Shown: positions 1-64,000 of the stretch, piece by piece | Numbering within the stretch: position 1 is the stretch's first letter | How the letters are laid out: each line of letters opens with the position of its first letter | NCBI RefSeq assembly: GCF_025685415.1 | Contig: NZ_JAGSYB010000001.1 | Span: 1,550,001-1,614,000, forward strand | Direction of reading: 5' to 3' | DNA from: Terriglobus aquaticus | GTDB taxonomy: Bacteria; Acidobacteriota; Terriglobia; Terriglobales; Acidobacteriaceae | DNA: 64,000 nt | The notes under the pieces: model-generated | What the model was told of the DNA's origin: nothing | Database searches by the model: none | What the model saw: the letters and a program-made list of their open reading frames with translations, nothing else | Made by a program: the position numbers and the translations under genes

Positions 1-111
1 TTCGCAGGTCAGTCTAGAGTTGTTCCCCTGCCCGCCCGATGCCCCGTAGGTGGTAGGCGAGAGCGCGGTGAACACTGCGTCGATGAGACCAAAAGCCTTA
101 TCGGCTACATG

Positions 112-852
112 CTATGCCAATTCAGTCCCGGGCTCGGAGAGAAGCCGGATCGCGGCGCGGTACCCATGCAGAGTGCCGGTATCCACGTACGAGCGTCCCG
201 CCCGCACCCCGCATGCACGCCCGCCTTGTGCGAGCCATGCGTTCACCAGAGTTCCAAGGTATTCGTCTTGCCGGTCCGCTTGGCACCACAACGCATGCAG
301 TTCATGGAAGACGCGGCCCGGCATCCGTAACGCACCCCAGATCCAGTGACTGGTGGCCTTTGGATCCTTAACCTGGATCTTTTCTACGTCGCCCGCCTCG
401 GTGGTCACCACGGCGTCAAACAACTCCGGCCTCTCCACAGGAAACAGGAGAAACGAGAGGCGATCCTCAGGCAGTTGGGCGAGACCGTCATGCGGGAACC
501 AAATCGTGTCCGGCAGACCGATTGCGACCGGTTCGTCCGGCCCGATCACCGGGGCCGCCCGAAACAGCGCATCACACAATCCGCCCGCTGCGGGCTGCAC
601 GGCGTACACGATATCCGCGCCCCAGACCCGCGACCCGTAGTAGGCGAGGATGTCCGACTTGCCCGGAGAGATGACGAAGCAGAGCTTGTCGCAACCGGCC
701 GCGATCAGGCGCTCCACCAAGTACTCGCTCACCGCTCGGGGCCGCTCCGTGCCGTCCGTTTCCACGCGGCTGCCCACCGGCAGCAGTTCTTTGCTAAACG
801 CCAGCGGCTGGATGCGGCTGCCAAGACCGGCGGCCGGAATGATGCCCCACAT
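112..852 (-). CDS. Sugar-phosphate nucleotidyltransferase
   Basis: This 246-residue protein belongs to the nucleotidyltransferase fold that joins a nucleoside triphosphate to a sugar 1-phosphate (RfbA/GalU-like). The N-terminus IIPAAGLGSR followed by KELLPVG is the NTP-binding signature, and the Asp in IGLPDTIW fits the metal-binding aspartate. Reading upstream of the chosen ATG is open but gives low-complexity Arg/Ala sequence, so the start is placed at the ATG just before the signature. That ATG shares its A with the TGA of the glycosyltransferase gene upstream, so the two are probably translationally coupled. The exact sugar substrate cannot be read from the sequence. The pairing with a glycosyltransferase suggests surface or secondary glycan synthesis (inference). 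Confidence 0.85.
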   Translation of the reverse strand: MWGIIPAAGLGSRIQPLAFSKELLPVGSRVETDGTERPRAVSEYLVERLIAAGCDKLCFVISPGKSDILAYYGSRVWGADIVYAVQPAAGGLCDALFRAAPVIGPDEPVAIGLPDTIWFPHDGLAQLPEDRLSFLLFPVERPELFDAVVTTEAGDVEKIQVKDPKATSHWIWGALRMPGRVFHELHALWCQADRQDEYLGTLVNAWLAQGGRACGVRAGRSYVDTGTLHGYRAAIRLLSEPGTELA

Positions 853-1967
853 CAGCGTGCTCCCGCGATTGCTAGCGTTGGGACTGCTGGGTGCCAGGCC
901 TGCTCCAGCAGGCTCTCCAGCGTCTTGGCGCGCGCGTCTGCGGTGTGCTCCACCAAGACCCGATCCCGCGCCTGCCGTGCGATGCGATTCCGCTCTTCCG
1001 GGGAACGCTGCAATGCATGCACCACGTCGTCCGGGGAGTCGACCAGCAGGATCTGCTCCCCGGGAGTCAGAAACGTGTCCAGGCCCTCCCACTGGTCACT
1101 CAGCAACGGCGTGCCACAGCTTGCCGCTTCGAACAGACGTCCCGACGGGCAAAACCCGTACTCCGCCATGGCTTCTCGCGTGATGTTGAGCGTCCACTGC
1201 GAAGACGAGAAGAACGCGGGGTGCGCCGCCGGTGGAACGTGACGATGGAAGAACAGATTGCTGGTCCACGGGAAGTCTGCCGGATACTGCGCTCCACCGA
1301 TTAGAAATGCGCGCTCAGGCAAACGCCGCGCTGTTTCAAGAAACAGTCGATCCAGCGCCGGCTGGCGATCGGGGGCGTAGGTGCCCAGGTACGACAGATC
1401 GCAGAGGTAATGCTCCTGAGGCGGCACCGGGTGGTGCTGCAACGGATCAACCCAGCCATACAGAGGCGCGACGTTCCTCGCACCGAGTCGCTGTTGCAAT
1501 TCCGTCAGGGCGCGGCCACCCGTGTAACTGAGCACCAGGTCGAAACCGGCCAGACCGTCCGGAGGCAGGTATTCGGGACGTTCCCCGGAGTCCAACGACC
1601 GCAACGTGACCGGCGTATCCAGGTCGTAGAACACCTTCAGACCAGCCTTGGATTCGAGCAGCATCTGCGCAACCTGGCTGCCTTCCGGACAGTAGCTGGT
1701 CACAATCGCCACGTCGGCACTGTCGAGCGCCTGCTGCGCTGCAGCACGGACGCCGTCAAGATCCGGGTAGAACTGCAGTTCGCCACCGCCCGGCAGCTCC
1801 GTCAGGTCACGTGCATCGCGATAGTACTGAACGTCTTTTTCAAAGAAGGTGACGTGGTGGCCGCGATCGGAGAGAGCCCGCAGCAAGCCGCGCCAGAGCG
1901 TGGCGTGGCCGTTGCCCCACGATGAGCTCACCGTCAGGCCGAAGATCGCAATGTTCCATCCAGACAA
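852..1967 (-). CDS. CgeB-like glycosyltransferase
   Basis: The 371-residue protein starts with NIAIFGLTVSSSWGNGHAT and continues to FFEKDVQYY, the typical N-terminus of the CgeB/family-1-like glycosyltransferases. The C-terminal half has the donor-site pattern of GT-B enzymes (FEAASCGTPLLSDQWEGL). The open frame continues far upstream through the gene for the Lys/Ala-rich protein, but in that part it is an Arg-rich shadow. I chose a TTG start at 1967 because AGGGA lies seven to eight bases upstream and the conserved N-terminus begins there. The stop overlaps the start of the nucleotidyltransferase by one base. Acceptor and donor are unknown. The spacing of about 190 bases to the gene upstream suggests its own promoter. 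Confidence 0.8.
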   Translation of the reverse strand: MSGWNIAIFGLTVSSSWGNGHATLWRGLLRALSDRGHHVTFFEKDVQYYRDARDLTELPGGGELQFYPDLDGVRAAAQQALDSADVAIVTSYCPEGSQVAQMLLESKAGLKVFYDLDTPVTLRSLDSGERPEYLPPDGLAGFDLVLSYTGGRALTELQQRLGARNVAPLYGWVDPLQHHPVPPQEHYLCDLSYLGTYAPDRQPALDRLFLETARRLPERAFLIGGAQYPADFPWTSNLFFHRHVPPAAHPAFFSSSQWTLNITREAMAEYGFCPSGRLFEAASCGTPLLSDQWEGLDTFLTPGEQILLVDSPDDVVHALQRSPEERNRIARQARDRVLVEHTADARAKTLESLLEQAWHPAVPTLAIAGAR

Positions 1968-2160
1968 GCAGAGTTCCCTGAGAATGCTAACGGCGGTCGG
2001 ACGGTGCCAGGACTGATCCGGCCCGCGCGTGACCGCGTGGTAATTGACACTGAGATGCAAAGAGGAGCCTGGCGTAGCCAGACTCCCCGGTGAGCCAGAG
2101 GGCGAAACCTTGCCTGCAGCATACACAGCATCTATGAAGATGCTGCGGTTCGCCGCAATG

Positions 2161-3012
2161 CTAGCGCCGGCCCGCCTTCTTTGCTGTGGACTTGACTGAG
2201 GCGCCCTTCTTGGCCGGCGCCTTTTTCGCTGCGCTCTTGCTTGCGGTCTTCTTGGCGGCGGCTTTGGTGGCCGGCTTGTTCGGTCCGCGGCCGCCCTGGT
2301 AGCCCTTGCTGCCGCTCGACTTCGAAGCCGACTTCTTCGCCGAGGTGCCCTTCGCGGCTGTCTTGCCTGCCGACTTTGTGGAACCCTTCTTCGCGGCTGC
2401 CTTCGTGGCCGGCTTGTTGGGCCCGCGTCCGCCTTGGTAGCCTTTGCTGCCGCTGGACTTCGTGGCCGACTTGCTCCCGGAGGTCTTCTTAGCGGACGTC
2501 TTGCTCGCCGCCTTCTTCGCAGAAGTCTTGCTTGCGGAACTCTTCTTGGCGGAGGCGCTCGCGCCGCTAGTCCGCGAGGCTGACTTCGCGCCAGTGGTCT
2601 TCGACGCTGATTTAGCGCCACTGGTCTCCGACGCCGACTTCGTCGCGCTCTTCTTTGCGGAAGCCTTCTTAGCCGGGGCCTTCTTCGTCGACTTCGACGA
2701 GACGGACTTCTTCGCGCTCTCCGACAGGCTCTCGGGATGCACGAACTTGTTGAAGTTGCTTTCCGCACCCTCCGACGTGACGTCCTGGTACACCATCACC
2801 AGACCGCTTTCATCGAACTTCTTGAAGAACGGCTCCCAATCGATTTCCTGCAGCTTGTCGTCGTTCGCGTTCGGAGCGTCGGGGAACTCCAGGCGGATGA
2901 TGCCCACCTCGTCACCCTGTTCCGTGCTGGCCACGTCCGCCGGCCGCCCGCCCCGCTTCTCTGCCCACGCTCGAATCTCGTCGTGGTCCTGCGTCGTCTT
3001 TGTAAGCGCCAT
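2161..3012 (-). CDS. Histone H1-like Lys/Ala-rich protein with conserved N-terminal domain
   Basis: The 283-residue protein has two parts. Residues 1 to about 95 form a compact acidic domain (TQDHDEIRAWAEKRGG, then EIDWEPFFKKFDES and MVYQDVT). This family is often found in bacteria and, as I recall, is sometimes misannotated as a glucan branching enzyme. The rest is a long disordered tail of Lys, Ala, Ser and Thr resembling histone H1 or the C-termini of bacterial DNA-binding proteins. Inside the tail a 24-residue element containing GYQGGRGPNKPATKAAAKK occurs twice, 46 residues apart. A role in DNA binding or compaction is inference from composition. The ATG at 3012 starts the conserved domain, and the upstream extension is not conserved-looking. 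A Ku gene lies about 6 kb away. Confidence 0.75.
   Translation of the reverse strand: MALTKTTQDHDEIRAWAEKRGGRPADVASTEQGDEVGIIRLEFPDAPNANDDKLQEIDWEPFFKKFDESGLVMVYQDVTSEGAESNFNKFVHPESLSESAKKSVSSKSTKKAPAKKASAKKSATKSASETSGAKSASKTTGAKSASRTSGASASAKKSSASKTSAKKAASKTSAKKTSGSKSATKSSGSKGYQGGRGPNKPATKAAAKKGSTKSAGKTAAKGTSAKKSASKSSGSKGYQGGRGPNKPATKAAAKKTASKSAAKKAPAKKGASVKSTAKKAGRR
2251..2460 (-). repeat. Two 72-bp near-identical coding repeats, 138 bp apart
   Basis: Bases 2251-2322 and 2389-2460 align with only scattered, mostly third-position differences and encode the same element (AAAKK, GRGPNKP, KGYQGG, SSGS read in reverse order of coordinate). Synonymous drift shows that the peptide is kept while the DNA diverges, which points to selection on the repeat unit. 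Confidence 0.8.
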
Positions 3013-3287
3013 CCTATTCACCCCTGTGTGATTGCTGCGTTCAGTCCGGGCTGCACCGACGATGCAGCACTCATCGACTGTGATGACGCATGGTCCCATT
3101 GTGCTGTCTGCTTCGGCAATACCTTTCTTCTTTTCAGCACGGTCGAGTTACAAGTACGCACACTTGTGCGGACCGCGAACGAAGAATCGGCTGCTCCCGC
3201 ACAGCACAGGATGGTTGAGGCTAGGGTGGAACTTCACCGCCCCGAGTTGCGGATGCTCCGTCCAGAACACCCGCCTAAGGGTCGCGG

Positions 3288-4367
3288 CTAGCGCGAGTGA
3301 TCTTCCGCGATGCCCGTGCTTGCCGCCCCTGAGCCGTCCGGCGGACGCTCTGAAGTAGTGGTGCTGAAGGCTCCCGGTGTCGAGGCGACCTGCCCGGCCT
3401 TGCAGGGTGGAGGCGTCACAAGTGTCCCGTTAACCTTCACGGGCCTAGTCGTCGTTCCAGCGGCAACCTGCTGACACGGAACCGCGGCCGCCTGCACCTC
3501 CATGCCCTTGGGCAGGGCGGGAGCGTTGGCCAAATGCCGCTTCTGTTCGTCGCTCATGGGCAGAGCGCCGGGCCAAACATACGGAGCTTTGTTCACCGTT
3601 CCATAGCCGATGCTTGGGTATCGGCCGGGCTGTTGGAAGTCATGATCCACGGCGAAGAAGATAGAGCGCTTTGCCTTGCCGGATAGCGGCTTTTCGCTGG
3701 AAAGCTGGACCACGTGGTCGTCGGGCGTTGTGATGGTGAGGGTCGGTCCGTCCAGCGCATCCTTCAGCTCTGTGGAGTAGGGGAAATGCACGGGGGAGGC
3801 GACGATGGTGCCGTAACCCGGCACAGACACATACAGGTAGAGGAAGCTCGGAATTTCGTAGTTGAGCCGTGCACGGCCGATCATGCCGTCGACCGTCAGG
3901 GTGCCATTCTGCACGTTCAGCTCTACGCGCTTTTGCTTCAGCAGCTCTTTCCGTTTCTCCTGGCAGGACTTGTCCTTCTTCGCGCACGGTGGGATCTTGA
4001 CGGGATTACCCTGGTCGTCAAAAACCGAGATGGCGATCTCGTTGTCTTCCAGCTTCAGCAGCTTGGCTTCCGCCTCCTGCTGTTTTTTCTGTTTCTCCGC
4101 TTCCTTCTGCGCCTTGGCTTCTTCCTTCTTCCTGTCTTTGTCGACGTGCCCGGCGGCCTTCGCTTCTCCGCGGGAGATCGGGTCGTCGGGCTTGCCCTGT
4201 CCCTCGGAAGTTGCAGGGGGAACAGCAGCGACCGTGCCGGCCGGCTGTGGCTGTGAGGCAGCCGGGGCCGGAGCGCCGTCCGATACCGAGGAGCCGGGCA
4301 CTTGCTGGGCGGTCAGAACGGAGCACGCGAGCAGGATTGGAGCGAAGCGGAGATAGGCAAGGCGCAT
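3288..4367 (-). CDS. Exported hypothetical protein with charged coiled-coil segment
   Basis: The 359-residue protein begins with a hydrophobic export signal (MRLAYLRFAPILLACSVLTAQ). LLAC could act as a weak lipobox, or cleavage could follow LTA. A Pro/Ala-rich linker is followed by a highly charged Lys/Glu/Ala stretch at about residues 65-100, likely a helix or coiled coil, then a beta-rich domain with several Cys. The C-terminus is again Pro/Thr/Ser-rich. I do not recognise the family. A TTG lies six codons upstream in frame, but the ATG at 4367 has AAGGAA nine bases before it and starts the signal peptide. It is divergent from the RNase HII gene. Confidence 0.7.
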   Translation of the reverse strand: MRLAYLRFAPILLACSVLTAQQVPGSSVSDGAPAPAASQPQPAGTVAAVPPATSEGQGKPDDPISRGEAKAAGHVDKDRKKEEAKAQKEAEKQKKQQEAEAKLLKLEDNEIAISVFDDQGNPVKIPPCAKKDKSCQEKRKELLKQKRVELNVQNGTLTVDGMIGRARLNYEIPSFLYLYVSVPGYGTIVASPVHFPYSTELKDALDGPTLTITTPDDHVVQLSSEKPLSGKAKRSIFFAVDHDFQQPGRYPSIGYGTVNKAPYVWPGALPMSDEQKRHLANAPALPKGMEVQAAAVPCQQVAAGTTTRPVKVNGTLVTPPPCKAGQVASTPGAFSTTTSERPPDGSGAASTGIAEDHSR

Positions 4368-4467
4368 TGGGGGCAGTTCCTTCAAAGGCGGTGTCGAACG
4401 CCATCAAGATAGCCAAGCTGTAGCCTATCGGCGATACCCCTTTCGGGCCAGTACACTGAAAATCGAC

Positions 4468-5340
4468 GTGCCCAAGCGACAGACTTCTCTAGCAAAAAGC
4501 CAGCGCAACCGCCTCCCGGGCAAGCCGGTGGTACCGGCGGAGTTTCGGCGCAAACGGCCCATGGTTCCCGCTGGATGCACAAAGGAGCAGATGCTACGGG
4601 AGGCCATCTGTTCCGACGCTCCCGAGGAGGCCCTGAGATACCGCGGATTCGCCAGCATCGCGGGCATCGACGAGGTCGGCCGGGGAGCCCTGTTCGGCCC
4701 TGTCGTCGCGGCTGCGGTCATCCTTCCGCGGCGTACCACGCGACTGCAGCGCCTCGGTCTGCGCGACTCCAAGCAGTTGAAGCGCGAAGATCGGGAACGT
4801 CTCGATCGCGAAGTGCGCAAAGCAGCGATCGCGTTCGGCATCGGTGAGGTGGATGCAGCGGGCATCGACCGGATCAATATCTACCAGGCGAGCCGGCTGG
4901 CCATGCGTCTGGCCGTGGAAGCTCTGCCCGTTGAGCCCGATCACCTCTTGATCGACGCGCTGCGAATCGAACACGCCTGCGCGCAGACCAAGATCATCTA
5001 TGGCGATTCGTTGTCCATCTCCATTGCGGCAGCGAGCGTAATCGCCAAGGTGCACCGCGATGCCATGATGCGTGAGATGGACAATCAGTACCCGCAGTAC
5101 GGGCTCGCCAACCACAAGGGTTATGCCACGCCGGAACATCGCGCCGCGCTCAAGAAGCACGGTCCGTGCGAGCTGCACCGGCGCAGCTTTGCCCCGGTTG
5201 CGAAGTTCTACGGTCCGGAGGCGTTGCGGCTAGCACTCGAAAACGAGGAGCGCCTGCAGGAACAGGCGTTGCGGGACGATGACGTGCTGGACACTTTGCT
5301 GAACGATGCACCTGAGGAGGAGCTTTGCCTGGAAGATTGA
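4468..5340 (+). CDS. rnhB: Ribonuclease HII
   Basis: RNase HII removes RNA from RNA-DNA hybrids and single misincorporated ribonucleotides in the cytoplasm. The signature GIDEVGRG supplies the first Asp and Glu. LLIDAL supplies the next Asp, and the Asp in ASVIAKVHRD completes the DEDD centre. The full frame from GTG 4468 gives 290 residues, which is long. The in-frame ATGs at 4561 and 4591 (the latter three bases after AAAGGAG) give about 250-260 residues and put the signature nearer its usual distance from the start, so the first 30-40 residues are doubtful. An acidic C-terminal tail follows the core. The stop overlaps the deacetylase gene, indicating an operon. Confidence 0.93.
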   Translation: MPKRQTSLAKSQRNRLPGKPVVPAEFRRKRPMVPAGCTKEQMLREAICSDAPEEALRYRGFASIAGIDEVGRGALFGPVVAAAVILPRRTTRLQRLGLRDSKQLKREDRERLDREVRKAAIAFGIGEVDAAGIDRINIYQASRLAMRLAVEALPVEPDHLLIDALRIEHACAQTKIIYGDSLSISIAAASVIAKVHRDAMMREMDNQYPQYGLANHKGYATPEHRAALKKHGPCELHRRSFAPVAKFYGPEALRLALENEERLQEQALRDDDVLDTLLNDAPEEELCLED

Positions 5341-6053
5341 TGTGCGTGGTAGCGCACCCGGACGATGAATGCTTCGGCTTCGGCGGAGCTTTGGCGCTGG
5401 CAGCCGATGCGGGATGGTCGACAAGCGTGATCTGCCTCACGGACGGCCAGGCCGCAACAAACCGCGGCACCTCCACAGACAGTGCCGACCTGGGTCGCAT
5501 GCGTCGCGAAGAGCTGGCCGCAAGCTGCCGGATCCTGGGCGTTTCTGAGCATGAACTGCTGGACTACCATGACGGACGCCTGGAGTTCGCAAGCTTGCAC
5601 GAGGTCGGCAGCCGTTTAGTCGAGCGCATGCGCTCCTGGAAGCCCGATGTCGTGCTCACCTTTGCTCTGGATGGTGGCCTAAACGTGCATCCGGACCACG
5701 CCGCGGTGAGCGCCTTTACCTCGGCGGCGTTCCGCTGGTCAGCGCGGTCCAAGCGCTATCCCGAGCTCGGGCTGCCACCGTGGACACCGCAGCGGCTCTA
5801 CCACCTGAGTACCGACTTCTGCCTCGCCGATCGCGAGCCGCTGCTGCCCTCACCGTGGACGGTCAAGCTCGACATCACAAGCGTGAAGCAGCGCAAAGAG
5901 GAAGCCTTCCTGGCCCACACATCGCAGGTTGCGGTGTACGACAAGGTGAAGCCGTACTGGGACCGCTACGGAGATTTCGAGTACTACACGCAGATGGCAG
6001 CAGCGTCGCCGGAGCAGATGCAGCAGACTACCTCAATCTTCGAAGAGCAGTAA
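5325..6053 (+). CDS. PIG-L (LmbE-like) deacetylase
   Basis: This 242-residue protein belongs to the zinc-dependent N-acetylglucosaminyl deacetylase family (LmbE/MshB/BshB). AHPDDE near the N-terminus carries the first zinc ligands and the catalytic Asp, and NVHPDHAA supplies the later His. Such enzymes deacetylate GlcNAc-linked small molecules such as bacillithiol or mycothiol precursors, or act on glycolipids. Which one applies here is unknown. The start is TTG 5325, four to five bases after GGAGGAG inside the end of rnhB. An ATG at 5340 overlaps the rnhB stop but is too far from that ribosome site. The 16-base overlap implies co-translation with rnhB. Confidence 0.85.
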   Translation: MPGRLMCVVAHPDDECFGFGGALALAADAGWSTSVICLTDGQAATNRGTSTDSADLGRMRREELAASCRILGVSEHELLDYHDGRLEFASLHEVGSRLVERMRSWKPDVVLTFALDGGLNVHPDHAAVSAFTSAAFRWSARSKRYPELGLPPWTPQRLYHLSTDFCLADREPLLPSPWTVKLDITSVKQRKEEAFLAHTSQVAVYDKVKPYWDRYGDFEYYTQMAAASPEQMQQTTSIFEEQ

Positions 6054-6092
6054 TCGGTCTGCACGGCACACCGCCCCTCTCGGCAGCTTCGA

Positions 6093-6788
6093 TCAGGCCG
6101 CGGTTTGCAGGGTGGGCCGCGCCCGCCGCTTCTGCCACCAACTCCACGCGGGTCGGGCCAGCAGCAGGACTGCGAGGACTACGGTATCGGCGAGCGGCGC
6201 CAGATTGCCCTTCTTCACCAGCCACCAGTAGTGCACCATAGCCAGAATTGCTGCACCGTAGACCACGCGATGCAGCGTCTGCCACGGTTTGCCGCCCATT
6301 CTCCGCATCACGCTCTGCGGGGACGTAATCGCCAGCAGGAACAGCAGGAACCAGGCCAACAGTCCAACCTGGATGAACACGCGCTTTTTCAGGTCATCGC
6401 GCAGGGTCGGCCACACATCGATCCAGTTCTGGCGTAAGGCATGCCACTCGTGCGCTTTCACGTTTGCCAGAGCGGAAGTGATGTCGAAGCCGGAAAAGAG
6501 GAAGACGTACACCAACAGGTGCAGCGTCGCGTAGTAAAAGGCGAACAGGCCGACCATGCGGCGGTAGCGCACCAGGAAGCCGAGCCTCGGCGAAAGGCGC
6601 CGCACCGGCGAGATAGCCAGACCGATCAGCAGGCAGTACACGGCCAGGTCGCCCGTGTTGTGTGTCAGCGTCGCTACGGGATCGGAGCCGAGTTGATTGG
6701 CAAGCAGAGCCCGGACAAGCAGTAGTGACGGCGTGAGGAATAGCAGGAAGATCAACGGCTTCGTCCACTGCACGGCGCGGTTGGTCAT
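6093..6788 (-). CDS. msrQ: Haem-binding membrane subunit of the MsrPQ methionine sulfoxide reductase
   Basis: The 231-residue protein has about six transmembrane helices of the ferric-reductase-like type. The sequence around RYRRMVGLFAFYYATLHLLVY holds a conserved haem-ligand-type His. A second His-containing segment is TLHRVVYGAAILAMVHYWWL. MsrQ passes electrons from the quinone pool or flavin to periplasmic MsrP, which reduces oxidised methionine in exported proteins. It follows msrP by 49 bases on the same strand, the usual order. Length and features are normal for the family. Confidence 0.9.
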   Translation of the reverse strand: MTNRAVQWTKPLIFLLFLTPSLLLVRALLANQLGSDPVATLTHNTGDLAVYCLLIGLAISPVRRLSPRLGFLVRYRRMVGLFAFYYATLHLLVYVFLFSGFDITSALANVKAHEWHALRQNWIDVWPTLRDDLKKRVFIQVGLLAWFLLFLLAITSPQSVMRRMGGKPWQTLHRVVYGAAILAMVHYWWLVKKGNLAPLADTVVLAVLLLARPAWSWWQKRRARPTLQTAA

Positions 6789-6837
6789 GCGTGCTCTGCC
6801 CTGCTCTTCACGGTCTGGTAGCCCTCGTTCGCGACAA

Positions 6838-7806
6838 CTAGTAGTTCTTGATCAGGTCCATGCCCTTATACAGGCCCGCAACCTGCTCCGCATAGCCGTT
6901 GAACGGCAGCGTGGGTACCGTGTGCGGCAGCAACGAGGTGTCGATGCGCCGTTCGTGAGCCTGGCTCCAGCGCGGTTCATCCCTTTGCGGGTTCACGTTG
7001 CTGTAGAAACCGTATTCGCTCGGGCTCAGGGTATCCCATGTGGTTGCGGGTTCCTCCGCGACAAAGCGGATGCGGGTGACCGACTTGGCTGACTTGAACC
7101 CGTACTTCCACGGCACGATGATGCGCACAGGCGCGCCCTGCTGATTTTCAAGGGTCTCGCCATACGAGCCGAACGTGAGCAGGGTGAGGGGGTGCATCGC
7201 CTCGTCCATCCGCAGGCCTTCGCGATACGGCCACTGGATCATGCCGGGAGCGTCGGACTCCTGCTTGGGGTCGAAGAACGAGATGAACTCGACGTACTTC
7301 GCCTGCGCCTTGGGCTGAGCGAACTTGATCAGTTCGGCAAGCGAGTAACCGACCCAGGGGATCACCATGCTCCATGCTTCGACACAGCGGAAACGATAGG
7401 TGCGGTCCTCCAGCGGACGGTAGCGTAACAGGTCGTCGATGCCGACCGTCTTCGGGTTATTGCAAAGGCCTTCCAGCGTGACCGTCCAGGGCCGCGTATG
7501 CAGACTGCCGGCGTGGTCAGCGGGATCGCGCTTGTCTGTGCCGAACTCGTAGAAGTTGTTGTAGGTGATCGCCTTCTGCTTGGGCGTGACCGTCTCGTTA
7601 ACGGCCGGAAATGAACCTGGGCGCGAGGGCAGTTTGTTCGCCGCAAAGGCAATCCCGGGCGTGCCGATGGGTGGCAGCTTCTTGCGAGCTTCGTAGAGCA
7701 GGCCCGCCGCCGCCAGCCCGCCGAAGATCAAATTCCTGCGGTTCAGGAATTTCTCTCTCGGTGTTACTTCGGAGGAACGGAATTCCGGTGCGTTCTTGAG
7801 CAACAT
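6838..7806 (-). CDS. msrP: Periplasmic molybdopterin methionine sulfoxide reductase catalytic subunit
   Basis: The 322-residue protein has a twin-arginine leader (NRRNLIFGGLAAAG), consistent with export of a folded molybdenum cofactor enzyme. The Cys in YRFRCVEAWSM is the expected molybdenum ligand, and EAWSMVIPWVGY is a family hallmark. MsrP repairs methionine sulfoxide in periplasmic proteins with electrons from MsrQ, encoded just downstream. The ATG at 7806 is followed by a positively charged region before the Tat motif, normal for the family. The upstream neighbour is divergent. Confidence 0.92.
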   Translation of the reverse strand: MLLKNAPEFRSSEVTPREKFLNRRNLIFGGLAAAGLLYEARKKLPPIGTPGIAFAANKLPSRPGSFPAVNETVTPKQKAITYNNFYEFGTDKRDPADHAGSLHTRPWTVTLEGLCNNPKTVGIDDLLRYRPLEDRTYRFRCVEAWSMVIPWVGYSLAELIKFAQPKAQAKYVEFISFFDPKQESDAPGMIQWPYREGLRMDEAMHPLTLLTFGSYGETLENQQGAPVRIIVPWKYGFKSAKSVTRIRFVAEEPATTWDTLSPSEYGFYSNVNPQRDEPRWSQAHERRIDTSLLPHTVPTLPFNGYAEQVAGLYKGMDLIKNY

Positions 7807-7953
7807 CAGGCTGACCCTCTGAACAGTAGACGCGCGCCAAGCTCCCGTGGATTGATCATTCGCCGGTGCGGCGAACAGAGCGACGCGCGCCTTTCAACCG
7901 GATCGCATCAGAGTGTTCTGAGGTGCTGGATGCACCATCTGCCCGGAGACACG

Positions 7954-8745
7954 ATGACCGAACTCAGCGCCGCCCGTGAAAACGTCCTGTTCCGCACTGC
8001 CGATTTCTTGTTGGATCATCGCCGCACGGGCGAACCGGTGGCCGATATCCCTGAAGAATTGCTCCCCCTTTCGGAGCAGGAAGCGTTCTTTGTTCAGGAC
8101 ACCATGATGCGCGCCTATGACGAGATCGGAGGATGGAAGATCGGCGCCCGCTCCCCGGATGGAACACCTTTTTTCGCACCGATGCCGGCCCAATGGATGG
8201 GTGCAAACGGAACCCTGTTTCGGGGACCGATGCACCGCCTGCACGGGGTGGAAGCAGAGATCGCCTTTCAGTTGAAATCCGACCTGCCGAAGCGCTCTGA
8301 GCCGTACACGCGCGACGAGGTGCTTTCCGCGATTGGATCGTGCCATTCCGCAATCGAGGTGATCGAATCGGCCCTGCTCGAGCCGCTGTCTGCACCTCGC
8401 GAAAGCATGATGGCGGACATGCAGATGCACGGCGGATTCGTGGCAGGTCCCGCGATTCCCAATTGGCAAGACATCGATTGGCAGAAGGAAGGCGTTCACC
8501 TGATGGTGGATGGGAGCGTGCGCGTGGAGAATGTGGCTTCGAATCCGGGTGGTACAGACTTTCTGCGGCTGCTCACCTACTTGGCGAACGAAGGCTCTCA
8601 TCGCACCGGCGGCCTGCGTGCCGAGCAGTGGATCACGACCGGCAGTTGGACCGGTGTGACCTGGGCAACGCCCAGCGCCCAGGTGTCCGTCGAGTTCGAC
8701 CACGCGGGAAGCGTGAGCCTGCAGTTTGCGGCGCAGCCCTTCTAA
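7954..8745 (+). CDS. 2-keto-4-pentenoate hydratase / FAA-hydrolase-like protein
   Basis: The 263-residue protein resembles the hydratase branch of the fumarylacetoacetate hydrolase superfamily. GWKIGARS and VEAEIAFQL match regions that build the metal site in 2-keto-4-pentenoate hydratases and oxalocrotonate decarboxylases. VIESAL and GGFVAGPAI match later core motifs. The reaction cannot be fixed, because hydration, decarboxylation and C-C cleavage all occur in the superfamily. The start is the ATG at 7954 with GGAG five bases upstream. Open frame before it is not conserved-looking. No other genes of an aromatic-degradation pathway lie nearby, so its role is unclear. Confidence 0.78.
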   Translation: MTELSAARENVLFRTADFLLDHRRTGEPVADIPEELLPLSEQEAFFVQDTMMRAYDEIGGWKIGARSPDGTPFFAPMPAQWMGANGTLFRGPMHRLHGVEAEIAFQLKSDLPKRSEPYTRDEVLSAIGSCHSAIEVIESALLEPLSAPRESMMADMQMHGGFVAGPAIPNWQDIDWQKEGVHLMVDGSVRVENVASNPGGTDFLRLLTYLANEGSHRTGGLRAEQWITTGSWTGVTWATPSAQVSVEFDHAGSVSLQFAAQPF

Positions 8746-8866
8746 CGCCGCATCGAGGCAGCACAACCCCGGAGCATAAGCCTGCAGCTCTGCGCCGGTC
8801 CGCGGATGCCCTCGTGCATCCCGAATGCTGCCGGGATGAATCACACAAGGTACTCGAGGTGGCAAA

Positions 8867-9856
8867 ATGGCGCGTCCCTACTGGTCCGGTACCATTCAGA
8901 TTTCGCTGGTGAGCTTTGGCGTGAAGTTCTTTGTGGCGACGGAGTACAAGAGCGAGATCCGCTTTCACCAGATCAGCCGCTCCACCGGCGAGCGGGTGCG
9001 CCACCAAAAAGTGCTGCAGAGCGCGGTCGATAATGGCGCTCTGGAAGAGGGAGCGGAAGCGGCAAGCGTCGGCAAGGACGATATCGTAAAGGGGTACGAG
9101 TACGCCAAAGGGCAGTACGTGATGATCGAACCCAGCGAGATTGCCAATCTGCGTGTGCCGTCCAAGCACTCCATTGCGATTGACCAGTTTGTGAACGAGG
9201 CCGACATCGATCCGGCTTACTTCGAGAAGCCGTACTTCGTCACGCCCGATGGTGACGCGCAGATGGAGGCTTTTGCGGTGGTGCGCAAAGCAATGCGCGC
9301 CGCAAAGAAGGTCGGTATCGGCAAAATCGCATTCGGAGGCCGCGAGCACATTGTGGCGATCAAGTCGAATGATGACGACGAGCATCCCGGCCTGATGGCG
9401 TACACGATTCGCTACCAGCAGGAGCTGCGCAGCCCGATGGAGTACTTCGGCGGTCTGCGGCCAGTGGAGATCGACGAGGATCAATTGGATCTGGCAGAAC
9501 AGTTGATCAAGCGAAAGACCGGTAAGTTCACGCCGGAGAAATACCAGGATGGATATGAGATCGCGCTGAAGGAATTGGTAGATGCCAAGGTGAACAATCG
9601 GCCCATTCCGGTTGACCAGCCTGCTCCGCGCCACGCCAAGGTGGTGAACCTGATGGATGCGCTGCGGGACTCGTTACGTGGAAATGGCGCTGCCACCGAA
9701 AGCCCTGAAGAGGACGCCAGCAAGAAGAAGGCGCCGCGCAGTGAGAAGAAGGCTGATGCGGCCAAGCAAAGCTCGAAGGTGCTGAAGATGCCGGCGAAGA
9801 AAGCTGCACCGAAACCTGCCGCGCGCACCGGGCGGGCGCATGCAAAATCGGCCTGA
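8867..9856 (+). CDS. ku: Ku protein of non-homologous end joining
   Basis: Bacterial Ku forms a ring that threads onto double-strand break ends and recruits LigD. The 329-residue protein starts with the family signature ARPYWSGTIQISLVSFGVK, continues through FHQIS and a central core (PYFVTPDGD, EPSEIA), and ends in a Lys/Ala-rich tail from about residue 255, a region known to aid DNA binding in some Ku proteins. Length is normal for bacterial Ku. The ATG at 8867 is preceded by GAGGTGG. No ligD is present in the window, so the ligase partner must be elsewhere. Confidence 0.95.
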   Translation: MARPYWSGTIQISLVSFGVKFFVATEYKSEIRFHQISRSTGERVRHQKVLQSAVDNGALEEGAEAASVGKDDIVKGYEYAKGQYVMIEPSEIANLRVPSKHSIAIDQFVNEADIDPAYFEKPYFVTPDGDAQMEAFAVVRKAMRAAKKVGIGKIAFGGREHIVAIKSNDDDEHPGLMAYTIRYQQELRSPMEYFGGLRPVEIDEDQLDLAEQLIKRKTGKFTPEKYQDGYEIALKELVDAKVNNRPIPVDQPAPRHAKVVNLMDALRDSLRGNGAATESPEEDASKKKAPRSEKKADAAKQSSKVLKMPAKKAAPKPAARTGRAHAKSA

Positions 9857-10220
9857 CCCTCGCTTCCACGGATCGGAGCGTGCTCCACTAAGGGGCGGCA
9901 GGCCTAGATCGCCGGCACTACCGTTACGAGCTCACCTGCGGCGATTCGTCGACCTGCGCTACCGGTCCGTTTCGCGTGGATCTCTGCTGGTTCTCTTCAG
10001 CACGATTGCGGCATTCCGGCTTTCGCACTTTCCGAATAATCACGGCACGCCCTGGCTGCTGGTGCCGCTGGTCTGTGCGATCGCCGGCACAGCCGATACG
10101 ACCCGCTGCATGCAAAAGCGCTGGAACTGGTATCACGGCGGTGTGGTGCTGTGCCTGTACACCGACCTGATGGCCATCGGGATGATCACGTTTTTTCTTC
10201 TGTACCCCTTGTGGCTGTGA
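9840..10220 (+). CDS. Small membrane protein of unknown function
   Basis: The frame encodes 126 residues. The first 45 are Arg/Pro-rich and unusual, and the rest has two to three hydrophobic segments (SLLVLFSTIAAF, WLLVPLVCAIAG, MAIGMITFFLLYPLWL). The start at ATG 9840 overlaps the end of ku by 17 bases. An internal start nearer residue 45 is possible and would give a compact membrane protein of about 80 residues. I do not recognise the family. Good membrane-protein character and position between ku and mscL on the same strand support a real gene. Confidence 0.55.
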   Translation: MQNRPDPRFHGSERAPLRGGRPRSPALPLRAHLRRFVDLRYRSVSRGSLLVLFSTIAAFRLSHFPNNHGTPWLLVPLVCAIAGTADTTRCMQKRWNWYHGGVVLCLYTDLMAIGMITFFLLYPLWL

Positions 10221-10265
10221 CCTGTAGTCTTCCGTACAGTCACCAAGCCACATCGGGAGAAAAGC

Positions 10266-10718
10266 ATGTTCAAGGGATTCCGCGACTTCATTCTGCGCGG
10301 CAACGTAGTCGACCTTGCGGTTGCCGTGATCATCGGCGCGGCCTTTGGTGCCATCACGGCATCGCTTACGGCAGACGTAATTACACCGTTGATCGCCGCA
10401 CTGATCGGCGCGCCGGACTTCTCCTCCCTCGTGATTCACGTGCCCGTCCTGCACCAAGTTCCACCGCCGTCTCCGCTGCCCGCGGGGTACGTGGCCCCGG
10501 GCGAGTTGCACATTGGCAAATTCCTGAACGCGGTAATCAACTTTCTGCTGAACGCGGCGGCGATCTACTTCATGATTGTGGTTCCTATGAAGTACGTGAT
10601 GTCGCGCATCGAAAAGCCTGCCGCCCCCACCACCCGGCCTTGCCCGCAGTGCCTCAGTGACATCCCGGTTGCGGCAACCCGCTGCAAATTCTGCACGGAG
10701 CCCGTGTCCGCCGTATAG
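10266..10718 (+). CDS. mscL: Large-conductance mechanosensitive channel with zinc-ribbon tail
   Basis: MscL opens at near-lytic membrane tension and vents solutes after osmotic downshock. The N-terminus MFKGFRDFILRGNVVDLAVA with IIGAAFGAIT is diagnostic for the first helix. The second helix is FLLNAAAIYFMIVVP near residue 105. The 150-residue protein is longer than the usual 130-140. After the second helix it carries CPQCLSDIPVAATRCKFC, two CxxC pairs that form a likely zinc ribbon in the cytoplasmic C-terminal region. A strong ribosome site (GGGAGAAAAGC) precedes the ATG. A terminator follows. Confidence 0.95.
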   Translation: MFKGFRDFILRGNVVDLAVAVIIGAAFGAITASLTADVITPLIAALIGAPDFSSLVIHVPVLHQVPPPSPLPAGYVAPGELHIGKFLNAVINFLLNAAAIYFMIVVPMKYVMSRIEKPAAPTTRPCPQCLSDIPVAATRCKFCTEPVSAV

Positions 10719-10755
10719 CTGCACGGCTTCTGCCTGAGAACTTAGAAACAGGAAG

Positions 10756-10780
10756 GCCGCCCTCTTGGGGCGGCTTTCTT
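10756..10780. terminator. Intrinsic terminator between mscL and thiC
   Basis: A perfect 7-bp GC stem (GCCGCCC with GGGCGGC) and loop TCTTG is followed on the plus strand by TTTCTT. It lies between convergent genes. The plus-strand T-run makes it mainly an mscL terminator, with possible weak action on thiC transcripts from the other side. Confidence 0.8.
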
Positions 10781-10794
10781 TGGCTGCTTAAGGC

Positions 10795-12426
<1,632 letters not shown>

Positions 12427-12434
12427 CTAAGAGC

Positions 12435-12881
12435 ATGAAGTCTGGTAGCTCCATCAAGGTGATTGCCGCAACCGCGATCATCGTGGGTGTCGTGTTGTGG
12501 CTGGCCATCAGCGGCGCCAAAGACGCGAAAAGCTATTACGTGACCATTGCCGAAATGCAGAAGCTGGGCGACAAGGCGTACACCCGCAACCTGCGCGTCG
12601 CCGGCAACGTGAAGCCCGGGTCAATTCACCGCGTAGGAACTCACGCCGACTTCGTGCTGCTGGAGCTTGGCAAGGAACTGCCCGTGCAATACAACGGCAC
12701 GGAACCACCGCCTGACACATTCAAAGACGACGCTCAGGCTTTGGCCATGGGTCACCTTGGCCGCGACGGCGTATTTCAGGCGAACCAGTTACAGGCCAAG
12801 TGCGCCAGCAAGTACGCTCCCGCACAGCCCGGTCAGAAAAAGGCCCTCGTAGCGCCGACCGCGGCGATGGTTTCCCGGTAG
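12435..12881 (+). CDS. ccmE: Cytochrome c maturation haem chaperone CcmE, Cys variant
   Basis: CcmE carries haem from CcmABCD to the apocytochrome lyase on the periplasmic side. The 148-residue protein has one N-terminal membrane anchor (IAATAIIVGVVLWLA) and the OB-fold core (LRVAGNVKPGS, FVLLELG, VQYNGTEPPDTF-like). In classical CcmE the haem-binding segment is HxxxY. Here the matching segment is LQAKCASKYAP, so Cys replaces His in a CxxxY motif. Known variants of this type occur in Desulfovibrio and archaea. The ATG at 12435 starts just before the anchor. It begins the ccm operon, 32 bases before ccmA, and is divergent from thiC. Confidence 0.88.
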   Translation: MKSGSSIKVIAATAIIVGVVLWLAISGAKDAKSYYVTIAEMQKLGDKAYTRNLRVAGNVKPGSIHRVGTHADFVLLELGKELPVQYNGTEPPPDTFKDDAQALAMGHLGRDGVFQANQLQAKCASKYAPAQPGQKKALVAPTAAMVSR

Positions 12882-12913
12882 CACCCAGCCGTAAAAGCGA
12901 TACGATAACTGCG

Positions 12914-13630
12914 ATGCCACACGCGGTGGAGCTCCAGGACGTGTCGCGCCTGTATGGCGGCTTTGCTGCGTTGCGGCGGGTCTCATGCGTCTTTGCGACC
13001 GGCGGCATGCATGCCCTGCTGGGCGACAACGGAGCGGGTAAATCGACACTGCTGCGCATGGCCGCGGGCCTGGTCACTCCGACTCACGGTACGGTCCGCG
13101 TGTTGGGCGGAACACCTGCACAAAATCGTTATCGCATTGCGTACATGAGCCACGCGGCCATGCTGTACGACGACCTGACGCCCATGGAAAATCTCGCTTA
13201 CTTCGCCCGCCTGCACTGCTCCGCCGACGCGTGCGCCATGTGCCACGCTTCCCCTGAGATGGCGCTGCGGGCGGTTGGCTTGGACCCGCACCTGAAGCGG
13301 CCGGTGAGTCAGCTTTCGCAGGGCATGCGCCAGCGTACCTCCCTCGCGGCCGCGATCCTGGCCGACCCGGAACTGCTTCTGCTGGACGAGCCCTTCTCCA
13401 ACATGGACGTCAACGGAGCGCGCGAACTCGTCGCATTGCTGCAGGACTTCCTGACCTGGCCGCTGACCGGCAACGCACAGGGCGCGCGCACGATCATCCT
13501 GACCACGCACCAGCACGACCTGGTACGCGGCGTGGCAAACTCGACGACCTATCTGCGTCGCGGCAGCGTGGTCCCGGCCGCCGAGCGCTTTGAGGCGGAA
13601 CCGGCCCAGCTTGAGGCCTCGGCGGCGTGA
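12914..13630 (+). CDS. ccmA: ABC transporter ATPase of cytochrome c maturation
   Basis: The 238-residue protein has Walker A GDNGAGKST, signature LSQGMRQR, Walker B LLLLDEPF and a switch His in TTHQHD. CcmA hydrolyses ATP to release holo-CcmE from the CcmBC complex. The ATG at 12914 lies directly before the start of the conserved fold. The frame is open upstream over the end of ccmE, but that part is shadow. Family assignment to CcmA rather than another short ABC ATPase rests mainly on the neighbours ccmE, ccmB and ccmC. Its TGA overlaps the GTG of the next gene by three bases. Confidence 0.88.
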   Translation: MPHAVELQDVSRLYGGFAALRRVSCVFATGGMHALLGDNGAGKSTLLRMAAGLVTPTHGTVRVLGGTPAQNRYRIAYMSHAAMLYDDLTPMENLAYFARLHCSADACAMCHASPEMALRAVGLDPHLKRPVSQLSQGMRQRTSLAAAILADPELLLLDEPFSNMDVNGARELVALLQDFLTWPLTGNAQGARTIILTTHQHDLVRGVANSTTYLRRGSVVPAAERFEAEPAQLEASAA

Positions 13631-14118
13631 AGACAAACGCCTGCCGCGTGCTGGATCAGCTTGGTATTGCCTACCGGACGCAGGAGTATGCGGTGGACCC
13701 GAACGACCTGGCAGCCACCACGGTCGCCGCAAAAATCGGAATGCCCGTAGAGCAGGTCTACAAGACGTTGCTATGCCACATGGCATCCGGGGAGTACGTG
13801 TTCGCCGTGATCGCGGGCGACGCCGAACTGGACCTGAAGAAACTGGCCGCCGCGGCCGGCGAGAAGAAGGCTGAGCTCGCCCCACTCAAGCAGTTGGAGC
13901 CGCTGACCGGCTACATCCGCGGTGGCTGCACGGCCCTGGCGGCAAAGCGCGAATTCCCCGTGTACGCGGATGAGCTGATGGAGCTCCACGAGGTGATCAG
14001 TGTTTCAGCCGGTGTGCGCGGCATGCAGATGCTGCTAGCACCCGCCGACTACCTTCGTGCAACGCACGCCACGGTGGCGGACCTGACCAAAGCGACACTC
14101 GGGTCCGCAGCCGCATGA
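13627..14118 (+). CDS. ybaK: YbaK/EbsC-family aminoacyl-tRNA deacylase
   Basis: YbaK proteins hydrolyse mischarged Cys-tRNA(Pro). The 163-residue protein shows the fold signature (TVAAKIGMPVEQVYKTLLC), the conserved Lys in the TLL region, and GYIRGGCTALAAKREFPVY near the catalytic pocket. The start is GTG 13627, which overlaps the ccmA stop, and its own TGA overlaps the ccmB ATG (ATGA). It is thus embedded in the ccm operon with translational coupling on both sides. No link between this deacylase and haem attachment is established. Co-expression with a pathway that handles Cys thiols is suggestive only. Confidence 0.9.
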   Translation: MKTNACRVLDQLGIAYRTQEYAVDPNDLAATTVAAKIGMPVEQVYKTLLCHMASGEYVFAVIAGDAELDLKKLAAAAGEKKAELAPLKQLEPLTGYIRGGCTALAAKREFPVYADELMELHEVISVSAGVRGMQMLLAPADYLRATHATVADLTKATLGSAAA

Positions 14119-14807
14119 ACGAGCTGCGGCACTATGCTTCCCTGGTCGGCCTGCACCTGAAGAAAGAGCTGCGGCTTGAGTGGCGCCGGCGCGACACGCT
14201 GATGGGCATGCTCTTTTTCACCCTGCTGATCGCGGTAGTGTTTTCGCTGGCGTTTGATCCGACCTCGAATCCGACGCTGGCGCGGCAGATCTCCGGTGGT
14301 GTGGGCTGGCTGGGTCTGCTGTTTGCGGCCACCACATCCCTGAATGGTTCGTGGAATCGCGAGGAGCGCAACCAGGTGCTGGACGCGCACCGGCTCTCAC
14401 CCTCTCCGCCGTCGGCCCTCTTTCTAGGTAAAGCGATCGCGAATTTCCTCTTTGTCACGGCGGTCGAACTTATTCTGGTTCCGGTGTTTGTGCTGTTCTA
14501 TAACCTGCACACGCTGGGCGATTGGCGGCTGCTGGCGGCCGTGCTGCCGCTGGGCACGTGGGCGCTGGTGCTGAACGGCACATTTTTTGCGGCGCTCAGC
14601 CTCCGTGGCCGCAACCGCGACCTGCTGTTGCCTATGGTGCTGTTTCCCATGTCCATCCCCGCTTTGCTGGCGATGGTGAATGCGACGACGTCCATCATTA
14701 CGGGCGAGTTTGACCCAATGCTGTGGGTTCGGCTGTTGGTGGGCTACGACGTGGTCTTTACAACCGTCGCCCTGCTGTTATTCGCACCGGTGCTGCACGC
14801 GGAGTAA
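14115..14807 (+). CDS. ccmB: Cytochrome c maturation membrane permease CcmB
   Basis: The 230-residue protein has about six transmembrane helices and CcmB hallmarks: an N-terminal charged helix KKELRLEWRRRD, then AATTSLNGSWNREERN, and a C-terminal FPMSIPALLAM segment. With CcmA and CcmC it forms the complex that releases haem-loaded CcmE. The ATG overlaps the ybaK stop by four bases. Length is normal. Confidence 0.92.
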   Translation: MNELRHYASLVGLHLKKELRLEWRRRDTLMGMLFFTLLIAVVFSLAFDPTSNPTLARQISGGVGWLGLLFAATTSLNGSWNREERNQVLDAHRLSPSPPSALFLGKAIANFLFVTAVELILVPVFVLFYNLHTLGDWRLLAAVLPLGTWALVLNGTFFAALSLRGRNRDLLLPMVLFPMSIPALLAMVNATTSIITGEFDPMLWVRLLVGYDVVFTTVALLLFAPVLHAE

Positions 14808-14867
14808 GCGGATCATGCTTTTGGCGGAGACTGCCGGCGCTGCCATCGGCGATACTGGAGGCGACGC

Positions 14868-15569
14868 ATGAAGCGCCTTTTCTATCTTTGCGCGGGGCTC
14901 GCGGTCGCGCTGCTCGCCTTCAGCACGTACAGAGCATGGTACGTTGCGCCCACCGAGGCCACCATGGGCCCGGTGCAGCGTATTTTCTACTGGCACGTTC
15001 CGCTGTTCATCGTGGGTGAGGTCACGCCTTACGTGAACATGCTGGCTTCGCTCGGCTACCTCTATTTCCGTTCGCGGAATACGCGGTTGGCGCTGCAGGC
15101 GGACGCCCTTGCAGTTGCCGCGGCTGAGGTGACCACGGTCTTTGTGGGTCTTGGCCTCGTGGCCGGCATCCTGTGGGGCCGGCCGGCATGGGGTATCTGG
15201 TGGGCGTGGGACGCGCGCACCACGAGCACGCTACTGCTGTGGCTGCTGTATGTGAGTTACCTGCTGGCGCGGCGGTTCTCGTCCGACGAGAGCAGCAAGA
15301 CCCTGGGTGCGGTGCTGAGTATTTTTGCCGGCGTGAACGTTCCGATCGTCTTCATGTCGATCCGGTGGTGGCGCACGCAACACCCCGCACCCGTGCTCAC
15401 TGGCGATGGATACCTCGATCCGTCGATGAAGGCCGTGCTTGGCTGGAATATCCTGGCATTCTTCGTCTGGGGCACCGTGCTGGTTTGGGCGCGATACGCC
15501 ATTCTGCGAGTCGAACAGCAGACCGCGGAGCATCGCCTGCACACCCTGCTGGAACGGGAGGCCGTGTAG
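14868..15569 (+). CDS. ccmC: Haem-handling protein CcmC
   Basis: CcmC presents haem to CcmE through its periplasmic Trp-rich loop. The WWD motif is clear (WGIWWAWDARTT), with the flanking haem-ligand His residues in IFYWHVPLF and WWRTQHP. Six transmembrane segments are visible over 233 residues, the normal size. The gene follows ccmB after 60 bases. Its TAG overlaps the GTG start of the small ccmD-like gene by one base. Confidence 0.95.
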   Translation: MKRLFYLCAGLAVALLAFSTYRAWYVAPTEATMGPVQRIFYWHVPLFIVGEVTPYVNMLASLGYLYFRSRNTRLALQADALAVAAAEVTTVFVGLGLVAGILWGRPAWGIWWAWDARTTSTLLLWLLYVSYLLARRFSSDESSKTLGAVLSIFAGVNVPIVFMSIRWWRTQHPAPVLTGDGYLDPSMKAVLGWNILAFFVWGTVLVWARYAILRVEQQTAEHRLHTLLEREAV

Positions 15570-15715
15570 TGGAGTACTCCGCTGAGAGCATTCGCTTCCT
15601 GCACGCCGCTTATGCGTTGATGGCCCTGGGACAGGCCGCGTATGTCACCTTCCTGGTAAAGCGTTGGAACCGTGTGAAGCTGGAAGCCGCGCGTGCAAAG
15701 AGCCTCGATGCGTAG
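15569..15715 (+). CDS. ccmD: CcmD-like small membrane protein
   Basis: A 48-residue frame starts with GTG, preceded by GGGAGG seven bases upstream, and overlaps the ccmC stop by one base. It has one hydrophobic segment (FLHAAYALMALGQAAYVTFL) followed by a positively charged tail (KRWNRVK), the layout of CcmD, which stabilises CcmC-CcmE release. Sequence conservation in CcmD is low, so the call rests on size, topology and position. Confidence 0.75.
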   Translation: MEYSAESIRFLHAAYALMALGQAAYVTFLVKRWNRVKLEAARAKSLDA

Positions 15716-16919
15716 GCAAGCTGCACTGGGGCTCGCTTCCCTGCTTCCCGTGCTGGCCGTATCCGGCTGCCGCCACTTCAAGTTCCCCGACGAGCCCGCA
15801 AACTATCGCGAGTATGCTTACGTGACCAGCGGTGAAAACGGCACCGTAAGCGTGCTGGACCTTGTCCAGATGCGGCAGGATCGCGTGTTGCAGGTGGGCA
15901 CCAATCCGACCGGCGCTGCGGCAAACCCCTCGCGGAACGAAGTGTACGTCGTGAATACGGGAACTTCCGGGCACGACGGCAGCCTCAGCGTAATCGACAC
16001 CACGCGAAACGCGGTCACCGCGACCGTACCGTTACACAGCCGTCCCTACCAGATCAGTGTGGATATGCAGGGACGGCGAGGATATGTGGCGAACGCGGGC
16101 TCCAACACCGTCAGCGTCATCGACCTGGTGAATCATCGCGAGTTGGAGACGATCGGCGCCGGAGAAGAGCCCGGTCTGGCCAGGATCTCGCCAGACGGCC
16201 GCACGCTCGTCGTCTCGAATCGGAAGGCCGGGAGCGTGTCGCTGTACAGCGTAAGCGACTCGGGTACGCCGCAACTGCGCGCGACCTTTGGCGGTTGCAC
16301 CGGCGCGACCGACATCGCAATTACACCGAAAGAGCCGACACAGCCCTCCACCAAGGCCTTTATTGCCTGCTCCGGAGCCGATGCGGTCCTTGGCATCTCG
16401 CTGGCGCAGGCGCCTAATAGCTGGGCGGCCCGCCAGGACGCTTCCGCCACTACCGACCACGAACTCGCGCTGCTGAAGGTCGGCAAAACGCCGGTGCAAC
16501 TCGCGGTAAAGCCGGACGGCGGCGAAATCTTCGTATCTAACTTCGGCTCGGGCACGATCAGCGAGATCTCCACGTGGACGAACGAAGTGGGCGGCACGTA
16601 TCCCATCGGGATGCAGCCTTCGCACGGCATGGTTTCGGCGGACAACAGCACGCTTTGGATCGCGAACTTCGGCGGCGAATCGCTCAGCCTCTACTCCATC
16701 GATGACGGTCGTATCACCGGCAGCGTCCGGACGGGCAGCGGCCCCGATGTGCTGGCGATGAGTGCCGACGAGCACCTCTTGCTGGCTGCGGACGCGCGCA
16801 GCGGCGACGTGGCCGTGATCCGCACGCGCGATCGCAACGGGCCAACCCTCTTCACGCTACTGCCGGCGGGCTCGCGGCCAAACGCCATCGCCATCAAGTC
16901 CTTCACGCAGAAGCCCTAG
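15708..16919 (+). CDS. YncE-like beta-propeller lipoprotein
   Basis: The 403-residue protein has a lipoprotein signal (LAVSGC) and repeated beta-propeller blades of the YncE/40-residue type, such as VSVLDLVQ, GYVANAGSNTVSVID and IWIANFGG-like units with NAGSNTVS and NFGSGTIS motifs. Such proteins are scaffolds outside the membrane; some bind DNA or act near cytochromes, and no catalytic residues can be seen. The start is either ATG 15708 or a GTG five codons before it. It overlaps the ccmD-like gene by eight bases and is probably the last gene of the operon, converging on the phosphatase gene 16 bases on. Confidence 0.8.
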   Translation: MRRQAALGLASLLPVLAVSGCRHFKFPDEPANYREYAYVTSGENGTVSVLDLVQMRQDRVLQVGTNPTGAAANPSRNEVYVVNTGTSGHDGSLSVIDTTRNAVTATVPLHSRPYQISVDMQGRRGYVANAGSNTVSVIDLVNHRELETIGAGEEPGLARISPDGRTLVVSNRKAGSVSLYSVSDSGTPQLRATFGGCTGATDIAITPKEPTQPSTKAFIACSGADAVLGISLAQAPNSWAARQDASATTDHELALLKVGKTPVQLAVKPDGGEIFVSNFGSGTISEISTWTNEVGGTYPIGMQPSHGMVSADNSTLWIANFGGESLSLYSIDDGRITGSVRTGSGPDVLAMSADEHLLLAADARSGDVAVIRTRDRNGPTLFTLLPAGSRPNAIAIKSFTQKP

Positions 16920-16935
16920 CTGCCGGGCATCGCTC

Positions 16936-19101
16936 CTACGCCTGCTGCCGGGCGAGTACCAGGGTGATGTCGTCCGGCTGCTCCCCCTCGCCGATCCAAG
17001 CATCCAGCGCTCGCATGACTTCCCCGCTGATGACATCCAACGGTTCGTCGCGGAACTGGCGCACGACGTCGATCAGCCGATCTTCGCCGAACTCACCAAA
17101 ATCGTTCTCGGGCTCGGTTACACCATCGGAATACGCGATGAGGATGTCGCCTGGTTCCATCTGCAACGAGCCTTCGTCGTAGCTCATGTTGTCCATCAGG
17201 CCCACGACGGTGCCGCCACGATCCAGCCGGTGCAACGAGCCGTCGGTGCGCAGAACAAACGGCGGTAACTGCCCGGCGTTTGAGTATGTGAGGCGCGCGG
17301 ACGCCCGGTCGTAGTGAGCCAGAAACAACGTCGCGTACTTTTCGGGCGTGGTCGACCGGTAGAGGTGCTTGTTCAAGAGTGCAAGCACGCGGCCCGGCGC
17401 CACAAACAGCTCGCTGCACTCCTCCGAGCCACCGTGCGTGGCCAGGCGAGCGCTTGGGGCCTGCAGCTCTTCGCTGGCGAACCGGTAGGCACGCACTGCA
17501 GAGTGCAGCGTGGCCATCAGCAAAGCCGCCGAAATTCCTTTGCCGCTGATGTCACCAAGGGCGACACCCAGACCCGTGACTTCCCTTTGCGCGCTGCCGT
17601 TCTCGCCTACCTTTCGGTCAAATGTGAGGAAGTCATAGTAGTCGCCCGAAACCGTGCGTGCGGGGCGGCATATGCCATGCAGTTCCAGTTCGCGAATCGG
17701 CGCGGTGCGGAGCAGAGGAAACAGGTTCGCCTGAACCTCCTGCGCGATGGAAAGTTCACTCTCCATGCGCTCCTTTTCTTTCTGCTGCTCAATCAGGCGT
17801 CCTAACGACCAGCTCATGCGATTGAACGAGCGGGCCAGATCCGCAAGCTGGTCATCCTGGTTCACCGCAATGCGGTGCTGCAGCTCGCCACGGTCGATCG
17901 CCACAGTCGCTTCATACAGGTCTTCCACCGCCCCGGTGATGCTGCGGCTGAGGCGCAAGCCCACGTACAGCGCAAACGCCTCAAGCGCCGCAAACAACAG
18001 GCAGACGATCAGGAAAGCGATGCGCACCAGGTCAGTGTTGCGGCCGGTAAGCGCTTCGGAGAACAGCTCGTTGTAGAGCACCGAGGGACGCGACTCGACG
18101 TTCATCGGAACTGCCAGCATCTCGCCGCTTTCCCAGTCTGCCGCGCTAAGTGAGGAGAGGAAGCGCACGCGAAAGTCCAGCAGGTTTGCGGCTGGGGGCG
18201 CTGTGCCGCCAGCAATGCGGGCGTGCTCCTCCTCTGCGCGGCTCATGTGGTGCGCGGGTCGGGGCACCAGGCCGGGAAGCAGGTACATGCGCCCAATGCC
18301 AGCGGATGCGCTGGCTAGCCGAGCATCGTCTAAGGGCTGGCTCGAGATGACGGTGAGGGTATGGCCATCTGCGGTCTGAATGGAATCAGCAGCGGCCAGG
18401 TACATCACCGCGCCATCTTCCACAAAGCCGTCCAGGCCATGTGCCGCACGATGGGCGACCCAGTCGGACAGCCAGAGTGGGGATCGCGCGTGCCCCGTAA
18501 TGCCGGCAACGGGGACTGGATGACCATCCTCATACAAAGCAAGCTGCAGTCCTGCCCCTTGGGCTCCGCGCATCGCGTCCTGGAAGCCGGGCAATGACAG
18601 CTCGCCATTCGCATTGTTCGTCTGTCTCAGATTCAGCATGGCTGCCGCGTGTCGAGCCAACGCCATGTTGCTCTGCTGCAGCGTTGCGGCCTGCATCTCA
18701 AGCCGCGAACTGACCAGGTGGACCGCGAACTGTCCAAAGGCAACGTAGCTACTCAGAAAGACCAGTGTGAAGAACAGGGCCACTGGAGCCAGGCCGATCA
18801 GCAGGTACGTCAAGACCAGTTTGTTTCGAAGCCGCCAAAGTAGACCGCGCCGCAACTGGATCACCACATAGGTGGCCGCCCACCCGACAAGCACCAGCAG
18901 CAGGACCCAGCGCAGGTACGACATCACGGCGCCCACCCACCCGGGCAGCAGCGAAACACCGAAGACGATTAGCGTGCTGACAGCCAGCAACCGCAGCGAT
19001 GGAGGGACCGGCTGCGTCGCATTGGCCGAGGACGCCGCCTGTAGGGCCACCAGCCGCGGGTCCGTCTTGGCCTGCGGACGTGCCCGCCACAGCAGAGGCA
19101 T
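16936..19101 (-). CDS. Membrane HAMP-SpoIIE type protein phosphatase
   Basis: The 721-residue protein has three to four hydrophobic segments in the first 150 residues, an extracytoplasmic sensor region to about residue 360, another membrane helix (IAFLIVCLLFAALEAFALYVG), a HAMP linker ending near a coiled coil (EKERMESELSIAQEVQANLFP), and a PP2C/SpoIIE domain. The metal-binding acids are in SGDYYDF, LGDISGKG and AYSDGVTEPEN. RsbU-like phosphatases control anti-sigma antagonists, so a partner-switching stress pathway is likely, although no such partner lies in the window. The ATG at 19101 shares its A with the TGA of the upstream gene. Confidence 0.88.
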   Translation of the reverse strand: MPLLWRARPQAKTDPRLVALQAASSANATQPVPPSLRLLAVSTLIVFGVSLLPGWVGAVMSYLRWVLLLVLVGWAATYVVIQLRRGLLWRLRNKLVLTYLLIGLAPVALFFTLVFLSSYVAFGQFAVHLVSSRLEMQAATLQQSNMALARHAAAMLNLRQTNNANGELSLPGFQDAMRGAQGAGLQLALYEDGHPVPVAGITGHARSPLWLSDWVAHRAAHGLDGFVEDGAVMYLAAADSIQTADGHTLTVISSQPLDDARLASASAGIGRMYLLPGLVPRPAHHMSRAEEEHARIAGGTAPPAANLLDFRVRFLSSLSAADWESGEMLAVPMNVESRPSVLYNELFSEALTGRNTDLVRIAFLIVCLLFAALEAFALYVGLRLSRSITGAVEDLYEATVAIDRGELQHRIAVNQDDQLADLARSFNRMSWSLGRLIEQQKEKERMESELSIAQEVQANLFPLLRTAPIRELELHGICRPARTVSGDYYDFLTFDRKVGENGSAQREVTGLGVALGDISGKGISAALLMATLHSAVRAYRFASEELQAPSARLATHGGSEECSELFVAPGRVLALLNKHLYRSTTPEKYATLFLAHYDRASARLTYSNAGQLPPFVLRTDGSLHRLDRGGTVVGLMDNMSYDEGSLQMEPGDILIAYSDGVTEPENDFGEFGEDRLIDVVRQFRDEPLDVISGEVMRALDAWIGEGEQPDDITLVLARQQA

Positions 19102-20072
19102 CAGTCCTTCTCCGTTTGCTGGCGCAGCAGGTACAGACCGTACCGCGTCGCGGAAAAGTGGGCGCCTGCCAACAGGATCAGGCCAGAAAGGAAGGCCCAC
19201 ATCATCAGCCCGACCGAGATGTAGAACGGCCCATACACTCTCTGAAAATCCAGCCATGGCAGGGCGGCAATGTAAAGGTGTTTCGCGACCTCCCAGAAAG
19301 CGCCCGTGACAATGGCGGCGGGCAGAACTGCGCGCACGGGAACGCGGCGGTTCGGTAGAACCCAATAGATGAGGAAGAACATGGCCATGCTGCCGGCACC
19401 CGCGAGCACGTTGAGAAAAAATCGTGAAGTGACCTGGTACACCACGTTATCGGTATGGCCGAAGAAGAGGAACCCCAAAACAGCTTGCTGCCCCGCCGAC
19501 AACGCAACGGAGACCATGGCCATGAAGCCGACCGCGAACGCCAGGCCCAGCGACACCGCCTGGTTGTGCAGGTAGTTGCGGTTTTTCGGAGCACGCCAAA
19601 CGTTGTTCAGCGCGACTTCAAGCGGCAGGAATACACCGGTCGAACTGATGACCAGCATGATCAGCGAGAAGGCCTGCGCCCCCTTGCGCGGGTGGGCCAG
19701 CAGGGCCATGTTGCGCATCACGAAGTCTTGGCCAGTGGGCAGAAAGCTATGCATCAACTGCCCGACCACGGTGCTCATGGTGCTCGAGTGGAAGACCTGT
19801 TGCGACAGGGTGAGCAGGAGCACGATGAACGGAAACAGCGACAGGATTACATTCGCAGCGACGGAGAAAGCATAGGTGTGAACATCGGTGCGGGTGAGGT
19901 ATCGCAGCAACTCGAATAGGCTGCCGGCAAGCCCATGCGCCGCAGGTTCGGGCCACAGTTCCCGTTCACCCGGAGCCACAGGCAAGTCGTCGCTCACCTC
20001 GACTGCATTGTTTGCGCGAAGCGTGTCGGCCGGCACGTCGCTGGCATGCGATGGGGGAGTGATAAACGGCAT
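19101..20072 (-). CDS. YihY/BrkB-family inner membrane protein
   Basis: The 323-residue protein has the six-helix YihY (BrkB) layout. AFSVAANVILSLFPFIVLLL is the first conserved helix, ISSTGVFLPLEVALNNVW the mid motif, and GAFWEVAKHLYIAALP with YGPFYISVGLMMWAFLSG the signature end. Function is not settled; early ideas of an RNase BN or a serum-resistance factor were not general. The N-terminal 50 residues are hydrophilic and cytoplasmic. It is coupled to the phosphatase gene by a TGATG overlap. Confidence 0.88.
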   Translation of the reverse strand: MPFITPPSHASDVPADTLRANNAVEVSDDLPVAPGERELWPEPAAHGLAGSLFELLRYLTRTDVHTYAFSVAANVILSLFPFIVLLLTLSQQVFHSSTMSTVVGQLMHSFLPTGQDFVMRNMALLAHPRKGAQAFSLIMLVISSTGVFLPLEVALNNVWRAPKNRNYLHNQAVSLGLAFAVGFMAMVSVALSAGQQAVLGFLFFGHTDNVVYQVTSRFFLNVLAGAGSMAMFFLIYWVLPNRRVPVRAVLPAAIVTGAFWEVAKHLYIAALPWLDFQRVYGPFYISVGLMMWAFLSGLILLAGAHFSATRYGLYLLRQQTEKD

Positions 20073-20096
20073 CTTGGGCGACTCGTATCGATGCTA

Positions 20097-21254
20097 CTAC
20101 CCGGTGGTGTTCGCAACGGCAGACTCGCGCGCACAGAGGAGTCCGACGAGCAACACCGCCGCGCCTGCCAGAGGAACGAACAGGCCCGCTCGCAGAGAGT
20201 GCGCTGCCTGCGACACCTGCCCGATCAGAAAGGGCAGAAGCGCCGATCCCAAGCCGGCCAGCAGGAATGCGGCGTTGCCTGCCTCGCTGCCTGCCAGGGA
20301 CCGCGCCAGCAGTTCTGGGTAGATGGGTCCCACGCCAAACCCGCAGCAGAATGCACCGGCAATCAGCATCCCTGCCGAACCTGCCCAGAGCAGCATGAGC
20401 AAACCGCACACCAGGAGTGCCGCGAAAGCCGCTGCCGTATAGCGGCCCTGCCCAAGCCGGAGCCAGCGGACGGAAAAGACGACGCGGCTCAGTAGCAGGC
20501 CCGCCCACAGCGCCGTTCCTGCCGTCACAATCATGCCGTAGGTTACGCGGTCGCGGAGCGCGTACGTCACCAGCCAAGCACCTACGCCTGCCTCAATGCC
20601 TGTGGTCAAAGGCAGCGCGATCGCGGAGACAGTCTTGATGCTTCGCAACTGTCGCCAGGCTGCCCATTGCCCCTCTAACGGAACATGTTCGTGCCACAAC
20701 GAAAGAGCCGCGGGCGTGCCGCATAGTAGGACTGCGACTGCATAGGCTTGCAAAGTAGCCGCCACACCGAGCTGCGCCGTAGACCGCAGCAGCAGAAACG
20801 GTGCGCATGCAGCTCCGATGGCCCACACCAGGTTCAGCCGGGTGAGTTCCGTTGCGCGCCGGTCTGGAACCTGCCGCGATCGCAAGAGGGTGACGGCAGT
20901 CATCATCAGACCCAAGCCGAAACCGCTCAGCAGAACGGCGCCGGAAATCGCAACTCCGTGCAGCTTCGTCAACACCGAAATCGGTACGGCCACCGCAGCC
21001 GTGGACAGCAGAAGCATGCGGCCCAGGCGTCCTCGCGCGCAGAACGCGCCTGCGGTCGTTCCGATGAAGAACAGCAGGAACAGACCGCCAGATCCCGCGT
21101 CGTGCAGATCGGAGCCACGCACCAGGAACGGCAGCAGCGTGCCCGGCAGCACCAGGCCAACACCGGTGAGCGCGAACAGAAGATACAGCGAAAGGGTTTG
21201 CACGGTCTGTTTCTCTGGCCCGGACTCCGCCGAGTTCGAGTCAAACCGATTCAC
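20097..21254 (-). CDS. MFS transporter, probable sugar permease
   Basis: The 385-residue protein has about twelve hydrophobic helices. The motif between helices 2 and 3 is reduced to GAFCARGRLGRMLLL. Charged loops between the two halves contain SLWHEHVPLEG. The start GTG 21254 overlaps the end of the LacI regulator gene by 14 bases, so the two form an operon. A sugar or oligosaccharide substrate is inferred from the regulator and the nearby TonB receptor and glycoside hydrolases. Confidence 0.8.
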   Translation of the reverse strand: MNRFDSNSAESGPEKQTVQTLSLYLLFALTGVGLVLPGTLLPFLVRGSDLHDAGSGGLFLLFFIGTTAGAFCARGRLGRMLLLSTAAVAVPISVLTKLHGVAISGAVLLSGFGLGLMMTAVTLLRSRQVPDRRATELTRLNLVWAIGAACAPFLLLRSTAQLGVAATLQAYAVAVLLCGTPAALSLWHEHVPLEGQWAAWRQLRSIKTVSAIALPLTTGIEAGVGAWLVTYALRDRVTYGMIVTAGTALWAGLLLSRVVFSVRWLRLGQGRYTAAAFAALLVCGLLMLLWAGSAGMLIAGAFCCGFGVGPIYPELLARSLAGSEAGNAAFLLAGLGSALLPFLIGQVSQAAHSLRAGLFVPLAGAAVLLVGLLCARESAVANTTG

Positions 21255-22320
21255 TCTCGGCCCCCGTCCAACGACCTGTGGACGAGCGCACCACCAGTTC
21301 TGGCGCGACCATAATTTGTCTCGCAGAGGCGCGGGATTCCGGTGGAGCGTTCAAGGTTTCGAGCACCGCCTGCGCGGCCAGCACGCCCATGTGGTGCAAC
21401 GGCTGACGCACCGTAGTGAGGGTGGGCCGATGGATGCTCGCGAGTGCAATGTCGTCGAAGCCCACGACTGACACGTCCTCTGGCACGGACCGGCCCGCAT
21501 CCAGCAGAGCGTGAATCGCACCGATCGCGGACATGTCGTTGAAGGCGACGATTGCCGAGAAATCCCCACCCTGGTGCAGCAGTCTGCCGGTCGCGCGGTA
21601 TCCCGGCTCACTGGTCGGAAGATCTTCTTCCATCTGCGCCACCCGTTCAGGCAAGAACCGCAGACCCACGGACGCTGCAGAAGCTTCGATTGCGCGCCAT
21701 CGGACCTCCGTCTCTGAGCTGAACGACTGCCCCTTGATGACGGCAATACGTCGATGTCCGAGGCCGTGCAGGTGCTCCAGCGCCATCTGCGCCGCTCGGG
21801 CATTGTCGAGCACGATATTGGTCACGTATGGGTGCGGGTCCGGGCAGGAGACGGTGACGGTCGGGATGGGACCGAAGAGTGGCAGCGCGGTATCCACGGC
21901 AATCACCGCATCCACAGCGCGTTCCGCGAACTGGCGCTCCGACCGCTCCAACACTTCCGCCCGATGGTGGTGCGTGATCATCATGATGGCGTAGCCAGCG
22001 GAAGAAAGCGTTTCCTCGATGCCAGCGAGCACGGCTGCCGAGTAGCCCTCCGAAATCTCCGGGATGAGCACACCCACGCTGGTGGACTGACCACTGCGCA
22101 GCGACCGCGCCAACTGGTTGGGCCGGTAGTTGAATTCGCGCGCGGCTTCCAGAATGCGGGTCTGTGTCGCCTTCGGAATGGCCTGCGCGGCGGGCGATCC
22201 GTTCAGGACGCGCGAGATGGAAGCCATGGACAGACCGAGGTGCTCGGACAAGGTTCGCAGCGAAACGGTTCCGGTTCTGCCGCCGGCAGCGGGTGCGGCT
22301 TCCAGGGCTGGCCTGTTCAT
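21241..22320 (-). CDS. LacI-family transcriptional regulator
   Basis: The 359-residue protein has an N-terminal helix-turn-helix (VSLRTLSEHLGLSMASISRV) and hinge helix (NQLARSLRSG), followed by the periplasmic-binding-protein-like effector domain (TSVGVLIPEIS, FDDIALASIHRPTLTTVRQP). The ATG at 22320 is about 20 residues before the helix-turn-helix. It is divergent from the TonB receptor gene, and two palindromes in the shared region are its likely operators. The effector is unknown but presumably a product of the glycan handled by the neighbouring genes. Confidence 0.93.
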   Translation of the reverse strand: MNRPALEAAPAAGGRTGTVSLRTLSEHLGLSMASISRVLNGSPAAQAIPKATQTRILEAAREFNYRPNQLARSLRSGQSTSVGVLIPEISEGYSAAVLAGIEETLSSAGYAIMMITHHHRAEVLERSERQFAERAVDAVIAVDTALPLFGPIPTVTVSCPDPHPYVTNIVLDNARAAQMALEHLHGLGHRRIAVIKGQSFSSETEVRWRAIEASAASVGLRFLPERVAQMEEDLPTSEPGYRATGRLLHQGGDFSAIVAFNDMSAIGAIHALLDAGRSVPEDVSVVGFDDIALASIHRPTLTTVRQPLHHMGVLAAQAVLETLNAPPESRASARQIMVAPELVVRSSTGRWTGAESESV

Positions 22321-22383
22321 GGGTTTTGGCTCGATCCTCACAGTTCGGAATGGGTTTATTAGAGCAGAGATCGGTGGAGTCGC

Positions 22384-22413
22384 TTGACAGCGCCTCAGCA
22401 GAAGAGAGATAGT
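22384..22413 (+). promoter_or_regulatory. Sigma-70-like promoter for the TonB receptor
   Basis: A perfect -35 box TTGACA (22384-22389) and a -10 box GATAGT (22408-22413, four of six matches) are separated by 18 bases. The predicted start near 22420 lies just before the first operator, the usual arrangement for repression. Confidence 0.6.
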
Positions 22414-22425
22414 CGGCGAGGCCCT

Positions 22426-22476
22426 GTGCAAAGGTTTGCGCGGCTCCTCTGCCCTGATTTACGCAAACCTTTGCAC
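22426..22476. promoter_or_regulatory. Pair of LacI-type palindromic operators
   Basis: Sites 22426-22440 (GTGCAAAGGTTTGCG) and 22462-22476 (CGCAAACCTTTGCAC) are exact reverse complements. Each is itself a hyphenated palindrome (GCAAA, two bases, TTTGC), the symmetric form expected for a LacI dimer. Their centres are 35 bases apart. They lie between the promoter and the receptor start at 22497. Confidence 0.75.
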
Positions 22477-22496
22477 TGGCTCTCGGAGGCTATTCC

Positions 22497-25400
22497 ATGT
22501 TCGTCCCCAACAGCTCTTCCAGCAAGAAGGGTTTCCTTTCTTCCGGCCGGGCCATGCTCCTGGCCTCAGCCGCCGTCGTGGCTTTCGCCCCGGCAGCTCA
22601 CGCCCAGTTCCGGGCTTCCATCACCGGCACCATCACCGACCCCAGCGGAGCCGTTGTGCCCGGCGCCCAAGTCACGCTGCACGACAACCAGACCGGAAAA
22701 ACCCTCACTTCCACCTCGAACGAAGCCGGCGTTTACAACTTCAACGCCCTGCCGCCGAACACCTTCACGCTCACGGCCACCATGGCTGGGTTCACGACCA
22801 AGACGATCAACAACCTGACCATCACGCCCGAGCAGGCCAACAACATCAACGTGCAGCTGCTGATCAGTTCCAGCAACACCACCGTTGACGTGAGCGCCGA
22901 CGCCGTGTCGCCGCTGGAAACTGCAACGGCGTCCATCTCCGGCACCATCTCGGCGAATGAGATTCAGCATCTGCCGACCGCCGGGCACGACATCTATCAG
23001 TTGGCGCAACTGGCGCCAGGCGCATTCGGAGACGGCCAGCGCAGCGGCAGTGGAGGTACGAACACCCTTCCCGGCCAGCAGGGTCCCGGTGGATCCAGCA
23101 GCACCCAAGGCATCTTCGCTACAGAGAACGGCGCACAGGTGCTGGGCAATGGTGGCCAGTACGAGACGAACGGCTTTAGCATCGATGGCATCAGCACCAC
23201 GTCCGCGGTATGGGGCGGAACGGCGATCATCACGCCCAACGCCGATTCCGTGGACAACCTGAAGATCACGACCAACGGTTACGACGCTGAGTTCGGTCGC
23301 TTCAGCGGAACCAACCTACAGGTAACCACAAAGAGTGGAACGAACCAGTTCCACGGCAGCGCCTTCTTTCGCGCCGTGCGTCCGGGTCTGAACGCCTTCA
23401 ACCGCTACAACGGGCCGGGCTCGCTAGCGCCTTTCGCGCTTGGACCAGGAGTCGCAAACAACAACGTGAACCGCGCGGCCGCACACGGTCTGGTGCGCGA
23501 CACGGCTCGATACAACGACATCGGCGGCAGCATCGGCGGTCCGATTCTGAAGGACAAGATCTTCGCGTTCTTCGCGTACGAGACCATCCGAAACAACTCC
23601 ACCTCTGTTCAGAACTTCTGGTACCAGACGCCGCAATTCCTGGCTCTGGCGCCGAGCGGTTCCATCGCCAATCGCTACACCACGACCACCGGCACCAACC
23701 TGGTCGGCACGAATACGCAGATCACCTCGACGTGCGCTGCTGCAGGTTTGACCGAAGGCCAAGGCTGCCAGACGGTGAACGGCGGCATCGACATCGGCTC
23801 ACCCCTGCGCACCGCTCGCGGCACGCAGGATCCCACCTACGTGAGCACCTCGCAGCCGGGAATCGGCGGTGGCCTGGACGGTGTTCCCGACCTGGTTCAC
23901 ATCCAGAGCTCGACACCGCAGAGCATCACGCAGGTGCAGTACAACGGTCGCATGGACGCGGACGTTACGCAGAAGGACCACCTCGCGTTCACCATCTACT
24001 GGCAGCCGGCGAGCACGGACAACATCAACGGTCCGGCATATGCGTACAACACATATCACCACACCCAAATCAACGAAGCACTGGCACTCATTTACAACCA
24101 CACCTTCTCGTCGACCCTCTTGAACGAGGCGCGCGTGAATGCCGCCGGCTGGCGCTGGAACGAGCTTGCTGACAACCCGGGTGTGCAGTTCGGACTGACT
24201 CGCACGTCCATCAACACTCCGGGAATCACGAACAGCGGGAGCGATCAGTTTGTGCAGCAGGGTACGGCAGGGCCGAGCCACCTGAACCAGTGGACGTTCG
24301 GGTACAAGGATGTTGCGACGAAGATCATCCGGACGCATTCCATCAAGTTCGGCGGTGACGCAACCCAGTTGCACTACCTGCAGGATGCCCTCGGTGCCGC
24401 GAGGCCCAATTTCCAGTTCTCGAACATCTGGACGTTCCTGAACGATGCTCCGTTCGGCGAGTCCGGGCAGTTCAATCGCTTCACGGGTGTGCCGTTCGAC
24501 AACCGCTTCGACATGCGCCAGTGGATCACCGGCGCGTTCGTGCAGGATGATTGGAAGGCGACGCCAAACCTTACGCTGAACATGGGCGTTCGGTACAACT
24601 ACTTCGACTCGCTGTACTCGAAGCAGAACAACCTGCCGCACGTGGTCTTCGGCTCCGGCGCTTCTACCTTCACCGGCCTGAGCCTGGTACGAGGTGGCAA
24701 CGCATGGGTGCCGCAGAAGTACAACTTCGGTCCACAGTTCGGCTTTGCCTACAACCCGGAAATGTTCAACCACAAGGTTGTCGTACGCGGCGGCTATGGC
24801 CTGAACTACAACCAGCTTGAGATCGCCCTATCGGCCAATCTCTCGAACAATGCCGGCGACTCTGTGACGCCGAACTTCGTCGGAACACCGCAGGCGGCGG
24901 ACGCGCGGATCATCTATTCGCTGCCGCAGGACCTGACACAGATCTTCGGATTCGCACCGAACCCGAATACGGTGACAAACTATGGAGCGAACGGGCTGCC
25001 CACCAGCACCGGTCTGCGGCTGACCACGATTCCGTATCACAACAAAACGCAGCAGGTGCACCACTACTCGCTTGAAGTGCAGGGCGACCTGGGCCACCAG
25101 ATGGTCGCCAGCGTGACCTACCAGGGCAGCGCGGCACGGCACCTGGTGTATCACGAAGACCTGTATACCCGCGGCGCTTTCCTGGGTCAGGCTTTCAATC
25201 CTCAGATCAACTACGTCGAGTCGTTCAGCGACAACGGCCAGTCGAACTACAACGCTCTCATCCTTGACCTGAAGCACAACATGGCGCACAACTTCAGCGT
25301 GGATGCGAGCTACACCTGGGCCAAGAGCATGGACGATAACTCCGGCCCGTACACGATGGACCCGTACAGCTACAACCCCGTGTACCTGCGCGCCCGATCA

Positions 25401-26030
25401 GATTTCAACGTGAACAACGCGTTGAAGATCTTCGGTGTGTACTCGCCCAAACTCTACTACGGCGACAACCGCATCATGAAGGTGCTCGCAAACGGCTTCA
25501 ACATCAGTGGCATTTACAACCTGCACTCCGGCTTCCCGTGGACACCGACAGTGAACTACGGAACTCAGGCTTACTACGTCGGCAGCGGCTACAGCACGCT
25601 GCGGCCGACGCGCTATCTGGGCGGAGCCGGTCACAGCACCAGCAATCGCGCATTCATGAGTACGGGTCTCAGTCCGAACTTTCCAAATGGCGGAGCGGCA
25701 TACTATGCGTCGTACAGCGCAAGCCAGTTGCAGCCTTCCGCGTTCCCGAACTTGCCAACTTTCTTTCCGGTTCCAGGTGTGAGCCGCAATGCTTTGAACG
25801 GACCGCACTACCAGGATCTGGACGCCACACTGACCAAGTCTTTCGGCCTGCCGAATAAGTACCTCGGCGAGCGGACGGGACTTGAGTTCCGCGTGGATGC
25901 TTTCAACGTGCTCAACATCACAAACCTGAGCCCAAACATTGACAGCGTGATCACCGATAGCGGCTTCGGCGTGTCCACTGGCGGCCTTGCAGGACGCCAG
26001 GTACAGTTGCAGGCGCGTATCAGCTTCTAA
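22497..26030 (+). CDS. TonB-dependent receptor, Oar-like, with carboxypeptidase-like N-terminal domain
   Basis: The 1177-residue outer membrane protein has a signal peptide ending near PAAHAQ. A carboxypeptidase-regulatory-like beta domain follows (SITGTITDPSGAVVPGAQVT), then a plug (GISTTSAVWGG, FGRFSGTNLQVTTKSGTNQFHG), then a long beta-barrel ending in the C-terminal aromatic RISF. This family is greatly expanded in Acidobacteriota and usually imports oligosaccharides with TonB energy. The start has GGAGG seven bases upstream. Position downstream of LacI operators and before GH39 and GH144 genes suggests substrate-induced uptake. Confidence 0.93.
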   Translation: MFVPNSSSSKKGFLSSGRAMLLASAAVVAFAPAAHAQFRASITGTITDPSGAVVPGAQVTLHDNQTGKTLTSTSNEAGVYNFNALPPNTFTLTATMAGFTTKTINNLTITPEQANNINVQLLISSSNTTVDVSADAVSPLETATASISGTISANEIQHLPTAGHDIYQLAQLAPGAFGDGQRSGSGGTNTLPGQQGPGGSSSTQGIFATENGAQVLGNGGQYETNGFSIDGISTTSAVWGGTAIITPNADSVDNLKITTNGYDAEFGRFSGTNLQVTTKSGTNQFHGSAFFRAVRPGLNAFNRYNGPGSLAPFALGPGVANNNVNRAAAHGLVRDTARYNDIGGSIGGPILKDKIFAFFAYETIRNNSTSVQNFWYQTPQFLALAPSGSIANRYTTTTGTNLVGTNTQITSTCAAAGLTEGQGCQTVNGGIDIGSPLRTARGTQDPTYVSTSQPGIGGGLDGVPDLVHIQSSTPQSITQVQYNGRMDADVTQKDHLAFTIYWQPASTDNINGPAYAYNTYHHTQINEALALIYNHTFSSTLLNEARVNAAGWRWNELADNPGVQFGLTRTSINTPGITNSGSDQFVQQGTAGPSHLNQWTFGYKDVATKIIRTHSIKFGGDATQLHYLQDALGAARPNFQFSNIWTFLNDAPFGESGQFNRFTGVPFDNRFDMRQWITGAFVQDDWKATPNLTLNMGVRYNYFDSLYSKQNNLPHVVFGSGASTFTGLSLVRGGNAWVPQKYNFGPQFGFAYNPEMFNHKVVVRGGYGLNYNQLEIALSANLSNNAGDSVTPNFVGTPQAADARIIYSLPQDLTQIFGFAPNPNTVTNYGANGLPTSTGLRLTTIPYHNKTQQVHHYSLEVQGDLGHQMVASVTYQGSAARHLVYHEDLYTRGAFLGQAFNPQINYVESFSDNGQSNYNALILDLKHNMAHNFSVDASYTWAKSMDDNSGPYTMDPYSYNPVYLRARSDFNVNNALKIFGVYSPKLYYGDNRIMKVLANGFNISGIYNLHSGFPWTPTVNYGTQAYYVGSGYSTLRPTRYLGGAGHSTSNRAFMSTGLSPNFPNGGAAYYASYSASQLQPSAFPNLPTFFPVPGVSRNALNGPHYQDLDATLTKSFGLPNKYLGERTGLEFRVDAFNVLNITNLSPNIDSVITDSGFGVSTGGLAGRQVQLQARISF

Positions 26031-26053
26031 CGCGCTCTCTGTTCGGTCACGAT

Positions 26054-26087
26054 GGGGAGAGTGTGCGGCCCGGCACTCTCCCCTTTG
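26054..26087 (+). terminator. Intrinsic terminator after the TonB receptor
   Basis: A perfect 10-bp stem (GGGGAGAGTG with CACTCTCCCC) with a 10-base loop is followed by TTTG. It lies 24 bases after the receptor stop and separates it from the GH39 gene, though some read-through to the hydrolases is likely. Confidence 0.75.
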
Positions 26088-26147
26088 CTCGCTACACCAC
26101 AGGGCATGTGACCTTTGCTGCAGCCCTGCACCCTTATCGTTAGGACC

Positions 26148-27749
26148 ATGAAGATGAAAACGCGGTACACCGGAACCACTTTGTTCGCCGCCGCTGCACT
26201 GCTCTGCAGTGGCACGTTCCTGCCTGCACAGCAATCACCTGCGGAAGAGCGCATTACGGTGGATGCGTCTGCGAAGACCACACCCTTTCCCCATTTTTGG
26301 GAACAGACCTTCGGTTCTGGCCGCGCGATCCTCTCGCTGCGCGAGAGTTACCGCCGCGATCTGAAGCAAGTGAAAGACGCCACCAACTTCGATTCCATTC
26401 GCTTCCACGGCATCTTGATGGATGAGGTCGGGCTGTATGATCCCGATCGCATGACGAAGAACCCGGGCCTGGAAGCGCAAAAGGCGAATGACGCTTCCAT
26501 CTACAATTTCAGCTACATCGACCAGATCTACGATGGCCTGCTGGACCGCGGCGTGCGCCCTTACGTGGAGCTGAGCTTCATGCCGCGCAAGCTGGCGGCC
26601 GATCCCAGCATCACTCAGCCGTTCTTCTATCGCCCCTTCGTCTCTCCGCCCAGTGACTACGCGAAGTGGGACGCGATGATCACCGCATTGGGTCAGCACC
26701 TGATCGAGCGGTACGGCCTGGACGAGGTCAGCCACTGGAATTTTGAAGTGTGGAACGAACCTAACCTGGACTTCTGGGGTGGCGATCCAAAGCAGGCGAC
26801 GTACTGGACGTTATATGACCATACCGCCCGCGCTCTGAAAGCGGCCTCTCCGCGGCTTCGTGTGGGTGGTCCGGCCACGGCGCAAGCGGCATGGGTGCCT
26901 GACTTTATCAAGCATGTGCACGACAGTCATGTGCCGGTCGACTTCGTCTCCACACACGTGTATGCGAACGACCTGGCCAAGGACGTCTTCGGAACCAATG
27001 AAGACATCCCGCGCAGCACGATGGTGTATCGTGCCGTGAAGAAAGTGCACGATCAGATCGCAGCGTCATCCATGCCGACCCTGCCGCTCTACTTCAGTGA
27101 ATATGGCGCCAGCTACGCGAACGAATCGAACGTGAGCGACTCGCCCTACATGGGACCGTGGCTGGCGAACACGATCCGTCAATGCGACGGCCTGATCCAG
27201 AACATGGCCTACTGGTCCTTCAGCGACGTCTTCGAAGAACAGGGCGTAGTGCGTACACCCTTCTATGGCGGGTTCGGCATCATCGCCGCGGACAACATCC
27301 CCAAGCCCTCGTTCAACGCGTTCACGCTGCTGCACAAGCTAGGTACGCAGCGGATCGCCCTCAAGTCGGAAAGCGCACTGGCGAGCACAGACGGGAACGG
27401 TGCCGTAACGATTGCGCTCTGGAACTATGCCGTGCCGGGCGGGGAAGGTACCACCTACACGAAGCCGCAAGGGCCCGCGGGGCCGGATCGGAGCTTCGAC
27501 TTTCAGCTAGAACACGTCGCGAAGGATGCGACAGTGCAGGTATGGCGTGTGGACCCGACACACGGCAACTCGCTTGCGGCTTTCGACACGATGGGTCGTC
27601 CTTCGGGTTCACTGACGCGCGAGCAGATTCGCACGCTGCAGCAAGCCGCTGCCCTGCCCGCGCCTGAGTCGATGACGCTGCAGAATGGGCATCTGAAGTT
27701 GACGGTACCGGCGTATGGGCTCGCAGTGATCACGCTGCAGAAGCAGTAG
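26148..27749 (+). CDS. Glycoside hydrolase family 39-like secreted enzyme
   Basis: The 533-residue protein has a signal peptide ([20 protein letters not shown]) and a TIM-barrel of the GH39 type. [15 protein letters not shown] carries the acid/base Glu, and [11 protein letters not shown] the nucleophile Glu. A C-terminal beta domain follows. GH39 includes beta-xylosidases, iduronidases and polysaccharide hydrolases, so the substrate is open. A second ATG at 26154 is better spaced (eight bases) from AGGA than the first. The gene lies 12 bases before the GH144-like gene. Confidence 0.85.
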
Positions 27750-27760
27750 AGGTGGGAGAT

Positions 27761-29941
27761 ATGGTCTGGAAGCGAAGCGGTCGGTCCATTTGCCTCGCAA
27801 CCGCGGTTGTATGCGCAACGGTCAGCAGTGTGCCAGCGGCGATGGGGCAGCAGTTTGATCGCTTCGCCCAGCATGTCATCTTTGCCGGCAGTCCGGCGTC
27901 TGAGTACTACTCGTACAGTCGCGGCAGCCTCTCGTCCCCAAGCACGGTGAAACTGATTCATGATCGCCTGCCGCTGGAAACGGCGGAGTTCAAGAGCGGA
28001 CCAAACGCGCTGGAGGTGTCGTGGACCTCTGCCGTAAACGGCGGGTGGGATGTGAGCATCGATCCCATTCAATGGCGCAATGGCGAGTTGCAATGGCAAG
28101 GCAAGACTGTTTCGTTCTGGGTGTGGTCACCGCAGGGTGTGCATGCGGCAGACCTGCCGCGCTTCGCGGTGACTAGTCGCGGCGGAGGTCACACGACTGC
28201 TACCGCGCTGGGCGAGTTCACTGGTGATGTGCCAGCCAAGCGTTGGACGCGCATCGCCGTAGACACGAGCAAGCTTCCCTCGGCTTCGCTGCACCCGTTC
28301 GACCCCGCCGGGCTGAATGGTGTGCTGTTCAGCCAGAACAACGCAGATGGCAAGCCACACACGCTGTACGTGGACGAGATCCGCATCGGCGAGGAAACGG
28401 CCGTGCAAGCCACGCCCTCGGTTCCGAGCGCGCTGAAGGCGACAGGATACGAGCGGCATGTCGACCTGGAGTGGCAGGCACCGGACGATCCGGCCACGAC
28501 GGAGTACGTGATCTATCGCTCCGAAGACAACGGCCCGTATCGGCAGGTGGGTGTGCAACGGTACGGCGTGCATCGCTTCACGGACTGGCTTGGCGCGCCG
28601 GGCAAGACAGCCCGGTATAGCATCTCCGCGCGCGATGCGCAGATGCACGAATCGGCGCGTACCGAGGCAGCGTCCGCTGCCACACGCTCCATGACCGACG
28701 ATGAACTGCTGACGATGGTCCAGCGCGCCAGCTTTCGCTACTACTGGGACAGCGCAGAACCCAACAGTGGCATGGCGCTGGAATCGCAACCAGGACCGGA
28801 CCACCTGGTCGCTATGGGTGCCAGTGGGTTCGGCGTGATGGCTTTGGTGGTCGCGGTCGATCGCGGCTTCATCACGCGGGAGCAGGGTGCCGAACGCATG
28901 CTGCGGATCGCCAACTTTCTGGAGCACGCGGACAAGTACCACGGCGCCTGGCCACACTTTCTGGACGGCCGCACCGGCAAGACAATCTCGCTCTTCGGCA
29001 TCTACGACGATGGCGCCGACCTGGTTGAAACTTCTTTTATGATGGAAGGCTTGCTCACTGCGCGGCAATACTTCAACGGCGACACAGCGCAGGAGCGACA
29101 ACTTCGCGACATCATCAACCGGCTCTGGGGCGGCGTGGACTGGGATTGGTTCCGCGCCACTCCGTTGCATGACGCCCTTTGGTGGCACTGGTCGCCTAAC
29201 TACGCCTTTCACGTTGCCAATCGTCTGCAGGGCTGGAACGAGGTGATGATCACCTACCTCCTCGCAATCGCGTCGCCCACGCACGGCATCCCGGCATCCA
29301 CCTTTCGCACCGGGTATGAACGCGAGGGAAAGGACGCCACAGGCGAGTACGGCATCAAGCACACATACTTCGGTATCCTCCTGGAGCAGGGCTACCTTCC
29401 CGGAACGCCCGGGCCGCTCTTCTTTACGCAGTACAGTTTTATGGGCTACGACCCGCGCGGCTTCCGCGACAAGTACACCAACTACTTTCGAAACAACCGC
29501 AACGAAGCTCTGATGAACCAGGCCTACGCCATTCACAACCCGGGACACTTCAAGGGCTATGGAGCGAACAGTTGGGGCTTTACCGCCGTGGACGGGCCAA
29601 ACGATTCGTACCACGAGTACGGCGCGGGCGAAGACGACGACGGCACCATCGCCCCCACTGGCGCGGTCAGTTCCTACGCCTACACGCCGGAGCAATCCAT
29701 GCTGGCGATCAAGCATTGGTATCGCGATATGGGCAAGAACCTGTGGAACATCTATGGCTTTCGCGACGCCTTCAACGAAAGCCAGAACTGGTACAGCAGC
29801 ACCAACATGGGACTGAACCAGGCACCGCAGGTAGTCATGATTGAGAACGGCCGCACCGGCCTGGTCTGGAAGACATTCATGTCCAGCCCGGAGATTGCGC
29901 CCATGCAAAGAGCGATCGGCTTGGTTCCGGACCGGGATTGA
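27761..29941 (+). CDS. GH144-like (glucoamylase-fold) secreted glucanase
   Basis: The 726-residue exported protein has a signal peptide ending near PAAMGQ and a beta-sandwich resembling a carbohydrate-binding module at about residues 30-200. An Fn3-like domain follows at about 210-300 ([20 protein letters not shown]). The C-terminal domain of about 420 residues is of the putative-glucoamylase (PF10091-like) type, with [42 protein letters not shown] and YAIHNP. Characterised relatives of this type include endo-beta-1,2-glucanases (GH144). The ATG at 27761 is preferred to a GTG nine bases upstream because AGGTGG lies at a good distance. Together with GH39 and the TonB receptor it forms a degradative set. 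Confidence 0.83.
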
Positions 29942-30005
29942 TCGCTAGCGGCTTAAAAGCCTGTGCCGGCGCCCGCCAATCCGCTGGCGAGCTGGCAGAG
30001 ATTCC

Positions 30006-31025
30006 TCAGGGAGCCGGGTTCGCACCGATGTGCGCCTGCTGCACCCAAGGTGCAATCGTCTTCGCAAACAATAGTGAATTCTCCGCCACGTGATCGGGCC
30101 GGATGTGTCCGTTTGCGTCATCGCCCGCGAACCACGACGGCGGCAAAATTAACGGTTTCGCCCCAATGGGCTGCCCCATATGCTCCACGGCATACAGTGC
30201 ATCCGAACACCCGGGAATCGGTGCGAGGTATACCTTGACCTGCGTCTGAGGCGTGGACAACTTCTGCATCAGGGCACGCACGGAAGCATCCCCGGTCTTC
30301 CACATACCGTGCGCGACCAGGTGGCACGTGTCTGGCATGGGCGGGAAATCGAATGCGTAATCCATGTGACCCAGCGTCGCGTCCGTGTTGTGTTCGCGAT
30401 CACCCTGGTGCAAGGTGAACGAGAGAGTGTTCCAACCGAGCGTGCTGTACACCTTTAACGGAAACGTAAGAAACTCGGCCGGCTTGCGCATGGCGAAACG
30501 GAGAATATCTCGCAACGAACCGTGGCGAAACAGCACCTCTTCCCCTTCAAAGAGCAAATCGTGCCGACGGGGATCGTTATAGTCCAGGTTCCACGGAGCG
30601 AAGTAAAGCACCAGCAGGCGTGGCGGCCGGTTGTGTGACAGGTAGCGCTGCAGCGGAATGTCTCCAAGCACAGGAAGACTGCCGATCGTGTTGGGAATGA
30701 CAAGTGCCTTGGTTCCCAACGTGGCGTTCACCACGCGGGGATCGATTCCGATAAACGCGCTGGAGTCGCCGAAGATCACTACGTCCGCGTCGGCATGGCG
30801 CACGTTGTACCCGTAATCCAGCACTGGTCCGAACTTGCTCACACCCAACCGCGAGAATCCTGATCCGGGCATCATCACCAGCGGGAAGGTCAGAAGGTAA
30901 ACCGCTAGTGGTACCGCCAGCACCCAAAGGATCGATCGGGCGAACTGGCGAGGCGTGTACTCCGCCCGCGGATGAAGGATCTGTTCGATCCGTTCCCGTT
31001 CGTTCATCGTTGCGGTCTGCGACAT
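30006..31025 (-). CDS. SGNH-like single-pass membrane protein, O-acyltransfer partner
   Basis: The 339-residue protein has an N-terminal membrane helix (SILWVLAVPLAVYLLTFPLV) and an SGNH-hydrolase-like extracytoplasmic domain. VVIFGDSSAFIGIDPR gives the catalytic-Ser block, and IRPDHVAEN near the C-terminus could give the Asp-His block. Similar proteins (AlgJ/AlgX type) work with MBOAT proteins to acylate polysaccharides. The ATG at 31025 has GGAG eight bases upstream. It follows the MBOAT gene by 60 bases as the last gene of the cassette. Catalytic assignment is inferred from motifs and context. Confidence 0.7.
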   Translation of the reverse strand: MSQTATMNERERIEQILHPRAEYTPRQFARSILWVLAVPLAVYLLTFPLVMMPGSGFSRLGVSKFGPVLDYGYNVRHADADVVIFGDSSAFIGIDPRVVNATLGTKALVIPNTIGSLPVLGDIPLQRYLSHNRPPRLLVLYFAPWNLDYNDPRRHDLLFEGEEVLFRHGSLRDILRFAMRKPAEFLTFPLKVYSTLGWNTLSFTLHQGDREHNTDATLGHMDYAFDFPPMPDTCHLVAHGMWKTGDASVRALMQKLSTPQTQVKVYLAPIPGCSDALYAVEHMGQPIGAKPLILPPSWFAGDDANGHIRPDHVAENSLLFAKTIAPWVQQAHIGANPAP

Positions 31026-31085
31026 GGGTTCGTCTCCCTGGCGAGGTTCAATGGGCTGTATTGCAGCGAGCGGCGGCGACACAAG

Positions 31086-32642
31086 CTAGAACTGGAAATA
31101 AAGGAACGTGGACGGAACCTGCATGCGCACCAGTACCAGCAGCAGAACGGCCCCGAGCACAAAGCCCCATGCCGGCGTCGGTCGCCATGCGATGCGCACC
31201 AGGCTCGGCTGCAGATCGGACGGTGCAAGTTGCAGAGACGGCTTGAACCGCGCCAGCATCTGCTGCGTGTTTGGCAGGCACCAGACGATCAGGTAACCCA
31301 CCACCAGGCCCACCAGCGTGTTTACGCCCAATAGCGAAGCGGAGCGTAGCGGCACAGGACCATGGTGCCGGCCTATCATGCCTGCCAACATGTCCATCGC
31401 CGCGCCTACACCAGCGGCGCGGAAGAAGACCTGCGCGATCAGCACCGCAACATAGGTCAATAACAGGCTACCGATGCCGCGCAACCGGCGGACCAGAGCC
31501 GAAGGAGCGGCCGTGGCCGGACGCGTCGTTCGCCACACCCGCCAGCCATGATTGATGCACAGGTATAGCGCATGCAGCAGGCCGAAGATTACAAACTGCA
31601 GACCAGCACCGTGCCACACGCCTGCCAGAAACAGGGTCACCGTCGTCGGGAACGCCACCAGCTGGACGAACCCCTCCACCGTCGCGGTCGCCTTCCGCGA
31701 GATCTTCTTGCCTTGCCGCACCCGCCTGCGATTGATCCACATGGCGATCGGGTTATAGAGATAGCTCATGATGTAGCGGGTGAGCGTCATGTGCCAGCGC
31801 TGCCAAAAATCGATGATGCTCCGCGACTTGTACGGCGAGCTGAAATTGAGGGGGAAGTTAATTGAGAACATGCGCGCCAGCCCCAGCGCCATGTCCGAGT
31901 AGCCGGAAAAGTCGAAGTACAACTGCAATGAATAAGACAGCACACCGACCCAAGAGCCGCCGGTATGCAGAACTCCCGTGACCAGAAACGCGCGGTCAGC
32001 CTCAGTACTAAACCGATCCGCGAGCACCACCTTTTTGAAGAGCCCCATGACAAACCAGGCGAAGCCCACCGCCATGTCATCGGAGCGCAACCGGAAATCG
32101 CGCCGGGCATGCAACTGGGGCATGATTTCAGCGTGGTGCAGAATGGGACCCGCAATCAGGTGCGGAAAGAACGTTACGAACAGAACGTAGCTGTCCAGGT
32201 CCTGCCGATGCGCCGCACCCTGCTCCAGGTCCACAAGGTATGCGATCTGCGTAAAGGTAAAGAACGAAATGCCGAGTGGCAGAATCAGGTCTGACCAGTT
32301 GAGCGGATGGTGAAACACCGCCGTCACACCGTTGATCCATGGAACGAAATACTTGAAAGCGCACAACACAGCCAAGTTGGCGATGATTGCGGCCCAAAGA
32401 ACGGTCTTGGTCGGCAGCCGGTCTTCAAGCCGGCTCGCAATCAGTGATCCGGCGGCGTAGTTGAACAGGATCGACCCGACCAGCAGCAGTAGGAATCGCG
32501 GACTCCAATATGCGTAGAACGCCAGCGAACTAAGTGCCAGCCAAATGATTACCGCGCGCCGATGCCAGTGCGCCGCCACTTGGTAGCCGAGAAGCACGAC
32601 GGGAAGAAAAACAAACAGAAATGCATACGAGTTGAACAGCAC
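31086..32642 (-). CDS. MBOAT-family O-acyltransferase (AlgI/DltB-like)
   Basis: The 518-residue multi-pass protein starts with LFNSYAFLFVFLPVVLL, typical of AlgI-like enzymes. It holds the invariant His in LAGVWHGAGLQFV and upstream motifs YFDFSGYSDMALG and FWQRWHMTLT. MBOAT proteins of this type move an acyl group across the membrane onto a glycan. I chose GTG 32642, since the frame's earlier part is Arg-rich and non-conserved. GGGA lies four bases upstream. It sits between the ACP gene and the SGNH-like gene, which supply the donor and the likely periplasmic partner. Confidence 0.9.
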   Translation of the reverse strand: MLFNSYAFLFVFLPVVLLGYQVAAHWHRRAVIIWLALSSLAFYAYWSPRFLLLLVGSILFNYAAGSLIASRLEDRLPTKTVLWAAIIANLAVLCAFKYFVPWINGVTAVFHHPLNWSDLILPLGISFFTFTQIAYLVDLEQGAAHRQDLDSYVLFVTFFPHLIAGPILHHAEIMPQLHARRDFRLRSDDMAVGFAWFVMGLFKKVVLADRFSTEADRAFLVTGVLHTGGSWVGVLSYSLQLYFDFSGYSDMALGLARMFSINFPLNFSSPYKSRSIIDFWQRWHMTLTRYIMSYLYNPIAMWINRRRVRQGKKISRKATATVEGFVQLVAFPTTVTLFLAGVWHGAGLQFVIFGLLHALYLCINHGWRVWRTTRPATAAPSALVRRLRGIGSLLLTYVAVLIAQVFFRAAGVGAAMDMLAGMIGRHHGPVPLRSASLLGVNTLVGLVVGYLIVWCLPNTQQMLARFKPSLQLAPSDLQPSLVRIAWRPTPAWGFVLGAVLLLVLVRMQVPSTFLYFQF

Positions 32643-32670
32643 GGTATCCCGCTTTTCCTCCCTGCCTTGC

Positions 32671-32931
32671 CTAGGCCTTGACCTGCCGCGACTCCAGCTT
32701 GTACTCCAGAACGCCCGCAAGTTGGCCCACGTTGTGCAACGACTCCAATTCCGCGCTGTTGAACTTCACACCCATGCGTTCCTCAATGGCAACGATCAGC
32801 CCGATGTGCGCCATGGAGTCCCAGCCGTCGATGTCTGCGGCCGTAGTCTCCGGAGTCAGCGTCAACGTATCGTCGTCAAAAACCTCTCGGAATATCTCCG
32901 TCAGCTCGCGGTACAGGTGTGGGTTGTCCAT
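32671..32931 (-). CDS. Acyl carrier protein
   Basis: The 86-residue acidic protein has the phosphopantetheine site DGWDSMAHIGLI in place of the usual DSL, and four-helix ACP periodicity. It overlaps the end of the FkbH-like gene by 31 bases. This ACP is set apart from fatty-acid ACP by its neighbours and probably carries the acyl group made by the FkbH-like protein to the MBOAT transferase (inference). Confidence 0.88.
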   Translation of the reverse strand: MDNPHLYRELTEIFREVFDDDTLTLTPETTAADIDGWDSMAHIGLIVAIEERMGVKFNSAELESLHNVGQLAGVLEYKLESRQVKA

Positions 32932-34811
32932 GTCTTTCCTCCCTTGATCGTCATCGGTACGTCGCGCGAAGCATAGCTATCCAGCCACAGTTCCCATCGC
33001 GTTGCGTCCTCTTGTTGGCCCAGTGCTGCAAATCCCAGCCGCTGATAGTGATCGCGTACCATGCCATTTTTCGCGGTGGGTCGGTACGTTCCTACAATGC
33101 GGGTGCAACCCATCGCGCGGGCCTGCTCCACCAGCACATTTAGCGTAGCTTCTTCCACGTTACGTCCCAGCACGCGGCAGCTCATCAGCCACGTCTCCAT
33201 ATCCAGCGTAGCCGAGTCGGCGAGTCGTCCCACCAACAGTGCGATCACGCCATTATCGCCATACACGTCCGACAGCCGCAGTTGCAGGGTGAGCACCGAC
33301 GGATCGTCCAGCATCGCCGCGACCTCCGCCTCCGTGTACCGACGCGTCGTCAGATTGAATTGGTTGGTCTTGTTCATCAGCTGAACAATGCGCTTCAGCC
33401 CGATGGAATCGAAGGGGCTCCACGTCAGCTCCATCTGCAGCGCCTGCAGGAATCCACCCATGTCCGTGGTTGATCGACGCAGATTCTCTCGCTCTGCATT
33501 CGAGCGATATAGCTCAGCGCGGGCACGGTCCTCGGCTGTAACCTCCAGGGCCTCGAAGTATCCCGCCGCCGCCAGCGTACCCACATACCCGGAAGGGTCT
33601 TCCGGCAGTTCCGGCACAGCAACCATGGGCAGCTCGCGGCGTACCAGCGCTCGCTCTGCCGGGTTGTCGTCCACGAACACCAGCGAGTCCAATCCGATGT
33701 TCAGGGTCTCCGCGATGTACCGCAGGTTCGTTGCCTTGTCCTGCCAGTTGGCCACAAAACAGGCGATGTGCTTTCGACGCAGCACCATCTCCAAGTGATC
33801 CGCGAATGGCGCCAGGGCGTTCGCCTCATCATTCTTCGAACAAACCGCAAGGATGATGCCGCGCTCTGAAAGCTGCAAAGCATAGCGTTGCAGCGCGACA
33901 TGCGCTTCACCCACTGCGCTTCCCTGCCCCAGCACAATGCCTTCCATGCCGTCGTCTCCGATCACACCACCCCACAGGGTGTTGTCGAGATCGAGCACAA
34001 GGCACTTCGACGATTTGCCCCGCAGCGCTGCCAAGATGCGGCCGACCTGCTCTCCGTACAAATCCGAGACGCGGGGATGAACCTCCTGCTTCGAGCGGTT
34101 CCAAAGTGCAGGTTCAAACCAGCGGGAGAGGCCGTCAATGGCTGCCCACGTATCCACCGTGAGCAGATACACACCTTGTGCCTCTGCTTCGGAACGCAGA
34201 AGGCGATTGACGCTCTCCACCACCGATGCCGGCGACTGCGGGAGTCGGCTTTCCTGATTACCCATGACCGGCCAGTGCACGGGCAGAACGGTCTGCTGGA
34301 CGACAACGCATCCCAGCATTTCCTTTACGGCCCGCCACAGTTCGCGCAGGTCGGCAAGCACCTGTTCCGCACGGCCTTCCCCACCGCTTGCCGCTACGTG
34401 ATGCGCGTCCAGCGCAAGGCACACCACATCGGGTCGAAACGCATGCAGTCCTGAGCTAACATCCGCAGCCTCCTGCCGGTACATGCCGAATGCGTTCTCG
34501 TACACATCCACCAGGACGCCGTGCCGCAACGCACCCACTCGCACCCCGGCATGCAAGTGCCCCAGCGTGGATGACCCCAGGAGCGCCAGGCGAACTACCG
34601 GCAGGCCCGGCAGGTTGCCGTGCGCGGACCGATAACGCTGCACGGCCTTATCAAGCCTGCCGGCCCGCACAAAGTCCATGCGCGTATTGGCGAGCTGTTG
34701 GAAGGTGCTTGCCGCAGAATGAGGCTCTTGCGTTTCCGCAAGCCTCAAGCGATCTACCCAGTCCTGCTGCTCAGGAAGCCACGACAAATTAGACAACCGC
34801 ACTCCGTACAA
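32901..34811 (-). CDS. FkbH-like HAD-IIIC domain protein
   Basis: The 636-residue protein has an SGNH-like N-terminal region (VRLALLGSSTLGHLHAG), a HAD phosphatase domain at about residues 265-420 with KCLVLDLDNTLWGGVIGDDG, and a GNAT-like C-terminus. This is the FkbH architecture. Characterised FkbH enzymes take glyceryl from 1,3-bisphosphoglycerate and load it on an ACP. HAD residues DLDNT, SKND and VFVDDN are present. The start could be TTG 34811, or a later TTG near 34796 with GGAG five bases before. An overlapping ACP gene follows, so an ACP-loading role is well supported by context. Confidence 0.9.
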   Translation of the reverse strand: MYGVRLSNLSWLPEQQDWVDRLRLAETQEPHSAASTFQQLANTRMDFVRAGRLDKAVQRYRSAHGNLPGLPVVRLALLGSSTLGHLHAGVRVGALRHGVLVDVYENAFGMYRQEAADVSSGLHAFRPDVVCLALDAHHVAASGGEGRAEQVLADLRELWRAVKEMLGCVVVQQTVLPVHWPVMGNQESRLPQSPASVVESVNRLLRSEAEAQGVYLLTVDTWAAIDGLSRWFEPALWNRSKQEVHPRVSDLYGEQVGRILAALRGKSSKCLVLDLDNTLWGGVIGDDGMEGIVLGQGSAVGEAHVALQRYALQLSERGIILAVCSKNDEANALAPFADHLEMVLRRKHIACFVANWQDKATNLRYIAETLNIGLDSLVFVDDNPAERALVRRELPMVAVPELPEDPSGYVGTLAAAGYFEALEVTAEDRARAELYRSNAERENLRRSTTDMGGFLQALQMELTWSPFDSIGLKRIVQLMNKTNQFNLTTRRYTEAEVAAMLDDPSVLTLQLRLSDVYGDNGVIALLVGRLADSATLDMETWLMSCRVLGRNVEEATLNVLVEQARAMGCTRIVGTYRPTAKNGMVRDHYQRLGFAALGQQEDATRWELWLDSYASRDVPMTIKGGKTWTTHTCTAS

Positions 34812-34831
34812 AGAGATATGAGATCAACGCT

Positions 34832-34840
34832 TGTTATACT
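34832..34840 (+). promoter_or_regulatory. Extended -10 promoter element
   Basis: TGTTATACT contains TG, one base, and TATACT (five of six), a TGn extended -10. It lies between the divergent FkbH-like and glycosyltransferase genes and points towards the latter. The implied 5' leader is about 220 bases, in which I see no other structure. Confidence 0.4.
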
Positions 34841-35073
34841 CCCACTCGGACGCGGGATTGCCCCAGGCAACCACGCCCCTGTCGCTTCTTAGCGGCACTG
34901 CTTCGCTCGCGGGCAAGACACCGCCTGCACAATTATTGTTCATCTTCCCCACGGTGTATACGTGGCAGAAAACTGCTTTTGCGAGTGCGTCGTGCAGGGA
35001 ATTCCAGCATGCTTGGGCTTTTCATAACGCACGAGTGCCGTGCACTTCACACAGCAGGACAGCGACATTCTCT

Positions 35074-36720
35074 ATGCAACAACCTGATGATTCGCCATTC
35101 GCCTTGGCGCGAAATGACAAGGCATGGATGGCTGCCGGCTTTTTCTTGTCTTTGTCGGTAGCGTACATATTCGGCAGACATCGGATCTTCTGGGAAGACG
35201 AAATGCTCGGATGGATGCTGTTGCACGATCCTTCCTGGTCCCACATGATCTACGCCTGGAAGCAAGGGGCCGACGGCGGCGGATTCTTGTTCTACCTGCT
35301 TGGTCGCGGGTGGTTTGCGATCTTCGGCGCGTCCGATCTCGCCTTTCGCCTTTTTTCCGCGACGTGCTTTGGTGCGGCCTTCTGCATTACGTGGGCTGCA
35401 GCACGGCGCTTCTACAGCGTCGGTGCCGTGGCCTTCGCAATGTTCAACACCTGGTTTTTCAGCCCATCCATCGTCACGCACATGGCCGAGGGCCGATTCT
35501 ACGGCCTGCTCATGCTGAGCACCTCCCTTGTGGTGGCTCTTGCCTTTCGAATTCACGGACAGGAGGCGATTGAACATCGAAGCACACGGACGAGCATGGG
35601 TCTCTGTCTGCTTACGTTCTTTTTGCACGGTCTACTCACCGCCAGCCACACGCTTGGCATTCTGTACAGTGCGGCTTTGCTGCTGGGCGCCATCGTGCTT
35701 GATGCTGGCCGCCGCCGCTTTCAGTGGCCACTTTATGCGGCTGCTGCGGCATCCTGGATTCTGTTGCTCCCGGAACGCACGGCAATACGAGCCTCAGCCC
35801 AGGTGGGCAAGCCCTGGTTTTGGACACGGCCTCCAGGCCCGCTCCGCTTCATCGGCGCCTTCACCAGCTTCTCGCGAGAGATTACGGTGTTGCTGTTTGT
35901 CATGTGCATCCTTGTTTTCGCCTCACAAAATCGGAGCGCAAGACAGACGATCTCGGCAGTCGCGCAAGCGTTCAGCAAACGACGGGCGGTGTATGTCGTT
36001 GTTGGCGCGCTCTGCTTGGTCCCGGTCGGCATGGCGATCGGTTCTCACATCGGCACCTCTCTGTTCATAGACCGCTATCTGCTTCCGCTCAACATCGCTA
36101 CCGCGCTGATTACGATGGAGCTAGTCCACCTGGTGAACTGGCATAACCTCCGCCTCGGGCCCGATTCCGGTAAATATGTGCGGCCTCTGCGTCTTGCCGC
36201 TGGCGGTCTCTTCGCGTTGGCTCTGCTGTACAGCGTATTCGTCGATCTGCGCCAGCACCCGATCCAGTCCTCCAACTACACAGACCGGCTCACCGCACAA
36301 TTACCTAAAGGCGCTCCGGTCGTCTGCGAAGACGCGTGGGCTTTCACCGAGCTTATCGGCAGGCAGCACAGCTCCGGTGTGCTCTACACCTACCTGCTGG
36401 ACTGGCCTCAAAGCATCCGGTCCGACGCTCCGCGCCTGGAAGTCACGCAATACCACCTCATGGAGAACTGGAAGCGTGTCGGCTACTTCTCCGGATCGAT
36501 CTATACGCGTGATGATTTCCTGCAACACCATGATCGCTTTTTCGTCCTCACGCGCCAGATCACACCAGCCGACCGCTTCGGCCGGTTCATCGGCAACCCG
36601 TTGGCAGAGAGATTTGCCCACACGCCCGGCTACCAGGTCAGGATGTACGCCAAGGGCGACCCACACAACCTCGAAGATCCGAACGTCTGGCTAGTATGCC
36701 GGGAGAACTGCAGTCCTTAG
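35074..36720 (+). CDS. Membrane glycosyltransferase, GT-C (ArnT/PMT) fold
   Basis: The 548-residue protein has about twelve transmembrane helices. The first extracytoplasmic loop carries IFWEDEMLGWMLL, with an acidic pair (DE) like the catalytic DE/DxD of GT-C enzymes that use polyprenyl-phosphate sugars. The C-terminal about 150 residues form a soluble extracytoplasmic domain. The frame is open for 80 codons before this ATG but gives non-conserved sequence. It is divergent from the acyl-transfer cassette. An envelope glycan modification shared with that cassette is an inference. Confidence 0.75.
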   Translation: MQQPDDSPFALARNDKAWMAAGFFLSLSVAYIFGRHRIFWEDEMLGWMLLHDPSWSHMIYAWKQGADGGGFLFYLLGRGWFAIFGASDLAFRLFSATCFGAAFCITWAAARRFYSVGAVAFAMFNTWFFSPSIVTHMAEGRFYGLLMLSTSLVVALAFRIHGQEAIEHRSTRTSMGLCLLTFFLHGLLTASHTLGILYSAALLLGAIVLDAGRRRFQWPLYAAAAASWILLLPERTAIRASAQVGKPWFWTRPPGPLRFIGAFTSFSREITVLLFVMCILVFASQNRSARQTISAVAQAFSKRRAVYVVVGALCLVPVGMAIGSHIGTSLFIDRYLLPLNIATALITMELVHLVNWHNLRLGPDSGKYVRPLRLAAGGLFALALLYSVFVDLRQHPIQSSNYTDRLTAQLPKGAPVVCEDAWAFTELIGRQHSSGVLYTYLLDWPQSIRSDAPRLEVTQYHLMENWKRVGYFSGSIYTRDDFLQHHDRFFVLTRQITPADRFGRFIGNPLAERFAHTPGYQVRMYAKGDPHNLEDPNVWLVCRENCSP

Positions 36721-36920
36721 TGACTCGTTAAGGAGCTGGCCTACGCGGTACTTCTGAGCAAGGGACGTCTCTTCGTAGCCCGCAAAACCTGCGCGTCTTC
36801 AATCGGATTGGCACACAGCGACACCACCGCGAATGTATCGACACCGTCTTCCGGACGTCGCTGCGGGCGCCATGCTGTTGTGCCTTGCGCCCGAAGTATA
36901 TGTATTGGCATGTACGCACG

Positions 36921-36954
36921 AAAAAAGAGCGGCACCCCTAGGGAGTGCCGCTCT
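36921..36954 (-). terminator. Intrinsic terminator of the second TonB receptor
   Basis: A perfect 10-bp stem (AGAGCGGCAC with GTGCCGCTCT) has loop CCCTAGGGA. Read on the minus strand it is followed by a run of six T. It lies 23 bases after the receptor stop. Confidence 0.9.
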
Positions 36955-36976
36955 GGACCGGATCAGTTCAGCACAA

Positions 36977-39900
36977 CTAGAAGATGATCTTGCCAATGAC
37001 CTGAAGTTGGCGCGATGACCCCAGATCGCCCACCGGGAAGCGCGTGGACGAAATGACACCCAGGCTCGTGGAACCCACTACAGCGGAAGTTCCCGGGTTT
37101 CCGAAGCTGGGATGGTTAAAGATGTCGAACGCATCGGCACGCAGTTGGAACTTCACCCGCTCTGTGATGGCAGTGTTCTTCTCGATAGAGAAGTCTGTAT
37201 CCGCAAATCCGGGCCCGCGCAGCGCGTTACGGGCTAGGTTGCCAAAGCCCGTCGCGGGCAGTTGGAACGTGCAGTTCGTCGCGGGCGCCGCACAGACCGA
37301 TGGCGTGAACCACTGCACCGTAGACGCAGACGTCCGTGTCTTCGTGTACTGCACAGGGGCCAGCAAGTTTGGGTGCAGCACACCTGACGTACCGGTAAAC
37401 GTCGACGAAGTGGTCACGTTTAACGGATTACCCGTCTGCCACTGCGAGATGCCCGAAAGCTGCCACCCTTCAACCAAGCGGTTGCCCTTGAAAGGCAGTT
37501 GGTAAACAGCATTGAAGGAGATGCGGTGAGTCGTGTCGAAGTCTGAAGGACCGTAGTTCAGGTATGGCCGCGTCGCATCCTGCAGCACGGTACCGCTGAG
37601 CGATCCAGTGTCCAGCGACTTTGAGTAGTTGTAGTTGAAGTTGAAGTTCAAGCCGCTGCGGAACGCCTTGCGCAAGGTGAACCACATGGCGTTGTAGTTC
37701 GACATGCCCACAGAGGACACCTGCGTGATGTTCACACCGCTGATGTTTGCGTTCGGGGAAATCGGGCTGTTCGCCGAAACGGTACGGAATGGCCGCACTC
37801 CTGCAGCGTTCGGCTGATTGATATTCAGCGGGGTCCGCAGATGCTTGCCGACAGAACCGTAATACCCGATGGACGAGGCCACGCCAAACGGCAGTTCCTG
37901 CTGCACGTTGAAGTTGAAGGTCTCGGTGTACGCATTCGACAAGTCGCGCTGCACGCCTGTGATGCCAATGCCCGAAGCACCCGCCGCATTGTAAAGACGA
38001 TTTAAGGGAATTGTCACAGTGGCGCTGCTATACGTAACGCGGTTGGCGAACGGCGGATTGCCATTCAAGCCGCTCACCACATTTGTCTCCGGCTGGTCTG
38101 CCATGAAGCCGTAGGCTCCACGCACCACCGTCTTGTTGGTCCCGAAGACGTCGTAGGCGAAGCCCAGGCGCGGCTCGTAGTTGTAGTTCTGTTTGTAGGG
38201 GCTGTTGCCATAGCCATTCGTGCCCACACGATACAGAGAGGCTGTGGTCGTATCGAATACGACCAGCCGATTGGCGCCGTCCACCGGCGCTCCGTTCCAT
38301 TCATAGCGGAAACCAAGCTCCGCGGTGAGGTTGGGTGTGATCTTCCAGGAGTCCTGTACAAAGCCGCCGACAGCGTTGACATACAGGCGGTTCGACGTCC
38401 GGGTAGGTGTAATGCTGAAACTGTTGGCGCGGCCCGTCTGAAAATTCGCGACCGTGTTAAAGCCGATGGTGCCGGTGTCCTGGGAGAAGTTCACGTTCAG
38501 GAAGCGGCGGAACTCACCACCGAACTTGATGGAGTGCTTGCCCACGGTGTACGTGGCGGTGTCTGAGAAGATGCCGAGCGTGTCGAAGCGGCCTTGCGGA
38601 AAGCCGGAAGGTCCACCGAAGTTGAGGCCCGGCCCGGTGATCGTAATCTGCGGGATGCCGTTGGGTCCGGTTGTACCGGTAGCCAGGCCTAGTGTAGTCG
38701 GGTCGGTCGTGACGTTTGGATTGAAGGCGATGGCTATGCGATTGAAGCCGAGTCGTGCCTCATTGACCAGCCGTGGCGAGAAGACGTGGGTTTCGTTCAA
38801 CGTGAGGATCTGACGCGTCGCAGCGCGATTGTCGCCGAACCCGGGCACAGAATCACCCTGCAGCGTCGGTTCAGTACGCACGTCCTTCTGCAACGCATAG
38901 AAGCCGTGCAAAGTATCGCTGGGTCCGAACGTATGGCTGATGTCGATCGTGCCCTGGTCCGTATTCACCGGGCCTGCCGCGGTGCCGATAAATCGTGCAC
39001 CCGTTGTGTCATTCGCAAGTGGGATATAGGCAAGCAGACGCTGCGCCACCGGATCAGTCACAGCCGCACGCTGCGCTGCGGTAAGGACACCACTGTTCAG
39101 CGCCAACCCCTGCGACTGCCGCAGGCCTTCATAGCTCGCAAAGAAGAACGTGTGATCGCGCCAGATGGGACCACCCAGCGCTGCGCCGAAATTGTGACGC
39201 TTTAGCGCGGGCATGCGAGTGCCGGCAGGGCTGAAGTAATTGCGCGCGTCCAGGGCTTCGTTGCGGATGTAATCGAACACTTCGCCGTGGAACGCATTCG
39301 TGCCGGAGCGCGTGCTCACGTTCACCACGGATCCCGAGGACCGGCCATACTCCGCGGAAAACGTCTGGTTGTTGATCTTAAATTCAGATGTGGTGTTGAT
39401 CGAGGGCTGGAATGTGATCTGGTTCTGCACCATGTCATTCAGGTTCACGCCGTTAATCTGGAAGTTCACGGAGTCTTCGCGATTGCCCGCGGTCACAAAC
39501 GAGTTCGCTCCCAATCCGCGGCTGGGCGAGGTCAGGCTTCCGTTCGCCGGCGCAGTCACGCCACCAGGGGTCAGCACGGTCAGGTCCAGGAAGTGGCGTC
39601 CATTCAGCGGCACCTCCTGCACCGTCACGCGGTCGATCACCTGTCCGACCGTGATGGACTCCGAATCAATCAGTGCAGCCGTGCTCTCTACCTGTACGGT
39701 TTCGCCGGACGAAGAAATCGTAAGCGGCGCATCCAGGTTGGCGTGTGCGTCCACGGCCAGCGTCAAGCGCTGCACGGTGAACGTGCCGAAACCCGTGGCC
39801 GTCACGCTCACGGAGTAGTCGCCGGGTGCCAGCGAAGGCGCTACATACTGGCCCGCTCCGTCGCTGGTGAGCGTGCGCTCTACGCCGGTACCCAAGTTGC

Positions 39901-40042
39901 GAATCACCACCTGCGCACCGGGTAGAGCGGCGCCGGAAGGATCTTTCACCGTGCCGGACAGCGTTGCGGTGGATTGTGCAAAGGTCAAAGCGGGTGCTGC
40001 CAGAACTGCTGCCAGAGCGAGGAACGGAATGCGCTGCTTCAT
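36977..40042 (-). CDS. TonB-dependent receptor, Oar-like
   Basis: The 1021-residue outer membrane protein has a signal peptide (MKQRIPFLALAAVLAAPALT, cleaved near FAQ) and a carboxypeptidase-like domain (ATLSGTVKDPSGAALPGAQVV). The plug contains EFKINNQTFSAEYGRSSGS, and the barrel ends in IGKIIF. The ATG at 40042 has AGGAGG four bases upstream. A 22-bp palindrome lies 52 bases before the start and probably controls it. The substrate is unknown; the divergent neighbour is a secreted peptidase, so a peptide or glycopeptide is as likely as a sugar. Confidence 0.93.
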   Translation of the reverse strand: MKQRIPFLALAAVLAAPALTFAQSTATLSGTVKDPSGAALPGAQVVIRNLGTGVERTLTSDGAGQYVAPSLAPGDYSVSVTATGFGTFTVQRLTLAVDAHANLDAPLTISSSGETVQVESTAALIDSESITVGQVIDRVTVQEVPLNGRHFLDLTVLTPGGVTAPANGSLTSPSRGLGANSFVTAGNREDSVNFQINGVNLNDMVQNQITFQPSINTTSEFKINNQTFSAEYGRSSGSVVNVSTRSGTNAFHGEVFDYIRNEALDARNYFSPAGTRMPALKRHNFGAALGGPIWRDHTFFFASYEGLRQSQGLALNSGVLTAAQRAAVTDPVAQRLLAYIPLANDTTGARFIGTAAGPVNTDQGTIDISHTFGPSDTLHGFYALQKDVRTEPTLQGDSVPGFGDNRAATRQILTLNETHVFSPRLVNEARLGFNRIAIAFNPNVTTDPTTLGLATGTTGPNGIPQITITGPGLNFGGPSGFPQGRFDTLGIFSDTATYTVGKHSIKFGGEFRRFLNVNFSQDTGTIGFNTVANFQTGRANSFSITPTRTSNRLYVNAVGGFVQDSWKITPNLTAELGFRYEWNGAPVDGANRLVVFDTTTASLYRVGTNGYGNSPYKQNYNYEPRLGFAYDVFGTNKTVVRGAYGFMADQPETNVVSGLNGNPPFANRVTYSSATVTIPLNRLYNAAGASGIGITGVQRDLSNAYTETFNFNVQQELPFGVASSIGYYGSVGKHLRTPLNINQPNAAGVRPFRTVSANSPISPNANISGVNITQVSSVGMSNYNAMWFTLRKAFRSGLNFNFNYNYSKSLDTGSLSGTVLQDATRPYLNYGPSDFDTTHRISFNAVYQLPFKGNRLVEGWQLSGISQWQTGNPLNVTTSSTFTGTSGVLHPNLLAPVQYTKTRTSASTVQWFTPSVCAAPATNCTFQLPATGFGNLARNALRGPGFADTDFSIEKNTAITERVKFQLRADAFDIFNHPSFGNPGTSAVVGSTSLGVISSTRFPVGDLGSSRQLQVIGKIIF

Positions 40043-40093
40043 GGTGCCTCCTGAGATCAACGAGCTTCGTGCGGGTACAGAACATCGCTGCGG

Positions 40094-40115
40094 AGTCTGG
40101 CAATGTTGCCAGACT
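40094..40115. promoter_or_regulatory. Perfect 22-bp palindrome, probable regulator binding site
   Basis: AGTCTGGCAA and TTGCCAGACT are exact reverse complements separated by TG. The symmetry continues outward with one extra T (CTGCGG / CCGCAG). It lies between the divergent TonB receptor and peptidase genes. The form CTGG...CCAG resembles sites of FadR-type GntR regulators, and one such regulator is encoded after the peptidase. Confidence 0.6.
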
Positions 40116-40300
40116 TCCGCAGTCGGAATCTGCCATGTACGTTCTTTACCGCCGGAGTCTGGACCGGGCGGGTGTTGACGCAATTGCAGCACCGTCGCCT
40201 GGAGGGGCCCAAGGCTAGGCGCGTAACGAAGTGGTTAGTGCGTAAGATATCAGATACCAACGCTACGTTCATCACACATTCATTCCGCAGGGAGATGTTC

Positions 40301-42466
40301 ATGCGCCGATTCGTCGTCACCGCCGCTCTTCTGCTGTCCACTGTTGCGGCTGCAGCCCAGGTGCATCCACCCACCGACGAGCTGCCGTGGCTGACTAATA
40401 CAGTCGCGGTCACCGGCTACGAATCCACACTCTCCGCACGGATCGCTGAAGCATTGAAAGACATGCACCCTCAGCGTGACAGCATGGGCAACGTCTCTGT
40501 GACCTTCGGCACGGGTGCACCGCACCGCCTGATTGCCACACCCATCGATGAGCCAGGCTATGTCGTCAGCCGCATCGAACCCGACGGCTACCTACGCGTC
40601 CAGCGCCTTCCGCAGGCGGGCCTGCCGCCGCATTACAACGAGATGCAGAACGCGCAGCAGATGCTGATCACTGCACGTAAGGGTGCCACCGTGCCCGGAG
40701 TGATCGCGGGGCTGTCCATCCATCTCACACCGGGACGAGCGAACGTACCTGACCCGGACGATCTGGACAATCTCTACGTGGACATCGGCGCACGTTCCGC
40801 TGCTGCCGTTGCAAGCAGCGGCGTCGATGTCCTGAGTCCTCTGGCAGCAGATCGGGCGCTGCTCCGCGTAGGCCCGCATGGGTGGGCCGGTACGGCCGTC
40901 GGCGACCGTGTGGGCGCTGCGGTCCTGTTACAACTAGCGCACGTGCTGGCCGCGAAACCCGGCACCGGTACGACCACCGTCGCGTTCGTCACACAGCAGT
41001 ACGCCGGTTCGCGCGGTCTCACGCGCATCCTGCAGAGCACTCTGCCACAAGAGTTGGTCTATGTGGGGCGCGGTCGCAAGGACGCAGCCTCCGCAAAAGC
41101 CTTACCGGCACCACTGGGCGCCGGCACCGTTCTCTTACAGGCTGCATCCGCGCCCGCCGCAGACTGGCTGGGCGATACCGCCCTGCACACGGCAAGCGCT
41201 GCCCCGTTTCTGATCCGCGGATACGGCACCGCGATGGCGCTGCCCGCGCATGCCGCACATCTCGGCGTGCCGATGCAGTATCCACTCACAGCGGGAGAAA
41301 TGGTCGATGACCGGGACCTCTCCGCACTGCTGCAGACGCTGCTGCGCTATGTCGGTGCAACGGCCTCCGTCGCTTCGCCAACACCTGCCGTCGCCATGGC
41401 GGAGCCTGCACTGCCTGCCCGGCCATCCACACCGCCTGAGCTTGCAGCGGTGCTCAAGACTCTGACGGAAACCTATGGCGTCAGCGAAGTAGAAAAGCTG
41501 CCCCGCGAAGCTGTTCAGCAACTACTGCCGCCTTGGGTAAAGCCGGAGACGGATTCTGCCGGCAACCTGATCGTTCGCTTCGGAAACGGCAACAAGCCGG
41601 CTGCCATGTTCATGGCACACACCGATGAACTTGGCTTCCGCGTGAAAGCCATCAACCCTGACGGCACACTCGATCTCGACAACAAAGGCGGAGGCTCACC
41701 GGCCTTCTTTTGGGGCCACCCCGCCCTGATTCACACCGCCGCTGGCATGCGCGGTGCAGTCGTAGCTTTGCCGGACAACTTCGATTCCAGCACCTTTCAC
41801 TTTCCTGCCGACTTCCGCGTTGCGGCGCGCCTCAATGTTGGAGCCGCAACGGCTACAGATGTCGAGGGCATGGGCATCAAAGTAGGCGACTTCGTCACCA
41901 TCCCTAAGCGACTCCGAACACTTCAGGAAGGTCGAGTGTCCGTTCGCAGCCTGGATGATCGCGTAGGATGCGCCGCCATGGTGGAGGCCGTGTGGGCCTT
42001 GGGCAAAGACTTTCACCGAGACGTGACCTTTGTGTGGTCCACACAGGAAGAACTCGGCTTGTTGGGCGCCGCAGCGTACGCCAAGTCGGCGAGCGAGCAC
42101 GGTGCGATCCCGCAAACCATCTTCGCCATCGATACCTTCGTTTCTTCAGACACACCGCTGGAGTCGCATCGCTTCGCTGAGGGCAAGCTGGGAAACGGCT
42201 TCGTCATCCGCGCGATCGACAACTCCAACATCGCACCCTGGGCTGATGTGCAGCGTGTGCAGAGCGTCGCGCAGAAGCACGGCATCCCCGTGCAGTACGG
42301 TGTGACCGGTGGCGGAAACGACGGCGCAGCCTTCGTTCGATATGGAACGACAGATGTCGCCCTGAGTTGGCCGCTGCGCTACGCGCACTCTCCAGCGGAA
42401 ACTGTGGACATGCGCGATGTGACTGCTTTGACCAACATTGTCACGGAACTCGCGAAAGAGTGGTGA
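40301..42466 (+). CDS. Duplicated M42-family aminopeptidase, exported
   Basis: The 721-residue protein has a signal peptide (RRFVVTAALLLSTVAAAAQ) and two tandem M42-like halves. The C-terminal half carries metal and catalytic motifs: AHTDELGF (His, Asp), LDDRVGC (Asp), WSTQEELGLLG (Glu pair), AIDTF and a late His in AHSPAETVD. In the N-terminal half the matching positions read ATPIDEPGY, VGDRVGA and VTQQYAGSRG, so most ligands are lost. Such peptidases trim N-terminal residues. The ATG at 40301 has AGGGAG six to seven bases upstream. An alternative ATG at 40295 is too close to it. Confidence 0.85.
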   Translation: MRRFVVTAALLLSTVAAAAQVHPPTDELPWLTNTVAVTGYESTLSARIAEALKDMHPQRDSMGNVSVTFGTGAPHRLIATPIDEPGYVVSRIEPDGYLRVQRLPQAGLPPHYNEMQNAQQMLITARKGATVPGVIAGLSIHLTPGRANVPDPDDLDNLYVDIGARSAAAVASSGVDVLSPLAADRALLRVGPHGWAGTAVGDRVGAAVLLQLAHVLAAKPGTGTTTVAFVTQQYAGSRGLTRILQSTLPQELVYVGRGRKDAASAKALPAPLGAGTVLLQAASAPAADWLGDTALHTASAAPFLIRGYGTAMALPAHAAHLGVPMQYPLTAGEMVDDRDLSALLQTLLRYVGATASVASPTPAVAMAEPALPARPSTPPELAAVLKTLTETYGVSEVEKLPREAVQQLLPPWVKPETDSAGNLIVRFGNGNKPAAMFMAHTDELGFRVKAINPDGTLDLDNKGGGSPAFFWGHPALIHTAAGMRGAVVALPDNFDSSTFHFPADFRVAARLNVGAATATDVEGMGIKVGDFVTIPKRLRTLQEGRVSVRSLDDRVGCAAMVEAVWALGKDFHRDVTFVWSTQEELGLLGAAAYAKSASEHGAIPQTIFAIDTFVSSDTPLESHRFAEGKLGNGFVIRAIDNSNIAPWADVQRVQSVAQKHGIPVQYGVTGGGNDGAAFVRYGTTDVALSWPLRYAHSPAETVDMRDVTALTNIVTELAKEW

Positions 42467-42529
42467 CCCGTCGAAGTCCGAACGCCCCTCTAGAATGGCT
42501 CACAAGACAGAAGGAGTTCGAGGTCAGCC

Positions 42530-43228
42530 TTGAAGAAATTGCAGGTATCACTCAGCCTCACGGAGCAGGCTCACGAGAGTATCAAGCACTACATCCTAGC
42601 GAAGAACCCTGGGGCGGATGTTCGCCTGACAGAGACGTTCTTTGCAGACCAGCTTGGCATCAGTAAGTCCCCAGTACGCGAGGCGCTGAACTCCCTGCAG
42701 AGCGAAGGCCTGGTTCGCATTGAGCCTCGCCGCGGCGCCTACGTTCATCGGTTCTCTGCAAAGGAAATCGGCGATTTGTACGATCTGCGCGAAGCACTGG
42801 AGTCGTTCGCGGCGATGATTGTGCCGATCACACCGGACCTTGTCAGCACGCTGCAACAGAGCGTAAAGCGCACGGAAGATCTGCTGGTCTCTGGCCACAA
42901 AGCTGCCTATATCGACGAAGACATCTTCTTCCACCAAAGCATCGTGGCTGCCACCGGAAATCTGGAACTGCTGCGGGTCCACAACAATCTTCAGGACAAG
43001 CTCTGGCTCTGTCGCTGTCAAACGTATCGCCTCACCTCGTCCGACACACCGTCCGCTCACCGCGCAATCGCCGAAGCTATCGCACGTCAGGATCGGGAGC
43101 AAGCCAAGAAGGAGACCAGCGATCACATCCGCTTCGTTCGGAGTGCTCTGCTAGAAGCCTGTCAGATGACGTCAGATGGCGAACAGGCTCAACTCACCAC
43201 ATCTCTGGAACCCGGGTCGCCGAGATAG
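42530..43228 (+). CDS. GntR-family (FadR subgroup) transcriptional regulator
   Basis: The 232-residue protein has an N-terminal winged helix (ADQLGISKSPVREALNSLQSEGLV) and an FCD effector domain whose likely metal ligands are in IDEDIFFHQSI, SAHRAI and DHIRFV. The start is TTG 42530 with GAGGT upstream; no better start is in frame. It follows the peptidase gene by 63 bases. Regulation of the nearby TonB receptor through the palindrome at 40094-40115 is plausible but inferred. Confidence 0.88.
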   Translation: MKKLQVSLSLTEQAHESIKHYILAKNPGADVRLTETFFADQLGISKSPVREALNSLQSEGLVRIEPRRGAYVHRFSAKEIGDLYDLREALESFAAMIVPITPDLVSTLQQSVKRTEDLLVSGHKAAYIDEDIFFHQSIVAATGNLELLRVHNNLQDKLWLCRCQTYRLTSSDTPSAHRAIAEAIARQDREQAKKETSDHIRFVRSALLEACQMTSDGEQAQLTTSLEPGSPR

Positions 43229-43241
43229 GTCTCCTTCCAAT

Positions 43242-43856
43242 CTACGGCTGGAAGAATTCCTCCTCCAGCATTCTCGACAGGCAGTGGTACACGGGAAGAT
43301 GCAGTTCCTGCACCTCATAGGTTTCCGCAGCGGGTACCCGCAGGCAGATGTCGCAATGCTCCTTCAGCGCCCCTCCTGAAGAGCCCGTCAACCCAATGAT
43401 CTTCAGACCGCGTGCTCGCGCCACTTTCGCGGCCTCACACACGTTGCGCGCATTTCCAGAAGTGCTGATGCCGATGAAGATGTCTCCCGGACGGCCGAGC
43501 GCCCATACCAACTGCGCATAGATCAAAGTCGGATCGACGTCGTTGGCGAAGGCCGTAGTGAAAGCGGGAAAACCGGTGAGTGGAATGCAACGGATTGCCC
43601 CTTGCAGGCGGCCCGCAATTGCCTCGTCGAGTCCAGTGCGTTCCGCCGCACTGAGAGGCCGAGTCCGACAGAAGCCTTTCAGGAGCTCCCCCGCCCAGTG
43701 CTCTGCGTCTGCTGCGCTGCCACCATTCCCTGCGATCAGCAAAACCTTGTCTGCCGCGTGTGCCTGTCGAAGCATGTCGAAGGCGTCTCGCATTGCACGG
43801 GTGAGAGCGACAAGTTCAGGCCGGCGCCGGACAAGTGTATCGAGATGCTCACTCAT
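43242..43856 (-). CDS. gmhA: SIS-domain isomerase, GmhA-like
   Basis: GmhA converts sedoheptulose 7-phosphate to heptose 7-phosphate for lipopolysaccharide core synthesis. The 204-residue protein has phosphosugar-binding motifs (GNGGSAADAEHWAGEL, ISTSGNARNV, LTGSSGGALKEHCDICL) and a C-terminal ETYEVQELHLP corresponding to the catalytic Glu-His region. Other heptose genes are not nearby, so it could serve a different phosphosugar. It converges on the GntR gene with a 13-base gap. Confidence 0.78.
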   Translation of the reverse strand: MSEHLDTLVRRRPELVALTRAMRDAFDMLRQAHAADKVLLIAGNGGSAADAEHWAGELLKGFCRTRPLSAAERTGLDEAIAGRLQGAIRCIPLTGFPAFTTAFANDVDPTLIYAQLVWALGRPGDIFIGISTSGNARNVCEAAKVARARGLKIIGLTGSSGGALKEHCDICLRVPAAETYEVQELHLPVYHCLSRMLEEEFFQP

Positions 43857-43908
43857 AATTCGCGCTCAACATTCCAGATTGCTACCGTGCACTACCGCAG
43901 CAGAAAGG

Positions 43909-43936
43909 AAAGCCGGAAGACACGTCTTCCGGCTTT
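43909..43936 (-). terminator. Intrinsic terminator of the third TonB receptor
   Basis: A 12-bp perfect stem (AAAGCCGGAAGA with TCTTCCGGCTTT) has a four-base loop. On the minus strand it ends in a T-rich tract (CTTTCCTTTCT). It is placed 16 bases after the receptor stop. Confidence 0.85.
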
Positions 43937-43951
43937 AGGAGGACCAGGCAG

Positions 43952-46900
43952 CTAGAAATTGATCTTTGCACCAAGCTGGACCACACGAGGAAGGTTGGAT
44001 TGCCCATTCGGTGTGCTCGTCGCACCGCTGAGCGTCCCAAAGGTGTTGTTTGTGGGTGTCATATCCGGTCCATTTGGAACGTAAGTGTTCGTGAAGTTGA
44101 ACGCCTCAAATCGGAACTGCGTGTTGAAGTGCTCGGTGATGTTGACACGCTTCGAGATTGACGCATTGCCAATGGGAGCGTTGGGGTTCCGGATGGAACC
44201 AATCTGAAAGGGAGCGCCACGCAGATCCAGGTTCGCGGAGTTGATTTGCTGGAAGGCGATGATGCCGCTTGAGCAGTTGCCGGTCTTGGTCCCGTTGACA
44301 TTCAAAGTGCAGGTGTTGAAGTACTGCGTCTTCGAGTGCGGGCTGCCGATGCGCGGATCTGCAACTACCAGGTAGCCGCCATTCAGTCCTGCAGGAACAC
44401 CCGACTGAATGATGTAGGACACCTGGACCTGGAAGCCGCCGATGAGCGCTTCCACCCAACGAGAATCGTTCGAGAAGAACTGGTGATGGCGGCCAAACGG
44501 CAGTTCGAACACCATCGCCGGTGTAAAACGGAAAGGCCGGTCCTGCGCTCCGATGTTCTTGAACGGCGCAGGATCCTGGGGGTTCAGGAACGCTAGTGCT
44601 TCCTGGGTCTTGGACCAGGTGAAGGCGGCGCTGATTGAAAGACCCTGGGAGTAGCGCTTCTCCCCGAAGATCTGGAGAGAGTCGTACCAGATCTTCCCAA
44701 CGGACTCCTGCCCATAGTTGATCGTCTGGAACTGCGGGAACGGAAGGAGCAACTGAGAGAGCTGCAACCGGGGAGACGTTCCCAGAGTGCTGCCCGGTAT
44801 CAGGCCAAAGAACGGATTCGGCTGGGTCTGTGAGAGATACGCGGAAGCCGAGGCAAAGCCTCCAGACGCTGCCGCATTCCGGGCCTGCGCAATCTGGGCG
44901 TTGCTCAACACATTCAGGTTGCGCGGCCCGCCCGCCTGGTTGTCATTGGTGTTGATGTGGTTGCTGCGGCTGCCTACATACCCAACATCGATCCTGATGT
45001 TGTACGGTAGCTGCTGCTGCATGCCGAAGGAAAACTGGTGGACGTAGGGGATGTACCTGTTCGGATTGTTGAAGGTGACGCTCTGACCTTGGAAGGTCGC
45101 CAAACCGAGCGAGCTTCCCGTCGGCTGCAAGACACCGGTCGCAAATGGATCGTTGAGCGGTTGCGCCGACGGGTTGTTCCCGCGTGGCCTGTAGTTGTCC
45201 GCTTGACTGCCAGCGGCCGCGTTCGTCGGGATCATCGCGGTATCCTGTGCGAAACCTTGTGCAGGACTCAACCCGGCTTCAGGCAGGTAGAACAGCCCGT
45301 AACCACCGCGGAACAGATTGTCCTTGCTCACCTGGTAGACCGCACCAATGCGTGGCTGGATATCACCAAACCGCGTGTTGTAGAAGGCGCGAGGCTGGCC
45401 GCCTACCCCGGCAAACAGCAGGCCGCCCTTCAGCGAAGCGCAAGCGGGACAGTATGACGAAGCAGAGGCCGCTGCGGCGGCGAGAGGCGAGGCCGCGTTG
45501 ACGTCGAATCCGCGATTCGCACGGTTGTGCAGTTCGTACGGCGATCCCTCAATGTCGTATCGCAGGCCGGCGTTGATCGTCAGCCGATTCGACAACTTGA
45601 AGTCGTCCTGGATGAACATCGCGTAATAACGGAAGCGGTAGCCGGTATAGGGCGTGTACTGGATGATGCCGTTGTTCGGAAAGCCCAGCAGCAACGCGGC
45701 TACGGAAGAACCATTCCCGGCTGTTTGTGCTGCCGTGGGGTTCGACTGCGTTTGCAGACGCGTGAAGTTGAACCCGCCCTGACCCAACGTATAGGACGCT
45801 CCACCATTGTTGAAGTCGACATCCCGAAGGTCAGCACCAAGATGCAGGGAGTGCCGGCCTACGACCCACTCCACACTCGGCTGGAAGCTGATGATGTTGC
45901 TGATGCCGAACCGAGGATCGCGCGATCCGATACCGGTCGAACCCAAGCCTCCAGGCAGGTTGACACCGTTCGTGTTGTCGAACCCGAGCTTGGGGAAGAC
46001 GTCGACAAAGCGCTGCGCTGCATAGTTCGAGCTGAAGCCGTATTGCGTGGGATCGACAGTTGCCGAACGCGTGCGGAGTACGGATTCGTTGTAACGGGAG
46101 TAGGCGACCCGCAGGTCCATGGTCAGCCGGGGAGTAAGCTGCGTCAACGAATCCAGAACGGCATTGTTGTTGATACGCGCCAGCGGGTCCTGGGCATCCA
46201 GCAACGGAAGCGGATAGTTGGTATTGCCCTGGTCGGTCTGGTTGCGACGACCATACGAGTAGCGCCCGTAGATGCGCTCCTTCTGTCCGAAGTTCTGATC
46301 GATGCGGATGTTGTAGTTGTTGAACCGATCGATACTCAGGTTCGCGCCGACGTTGTAGTTGTTGTTGGAAGTTGCAGTCGTAATGTTCGGTGCAGGAAAG
46401 GCCTGCGCCAACTTGAAACCGGCACCGTTGAGCCGCGCCGCCGGAATGATGTTGTTTGGAAACTGATCACGAATGCAGCAGTTCCCCCGAGCGTCAAGCC
46501 GCGTCGTATACGGATCGTAGATGTTTACGCCGGATTGCGAGAAGTCTCCGTTGCGCTCCGCCGCGGTGATCGTGCCGACAAGTCCGGGCGACGGCGTATT
46601 TTCCTTGTATCGCTCGATCCCGAACAGGAAAAACGTCTTATCCGTGCCGTTGTACACGCCAGGAATCCGCACAGGCCCGTTCACCTGCAGGCCGTATTGG
46701 TCAAGACGCGGAGCGGCCAAGAACTGCTTGGTGACAGGATCAATCGAGTAAATCGGCAGGTTGTTGAACTTGTTACCGACGTTGTTCGCGTTGAAGTTAT
46801 AGCGTTGCAGGAAGTAGTACACGTCCCCGTGGAGCTGGTTGGTTCCGCTCTTCGTGATCACGTTGAAGATGCCGCCACCGGTGCGACCGTATTGGGCGTC

Positions 46901-47632
46901 GTAGAAGTTCGAGACGACCTTGAACTCTTGCGTGACCTCTGCGGTGGGAATGAAGGCCACGTTCAAATTCACGTGAGACTTGTCGCCAGCCGTATCGGAA
47001 TAGGCGTCATCCGGGGCGCCATCAATCAGGAAGCTATTGGCCTGGCGCAAACCGCCGTTCACAGAAAAGTTGATCACGTCGCCGTTGTCGAAAGGCCGAC
47101 GAAAGCTCTGATTTCCCTGGAAGACAACACCCGGAGCCAGATCGGCCAGGTTGATAGGATTCCTGCCGATGATCGGCAACTCCGTCACCTTGACGTTGTC
47201 GATCAGCGCACCGCGCGTGGCGCTGCCAGTGTCGAGCAGCGGCGGATCGGCAGTCACCGTTACCACGTCACTGGTGGCGCCTGCTCCCAATGAGAGGTCC
47301 ACCGTAAGTTTGTCTTGCACGTGCAGCTCGACATTGTTGCGCACGACTTCGCGGAAGCCCTGGGCAGAGGCACGCACCGTGTAATTTCCCGGGTCAAGAA
47401 ATGGCACCGTGTAGTCGCCAGCGCCGCCGGACTTGACCGTTGTGTCCACTCCAGTGCCAACGTTGTGTACGGTCACCGTCGCGTCGGGGATCGCTGCCCC
47501 GCCGGTATCCTGCACGTGTCCGCTTAGGACCGCACGGGATTCTTGCGCTCCTGCGTGGCTCGCACCCGCAGAGACAGCGATGCTCAGAAGCAGAACTTGC
47601 CCTGGCTTACGGCTTGGATGAAAAGAAAACAT
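43952..47632 (-). CDS. TonB-dependent receptor, Oar-like, large
   Basis: The 1226-residue outer membrane protein has a signal peptide ending near SHAGAQ, a carboxypeptidase-like domain (AVLSGHVQDTGGAAIPDATV), a plug (FDAQYGRTGGGIFNVITKSG-like with NFYDAQYGRTGGG) and a barrel ending in LGAKINF. The ATG at 47632 follows GAGG and starts the signal peptide. It is divergent from the GH38 operon and shares operators with it, so it probably imports the oligosaccharides those enzymes process. Confidence 0.93.
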   Translation of the reverse strand: MFSFHPSRKPGQVLLLSIAVSAGASHAGAQESRAVLSGHVQDTGGAAIPDATVTVHNVGTGVDTTVKSGGAGDYTVPFLDPGNYTVRASAQGFREVVRNNVELHVQDKLTVDLSLGAGATSDVVTVTADPPLLDTGSATRGALIDNVKVTELPIIGRNPINLADLAPGVVFQGNQSFRRPFDNGDVINFSVNGGLRQANSFLIDGAPDDAYSDTAGDKSHVNLNVAFIPTAEVTQEFKVVSNFYDAQYGRTGGGIFNVITKSGTNQLHGDVYYFLQRYNFNANNVGNKFNNLPIYSIDPVTKQFLAAPRLDQYGLQVNGPVRIPGVYNGTDKTFFLFGIERYKENTPSPGLVGTITAAERNGDFSQSGVNIYDPYTTRLDARGNCCIRDQFPNNIIPAARLNGAGFKLAQAFPAPNITTATSNNNYNVGANLSIDRFNNYNIRIDQNFGQKERIYGRYSYGRRNQTDQGNTNYPLPLLDAQDPLARINNNAVLDSLTQLTPRLTMDLRVAYSRYNESVLRTRSATVDPTQYGFSSNYAAQRFVDVFPKLGFDNTNGVNLPGGLGSTGIGSRDPRFGISNIISFQPSVEWVVGRHSLHLGADLRDVDFNNGGASYTLGQGGFNFTRLQTQSNPTAAQTAGNGSSVAALLLGFPNNGIIQYTPYTGYRFRYYAMFIQDDFKLSNRLTINAGLRYDIEGSPYELHNRANRGFDVNAASPLAAAAASASSYCPACASLKGGLLFAGVGGQPRAFYNTRFGDIQPRIGAVYQVSKDNLFRGGYGLFYLPEAGLSPAQGFAQDTAMIPTNAAAGSQADNYRPRGNNPSAQPLNDPFATGVLQPTGSSLGLATFQGQSVTFNNPNRYIPYVHQFSFGMQQQLPYNIRIDVGYVGSRSNHINTNDNQAGGPRNLNVLSNAQIAQARNAAASGGFASASAYLSQTQPNPFFGLIPGSTLGTSPRLQLSQLLLPFPQFQTINYGQESVGKIWYDSLQIFGEKRYSQGLSISAAFTWSKTQEALAFLNPQDPAPFKNIGAQDRPFRFTPAMVFELPFGRHHQFFSNDSRWVEALIGGFQVQVSYIIQSGVPAGLNGGYLVVADPRIGSPHSKTQYFNTCTLNVNGTKTGNCSSGIIAFQQINSANLDLRGAPFQIGSIRNPNAPIGNASISKRVNITEHFNTQFRFEAFNFTNTYVPNGPDMTPTNNTFGTLSGATSTPNGQSNLPRVVQLGAKINF

Positions 47633-47657
47633 GTTGGCCAACCTCGATGCGCAGCAA

Positions 47658-47673
47658 TTGGAATCGGTTCCAA
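47658..47673. promoter_or_regulatory. LacI-type operator, receptor side
   Basis: TTGGAATCGGTTCCAA has perfect 6-base arms around a TCGG centre, the classic symmetric CG-centred LacI site. It lies 26 bases before the receptor start, downstream of the candidate promoter. Confidence 0.75.
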
Positions 47674-47688
47674 AATTGAATGGCCCCA

Positions 47689-47718
47689 ACGATGCTCCTT
47701 TCGAAGCGCACCTGTCAA
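47689..47718 (-). promoter_or_regulatory. Candidate promoter for the third TonB receptor
   Basis: On the minus strand a perfect TTGACA (47718-47713) is followed after 18 bases by CATCGT, a weak -10 box (three of six). The operator at 47658-47673 would cover the early transcribed region. Confidence 0.4.
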
Positions 47719-47791
47719 GAGCTTTCACACTCAGGCTGGGTCGGTCGCCCGCAGCCCGCAACTCCGAACAATCCGGGACGCAATCGTAGTC

Positions 47792-47820
47792 TTGACACGC
47801 CATCATGCGGTCGTTACAGT
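47792..47820 (+). promoter_or_regulatory. Sigma-70-like promoter of the GH38 operon
   Basis: A perfect -35 box TTGACA (47792-47797) with a 17-base spacer precedes TACAGT (47815-47820, four of six). The predicted start is near 47827, nine bases before the operator at 47836-47851. Confidence 0.7.
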
Positions 47821-47835
47821 TCCCCTTGCCGAGTC

Positions 47836-47851
47836 TTGAAATCGATTCCAA
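47836..47851. promoter_or_regulatory. LacI-type operator, GH38 side
   Basis: TTGAAATCGATTCCAA differs from the site at 47658 mainly by one arm mismatch and has the same CG-centred symmetry. It lies just after the predicted transcription start of the GH38 operon, where a bound repressor would block transcription. Confidence 0.72.
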
Positions 47852-47921
47852 AACTCAACCACTCGCGACATGCCCGCGGTTGAGCGTCACTCTTGTCTGC
47901 TCGCCAAATGAGGCACTCCTG

Positions 47922-50465
47922 ATGTCGCTTTTTCGGAAAACGCTGCTGCGTGCAATCGTAGTCAGCGCGTGCTGCCCTTTCATCGCTGCACAGACATCTC
48001 GGTCAGCAGAAACTGCCGCGGCGCAAACCTGGCCGCCCGACGCTGCGTCCCTGCAGCTTCACATGATCGGCAACGCGCACATTGATGCTCCGTGGCTGTG
48101 GCCCCTTTCGGAAGCCGACGCGATCGTCCACAGCACCTTCCGATCAGCCCTTGATCGAATGAAGGAAGACAGCAGTCTGACGATGACCACCAGCTCCTCC
48201 CAGTTTTACGCCTGGGTGGCTGCCAGCGACCCGGCGATGCTCCAGGAGATCCGAGCGTATGTGAAGTCTGGGCGCTGGGACTTGGTGGGCGGTTGGTGGG
48301 TCGAGCCCGACGTAAACATGCCAAGCGGCGAGTCGCTGATTCGACAAGGACTCTACGGACAGCGGACGCTCGAGAAACTATTCGGGCGCATGGCCGATGT
48401 TGGCTACAACCCTGACTCATTTGGGCACAACGGCAACATGCCGCAGATCCTGAAGCTGCAGGGCATGCCGTACTACGTGTTCATGCGGCCCAACGCAATC
48501 GAGAAACCCGACATCCGGCAGAACCTGTTTCAGTGGCAAGGGATCGATGGCACGCGGGCGCTGACGTACCGTGTCCCGCTCTTTTACGACGATCCTGGCG
48601 ACGTCCGCAGTCACATGTTGCGGACCGTAGCCGCACTCGCGGGACAGCCGGAACGCACTGACATGGAGTTCTTCGGTATCGGCGATCATGGCGGCGGACC
48701 AACGAAAGAAAACATCCGTTCCATCCGCGCCATCCAGGGTGAAAAAGGCGCGCCTCACATCTTCTACTCCACGCCCGATCGTTACTTCTCGGAAGTGCAT
48801 CAGCATCTGCCGTCCGATATCCAGGTGTATGAGGGCGATCTTCAGCATCACTCGGTCGGCACCTACACAGCGGGTTCCGCCAGAAAGAAGCTAAACCGCA
48901 CGACCGAAGCGATGCTCATCAGCGCAGAGAAGTTTTGTGCGCTGGGGTCGTTCGCATGGGGCGCGCAATACCCAAAGGCCGACTTCGAAAAGGCTTGGGA
49001 ACGCATCCTGCTGTTGCAGTTTCACGACAGCATGGCCGCGACAACGCTTCCGGAGCACGAGCAGGTAGTGCGGGATGGCTACGGCCGTGCGCGGGACATC
49101 GCGACCGAGGCCATGAACGACTCGCTACAGCGGCTCGCCTGGCAGATTCCGACCACGGATCCGGATTCAAAGTACATCGTAGTGTTCAACCCGCATGCAT
49201 GGGCGGCACCACTGAAGGTCGAATACGACCTTGGATGGGAGCCGGGAACAGTCACGGCAGTAGAAGACGATCAGGGGAACTCAATTCCCTTTCAGTGGAT
49301 CGACCCCACGGCAGTAGTGAACCATCGGCAGCGCCTTGTGGCTGTGGTTGAAATACCCGCGCTCGGCTACAGGCAGATTCGTGTTCGAAAGGCTAGCAGT
49401 CACCCCTCTGCAGGGAACGAAACGCCCCGGGCGGAATCCAGCTTGCTCGAGAACAGCCATCTGAAGCTGACATTCGGACAGGGAGGGACCGTTACTCTCT
49501 TCGACAAAGATTCCAGACAGTTCGTGTTTGGCGGCGCCAACAAAGGCATGCGCGCTGTTGTGTTCGCGGATGCCAACGACACCTGGGCGCACCAGGTGCA
49601 TGCCTACACTGACGAAGTCGGTGAGTTCACCCCTTCTGACGTGAAGGTTCTGGAGAACGGGCCTTTGCGTGCGAGAGTACGCCAGACCCTGCACTATAAC
49701 GCCTCCACGCTGAGTATCGACTGGATGCTGTATGCGGGTAGCCGTACCGTCGATCTTCGTGTATCGCTCGACTGGCACGAGCATCTCAAAATGCTCAAAT
49801 TTTCCTTCCCCACGGAACTAGAGAAACCGCAAGCCACATACGAGATCGCGTACGGCGCGGAGCACCGCGACAACGCAGGCTTGGAAGACCCTGGGCAGCG
49901 ATGGATCGATTTGACGGGTCTCCAGAATGGTAAGCAGTACGGCCTTGCCATCCTGAACGATGCGAAGTACGGCTACAGCGTGAGTGGTGGTGATATGCGC
50001 GTTTCCATTGCCCGCGCTGCGGTCTATGCCAACCATGAGCCGCGCGAGTTGAAGCCCGGTGTCGATTACGCGTGGATGGATCAGGGAGTACAAACCTTCT
50101 CGATGGAACTGATGCCCCATGCAGGAACTTGGCAAGAGGCCGGCGTCGTCCGTGCGGCCGAAGAACTGGTCACCGAAGTTCCCATCGTCTACCAAGGCAT
50201 TCATCCCGGCTCGCGCCCCACTTCCGCATCGTTTCTCTCGACCGATTCGAAGGACATCGTGGTCGAAGCCGTGAAGCAGTCGGAAGACGGATCCGACCTG
50301 ATCATTCGTTCCTATGAAACGGCCGGACACAACGCCAGTGCGACATTAAGCGTGCCCTCCCTCAATGTTCGGTGGAATGGCTCGTACCATCCATTCGAGA
50401 TCAAGACCCTGCGACTCGATGCACGGACGCATGCGGTGCGAGAGGTCGATGCGCTCGAACGATAA
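47922..50465 (+). CDS. Glycoside hydrolase family 38 alpha-mannosidase
   Basis: The 847-residue exported protein has a signal peptide, then the GH38 N-terminal zinc-site motif NAHIDAPWLWPL (His, Asp). YNPDSFGHNGNMPQIL carries the nucleophile Asp. The middle three-helix domain and C-terminal beta domains follow. GH38 enzymes retain configuration and release alpha-mannose from N-glycans or mannans. The ATG at 47922 has GAGG eight bases upstream. The frame is open upstream over the operator region but is not coding-like. It is the first gene of an operon with the ROK kinase and GH97 genes. Confidence 0.92.
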   Translation: MSLFRKTLLRAIVVSACCPFIAAQTSRSAETAAAQTWPPDAASLQLHMIGNAHIDAPWLWPLSEADAIVHSTFRSALDRMKEDSSLTMTTSSSQFYAWVAASDPAMLQEIRAYVKSGRWDLVGGWWVEPDVNMPSGESLIRQGLYGQRTLEKLFGRMADVGYNPDSFGHNGNMPQILKLQGMPYYVFMRPNAIEKPDIRQNLFQWQGIDGTRALTYRVPLFYDDPGDVRSHMLRTVAALAGQPERTDMEFFGIGDHGGGPTKENIRSIRAIQGEKGAPHIFYSTPDRYFSEVHQHLPSDIQVYEGDLQHHSVGTYTAGSARKKLNRTTEAMLISAEKFCALGSFAWGAQYPKADFEKAWERILLLQFHDSMAATTLPEHEQVVRDGYGRARDIATEAMNDSLQRLAWQIPTTDPDSKYIVVFNPHAWAAPLKVEYDLGWEPGTVTAVEDDQGNSIPFQWIDPTAVVNHRQRLVAVVEIPALGYRQIRVRKASSHPSAGNETPRAESSLLENSHLKLTFGQGGTVTLFDKDSRQFVFGGANKGMRAVVFADANDTWAHQVHAYTDEVGEFTPSDVKVLENGPLRARVRQTLHYNASTLSIDWMLYAGSRTVDLRVSLDWHEHLKMLKFSFPTELEKPQATYEIAYGAEHRDNAGLEDPGQRWIDLTGLQNGKQYGLAILNDAKYGYSVSGGDMRVSIARAAVYANHEPRELKPGVDYAWMDQGVQTFSMELMPHAGTWQEAGVVRAAEELVTEVPIVYQGIHPGSRPTSASFLSTDSKDIVVEAVKQSEDGSDLIIRSYETAGHNASATLSVPSLNVRWNGSYHPFEIKTLRLDARTHAVREVDALER

Positions 50466-51432
50466 GTACCAGCAAGAATCCGGAGTGCTTGTCGGTGTCG
50501 ATATCGGCGGCACAAAGACGGCAGTGGTCTTGTGCGCGGAAGCACCACATGTCCTGTGGCGCAAAGAGTTCCCCACCAAACCTGAACTCGGTTGGGAACA
50601 AGCGATGGACAAGGTGATTACCCTCATCCGCGAAGCGCTCATTGAGACCTCACAGAAACCACGTCGCATCGGCGTCAGTTGCGGTGGACCACTCGATCGC
50701 GAGACGGGCACGATTCAAAGTCCGCCCAACCTGCCGACTTGGGATCGCGTCCCGGTCAAACAGATCCTGGAGAGCAACTTCAAGGTGCTGTGCACCGTGG
50801 AGAACGATGCCAATGCGGGTGCCGTTGCAGAGCACCAGTTCGGCGCCGGTCGCGGCTGCCGGCACATCGTGTTTCTCACGCTAGGTACAGGGCTGGGTGC
50901 AGGTCTTGTTCTGAATGGCCGCATCTTCCGTGGCGCGAACGGCATGGCCGGCGAACTTGGCCATGTGCGCCTCACCGAGCATGGTCCCAACGGGCACGGG
51001 AAGGCAGGCTCCGTGGAAGGTTGGGCCAGCGGCGCAGGCATCGCCATCCAAGGCGCTGAGACGGTGCGTGCCGCAACGGCAGCAGGAGAGCAGACCTCCC
51101 TTGCGTCCGGGCTCGAAACTCTGTCGGCGCGAGATGTTGGGCAGGCGCTATCCGCTGGCGACCGTGTCGCTCGCCGCATTGTGCAACAAGCGGGCGAGCG
51201 TCTTGGTGAAGCACTTGCAATTCTGGTAGACATCATCAATCCAGAACGCATTGTGATCGGGGGCATCGCGGTCAGACTCGGCGAAGAACTGCTTGAGCCA
51301 GCACGCCGCCGGATGCATGAGGAGGCTTTGCCGGAAGCGGCCGCTGTGTGCTCCGTCGTTCCAGCAGAGCTAGGCGAACAGATCGGCGACATGGCCGCCA
51401 TCGGTGTAGCCATGGGTTTGCACGACGTCTAG
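50449..51432 (+). CDS. ROK-family sugar kinase-like protein without the zinc cysteines
   Basis: The 327-residue protein has the ATP site VGVDIGGTKTAVVL and sugar-site residues ENDANAGA and GHVRL. The usual ROK zinc motif (CxCGxxGC) is replaced by GHGKAGSVEGWASG, with no Cys, as in one ROK subgroup. It lacks a DNA-binding domain, so a kinase for mannose, glucose or N-acetylhexosamine is likely rather than a repressor. The ATG at 50449 with AGAGG upstream overlaps the GH38 gene by 17 bases. Confidence 0.85.
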   Translation: MRSNDKYQQESGVLVGVDIGGTKTAVVLCAEAPHVLWRKEFPTKPELGWEQAMDKVITLIREALIETSQKPRRIGVSCGGPLDRETGTIQSPPNLPTWDRVPVKQILESNFKVLCTVENDANAGAVAEHQFGAGRGCRHIVFLTLGTGLGAGLVLNGRIFRGANGMAGELGHVRLTEHGPNGHGKAGSVEGWASGAGIAIQGAETVRAATAAGEQTSLASGLETLSARDVGQALSAGDRVARRIVQQAGERLGEALAILVDIINPERIVIGGIAVRLGEELLEPARRRMHEEALPEAAAVCSVVPAELGEQIGDMAAIGVAMGLHDV

Positions 51433-51444
51433 CGGGCGACTTCT

Positions 51445-53412
51445 ATGATCCGGTCCATGCAGTTCTCGCGCTTAAGACTCTTCGCATCGGTTTTCTCCTT
51501 CGCACTCGCGCTGCCCTGCTTTGCCGCACCGAGAGCCAACGCTTGCGTCTCCCCTGCCGGCCACGTGCATGTAACGCTCGACTTCGAGACGCTTCAGTAT
51601 CAGGTGACTTTCGACGACGCTACGATCTTGGAGCCATCCCCTCTCGGCCTAGAGTTCAAAGACCAGGCGCCGCTCGGCCCAATGCGTCTCGTCCATCACG
51701 ACTCCAGGCGGGTCGATCGGTTCTGGCATCCCGTCCTCGGCAAAGCCTCTCAGGTACGGGATCATTACCAGCAAGAAAGTTTCGATTTAGCTGAGAACTC
51801 CGCTCCCTTTCGCAGGCTGTCACTGCAGGTACGGTGCTTCGACGACAGCGTCGCCTTCCGTTACCAGATACCGAATCAACCCGGCTTCGAGAACTTCACC
51901 ATCACGCGGGAGAAGACTGGCTTTCGACCACCCGACGGTGTGGCTGTCTGGGCTTCGAGTTACAAGACCTTTCGCTCCGCATACGAAGAGGAGTATCCAA
52001 GGCGAGCCTTCAACGAACTGCCCGAGGGAAAGCTCCTGGGATTGCCAGCTCTGCTACAAATCTCCCCGACTACTTTTGCGGCCATCACAGAAGCGGACCT
52101 CACTGATTGGGCCGGCATGTATCTGGTTCGTGAAGGAGCAACGCTCACTGCTTCCTTGTCGCCGCGGCTGGACGGGGATGGTCTTGTAAGAGCGAGCGCT
52201 CCACGCAACAGCCCGTGGCGCGTGATTCTGCTCGCGCACACGCCGGCTGCGCTCCTCGAATCGCACACTATCGAGAATCTGAATCCTTCCTCTCGCATTG
52301 CCGACGCAAGTTGGATCAATCCCGGGATAATGGCGTGGGATCACTGGTGGAGCGGCGAAGTGGAGATGACGAACGCCTCTAACGAGCGCTTCATCGATTT
52401 CGCCTCGTTCATGGGCTTTCCATATCAGCTGGTGGACTGGCAATGGTACGGTCCCTTCAACAAGCCGGAGGCGGACATCACCAAGGCTGCGCCACAGCTC
52501 GATATGCCTGCCTTGCTTCACTATGCGGCGGAACGAAACGTACGCCTCTGGCTATGGCTCCATTCCGGCGATGTCGACCGGGCACGGTCGGCAGGAACGC
52601 TCGATGCGGCGTTCGCCACCTATCGCCGCTGGGGAGTCGCTGGCGTCAAGATCGACTTCATGAACAGTGATGATCAGGATCGCGTGCGATGGTACGAAGA
52701 GATCGTGCGACTCGCCGCGCAACATCAACTGATGGTGGATTTTCACGGAGCCTATAAACCTACAGGCCTGGAAGTCACCTGGCCGAATCTGCTGACTCGG
52801 GAAGGCGTGCTCGGCAATGAATACAACAAGTTCTCGACCCGCGACACGCCCACCCACAAAGCAACGCTTCCCTTCACCCGAGGACTGGCGGGTCCTATGG
52901 ATTACACACCGGGCGGATTCCTGAACACCAGTCCGGCAAAGTTTCGGCCTACAACGCCGACACAGGTGATGGGCAGCCGTGCCAATGAGTTGGCTCTGTT
53001 CGTCCTGTATTGGAGCCCACTCACCTGTGTCAGCGACGATCCTGCGCATTACGTTCTCGGCGGCAAGGAGGCTCCCGGTTTGAGCTTTCTTCGTGGTCTT
53101 CCTACCGTTTGGGACGAAACACGCGGGCTAGATGGCGAAGTGGGAAAGCACGTAATCGTCGCCCGCCGCAAAGACAAGGATTGGTGGCTTGGCGGGATCA
53201 CAGCAGATGACGAATACATGCTGCAGTTGCCCCTGCGATTCCTCGGCAACGGACGTTACGTGGCGCACGTGTACCAGGACCCGACCGCGCCCGACGCGCC
53301 GTATACCGAGGTTCGAGAAGAAACGCGGACCGTCACTTCCGCCGATTTGTTGTCCGTAAAGATGCGCCCGGCCGGCGGCATCGCCGTTCACTTCGAGAGG
53401 ATCGGCCGATGA
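51445..53412 (+). CDS. Glycoside hydrolase family 97 enzyme
   Basis: The 655-residue exported protein has a signal peptide (FASVFSFALALPCFA) and the three GH97 parts: an N-terminal beta-sandwich to about residue 270, a TIM-barrel, and a small C-terminal beta domain. WGVAGVKIDFMNSDDQ holds an Asp where retaining members of the family (alpha-galactosidase type) have the nucleophile; the inverting alpha-glucosidase type differs there. Substrate is therefore more likely alpha-galactoside, as inference. A second ATG at 51457 is a possible start. It follows the kinase gene by 12 bases. Confidence 0.87.
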   Translation: MIRSMQFSRLRLFASVFSFALALPCFAAPRANACVSPAGHVHVTLDFETLQYQVTFDDATILEPSPLGLEFKDQAPLGPMRLVHHDSRRVDRFWHPVLGKASQVRDHYQQESFDLAENSAPFRRLSLQVRCFDDSVAFRYQIPNQPGFENFTITREKTGFRPPDGVAVWASSYKTFRSAYEEEYPRRAFNELPEGKLLGLPALLQISPTTFAAITEADLTDWAGMYLVREGATLTASLSPRLDGDGLVRASAPRNSPWRVILLAHTPAALLESHTIENLNPSSRIADASWINPGIMAWDHWWSGEVEMTNASNERFIDFASFMGFPYQLVDWQWYGPFNKPEADITKAAPQLDMPALLHYAAERNVRLWLWLHSGDVDRARSAGTLDAAFATYRRWGVAGVKIDFMNSDDQDRVRWYEEIVRLAAQHQLMVDFHGAYKPTGLEVTWPNLLTREGVLGNEYNKFSTRDTPTHKATLPFTRGLAGPMDYTPGGFLNTSPAKFRPTTPTQVMGSRANELALFVLYWSPLTCVSDDPAHYVLGGKEAPGLSFLRGLPTVWDETRGLDGEVGKHVIVARRKDKDWWLGGITADDEYMLQLPLRFLGNGRYVAHVYQDPTAPDAPYTEVREETRTVTSADLLSVKMRPAGGIAVHFERIGR

Positions 53413-53419
53413 CTCATGA

Positions 53420-54427
53420 TCATCGCGAGTGCCCGCCACACGACGCACGGTGAATCAGCTCCACTTCCATCTTCACCATCTTCGTCTGCACCTGCCCTCG
53501 ATCGAGTGCCTCAAAGAGCATTTCGGCTGCACGCCTTGCAATCCCAACGACCGGCTGCCGCACTACGCAGATTGGCGGATCCAGCGTATCCGCCAGTTCA
53601 AAGTCATCGTACGCCGCGATAGCGACCATTTTGGGAACTTCCAGGCCAGCATCGCGCAGGATCTTGTACGCGCTGACCGTAATCGCGTTCTTGATGCTGA
53701 ACACCGCGTCGATGCGAGACCGTCCCGACAGATATGGCGTGAGTGCGGCCACGGCCGACTCGTGATCCTGGACACTCACTTCGGCCAGGTACGGCAGCCC
53801 TGCAGCGCGCACCACATCACGATAACCCTTCACGCGTCGCTTACTCGTAAAGAGTTGCGGATCACCGCTCAGGCACAAGATGCGCTTTCTGCCCGCTTTG
53901 ACAAGGTGCTCGGTCGCAGCTTTTGCACCCGCATAGTTATCGCTCAGCACGACGGGTATGTCTTGGCCGGGAAAGGGCCGATCGAAACACACCACGGGGA
54001 AGCCGGCGTGCTTGAACATGGAAAAATCTGCACCGTCGGAGGGTGCCAAGATCAGGCCATCAATCCTCCGCTGGATCAAGGAAGCTACCTGCTCTTGTTC
54101 CCGGGCCGACTGGTTTTCCGATACCGCAAGCAGCAGCAGGGTTCCGTGTCCCCGCGCAACCTCCTGGATCGCTTCCGCAGCCGCGGAAAAGAAGGGATCC
54201 GCGACACTCGGAACAACAAGGCCGATCGTTTTCGTCCGCGCTCCCTTCAAGCTTCGTGCCGCCTGATTTGGGTGATAGCCGAGTTCTTCGATGGCCTGCT
54301 GGACTGCGGCCAACCTTCGAGCGCTTACATTCTGACCACCGTTGATCACGCGCGATACCGTGGCCGCGCCCACGCCTGCGCGCCTGGCCACATCCATCAG
54401 TGCCGGTACGCTACGCTTGGGCTTCAT
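53420..54427 (-). CDS. LacI-family transcriptional regulator
   Basis: The 335-residue protein has the helix-turn-helix ALMDVARRAGVGAATVSRVI and hinge NQAARSLKGAR, then the effector domain (TIGLVVPSVADPFFSAAAEA, VPKMVAIAAYDDFELADTLDPP). It ends seven bases after the GH97 gene, convergent. It is the best candidate to bind the three TTGGAAyCGrTTCCAA-like sites at 47658, 47836 and 56832. About 255 bases upstream separate it from the GH31 stop; I see no gene there and no copy of that operator. Confidence 0.93.
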   Translation of the reverse strand: MKPKRSVPALMDVARRAGVGAATVSRVINGGQNVSARRLAAVQQAIEELGYHPNQAARSLKGARTKTIGLVVPSVADPFFSAAAEAIQEVARGHGTLLLLAVSENQSAREQEQVASLIQRRIDGLILAPSDGADFSMFKHAGFPVVCFDRPFPGQDIPVVLSDNYAGAKAATEHLVKAGRKRILCLSGDPQLFTSKRRVKGYRDVVRAAGLPYLAEVSVQDHESAVAALTPYLSGRSRIDAVFSIKNAITVSAYKILRDAGLEVPKMVAIAAYDDFELADTLDPPICVVRQPVVGIARRAAEMLFEALDRGQVQTKMVKMEVELIHRASCGGHSR

Positions 54428-54682
54428 GCTTCAGGCGAACTTTCATAGGCGAGCCTTCGTGCCGAACCGGCAGTCAACCATAGAGCACTCTGCTTCCCCA
54501 AATAAGTCGTCTCCATTGGACTGGTCTGCGCGTGAACACAGGGGCCTGACTCGGGACGTGATCATCATACGTGGCCCGTTACCTCATCCAGAAAATGTTG
54601 TGGCGGGGTTCGCCGCTATGGTTCTTTCACCGACGTTGCTCGTATGCTTCGACGCCGAGCAGTGGAGACTGCTAGCTACGCC

Positions 54683-56809
54683 TCAGGATCCAATCCGCTC
54701 CCATCCGGTTACGACGAAGGGACGCTTCTGCGAACCCGGTTGTTGAACACCACCCTTGCCTTCCTGCCAGGCCAACTGCAAACCGCCCGCTGCGTGTGGA
54801 GCCGACCAGCGGCGGTGGCCGTCCCCATACACCCGAACGGAAAGCCGACGGGCTTCAGCAGCACCTGTGTGTGGGCCCACTTCCGCCCACGGCATCAGGC
54901 TCCCGGCCTTGATATACAACGGGATGTTTCTAGTCGAGCCTTGCACTGTGATCTTCCGTTCGGTGACCATGGCGCCTGTCCAGAAATCCTGCCACTGGCC
55001 TGGCGGGAAGACGATGTTGCGCACAGCTTCGCCAGCGAACAGGGGCGCAGCCATCAATCGATCTCCAATCAGATACTGATCATCCACTGCCGCAAGCGAG
55101 GGATCATCCGGAAAGTCCATGACCAACGCGCGGAACGGAGGAACGCCTTCAGCCCGGTAGCGGGCGAATGCCCCTCGCAGGTATGGCAGCAACTGCATGC
55201 GCATCCCGATGATTTCCTGGCAACGTGCCTGGAGCGCTTCCCAACCTTCGCTGAATTCGTTCCGATTGTTCTTGTCGCGATCCATCTGCTTCCACGGTGG
55301 ATTCCGGATGTACCACGCATTCACCATTGCGAGCGGCGACAGAACTACTGTCTGCAGGCGACGCACCAGGTCTTCTGCGCTGCTCGCATCGCGCACCTCC
55401 GGGCACCACAGCAACCCGCTGAATCCGCTGTTCACGAGCGCTCGAACGAATTGGCGGTGGTCGTACAGATCGCTGTAGAGAACAAACGGGTACGGCGCCG
55501 CCAGCGCTCCACTTGACCGCACCAACCCATAGGTCTGCGTACCGCGTTTGCGAAACTCGTCCCAGATCGTGTCTTGGTAGCGCAGACCAAACTGCGCGTG
55601 CATCTGCTCGCCATCGATCCCCGAAGGAAAGCGGCTGTTATCCGGGAAAGACCAACCCTCAGTGAAATCCGAGTTGTCGCATTCATCCAGCTTGAAACCG
55701 CTGATCCCCCGATCGATCAGCTCGCGGCCGTGATAGCCGCCGAACACCCGCCGTCCACCCTCTGCTGCGAAGTCCGGAACCAAGCCATCCCACACTGCGA
55801 TATCCCCGGCAAACGGCACCAACTCCGCAAAGATGGGAGACGCTGGATGCGTAAATGCGTGCTCCCACAGATTGACTCTGAAGCCCTCGGACGCTGCTTG
55901 TTGAATGAAGCTCGAGGGTTCGGGAAAGCGATGCCTGTCCCACGCAAACGTGCATGAGTAGGCATGGGTTTGCCAGCCCGGCTCCAGCCCCAGCACGTCG
56001 CACGGGATGGCGTCAGCGCGCAGGCTCTCTGCGAGCTTTAGCACCTCATCGCCGTTCAGGTGCATCTCCGCCCGGTACCAGAAGCCCAGTCCCCACTCCG
56101 GCGGAAGTACGCCACCGCCGGAAAATAAGTTGTAGCGCTGCACGGCCTCCAGCATCGTAGGGCCGCCAAACACATAGACGTCCAGGCCAGCACATCGCGG
56201 AGCTTCAATGCGCACGCTCCCCTGCAAGTCACGGTCGCGCACCCGCATCCGCTGTGGCGTATTCACCTCCAGCGAGGACGCCGACTCGGCTTGCGTGGGT
56301 TTCGGATGCGCCTCCCCGCAGTAAAACGTCGCCTGCCGGAACGTATCGATGAGCACGCCATAGCCGCGGGTGGTTACGTAGAACGGCACGGGAGCGTGCG
56401 AATCGCCAGAATCCACCTTGGGATCTGCGTTCACGCGAATCGTTCGCTTCTTGCTGCGTTGCTGAAACGAGAGAAGTTGCAAGCCGAAGCCATACATCAA
56501 CTCGCCCTCAGCGAGCGGCAGGTTCAACTCCGTTCCGCGCTGCGTGATGCGGAACTCCGGTATGGGCAGCGGACAATGCGCTATCGCCGCCAATGAACCG
56601 AGACCCTGCAGTGCAGGAGGTACCCTGCGCGACCGCACCGGAGTCGCCGCCTCGGGCGCGCCGATGGTGGCCTTCCAAATGCCAGGCGCCACAGAGATCC
56701 ACTCGGGCATTCTGGAAGAGTCAGGTGGCAAAGCACTGGAGCCGCGAGCCTGACTGGCTGCCAGCAATGCCCCCGACGCAATTCCTTTTACGAGATCTCG
56801 CCGGTCCAT
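54683..56809 (-). CDS. Glycoside hydrolase family 31 enzyme with twin-arginine leader
   Basis: The 708-residue protein has a Tat-like leader (MDRRDLVKGIASGALLAASQ). An N-terminal beta-sandwich (to about residue 230) precedes the GH31 barrel. ISGFKLDECDNSD carries the nucleophile Asp, and YPFVLYSDLYDHRQF fits the acid/base region, where Asp follows Ser rather than the usual Gly. GH31 retains configuration on alpha-glucosides, alpha-xylosides and relatives. The ATG at 56809 has GGAGG four bases upstream. It is divergent from the nagA-like gene with a shared operator. Confidence 0.87.
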   Translation of the reverse strand: MDRRDLVKGIASGALLAASQARGSSALPPDSSRMPEWISVAPGIWKATIGAPEAATPVRSRRVPPALQGLGSLAAIAHCPLPIPEFRITQRGTELNLPLAEGELMYGFGLQLLSFQQRSKKRTIRVNADPKVDSGDSHAPVPFYVTTRGYGVLIDTFRQATFYCGEAHPKPTQAESASSLEVNTPQRMRVRDRDLQGSVRIEAPRCAGLDVYVFGGPTMLEAVQRYNLFSGGGVLPPEWGLGFWYRAEMHLNGDEVLKLAESLRADAIPCDVLGLEPGWQTHAYSCTFAWDRHRFPEPSSFIQQAASEGFRVNLWEHAFTHPASPIFAELVPFAGDIAVWDGLVPDFAAEGGRRVFGGYHGRELIDRGISGFKLDECDNSDFTEGWSFPDNSRFPSGIDGEQMHAQFGLRYQDTIWDEFRKRGTQTYGLVRSSGALAAPYPFVLYSDLYDHRQFVRALVNSGFSGLLWCPEVRDASSAEDLVRRLQTVVLSPLAMVNAWYIRNPPWKQMDRDKNNRNEFSEGWEALQARCQEIIGMRMQLLPYLRGAFARYRAEGVPPFRALVMDFPDDPSLAAVDDQYLIGDRLMAAPLFAGEAVRNIVFPPGQWQDFWTGAMVTERKITVQGSTRNIPLYIKAGSLMPWAEVGPHTGAAEARRLSVRVYGDGHRRWSAPHAAGGLQLAWQEGKGGVQQPGSQKRPFVVTGWERIGS

Positions 56810-56831
56810 GCTGCCTCCGCTTAGAAGCATA

Positions 56832-56847
56832 ATGGTATCGGTTCCAA
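56832..56847. promoter_or_regulatory. LacI-type operator between GH31 and nagA-like genes
   Basis: ATGGTATCGGTTCCAA matches the site at 47658-47673 at 14 of 16 positions, including the whole right arm and TCGG centre. It lies in the 78-base gap between the divergent genes and can control both. Confidence 0.65.
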
Positions 56848-56887
56848 ACTGTCCTTTGCGTGCCAGCTTTCTTAGGAGAATGACGGG

Positions 56888-58093
56888 ATGAGACAGCAGG
56901 TCACATTGACCGCGCGCCGCCTGATCACAGCGGAAGGATCGCTCGATTTTCCCGTGATCGGTATCGACGCTGAAGGCCAGATCATCGGGATCGGCAGTGA
57001 CCCCGCCGCCCTGGCGGACGAAACCGAAACACTGGCGGCGTGCTACCTCGACATTCACCACCATGGCGCGGCCGGCATCGACGTAATGAACGCGTCACCC
57101 CGCGAACTTCAAAAGATGCAGCGCTTCCTCGCACGACATGGCGTAGCGAAGTACCTTCCCACCACCATCACGGCTCCGCTGGACTTCACCCTGGGTGCCC
57201 TCGACAGACTGGCTTCTCTGATCGAGGCCGACATCCATATCGACGAAGCGCATCCCGCCGGGATTCACATAGAAGGCCCGTTCCTTTCTCACAGCAAACG
57301 CGGCATGCATCCTGCTGAGTTCCTTCAACAGCCCAGCATCGAGTTGTTCGATCGATTGCAGAGCGCAGCGCGCGGCCACATCCGCCTGATGACCATCGCC
57401 CCAGAACGGTGGTCTCTGCCCGAAGCCTCACCCACGCAGGAACATCGAGCGAGCGCCACGGAACTGATCCGGCATGCATCCGCGCAGGGTGTCCGATGCT
57501 CCATCGGCCACAGTGACGGCTTGCGCGCCGATGCCTTGGCGGCCATAGATGCGGGTGCAGTCAGCGCCACCCACACCTTCAATGCAATGCGCCCGCTGGA
57601 CCATCGCGAGCCCGGCATCCTGGGCACCGTCCTGGATGACGATCGTCTGTTCGCCGATCTGATTTGCGACGGTGTGCACGTGGACCCCGTTCTCGTCCGC
57701 TTGTGGCGCAAAGCCAAAGGCCCGGAACGCGCAATCCTGATTACGGACGCGCTGTCTGCGACCGGAATGCCCGACGGCAACTATACCGCCGGCAGCACGC
57801 CCGTTACGGTACAGGGCGAGCATGCATGGGTAACGTCTGATCTCCAACACGGAAAGCACACCTTGGCGGGTTCCGTGCTTACGTTGCAGCATGCCGTCGA
57901 GAACCTGCGGATATTTACGGGCGCAGGCCTGGACGAGGCGGTTCGCATGGCAGCGCACAACCCTGCTGCCATGCTAGGCCGCCGAGAATGGACCAGCCTG
58001 CAAACGGGCGCGCCTGCAAATCTCAATCGTTTCAATTGGAGAGGCAAACTCATAGCCACGTACCTTCAGGGGACAAGAGTTTCGAACGCCTGA
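56888..58093 (+). CDS. nagA: N-acetylglucosamine-6-phosphate deacetylase-like protein
   Basis: NagA removes acetate from GlcNAc-6-phosphate in the cytoplasm. The 401-residue protein has the amidohydrolase ligands: DIHHHGAAG, IHIEGPF (Glu), CSIGHSDG (His), SATHTFNAM (His) and ITDALSATG (catalytic Asp). There is no signal peptide, consistent with cytoplasmic action on a phosphorylated sugar made by a kinase such as the ROK protein. The ATG at 56888 is preceded by AGGAG. No glucosamine-6-phosphate deaminase gene is seen in the window. Confidence 0.9.
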   Translation: MRQQVTLTARRLITAEGSLDFPVIGIDAEGQIIGIGSDPAALADETETLAACYLDIHHHGAAGIDVMNASPRELQKMQRFLARHGVAKYLPTTITAPLDFTLGALDRLASLIEADIHIDEAHPAGIHIEGPFLSHSKRGMHPAEFLQQPSIELFDRLQSAARGHIRLMTIAPERWSLPEASPTQEHRASATELIRHASAQGVRCSIGHSDGLRADALAAIDAGAVSATHTFNAMRPLDHREPGILGTVLDDDRLFADLICDGVHVDPVLVRLWRKAKGPERAILITDALSATGMPDGNYTAGSTPVTVQGEHAWVTSDLQHGKHTLAGSVLTLQHAVENLRIFTGAGLDEAVRMAAHNPAAMLGRREWTSLQTGAPANLNRFNWRGKLIATYLQGTRVSNA

Positions 58094-58169
58094 CGCTTTG
58101 CTTGTTGGCCTGAGGCTCAGATCCAAGAAAGACGCCCCGCTCAACAGGCGACGGCAGCCGCTACCAAGC

Positions 58170-60599
58170 TCAGCTAAACTCAGCCACCATCGCATCGTAG
58201 ACGCGACGCGCATGGTCAAAGTGTTCCGCCGCAGCCCGCATCTCCTCCGGCCGGATTCGCTGCCGCTTCTGCTCCCAGCAGACATCCACTCCTTTGCGAC
58301 ACCACATCGCGCTATCCTTTGACGCCCGCACGGGCCGGCCAGCCACGCTGACCACCACCGGGTTGGTATGGGCCGAAGGATAGATTCTCAGCGCCAGCCA
58401 ACTGCTCTGCTCAATCTGCGCGGTCATGCGTATCGGCTGCGGTGTGCCATCGGCACGGATCACCAAGCGTCCAGCAGTCTTGCCGTTCACGATCAGTTCT
58501 ACCGGGACATTGCGGCTGTCACCGATCCGCGCCCGTTCCACGTGCCAGTATGGCTTGTCATACGGTGAGGCCTTCTGGATGGCACGCGTCCCCTCCGTCG
58601 AAATAGGGTCAAGCCTCGCAACAACTCGCGCCGTCACTTCGACTTCACCGGGAACGCGCAGATCCAGCGCATGCTCGCCGCGCAGTTGGCTGTTCACGCG
58701 GAAATCCATCAGGTGACTGCGTCCGTCTCCAAAGTAGCTTGGCCCGTGAATCAGCCCTTCAATCCACTTGGCGTACCCAGAGTCGCCTTGTGGACGCTCG
58801 CTCAGTCGCACGTAGGACCTTCCTCCTCCCACGCACGCATCCGTCAGACAAGGAAAATCCGTCTCGCCCGCAAACGGCGTCGCAAACCCGCAATTCAGCG
58901 TGTGGTACCAGATATTCATCTCCGCAAACGGCCAGAGATCACAACCGGAGATAAAGTCCACGAGCCCCGAATGCGTCACATCGGCGATGAACTCATTCGC
59001 GCCACTGCTGTTGAACGGCGGGATCACCAGGTTGGGCAGCGCCGTGCTGTCCGTAACCAGCCCATGCCCGGAATGAGCGTAGCCCGCGATCGCACCTTGC
59101 TGGTGAGCCCAGCGCAATATCGGAGCGTTCCAACTCGGCCAATCCTGGATCTCATGCGTGTGCGGAAACTCTTGGTCTCGAAGCGATAGCAGGACCAGGT
59201 GACCGCAGTGGCTCGACGGAAAACCCGACACCTCCACGTCATATCGCACCAGCGAATCTATCGCAGGCGGCGACGCCGAGTGTTGAAGCCGATCAACTAC
59301 TGCAGCTTCTTCTCTGGCGGCAATGGCAGTCGCATCGTGCGCCATTCCTTCGTGTGCAACCGGGCGTGAACTTGTCTGCACAGCGGAGGGGAGCGCGTGG
59401 CCGGTGAAGAACTGCTTCTGGTACTGAAAGCCGGGACCCCAGTTCAGCACAGACGCGAGATCCAGCGCCTCTCCATCGGCCTGCCGCTCCATCACAACCG
59501 GCGTAACGCCCTCTGTCGGACTCTCGTAGTGCGAGCAGCCGGCCGCGTGGACGTGCGTATCGCCCGAGTAGTATCCAAACTCAGCAGGGTCGATCCACCG
59601 CTCCAGCCGCACCTCAATCGCCGTATCTCCGCTACGAACCTCGACGTCCTGCCAATTGGCGAAATATTCCGGACCACGCGAACTCTGCACACGATACCGT
59701 CCCTCCGGCAGCAGCACAGATTCCCCGTCGTATCGATACACATGCGGCTGGAAACTCAGGTCGGGCATCAAGCGCTTCGTCTGCGCCGGGTACACGCGGC
59801 CAAGGTCGTCGCGAATCAGTAAAGACGCAATCGCCGGTCGCCCATGCTCGTCACGGATGTGTGTCCGCACCTCCTTCGCCGCGACACACCGGAAGAGCAC
59901 CGGCAACGAACTACGGAATCCAAGGTCCTGCTCGCCCCAGCCGCAGTCGGCCTGCAGGGTCGCTTCCCGCTCTCCCACATCCCGGCTATACAGCTGAACG
60001 ATCCGGTACTCCAACTCGAGTCCGGTAAGCGCCGGCGTCATAGGCGGCGCGTTGAAGGTCGCTACCCCAAGCCAGCGGTTGCGCGCTTCCACCTCGTCGA
60101 CCGCACCGTTTGTAAAGTCCTCGACGCCCGTGATCGCCAACGAAGATCTTCGACCGACCGCACCGGCTTGTGGAGATTTAACATTCAGAACCGGTGTGGT
60201 GCCAGCAGCATTCTGAACGCGCACCAGAAATGTTCGCCATCCGCCCTGCACCAGTTCGCCGCGTGCAGCTCCGCGCGAGACGGACAGGCGCATCTCGGGA
60301 TTGATTTCCACGTTCATCAGCACACTGGACGCAAGTGCATCCTCAATCGCCTGGACGGCCGCGTCTTCCTGTGGCTGCGTATTCGCTTTGAGCGCCGCTT
60401 CGATCGCTGCTTCCGCAGGTTGCGGCAACGGAGTTCCAAGACTGTGGAGCGCCTGCATCAGGCGGCGCGTCGCCGCTGCAAACGGCTGGAACTCCACCTG
60501 AGTTCTCGGTTGCTGAGCCAGCATGCCATGCACGGCGAGCTGATGCATTGCGACCGATCCCAGCGTCAGCCGTGCCCAATCTCGACGCGTGATGCGCAC
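58170..60599 (-). CDS. CehA/McbA-like exported metallohydrolase
   Basis: The 809-residue protein has a twin-arginine leader (ITRRDWARLTLGSVAM). A beta-rich N-terminal half precedes a PHP-like metal domain with YYSGDTHVHAAGCSHYESP at about residue 345, and further His and Asp in YAHSGHG and SGCDLWPF. CehA/McbA-type proteins are metal-dependent hydrolases, but most members are uncharacterised, so the substrate is unknown. Two GTG starts compete; the second (60599) has GGGGAG six bases upstream, whereas the first abuts it. It converges on the nagA-like gene. Confidence 0.75.
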   Translation of the reverse strand: MRITRRDWARLTLGSVAMHQLAVHGMLAQQPRTQVEFQPFAAATRRLMQALHSLGTPLPQPAEAAIEAALKANTQPQEDAAVQAIEDALASSVLMNVEINPEMRLSVSRGAARGELVQGGWRTFLVRVQNAAGTTPVLNVKSPQAGAVGRRSSLAITGVEDFTNGAVDEVEARNRWLGVATFNAPPMTPALTGLELEYRIVQLYSRDVGEREATLQADCGWGEQDLGFRSSLPVLFRCVAAKEVRTHIRDEHGRPAIASLLIRDDLGRVYPAQTKRLMPDLSFQPHVYRYDGESVLLPEGRYRVQSSRGPEYFANWQDVEVRSGDTAIEVRLERWIDPAEFGYYSGDTHVHAAGCSHYESPTEGVTPVVMERQADGEALDLASVLNWGPGFQYQKQFFTGHALPSAVQTSSRPVAHEGMAHDATAIAAREEAAVVDRLQHSASPPAIDSLVRYDVEVSGFPSSHCGHLVLLSLRDQEFPHTHEIQDWPSWNAPILRWAHQQGAIAGYAHSGHGLVTDSTALPNLVIPPFNSSGANEFIADVTHSGLVDFISGCDLWPFAEMNIWYHTLNCGFATPFAGETDFPCLTDACVGGGRSYVRLSERPQGDSGYAKWIEGLIHGPSYFGDGRSHLMDFRVNSQLRGEHALDLRVPGEVEVTARVVARLDPISTEGTRAIQKASPYDKPYWHVERARIGDSRNVPVELIVNGKTAGRLVIRADGTPQPIRMTAQIEQSSWLALRIYPSAHTNPVVVSVAGRPVRASKDSAMWCRKGVDVCWEQKRQRIRPEEMRAAAEHFDHARRVYDAMVAEFS

Positions 60600-60847
60600 A
60601 GCCACCTCCCCTCATCCCTGCTGCAGACGAGGCTGCATCCCAACCTGGCGTTCAAGATCTCGTGACAGTCGTGACTTGGTCAAGACCGCCTCTTCGCAGG
60701 CGGGAACAGCTTGGTCCGGAGTCCAGCCCATCAAGACTACGGAAAAGCGATTCTCAAGTCTCCACACAGTCAAGCCGGTGCCACGAGCACCAGTTCGCTA
60801 CCGATGCTCGCCCGCAACACTCTTGTTGCAGACGCTATCAAGCACGA

Positions 60848-60880
60848 CAGGCGACCACACGTGATCCGTGTGGTCGCCTG
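60848..60880. other. Perfect 14-bp orphan hairpin
   Basis: CAGGCGACCACACG and CGTGTGGTCGCCTG are exact reverse complements with a TGATC loop. There is no T-run on either side and no gene end next to it, so it is not a normal intrinsic terminator. Confidence 0.75.
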
Positions 60881-60934
60881 TGAAACTGCTGCTCCTGCTG
60901 AATGTTCTTGCGCCCTTTGACCGGGCTAAATAAG

Positions 60935-60954
60935 TGGCGGAGAGTGAGGGATTC
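60935..60954 (-). other. tRNA 3'-end-like fragment, possible attachment site remnant
   Basis: On the minus strand GAATCCCTCACTCTCCGCCA reads like the T-arm 3' side, acceptor strand and CCA end of a bacterial tRNA (for example a Ser or Leu type). No matching 5' tRNA half is found upstream, so it is not an intact tRNA gene. Integrases often leave such copies at island ends. Confidence 0.4.
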
Positions 60955-61194
60955 TCCCGTCGACTCCTGCTAAAGCCCCTGAATTCAGCATCTAAATCGT
61001 AAAATCAGGCTAGCGCCGGAAAGATATGCCATTGGCAGTATATCGTTTTGTATCGCCCTGTCACGCGCTATCTCTGCGTCACGCGGCCTTTTCTGTCACA
61101 GAAGTGTCACGAGACCCATGAATCGCCCGCAACATGCTATTCGGAAACGCCGATGTGAGCAGCCAAGACGGGCACGCTCGTACGACGAACTTCT

Positions 61195-61738
61195 TCAGCG
61201 TTTTATCGATAGAGGCATGCTTCGAACCGTCCGGCTATGCAGCCTCAGGTGGACTGGCCGATGTACGAGTTCGCCGTCCGGGCCGAGAAGCGCGGCATTT
61301 ACATAGGTGATGCCGTCCGCTTCGTGGATGCCGAAGCCACCGTGGACGTGACCGAAGCAATGGAGGAGCGGGCTCACTCGCTGCGTAGCCGACAGCAATT
61401 GAGGATCACCATAGTGCTCGATGTGCCCCGGAGGGCGATCTAATACTCCGTACGGAGGTGCATGCGTGATCAGGACGTGAGTGTTCTCGGGGATGCAGGC
61501 CCAGAGCCGCTGGCGGTCAGCAGGGGACGACAGGCCGAACGCCCCTCCGTAAAGAGGCGTGACTGGACTGGCCCACAGACGTAGGCCCTCGATCTCCACA
61601 CCAGTGAATGAGCATGTCACCGCCGGGAAGGTCATCTAGCTCACGATGCAGCCCTTGTGTGTCCGAGAGGATGGTGAGAGTGAGGTGAGACAAGAAAGCC
61701 AAGCCGATCGCAGCCCTTCCCGTGGAAATGTCGCTCAT
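61195..61738 (-). pseudogene. Calcineurin-like metallophosphoesterase pseudogene
   Basis: The 5' part reads LTILSDTQGLHRELDDLPGG and then DMLIH, the start of the metallophosphoesterase domain (SDTHG-like block, then IHCGD). Near base 61604 the frame changes and continues as GVEIEGLRLWASPVTPLYGG, followed by HVLITHAPPYGV and LLHCFGHVHGGFG, the C-terminal metal motifs. The middle block with the GNHD motif is missing. So the gene has an out-of-frame internal deletion removing about 50 codons by comparison with the family, and cannot make a working enzyme. The 3' frame alone (61195-61635) could still be called as a gene, but would lack essential ligands. Confidence 0.75.
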
Positions 61739-61944
61739 CGCGTTTGGGCCGCCTGGCTTGCTCATCGTGGATCCAGTCGTGCCACCTTTTCCCTGTCGAC
61801 TCCGGACTAGGCTATCTGCTCGTCGAATGTCAACTAGCCTTCTGAACGAACAGAAGTCTGCAGAACTCATTGAGCACTTCCGGGAATCGCGACCGCTGTT
61901 CGCGATTAAGGTCCTTCTGTCTGACTCGACGTCCTTCCGGCTTT

Positions 61945-62109
61945 TTATGTGTCAGTCTGCGAAGCGGGGCCTTCAGAGGACGCAGTTGAAGTTTGCATTT
62001 GCCGTCGAATTTCCATTAGTTCCTGCCATAGAGTGCCCAGTCGCTGACGGAACGATACGGCCTGATCTTCCGGTAATGGAACAAGGGATGGCCGTTGCTC
62101 GCTACGATG
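61945..62109 (-). pseudogene. Coding-like frame remnant without a start codon
   Basis: Between a TGA and a TAA lies a 54-codon open frame with protein-like sequence (VPLPEDQAVSFRQRLGTLWQ, then ELMEIRRQMQ, ending SEGPASQTDT). There is no ATG, GTG or TTG near its beginning. It looks like the C-terminal, possibly helical, end of a lost gene. The rest of 61739-62143 shows no supported gene. Confidence 0.3.
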
Positions 62110-62143
62110 TCACCCGTGAAAATGATAGGTTTGGAATCCAAAT

Positions 62144-62545
62144 TCAGGAATGCGCAGGAGAGAATCTGCATGCCTGCGTGCTCTCGCAGCCACTCAGCGC
62201 GGTGCGTCGTTCCCCAAAACTGCTTTCCTCCTTATCGTGGAAGGCTTCAGGTGCGACTCGATAGCCGATCTTCGGGATGGTCTCAATGAGATGCTTTCCA
62301 CTCGCCGTCTTACCCACTGTCCGGCGAAGCAAGAGAACAGTTTGGGTCAGATTGGATTGTTCAACACAGGCATCTTCCCAAATATGTTTCCGAAAGGCCT
62401 CATAAAGCACTGGTTCGCCTTTTGCACGAACGAGGAGGAGCAACACCTTCAACCGCCTTGAAGTGAGCCTTATTCTTCGCCCTCCTTCTTCAAGAAGAAG
62501 AGGCCTTCTGTGAAGGGTATAGCGGCTGAAATGATAGGTGTTCAT
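62144..62545 (-). CDS. Stand-alone OmpR/CadC-type winged-helix protein
   Basis: The 133-residue protein has a single trans_reg_C winged-helix domain: LTSRRLKVLLLLVRAKGEPV, KHIWEDACVEQSNLTQTVLLL, then HLIETIPKIGYRV. In acidobacteria this domain is usually followed by a large TPR or membrane region. Here it ends after a short non-conserved tail, so it may be a truncated CadC-like regulator. The ATG at 62545 has AGGTG six bases upstream. Confidence 0.65.
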   Translation of the reverse strand: MNTYHFSRYTLHRRPLLLEEGGRRIRLTSRRLKVLLLLVRAKGEPVLYEAFRKHIWEDACVEQSNLTQTVLLLRRTVGKTASGKHLIETIPKIGYRVAPEAFHDKEESSFGERRTALSGCESTQACRFSPAHS

Positions 62546-63122
62546 AGCTTGCACCTGAGAGAATAGACACTGACAGATCAACTCTTAACTCGTTGAAGCT
62601 CTTTTGGAACAGCTTTTTTAGAGTTCCTTCAATGTCGGCAGAGTCGATTGCGCGGCATCGAGGGACGCACGTTGCGCAAGCCAATCTTCTTCTCCCAGTA
62701 CTCTTCCGCGCGGGATACTCGCCGAGTCGCTAGTAATCGGACCGGTGTCGTAAGTGCATTGGCCTGTTCTCGCCGATCGAGAACAAGCTCATCCAGAATG
62801 GCGAATGATGTTCCACCTCGCCAAACCTGTCCTCGGCATTACGCTGCCTGCTAACCTTCTCGCTCGCGGAAGCTCAGCATAGTGCCGTCAGGGTGGCTAG
62901 AAGCTGTTTATGAGGCGCACCCTTGCCCGCTCTCACAGTCCAATGCGGTTGACTGCCCATCATTCGGAGTTTGCGTTTAGCTTCGAACTACTGTCGCGAA
63001 CCATGTCCGGCTGCCGGATGCGTTCGGCCACGCACTCGATGCTCGAGAACCGAAGCCGCCGCTTCCAAGCAGACCTCACCGCTGGCCGACTTGACTACAC
63101 AAAGGGTGAGATCCAATGCCCG
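62546..63122. other. Mostly non-coding, decayed stretch
   Basis: No intact gene is supported. Short frames on the minus strand look partly protein-like but are interrupted by stops, the clearest being 62629-62838. I see no promoter or terminator of note. Confidence 0.5.
62629..62838 (-). pseudogene. Coding-like frame remnant without a start codon
   Basis: A 69-codon minus-strand frame follows an in-frame TAA and has no start codon. Its translation is protein-like (GQVWRGGTSFAILDELVLDR, then REQANALTTPVRLLATRR and AEEYWEKKIGLRNV). A plausible 5' continuation in another frame (AELPRARRLAGSVMPR) adjoins it, which suggests a one-base frameshift in a former gene. I cannot name the family. Confidence 0.35.
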
Positions 63123-63512
63123 CTACTTACCTGACGCCAGCAACAATTGGATCAGCTGCATCGTCTCGCTGGCCGGCAATTGTCGTGCCATGACCAGCAC
63201 CGTGTCGGTACGGACCTTCTCCCGCCAGAAACTTAACATCTGCGGAGCAATCGCTGCAAACGAGATGCCTGTCGCCGTGAACAGGCCCGTAATCGCCAGC
63301 GTGTTTGCACGGTAGACATAGATCAGAAAGCAGCAACCCGCAAACACGGCCACCAAAGCTCCGATACAGAGCCGAAAATACATCTCGTTGTTGGTAATCA
63401 CCGTTTTCAGGTCGGCAATAAGCTGTTCTTGTGAAGGCTGGGTCTCTTGGGCGGCTACCGCTTCACCTAGATGGTAAGAACGCGCACCTAATACGTCTCT
63501 TAGCCTTCTCAT
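63123..63512 (-). CDS. Small two-helix membrane protein of unknown function
   Basis: The 129-residue protein has a soluble N-terminus, two transmembrane segments (LCIGALVAVFAGCCFLIYVY and TLAITGLFTATGISFAAIA) and a soluble C-terminus. I do not recognise the family. AGGAG lies six to eight bases before the ATG, and the ATG overlaps the stop of the upstream gene by four bases, which strongly supports both as real genes in one operon. Confidence 0.65.
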   Translation of the reverse strand: MRRLRDVLGARSYHLGEAVAAQETQPSQEQLIADLKTVITNNEMYFRLCIGALVAVFAGCCFLIYVYRANTLAITGLFTATGISFAAIAPQMLSFWREKVRTDTVLVMARQLPASETMQLIQLLLASGK

Positions 63513-63994
63513 CCTTTTCTCCTGAACGTCTCGCGAACGTCAAAGCTGGCTTCGGGGAAAGTTTTAGCCGTCCGGTGAATACGGTCGATGACCTGGCGAT
63601 AGAAAGCCATTCGGACTGAAAGGTCAGCGCTTTGTTCATTGCATAGGCAGTGCGTGCCGGGACACGCATCGTGGATCAATTGCGCGAGCAGCACGGAATT
63701 GCATACCGTCAGGTCTAGCCAGGAAGGCATCCGTTCGGGAAGCCCGGCCAGAATGTCGGTGACCGTCTGAAAGCCTTCGCTGAATTCCACTGCTGCTCCC
63801 CGGCGGAACATGCCCGGAGCAGCATCTTCAAGCTGCAGCCTGCGAAGTTGCCACTGCACCTGCTGCGCGGTCAGAAAACCTGCCTGCTTGGCAGCCGGGC
63901 TGTTCTCGTTCAGACGGCCTTCCAGCGCGCGGTTCAGCAAAGCGAGCAACTCGCCTGCTTCCATCTCGCGATCCATCGCCACTTCGCAGTCCAT
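63509..63994 (-). CDS. Hypothetical protein, possibly continuing past the window edge
   Basis: The frame encodes 161 residues from an ATG at 63994 and is open to the window end, so the true start may lie outside. An internal ATG at 63976 (MDREMEAGEL) is an alternative. The protein appears soluble and helical, with a Cys cluster (CPGTHCLC). I do not recognise the family. It is coupled by an ATGA overlap to the small membrane protein. Confidence 0.55.
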   Translation of the reverse strand: MDCEVAMDREMEAGELLALLNRALEGRLNENSPAAKQAGFLTAQQVQWQLRRLQLEDAAPGMFRRGAAVEFSEGFQTVTDILAGLPERMPSWLDLTVCNSVLLAQLIHDACPGTHCLCNEQSADLSVRMAFYRQVIDRIHRTAKTFPEASFDVRETFRRKG

Positions 63995-64000
63995 CGCGAT

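Follow-up and report, generated by a model that had tools for sequence, protein, structure and literature searches.

Why should a protein of the FkbH family be encoded beside a membrane acyltransferase? The question is raised by four genes in the window (the whole 64,000-nucleotide stretch analysed, from a soil bacterium). As the initial annotation had described, they encode an FkbH-like protein, a carrier protein (ACP), an MBOAT and an SGNH-fold protein, in that order and all on the minus strand. We consider it probable that the four together acylate across the membrane with a carrier protein as their feed, likely moving glyceryl from the FkbH-loaded ACP to an exported glycan. The features of the locus are:

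32901..34811, minus strand: FkbH-like protein, 636 aa, TTG start (TIGR01686; PDB 3slr_A)
32671..32931, minus strand: ACP (PF00550, 3.3e-7), phosphopantetheine Ser39 at codon 32815-32817
31086..32642, minus strand: MBOAT acyltransferase (PF03062, 5.9e-20); open frame reaches 32720, likely GTG start at 32642
31614..31790, minus strand: inter-histidine segment of the MBOAT, 59 residues, net charge +8, without GG[SN]R
31089..31106, minus strand: FLYFQF, the final residues of the MBOAT, an FXYXXF acyl-shuttle motif
30006..31082, minus strand: SGNH-fold membrane-anchored partner, start GTG 31082 or ATG 31025; Ser107 of GDS, His326
35074..36720, plus strand: divergent GT-C membrane glycosyltransferase adjoining the cassette, possible maker of the acceptor

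The 3' end of the FkbH gene and the ACP gene overlap by 31 bases. The GTG start of the MBOAT was the pick of a codon-usage gene caller and agrees with relatives starting ..FNS. No VOC, MaoC/SDR or methyltransferase gene lies between or directly beside the four genes, and no RNA features were found around the cassette (28000-38000) at Rfam gathering scores.

The proteins of the cassette

The FkbH-like protein scored 311 bits against TIGR01686 (cut-off 146.65) and matched PDB 3slr_A with an E-value of 1.4e-59. It has an N-terminal SGNH-like domain, a HAD-IIIC domain and a C-terminal part with an SCRV motif. Asp274, Asp276 and Thr278 of the HAD DxDxT motif, together with Cys545, are conserved in all 39 cassette FkbH proteins, and Ser39 is conserved in all 39 cassette ACPs. 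The ACP was above the Pfam PP-binding cut-off. Judged by sequence, FkbH is the proposed loader of this ACP, and it is the only FkbH in the genome. Passages of PMC7489565 and PMC13122637 describe FkbH proteins as loading glycerate.

The cassette resembles the FkbH-ACP sets of the methoxymalonyl-ACP, tetronate and suomilide pathways in having an FkbH above the family cut-off and a stand-alone ACP. It differs from these polyketide and peptide systems in its membrane acyltransferase partner and in having no polyketide synthase nearby. Over the whole genome, the ketosynthase family PF00109 matched at three places, all outside the window and all in open frames 410-480 aa long. As these were the sole matches, a modular polyketide context for FkbH was ruled out; the earlier statement that polyketide genes are absent holds in the sense that the genome shows no modular polyketide synthase.

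Among proteins of solved structure, a sequence search with the MBOAT found DltB alone (6bug and 8jem, with E-values of 4e-24 and 5e-24); the MBOAT also exceeded the PF03062 cut-off. His310 and His370 were invariant in 17 aligned cassette MBOATs, as were F539, Y541 and F544 of the terminal FLYFQF, which corresponds to the FXYXXF shuttle motif described in parts of PMC12148441. The motif stood at the very end of 27 of the 39 linked MBOATs, and of 15 out of 15 in a Sphingomonas family. Among the 12 linked MBOATs without it, 11 form a separate tree branch, which would need another shuttle, and one (L036) is frame-broken. FXYXXF was present on all 20 control MBOATs, and thus marks the type of MBOAT and not the use of a carrier.

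The SGNH-like protein of the window had no Pfam or NCBIfam match. Its AlphaFold model (pLDDT 85.2) has a single N-terminal helix (44-70) and an SGNH fold, and the SGNH domain presumably lies outside the membrane. Foldseek alone gave no match to the model with E < 0.001. VIA-align, applied to the Foldseek candidates, led to SGNH families, with Z 11.1 for PAF-AH (1vyh) and Z 9.0 for PatB (8tlb). DltD, AlgJ and AlgX were not among the best 50 VIA-align rows, which excludes nothing. G105, S107, N151 and H326 were invariant in 18 rows. The model is consistent with the extracytoplasmic SGNH-fold component of MBOAT-SGNH systems and offers a candidate catalytic Ser and His.

This type of SGNH protein was recognised in only 12 of the 39 cassettes. 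Elsewhere its position is occupied by ALGX (L034), a GDSL-like protein (L090) or others called by eye, and in some cassettes no partner was found. Pfam failed to assign the partner in most relatives tried. The partners found in S. meliloti, in strain SC52 and in Tistrella escape an HMM of the window's protein and are termed SGNH-like solely by visual reading of their motifs.

Recurrence of the gene set across genomes

The window's family was represented by 250 genomes. They contain 109 FkbH places, 25 of which have an MBOAT within 6 kb, with ~0.25 expected. In the Sphingomonas family, 15 of 30 FkbH places were near an MBOAT (~0.08 expected). These expectations are rough and assume mean genome sizes of 4.7 Mb and 3.5 Mb, respectively. 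FkbH-MBOAT adjacency is at least 100-fold above rough expectation in two bacterial families, and is more than chance. That the gene set should recur in other genomes, as the initial annotation implied, was thus borne out in both.

Among 100 loci examined, 88 contained FkbH. FkbH and MBOAT were at most four genes apart in 39 loci, and every one of these had an ACP. A Sphingomonas-family subset (20 of the 30 FkbH places) comprised 14 with an MBOAT, 13 of which also had an ACP, and six without an MBOAT match. By contrast, 20 MBOAT loci chosen for having no FkbH nearby gave no ACP or VOC match within ~5 kb, or as far as the contig reached. MBOAT, SGNH-like protein, ACP and FkbH also lie side by side on a Sinorhizobium meliloti pSymB-type replicon. 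No ACP match was found at 15 of the 88 FkbH loci, two of which (L048 and L053) end at a contig edge. Three FkbH loci without an ACP match (L070, L155 and L156) come from genomes with an unlinked MBOAT-SGNH pair.

FkbH-ACP and MBOAT-SGNH could instead be independent modules brought together by chance, the former making an acyl unit for some other purpose and the latter O-acetylating a glycan from acetyl-CoA like PatAB and AlgIJX. The MBOAT-SGNH pair of the window's clade indeed lies far from FkbH in several genomes, one genome (G383) retains the pair with FkbH absent, and FkbH-ACP has different neighbours elsewhere, for instance WcbI and SDR in Niveispirillum. Against independence stand the excess of adjacency in two families and the presence of FkbH in 14 of the 16 genomes with an SGNH partner above 100 bits, against 89 of 250 overall (kinship ignored). 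So does the absence from linked MBOATs of GG[SN]R, which most controls carry, as set out below. We regard independent modules as quite unlikely.

A proposed step from carrier protein to membrane acyltransferase

The stretch between the two histidines sets FkbH-linked MBOATs apart from controls. None of the 50 readable linked proteins had GG[SN]R in this segment, compared with 29 of 31 controls. The main set contributed 0 of 35 readable linked MBOATs and 18 of 20 controls, which were hand-picked for absence of nearby FkbH. In the Sphingomonas family, where 30 MBOAT places were read, the counts were 0 of 15 linked and 11 of 11 readable rows from FkbH-less genomes. Four Lachnospiraceae segments were unreadable and L251 is cut off inside the segment. 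GG[SN]R was also absent in 11 unlinked MBOATs near linked ones and in two of the 20 controls. L250 carries the motif elsewhere in the protein, outside the segment.

From this pattern we propose that the inter-histidine segment may be a docking region for the carrier protein. The comparison takes as background the site where DltC contacts DltB and the form that the motif usually has in AlgI. The MBOAT tree, built without L076 (fragment), L140 (broken) and L106 (weak) and with L040 counted as linked though six genes apart, contained a supported clade (100/98) of 33 rows that holds the window's MBOAT, 23 linked proteins, 10 unlinked proteins and no control. Linked rows occur in further branches too, with at least eight label changes.

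On the known chemistry of FkbH, Dlt and PatAB, the cassette may work as follows. FkbH would draw on an acyl phosphate of glycolysis, most likely 1,3-bisphosphoglycerate, remove the phosphate and load the acyl group, most likely glyceryl, on the Ser39-phosphopantetheine of the ACP. The acyl-ACP would dock at the cytoplasmic side of the MBOAT, and Tyr541 in the MBOAT's own terminal FLYFQF would receive the acyl. From this shuttle the acyl would reach Ser107 of the SGNH protein, and this protein would join it by an ester bond to an exported glycan, whose chain the neighbouring GT-C enzyme may extend.

Among working systems, the nearest counterpart is Dlt (DltA, DltB, DltC, DltX and DltD), which D-alanylates teichoic acids of Gram-positive cell walls with a loader, a carrier, an MBOAT and an SGNH-like protein. 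The two share a carrier-bound thioester donor and an FXYXXF tyrosine shuttle, as proposed here from the genes. They differ in the loader, which is FkbH/HAD-IIIC here and the ligase DltA in Dlt. DltA uses ATP, and none of the four cassette proteins had an AMP-binding (DltA-type ligase) match. The shuttle is fused to the MBOAT here whilst DltX is separate, and the cassette's host is, judged by kinship, a relative of Acidobacteriaceae. The MBOAT scored far under the DltB equivalog TIGR04091 (153 bits; cut-off 375), and the ACP far under the DltC equivalog NF003464 (21 bits; cut-off 68). With FkbH as the proposed loader, the route would vary on the architecture of carrier, MBOAT and SGNH protein known from Dlt.

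The O-acetylation systems PatAB, AlgIJFX and WssHI also resemble the cassette in their MBOAT with C-terminal FXYXXF and SGNH partner, and a Paraburkholderia cassette (L034) sits with AlgF and ALGX proteins as in AlgIJFX. They differ in that the linked MBOATs here lack GG[SN]R between the histidines. According to parts of PMC12148441, MBOAT-SGNH pathways except Dlt have no carrier protein and evidently use acyl-CoA. Whereas PatA- and AlgI-type systems are said to have no carrier, the cassette has an adjacent ACP, which argues against an acyl-CoA donor. The step from ACP to MBOAT is better supported than the initial annotation held, because Dlt chemistry is known (passages of PMC12148441) and the inter-histidine segment of linked MBOATs is unlike that of controls. 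The broader proposal of glycan acylation gained from recurrence in two families and from the envelope-acyltransferase motifs; its loading and transfer steps, acyl identity and acceptor we infer from related systems. In the portions of the open-licence literature covered, FkbH and MBOAT appeared together only for cyanobacterial peptides, with FkbH in an NRPS and the MBOAT acylating a sugar.

Acyl group, acceptor and wider meaning

Other loci carry accessory genes. An MCE-like (epimerase-like) VOC lay on the same strand within ~3.1 kb of FkbH at 18 of the 88 loci, five of the 18 matches being seeds of the VOC model, and a VOC is annotated in two plasmid loci. MaoC and SDR genes occur beside ACP and MBOAT, and a SAM methyltransferase gene occurs as well. 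These genes suggest tailoring of the carrier-bound acyl group in those loci. The same machine may then carry, depending on lineage, an acyl other than plain glyceryl, such as lactyl, O-methylglyceryl, epimerised L-glyceryl or another 2-hydroxyacyl; FkbH-like domains reportedly load lactyl in bryostatin work. Set against this are the lack of accessory genes at the window's cassette and the glycerate loading described in passages on FkbH proteins (PMC7489565, PMC13122637). A different acyl group is possible but doubtful, and by analogy glycerate is the most likely one.

The acceptor, again by analogy, is probably an exported glycan. The GT-C gene also adjoins the cassette in the two nearest relatives, L031 (48.6%) and L032 (45.2%); among the 250 family genomes, 27 have a GT-C relative, and it lies beside the cassette only in the window's own. 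The GT-C protein matched ArnT (5f15) with a Foldseek E-value of 3.2e-6 and a VIA Z of 21.5 over 443 residues, and its top VIA row was Pmt4 (Z 23.2). Fold relatives of this kind, which include ArnT and protein glycosyltransferases, favour an acceptor other than a polysaccharide, be it a membrane glycolipid, a glycoprotein or a small secreted glycoside, as does the proposal in part of PMC13122637 that an MBOAT acylates the hexose of the peptide suomilide. On the other side, the Paraburkholderia cassette adjoins an NfrB-like glycosyltransferase (c-di-GMP motif), NfrA_C, AlgF and two ALGX proteins, in an exopolysaccharide operon of NfrA/NfrB/AlgF/AlgX type. Pandoraea loci have similar gene sizes in the same order, a likeness by size and order alone. 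We think a non-polysaccharide acceptor rather unlikely. A passage of PMC7099621 mentions in passing that a Campylobacter locus for flagellar glycans has a gene with an fkbH domain.

Gellan, a sphingan, carries L-glyceryl esters on a bacterial polysaccharide, as described in part of PMC9104527. Ester-linked glycerate on a polymer is what we propose here too, and Sphingomonas-family members carry the cassette; we hypothesise a link to gellan glycerylation. If true, epimerisation of D- to L-glyceryl on the ACP would supply L-glycerate esters like gellan's, and the cassette would provide candidate genes for the glycerate esters of bacterial gums, for which the same part of PMC9104527 names no enzyme.

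A wider reading, to us evenly poised between right and wrong, is a third donor class. MBOAT-SGNH machines would have exchanged acyl-CoA for a carrier on several occasions, with GG[SN]R lost and the inter-histidine segment altered at each exchange, and would be fed by FkbH with glycolytic acids that could be tailored on the carrier by a VOC epimerase, methyltransferase or MaoC/SDR pair. If true, the rule given in parts of PMC12148441, that Dlt is the sole carrier user, would need revision, since a widespread branch with its shuttle fused to the MBOAT would be fed by a carrier too. That branch would also supply a sequence mark to predict the donor of an MBOAT of unknown function, and the cassette would form a direct link from central glycolysis to envelope esters.

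The four genes of the cassette

The initial annotation had described a cassette of an FkbH-like loader, an acyl carrier protein (ACP), an MBOAT and an SGNH-like partner, and had argued that no polyketide system explains the FkbH. All four genes were present on the minus strand, as follows.

32901-34811, minus strand: FkbH-like protein (TIGR01686, 311 bits, cut-off 146.65)
32671-32931, minus strand: ACP, above the Pfam cut-off, its gene overlapping that of FkbH by 31 bases
31086-32720, minus strand: MBOAT frame, above the Pfam cut-off
31089-31106, minus strand: FLYFQF, the exact C-terminal end of the MBOAT
30006-31082, minus strand: SGNH-like protein of 358 residues with a single N-terminal membrane helix

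The window genome (4.16 Mb, two contigs) has a single FkbH and three ketosynthase matches, all in frames of 410-480 aa that lie beyond the window; the search thus revealed no modular polyketide system that would account for FkbH. Profile searches returned no family match for the 358-residue protein at 30006-31082. Its AlphaFold model (mean pLDDT 85.2) aligned with PAF acetylhydrolase (Z 11.1, 180 residues, rmsd 3.9) and with the peptidoglycan O-acetyltransferase PatB (Z 9.0, 154 residues, rmsd 3.4). The predicted structure is thus an SGNH fold, which speaks to fold and not to activity. Ser107, the GDS serine, and His326 were invariant across 18 aligned relatives.

Recurrence in other genomes

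FkbH was present in 88 of the 100 loci examined and lay within four genes of an MBOAT in 39, all of which carried an ACP. Hosts of the cassette included a Granulicella, Paraburkholderia, Pandoraea, Hyphomicrobium, Sphingomonas, Roseomonas, one Elusimicrobia and one Armatimonadetes MAG, and Lachnospiraceae. The gene order varied (FkbH-ACP-MBOAT-SGNH, SGNH-MBOAT-FkbH-ACP, MBOAT-SGNH-FkbH-ACP and FkbH-ACP-SGNH-MBOAT), which fits a functional set better than one inherited stretch. FkbH-MBOAT adjacency was well over expectation in two families. In Acidobacteriaceae (250 genomes), 25 of the 109 FkbH places that scored above the cut-off had an MBOAT within 6 kb, with about 0.25 expected; in the family of Sphingomonas aracearum (249 genomes) the count was 15 of 30 against about 0.08. 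Twenty control MBOAT loci from the window's family, chosen for having no FkbH near, gave no ACP or VOC match within about 5 kb or up to the contig end, indicating that the ACP accompanies FkbH and not MBOATs generally.

The window-type SGNH partner was recognised in 12 of the 39 cassettes, the remainder having a partner from a different SGNH family, a partner judged by eye, or none found. Genomes with the partner also carried FkbH in 14 of 16 cases, against 89 of 250 overall (raw counts, uncorrected for kinship). At L203 (CP050512.1, 2386-3615), a 410-residue protein annotated as a TonB-dependent receptor lies between MBOAT and ACP and, judged by eye, resembles an SGNH-type partner (GGST, DPGH). 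At L088 (6177-7158) the partner occupies two adjacent frames by an MBOAT-FkbH-ACP set.

The genes also occur apart. Fifteen of the 88 FkbH loci had no ACP match (two of them ending at a contig edge), six of the 20 Sphingomonas-family FkbH loci fetched had no MBOAT match, and other transferase types also adjoin FkbH-ACP. The MBOAT-SGNH pair of the window MBOAT's clade sits far from FkbH in several genomes, 11 in all, of which nine have an FkbH over the cut-off elsewhere. One genome (G383) has the pair and no FkbH, and another (G326, 53% complete) only an FkbH fragment. L140 (G467:C80, ~1458-3050) carries a clade MBOAT broken over three frames, and its genome gave no FkbH match; the pathway seems to be decaying there as a unit. 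In S. meliloti 1021 (L199, pSymB, 7974-9856) the FkbH gene is in two frames whilst the adjacent MBOAT, SGNH-like and ACP frames are all intact; many other S. meliloti records matched the FkbH query in one piece.

Likeness to Dlt and a proposed donor mark in the MBOAT

The four roles recur in the Dlt pathway: loader DltA, carrier DltC, MBOAT DltB and SGNH-like DltD. Among solved structures, only DltB was related in sequence to the window MBOAT (E 4e-24). It is described as passing D-Ala from DltC to the tyrosine of FXYXXF on the microprotein DltX and thence to DltD, whilst in PatA this motif is fused onto the MBOAT C-terminus (PMC12148441). The cassette's donor side is Dlt-like, but with FkbH instead of a ligase, and its terminal FLYFQF matches the PatA/AlgI arrangement. 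It thus joins a Dlt-like donor side to a PatA/AlgI-like shuttle; by analogy it would be Dlt-like in working, yet by curated models it lies outside the Dlt family. At L219 (9098-10768), what by eye resembles an AMP-forming acyl ligase, divergent, adjoins an FkbH-ACP-MBOAT cassette and is a possible second, DltA-like loader.

Terminal FXYXXF was found in 27 of the 39 MBOATs linked to FkbH and in all 20 controls, so the motif alone is no mark of a carrier. Eleven of the 12 linked proteins lacking it form one tree branch and the other is frame-broken.

The segment between the two conserved MBOAT histidines differed between linked MBOATs and controls. In the controls it spans 39-42 residues, with GG[SN]R in 18 of 20. 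The motif was absent from all 35 linked MBOATs (of 39) readable here; in 22 of these the segment has a basic loop and spans 59 residues, in one it spans 58 and in the others 33-47. GG[SN]R was likewise absent from 11 unlinked MBOATs from the same search and from DltB (46 residues). In the Sphingomonas family, GG[SN]R occurred in none of 15 linked MBOATs and in 11 of 11 readable ones from FkbH-free genomes, one further such protein being cut off mid-segment. Three unlinked MBOATs came from FkbH-bearing genomes of this family; two had the motif and the third, whose contig also carries a cut FkbH piece, lacked it. In a tree of 70 MBOATs, the window protein fell in a supported clade of 33 rows, 23 of them linked and 10 unlinked, that excluded every control. 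Linked rows fell in other branches too, with at least eight label changes, so that the mark probably has more than one origin. DltB's site for DltC presumably falls within this segment, and we read the change as a switch from acyl-CoA to a carrier-protein donor. At L191 (G000:C1:3103500-3115500, 5540-6979) the genome's second MBOAT, ending in FVYGAF, also lacks GG[SN]R; no ACP or FkbH match was found near it.

Candidate acyl group and acceptor

FkbH would draw its energy from the acyl phosphate of 1,3-bisphosphoglycerate, and is expected to yield D-glyceryl units. Glyceryl-ACP formation is the role assigned to it in polyketide clusters (PMC7489565, PMC3679948). A VOC protein like methylmalonyl-CoA epimerase (42 bits in Paraburkholderia locus L034, below the cut-off of 114.95) accompanied FkbH in 18 of 88 loci, encoded on its strand and no more than ~3.1 kb away; these were all the matches of the VOC model, five being seeds of it. 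Gellan bears L-glycerate esters (PMC9104527), so that an epimerase would be needed to form them from D-glyceryl; hypothetically, the VOC protein could be that enzyme. Annotated VOC proteins adjoin FkbH in two plasmid loci, MaoC and SDR domains lie between ACP and MBOAT at L076, MaoC follows the MBOAT at L036, and methyltransferases adjoin FkbH in Paroceanicella and Tistrella. Such genes may point to modification of the carrier-bound group and would suit a 2-hydroxyacyl thioester better than acetyl. A second short VOC-like type, by eye with LHHVGI near its start and VQ near its end, lies by Sphingomonas-family cassettes (L217, 3807-4205; L220, 4074-4475; L226, 3766-4167). The window cassette has no VOC, MaoC, SDR or methyltransferase gene, making plain glyceryl the first guess there, at roughly even chances.

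The clearest polysaccharide context is an NfrA/NfrB-like exopolysaccharide operon in Paraburkholderia (L034, 1066-12206), with an NfrB-like glycosyltransferase (c-di-GMP motif), an NfrA_C protein, AlgF, two ALGX, FkbH, ACP, MBOAT and VOC. NfrA is part of the phage N4 receptor. A GT-C glycosyltransferase, of a class acting outside the cytoplasmic membrane, is encoded divergently next to the cassette, both in the window and in the two relatives closest to it. This identity comes from a predicted fold (pLDDT 83.9; ArnT E 3.2e-6; Pmt4 Z 23.2, ArnT Z 21.5) and does not extend to activity. Among the 250 family genomes searched, 27 had a GT-C relative, beside a cassette only in the window's own. The locus lies between two large CarboxypepD_reg outer-membrane proteins (22497-29941 and 36977-40192); a GH39 and a putative glucoamylase-family enzyme separate one of them from the cassette, making this a glycan-use neighbourhood.

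Taken together, the observation of the four genes was confirmed, and the proposal that a glycolytic acyl group passes via ACP and MBOAT to a glycan held in part: the cassette is recurrent and polyketide-free, and we consider carrier-fed MBOAT-SGNH acylation its fairly probable mechanism. Envelope acylation by MBOAT-SGNH systems would thereby gain a new variant.
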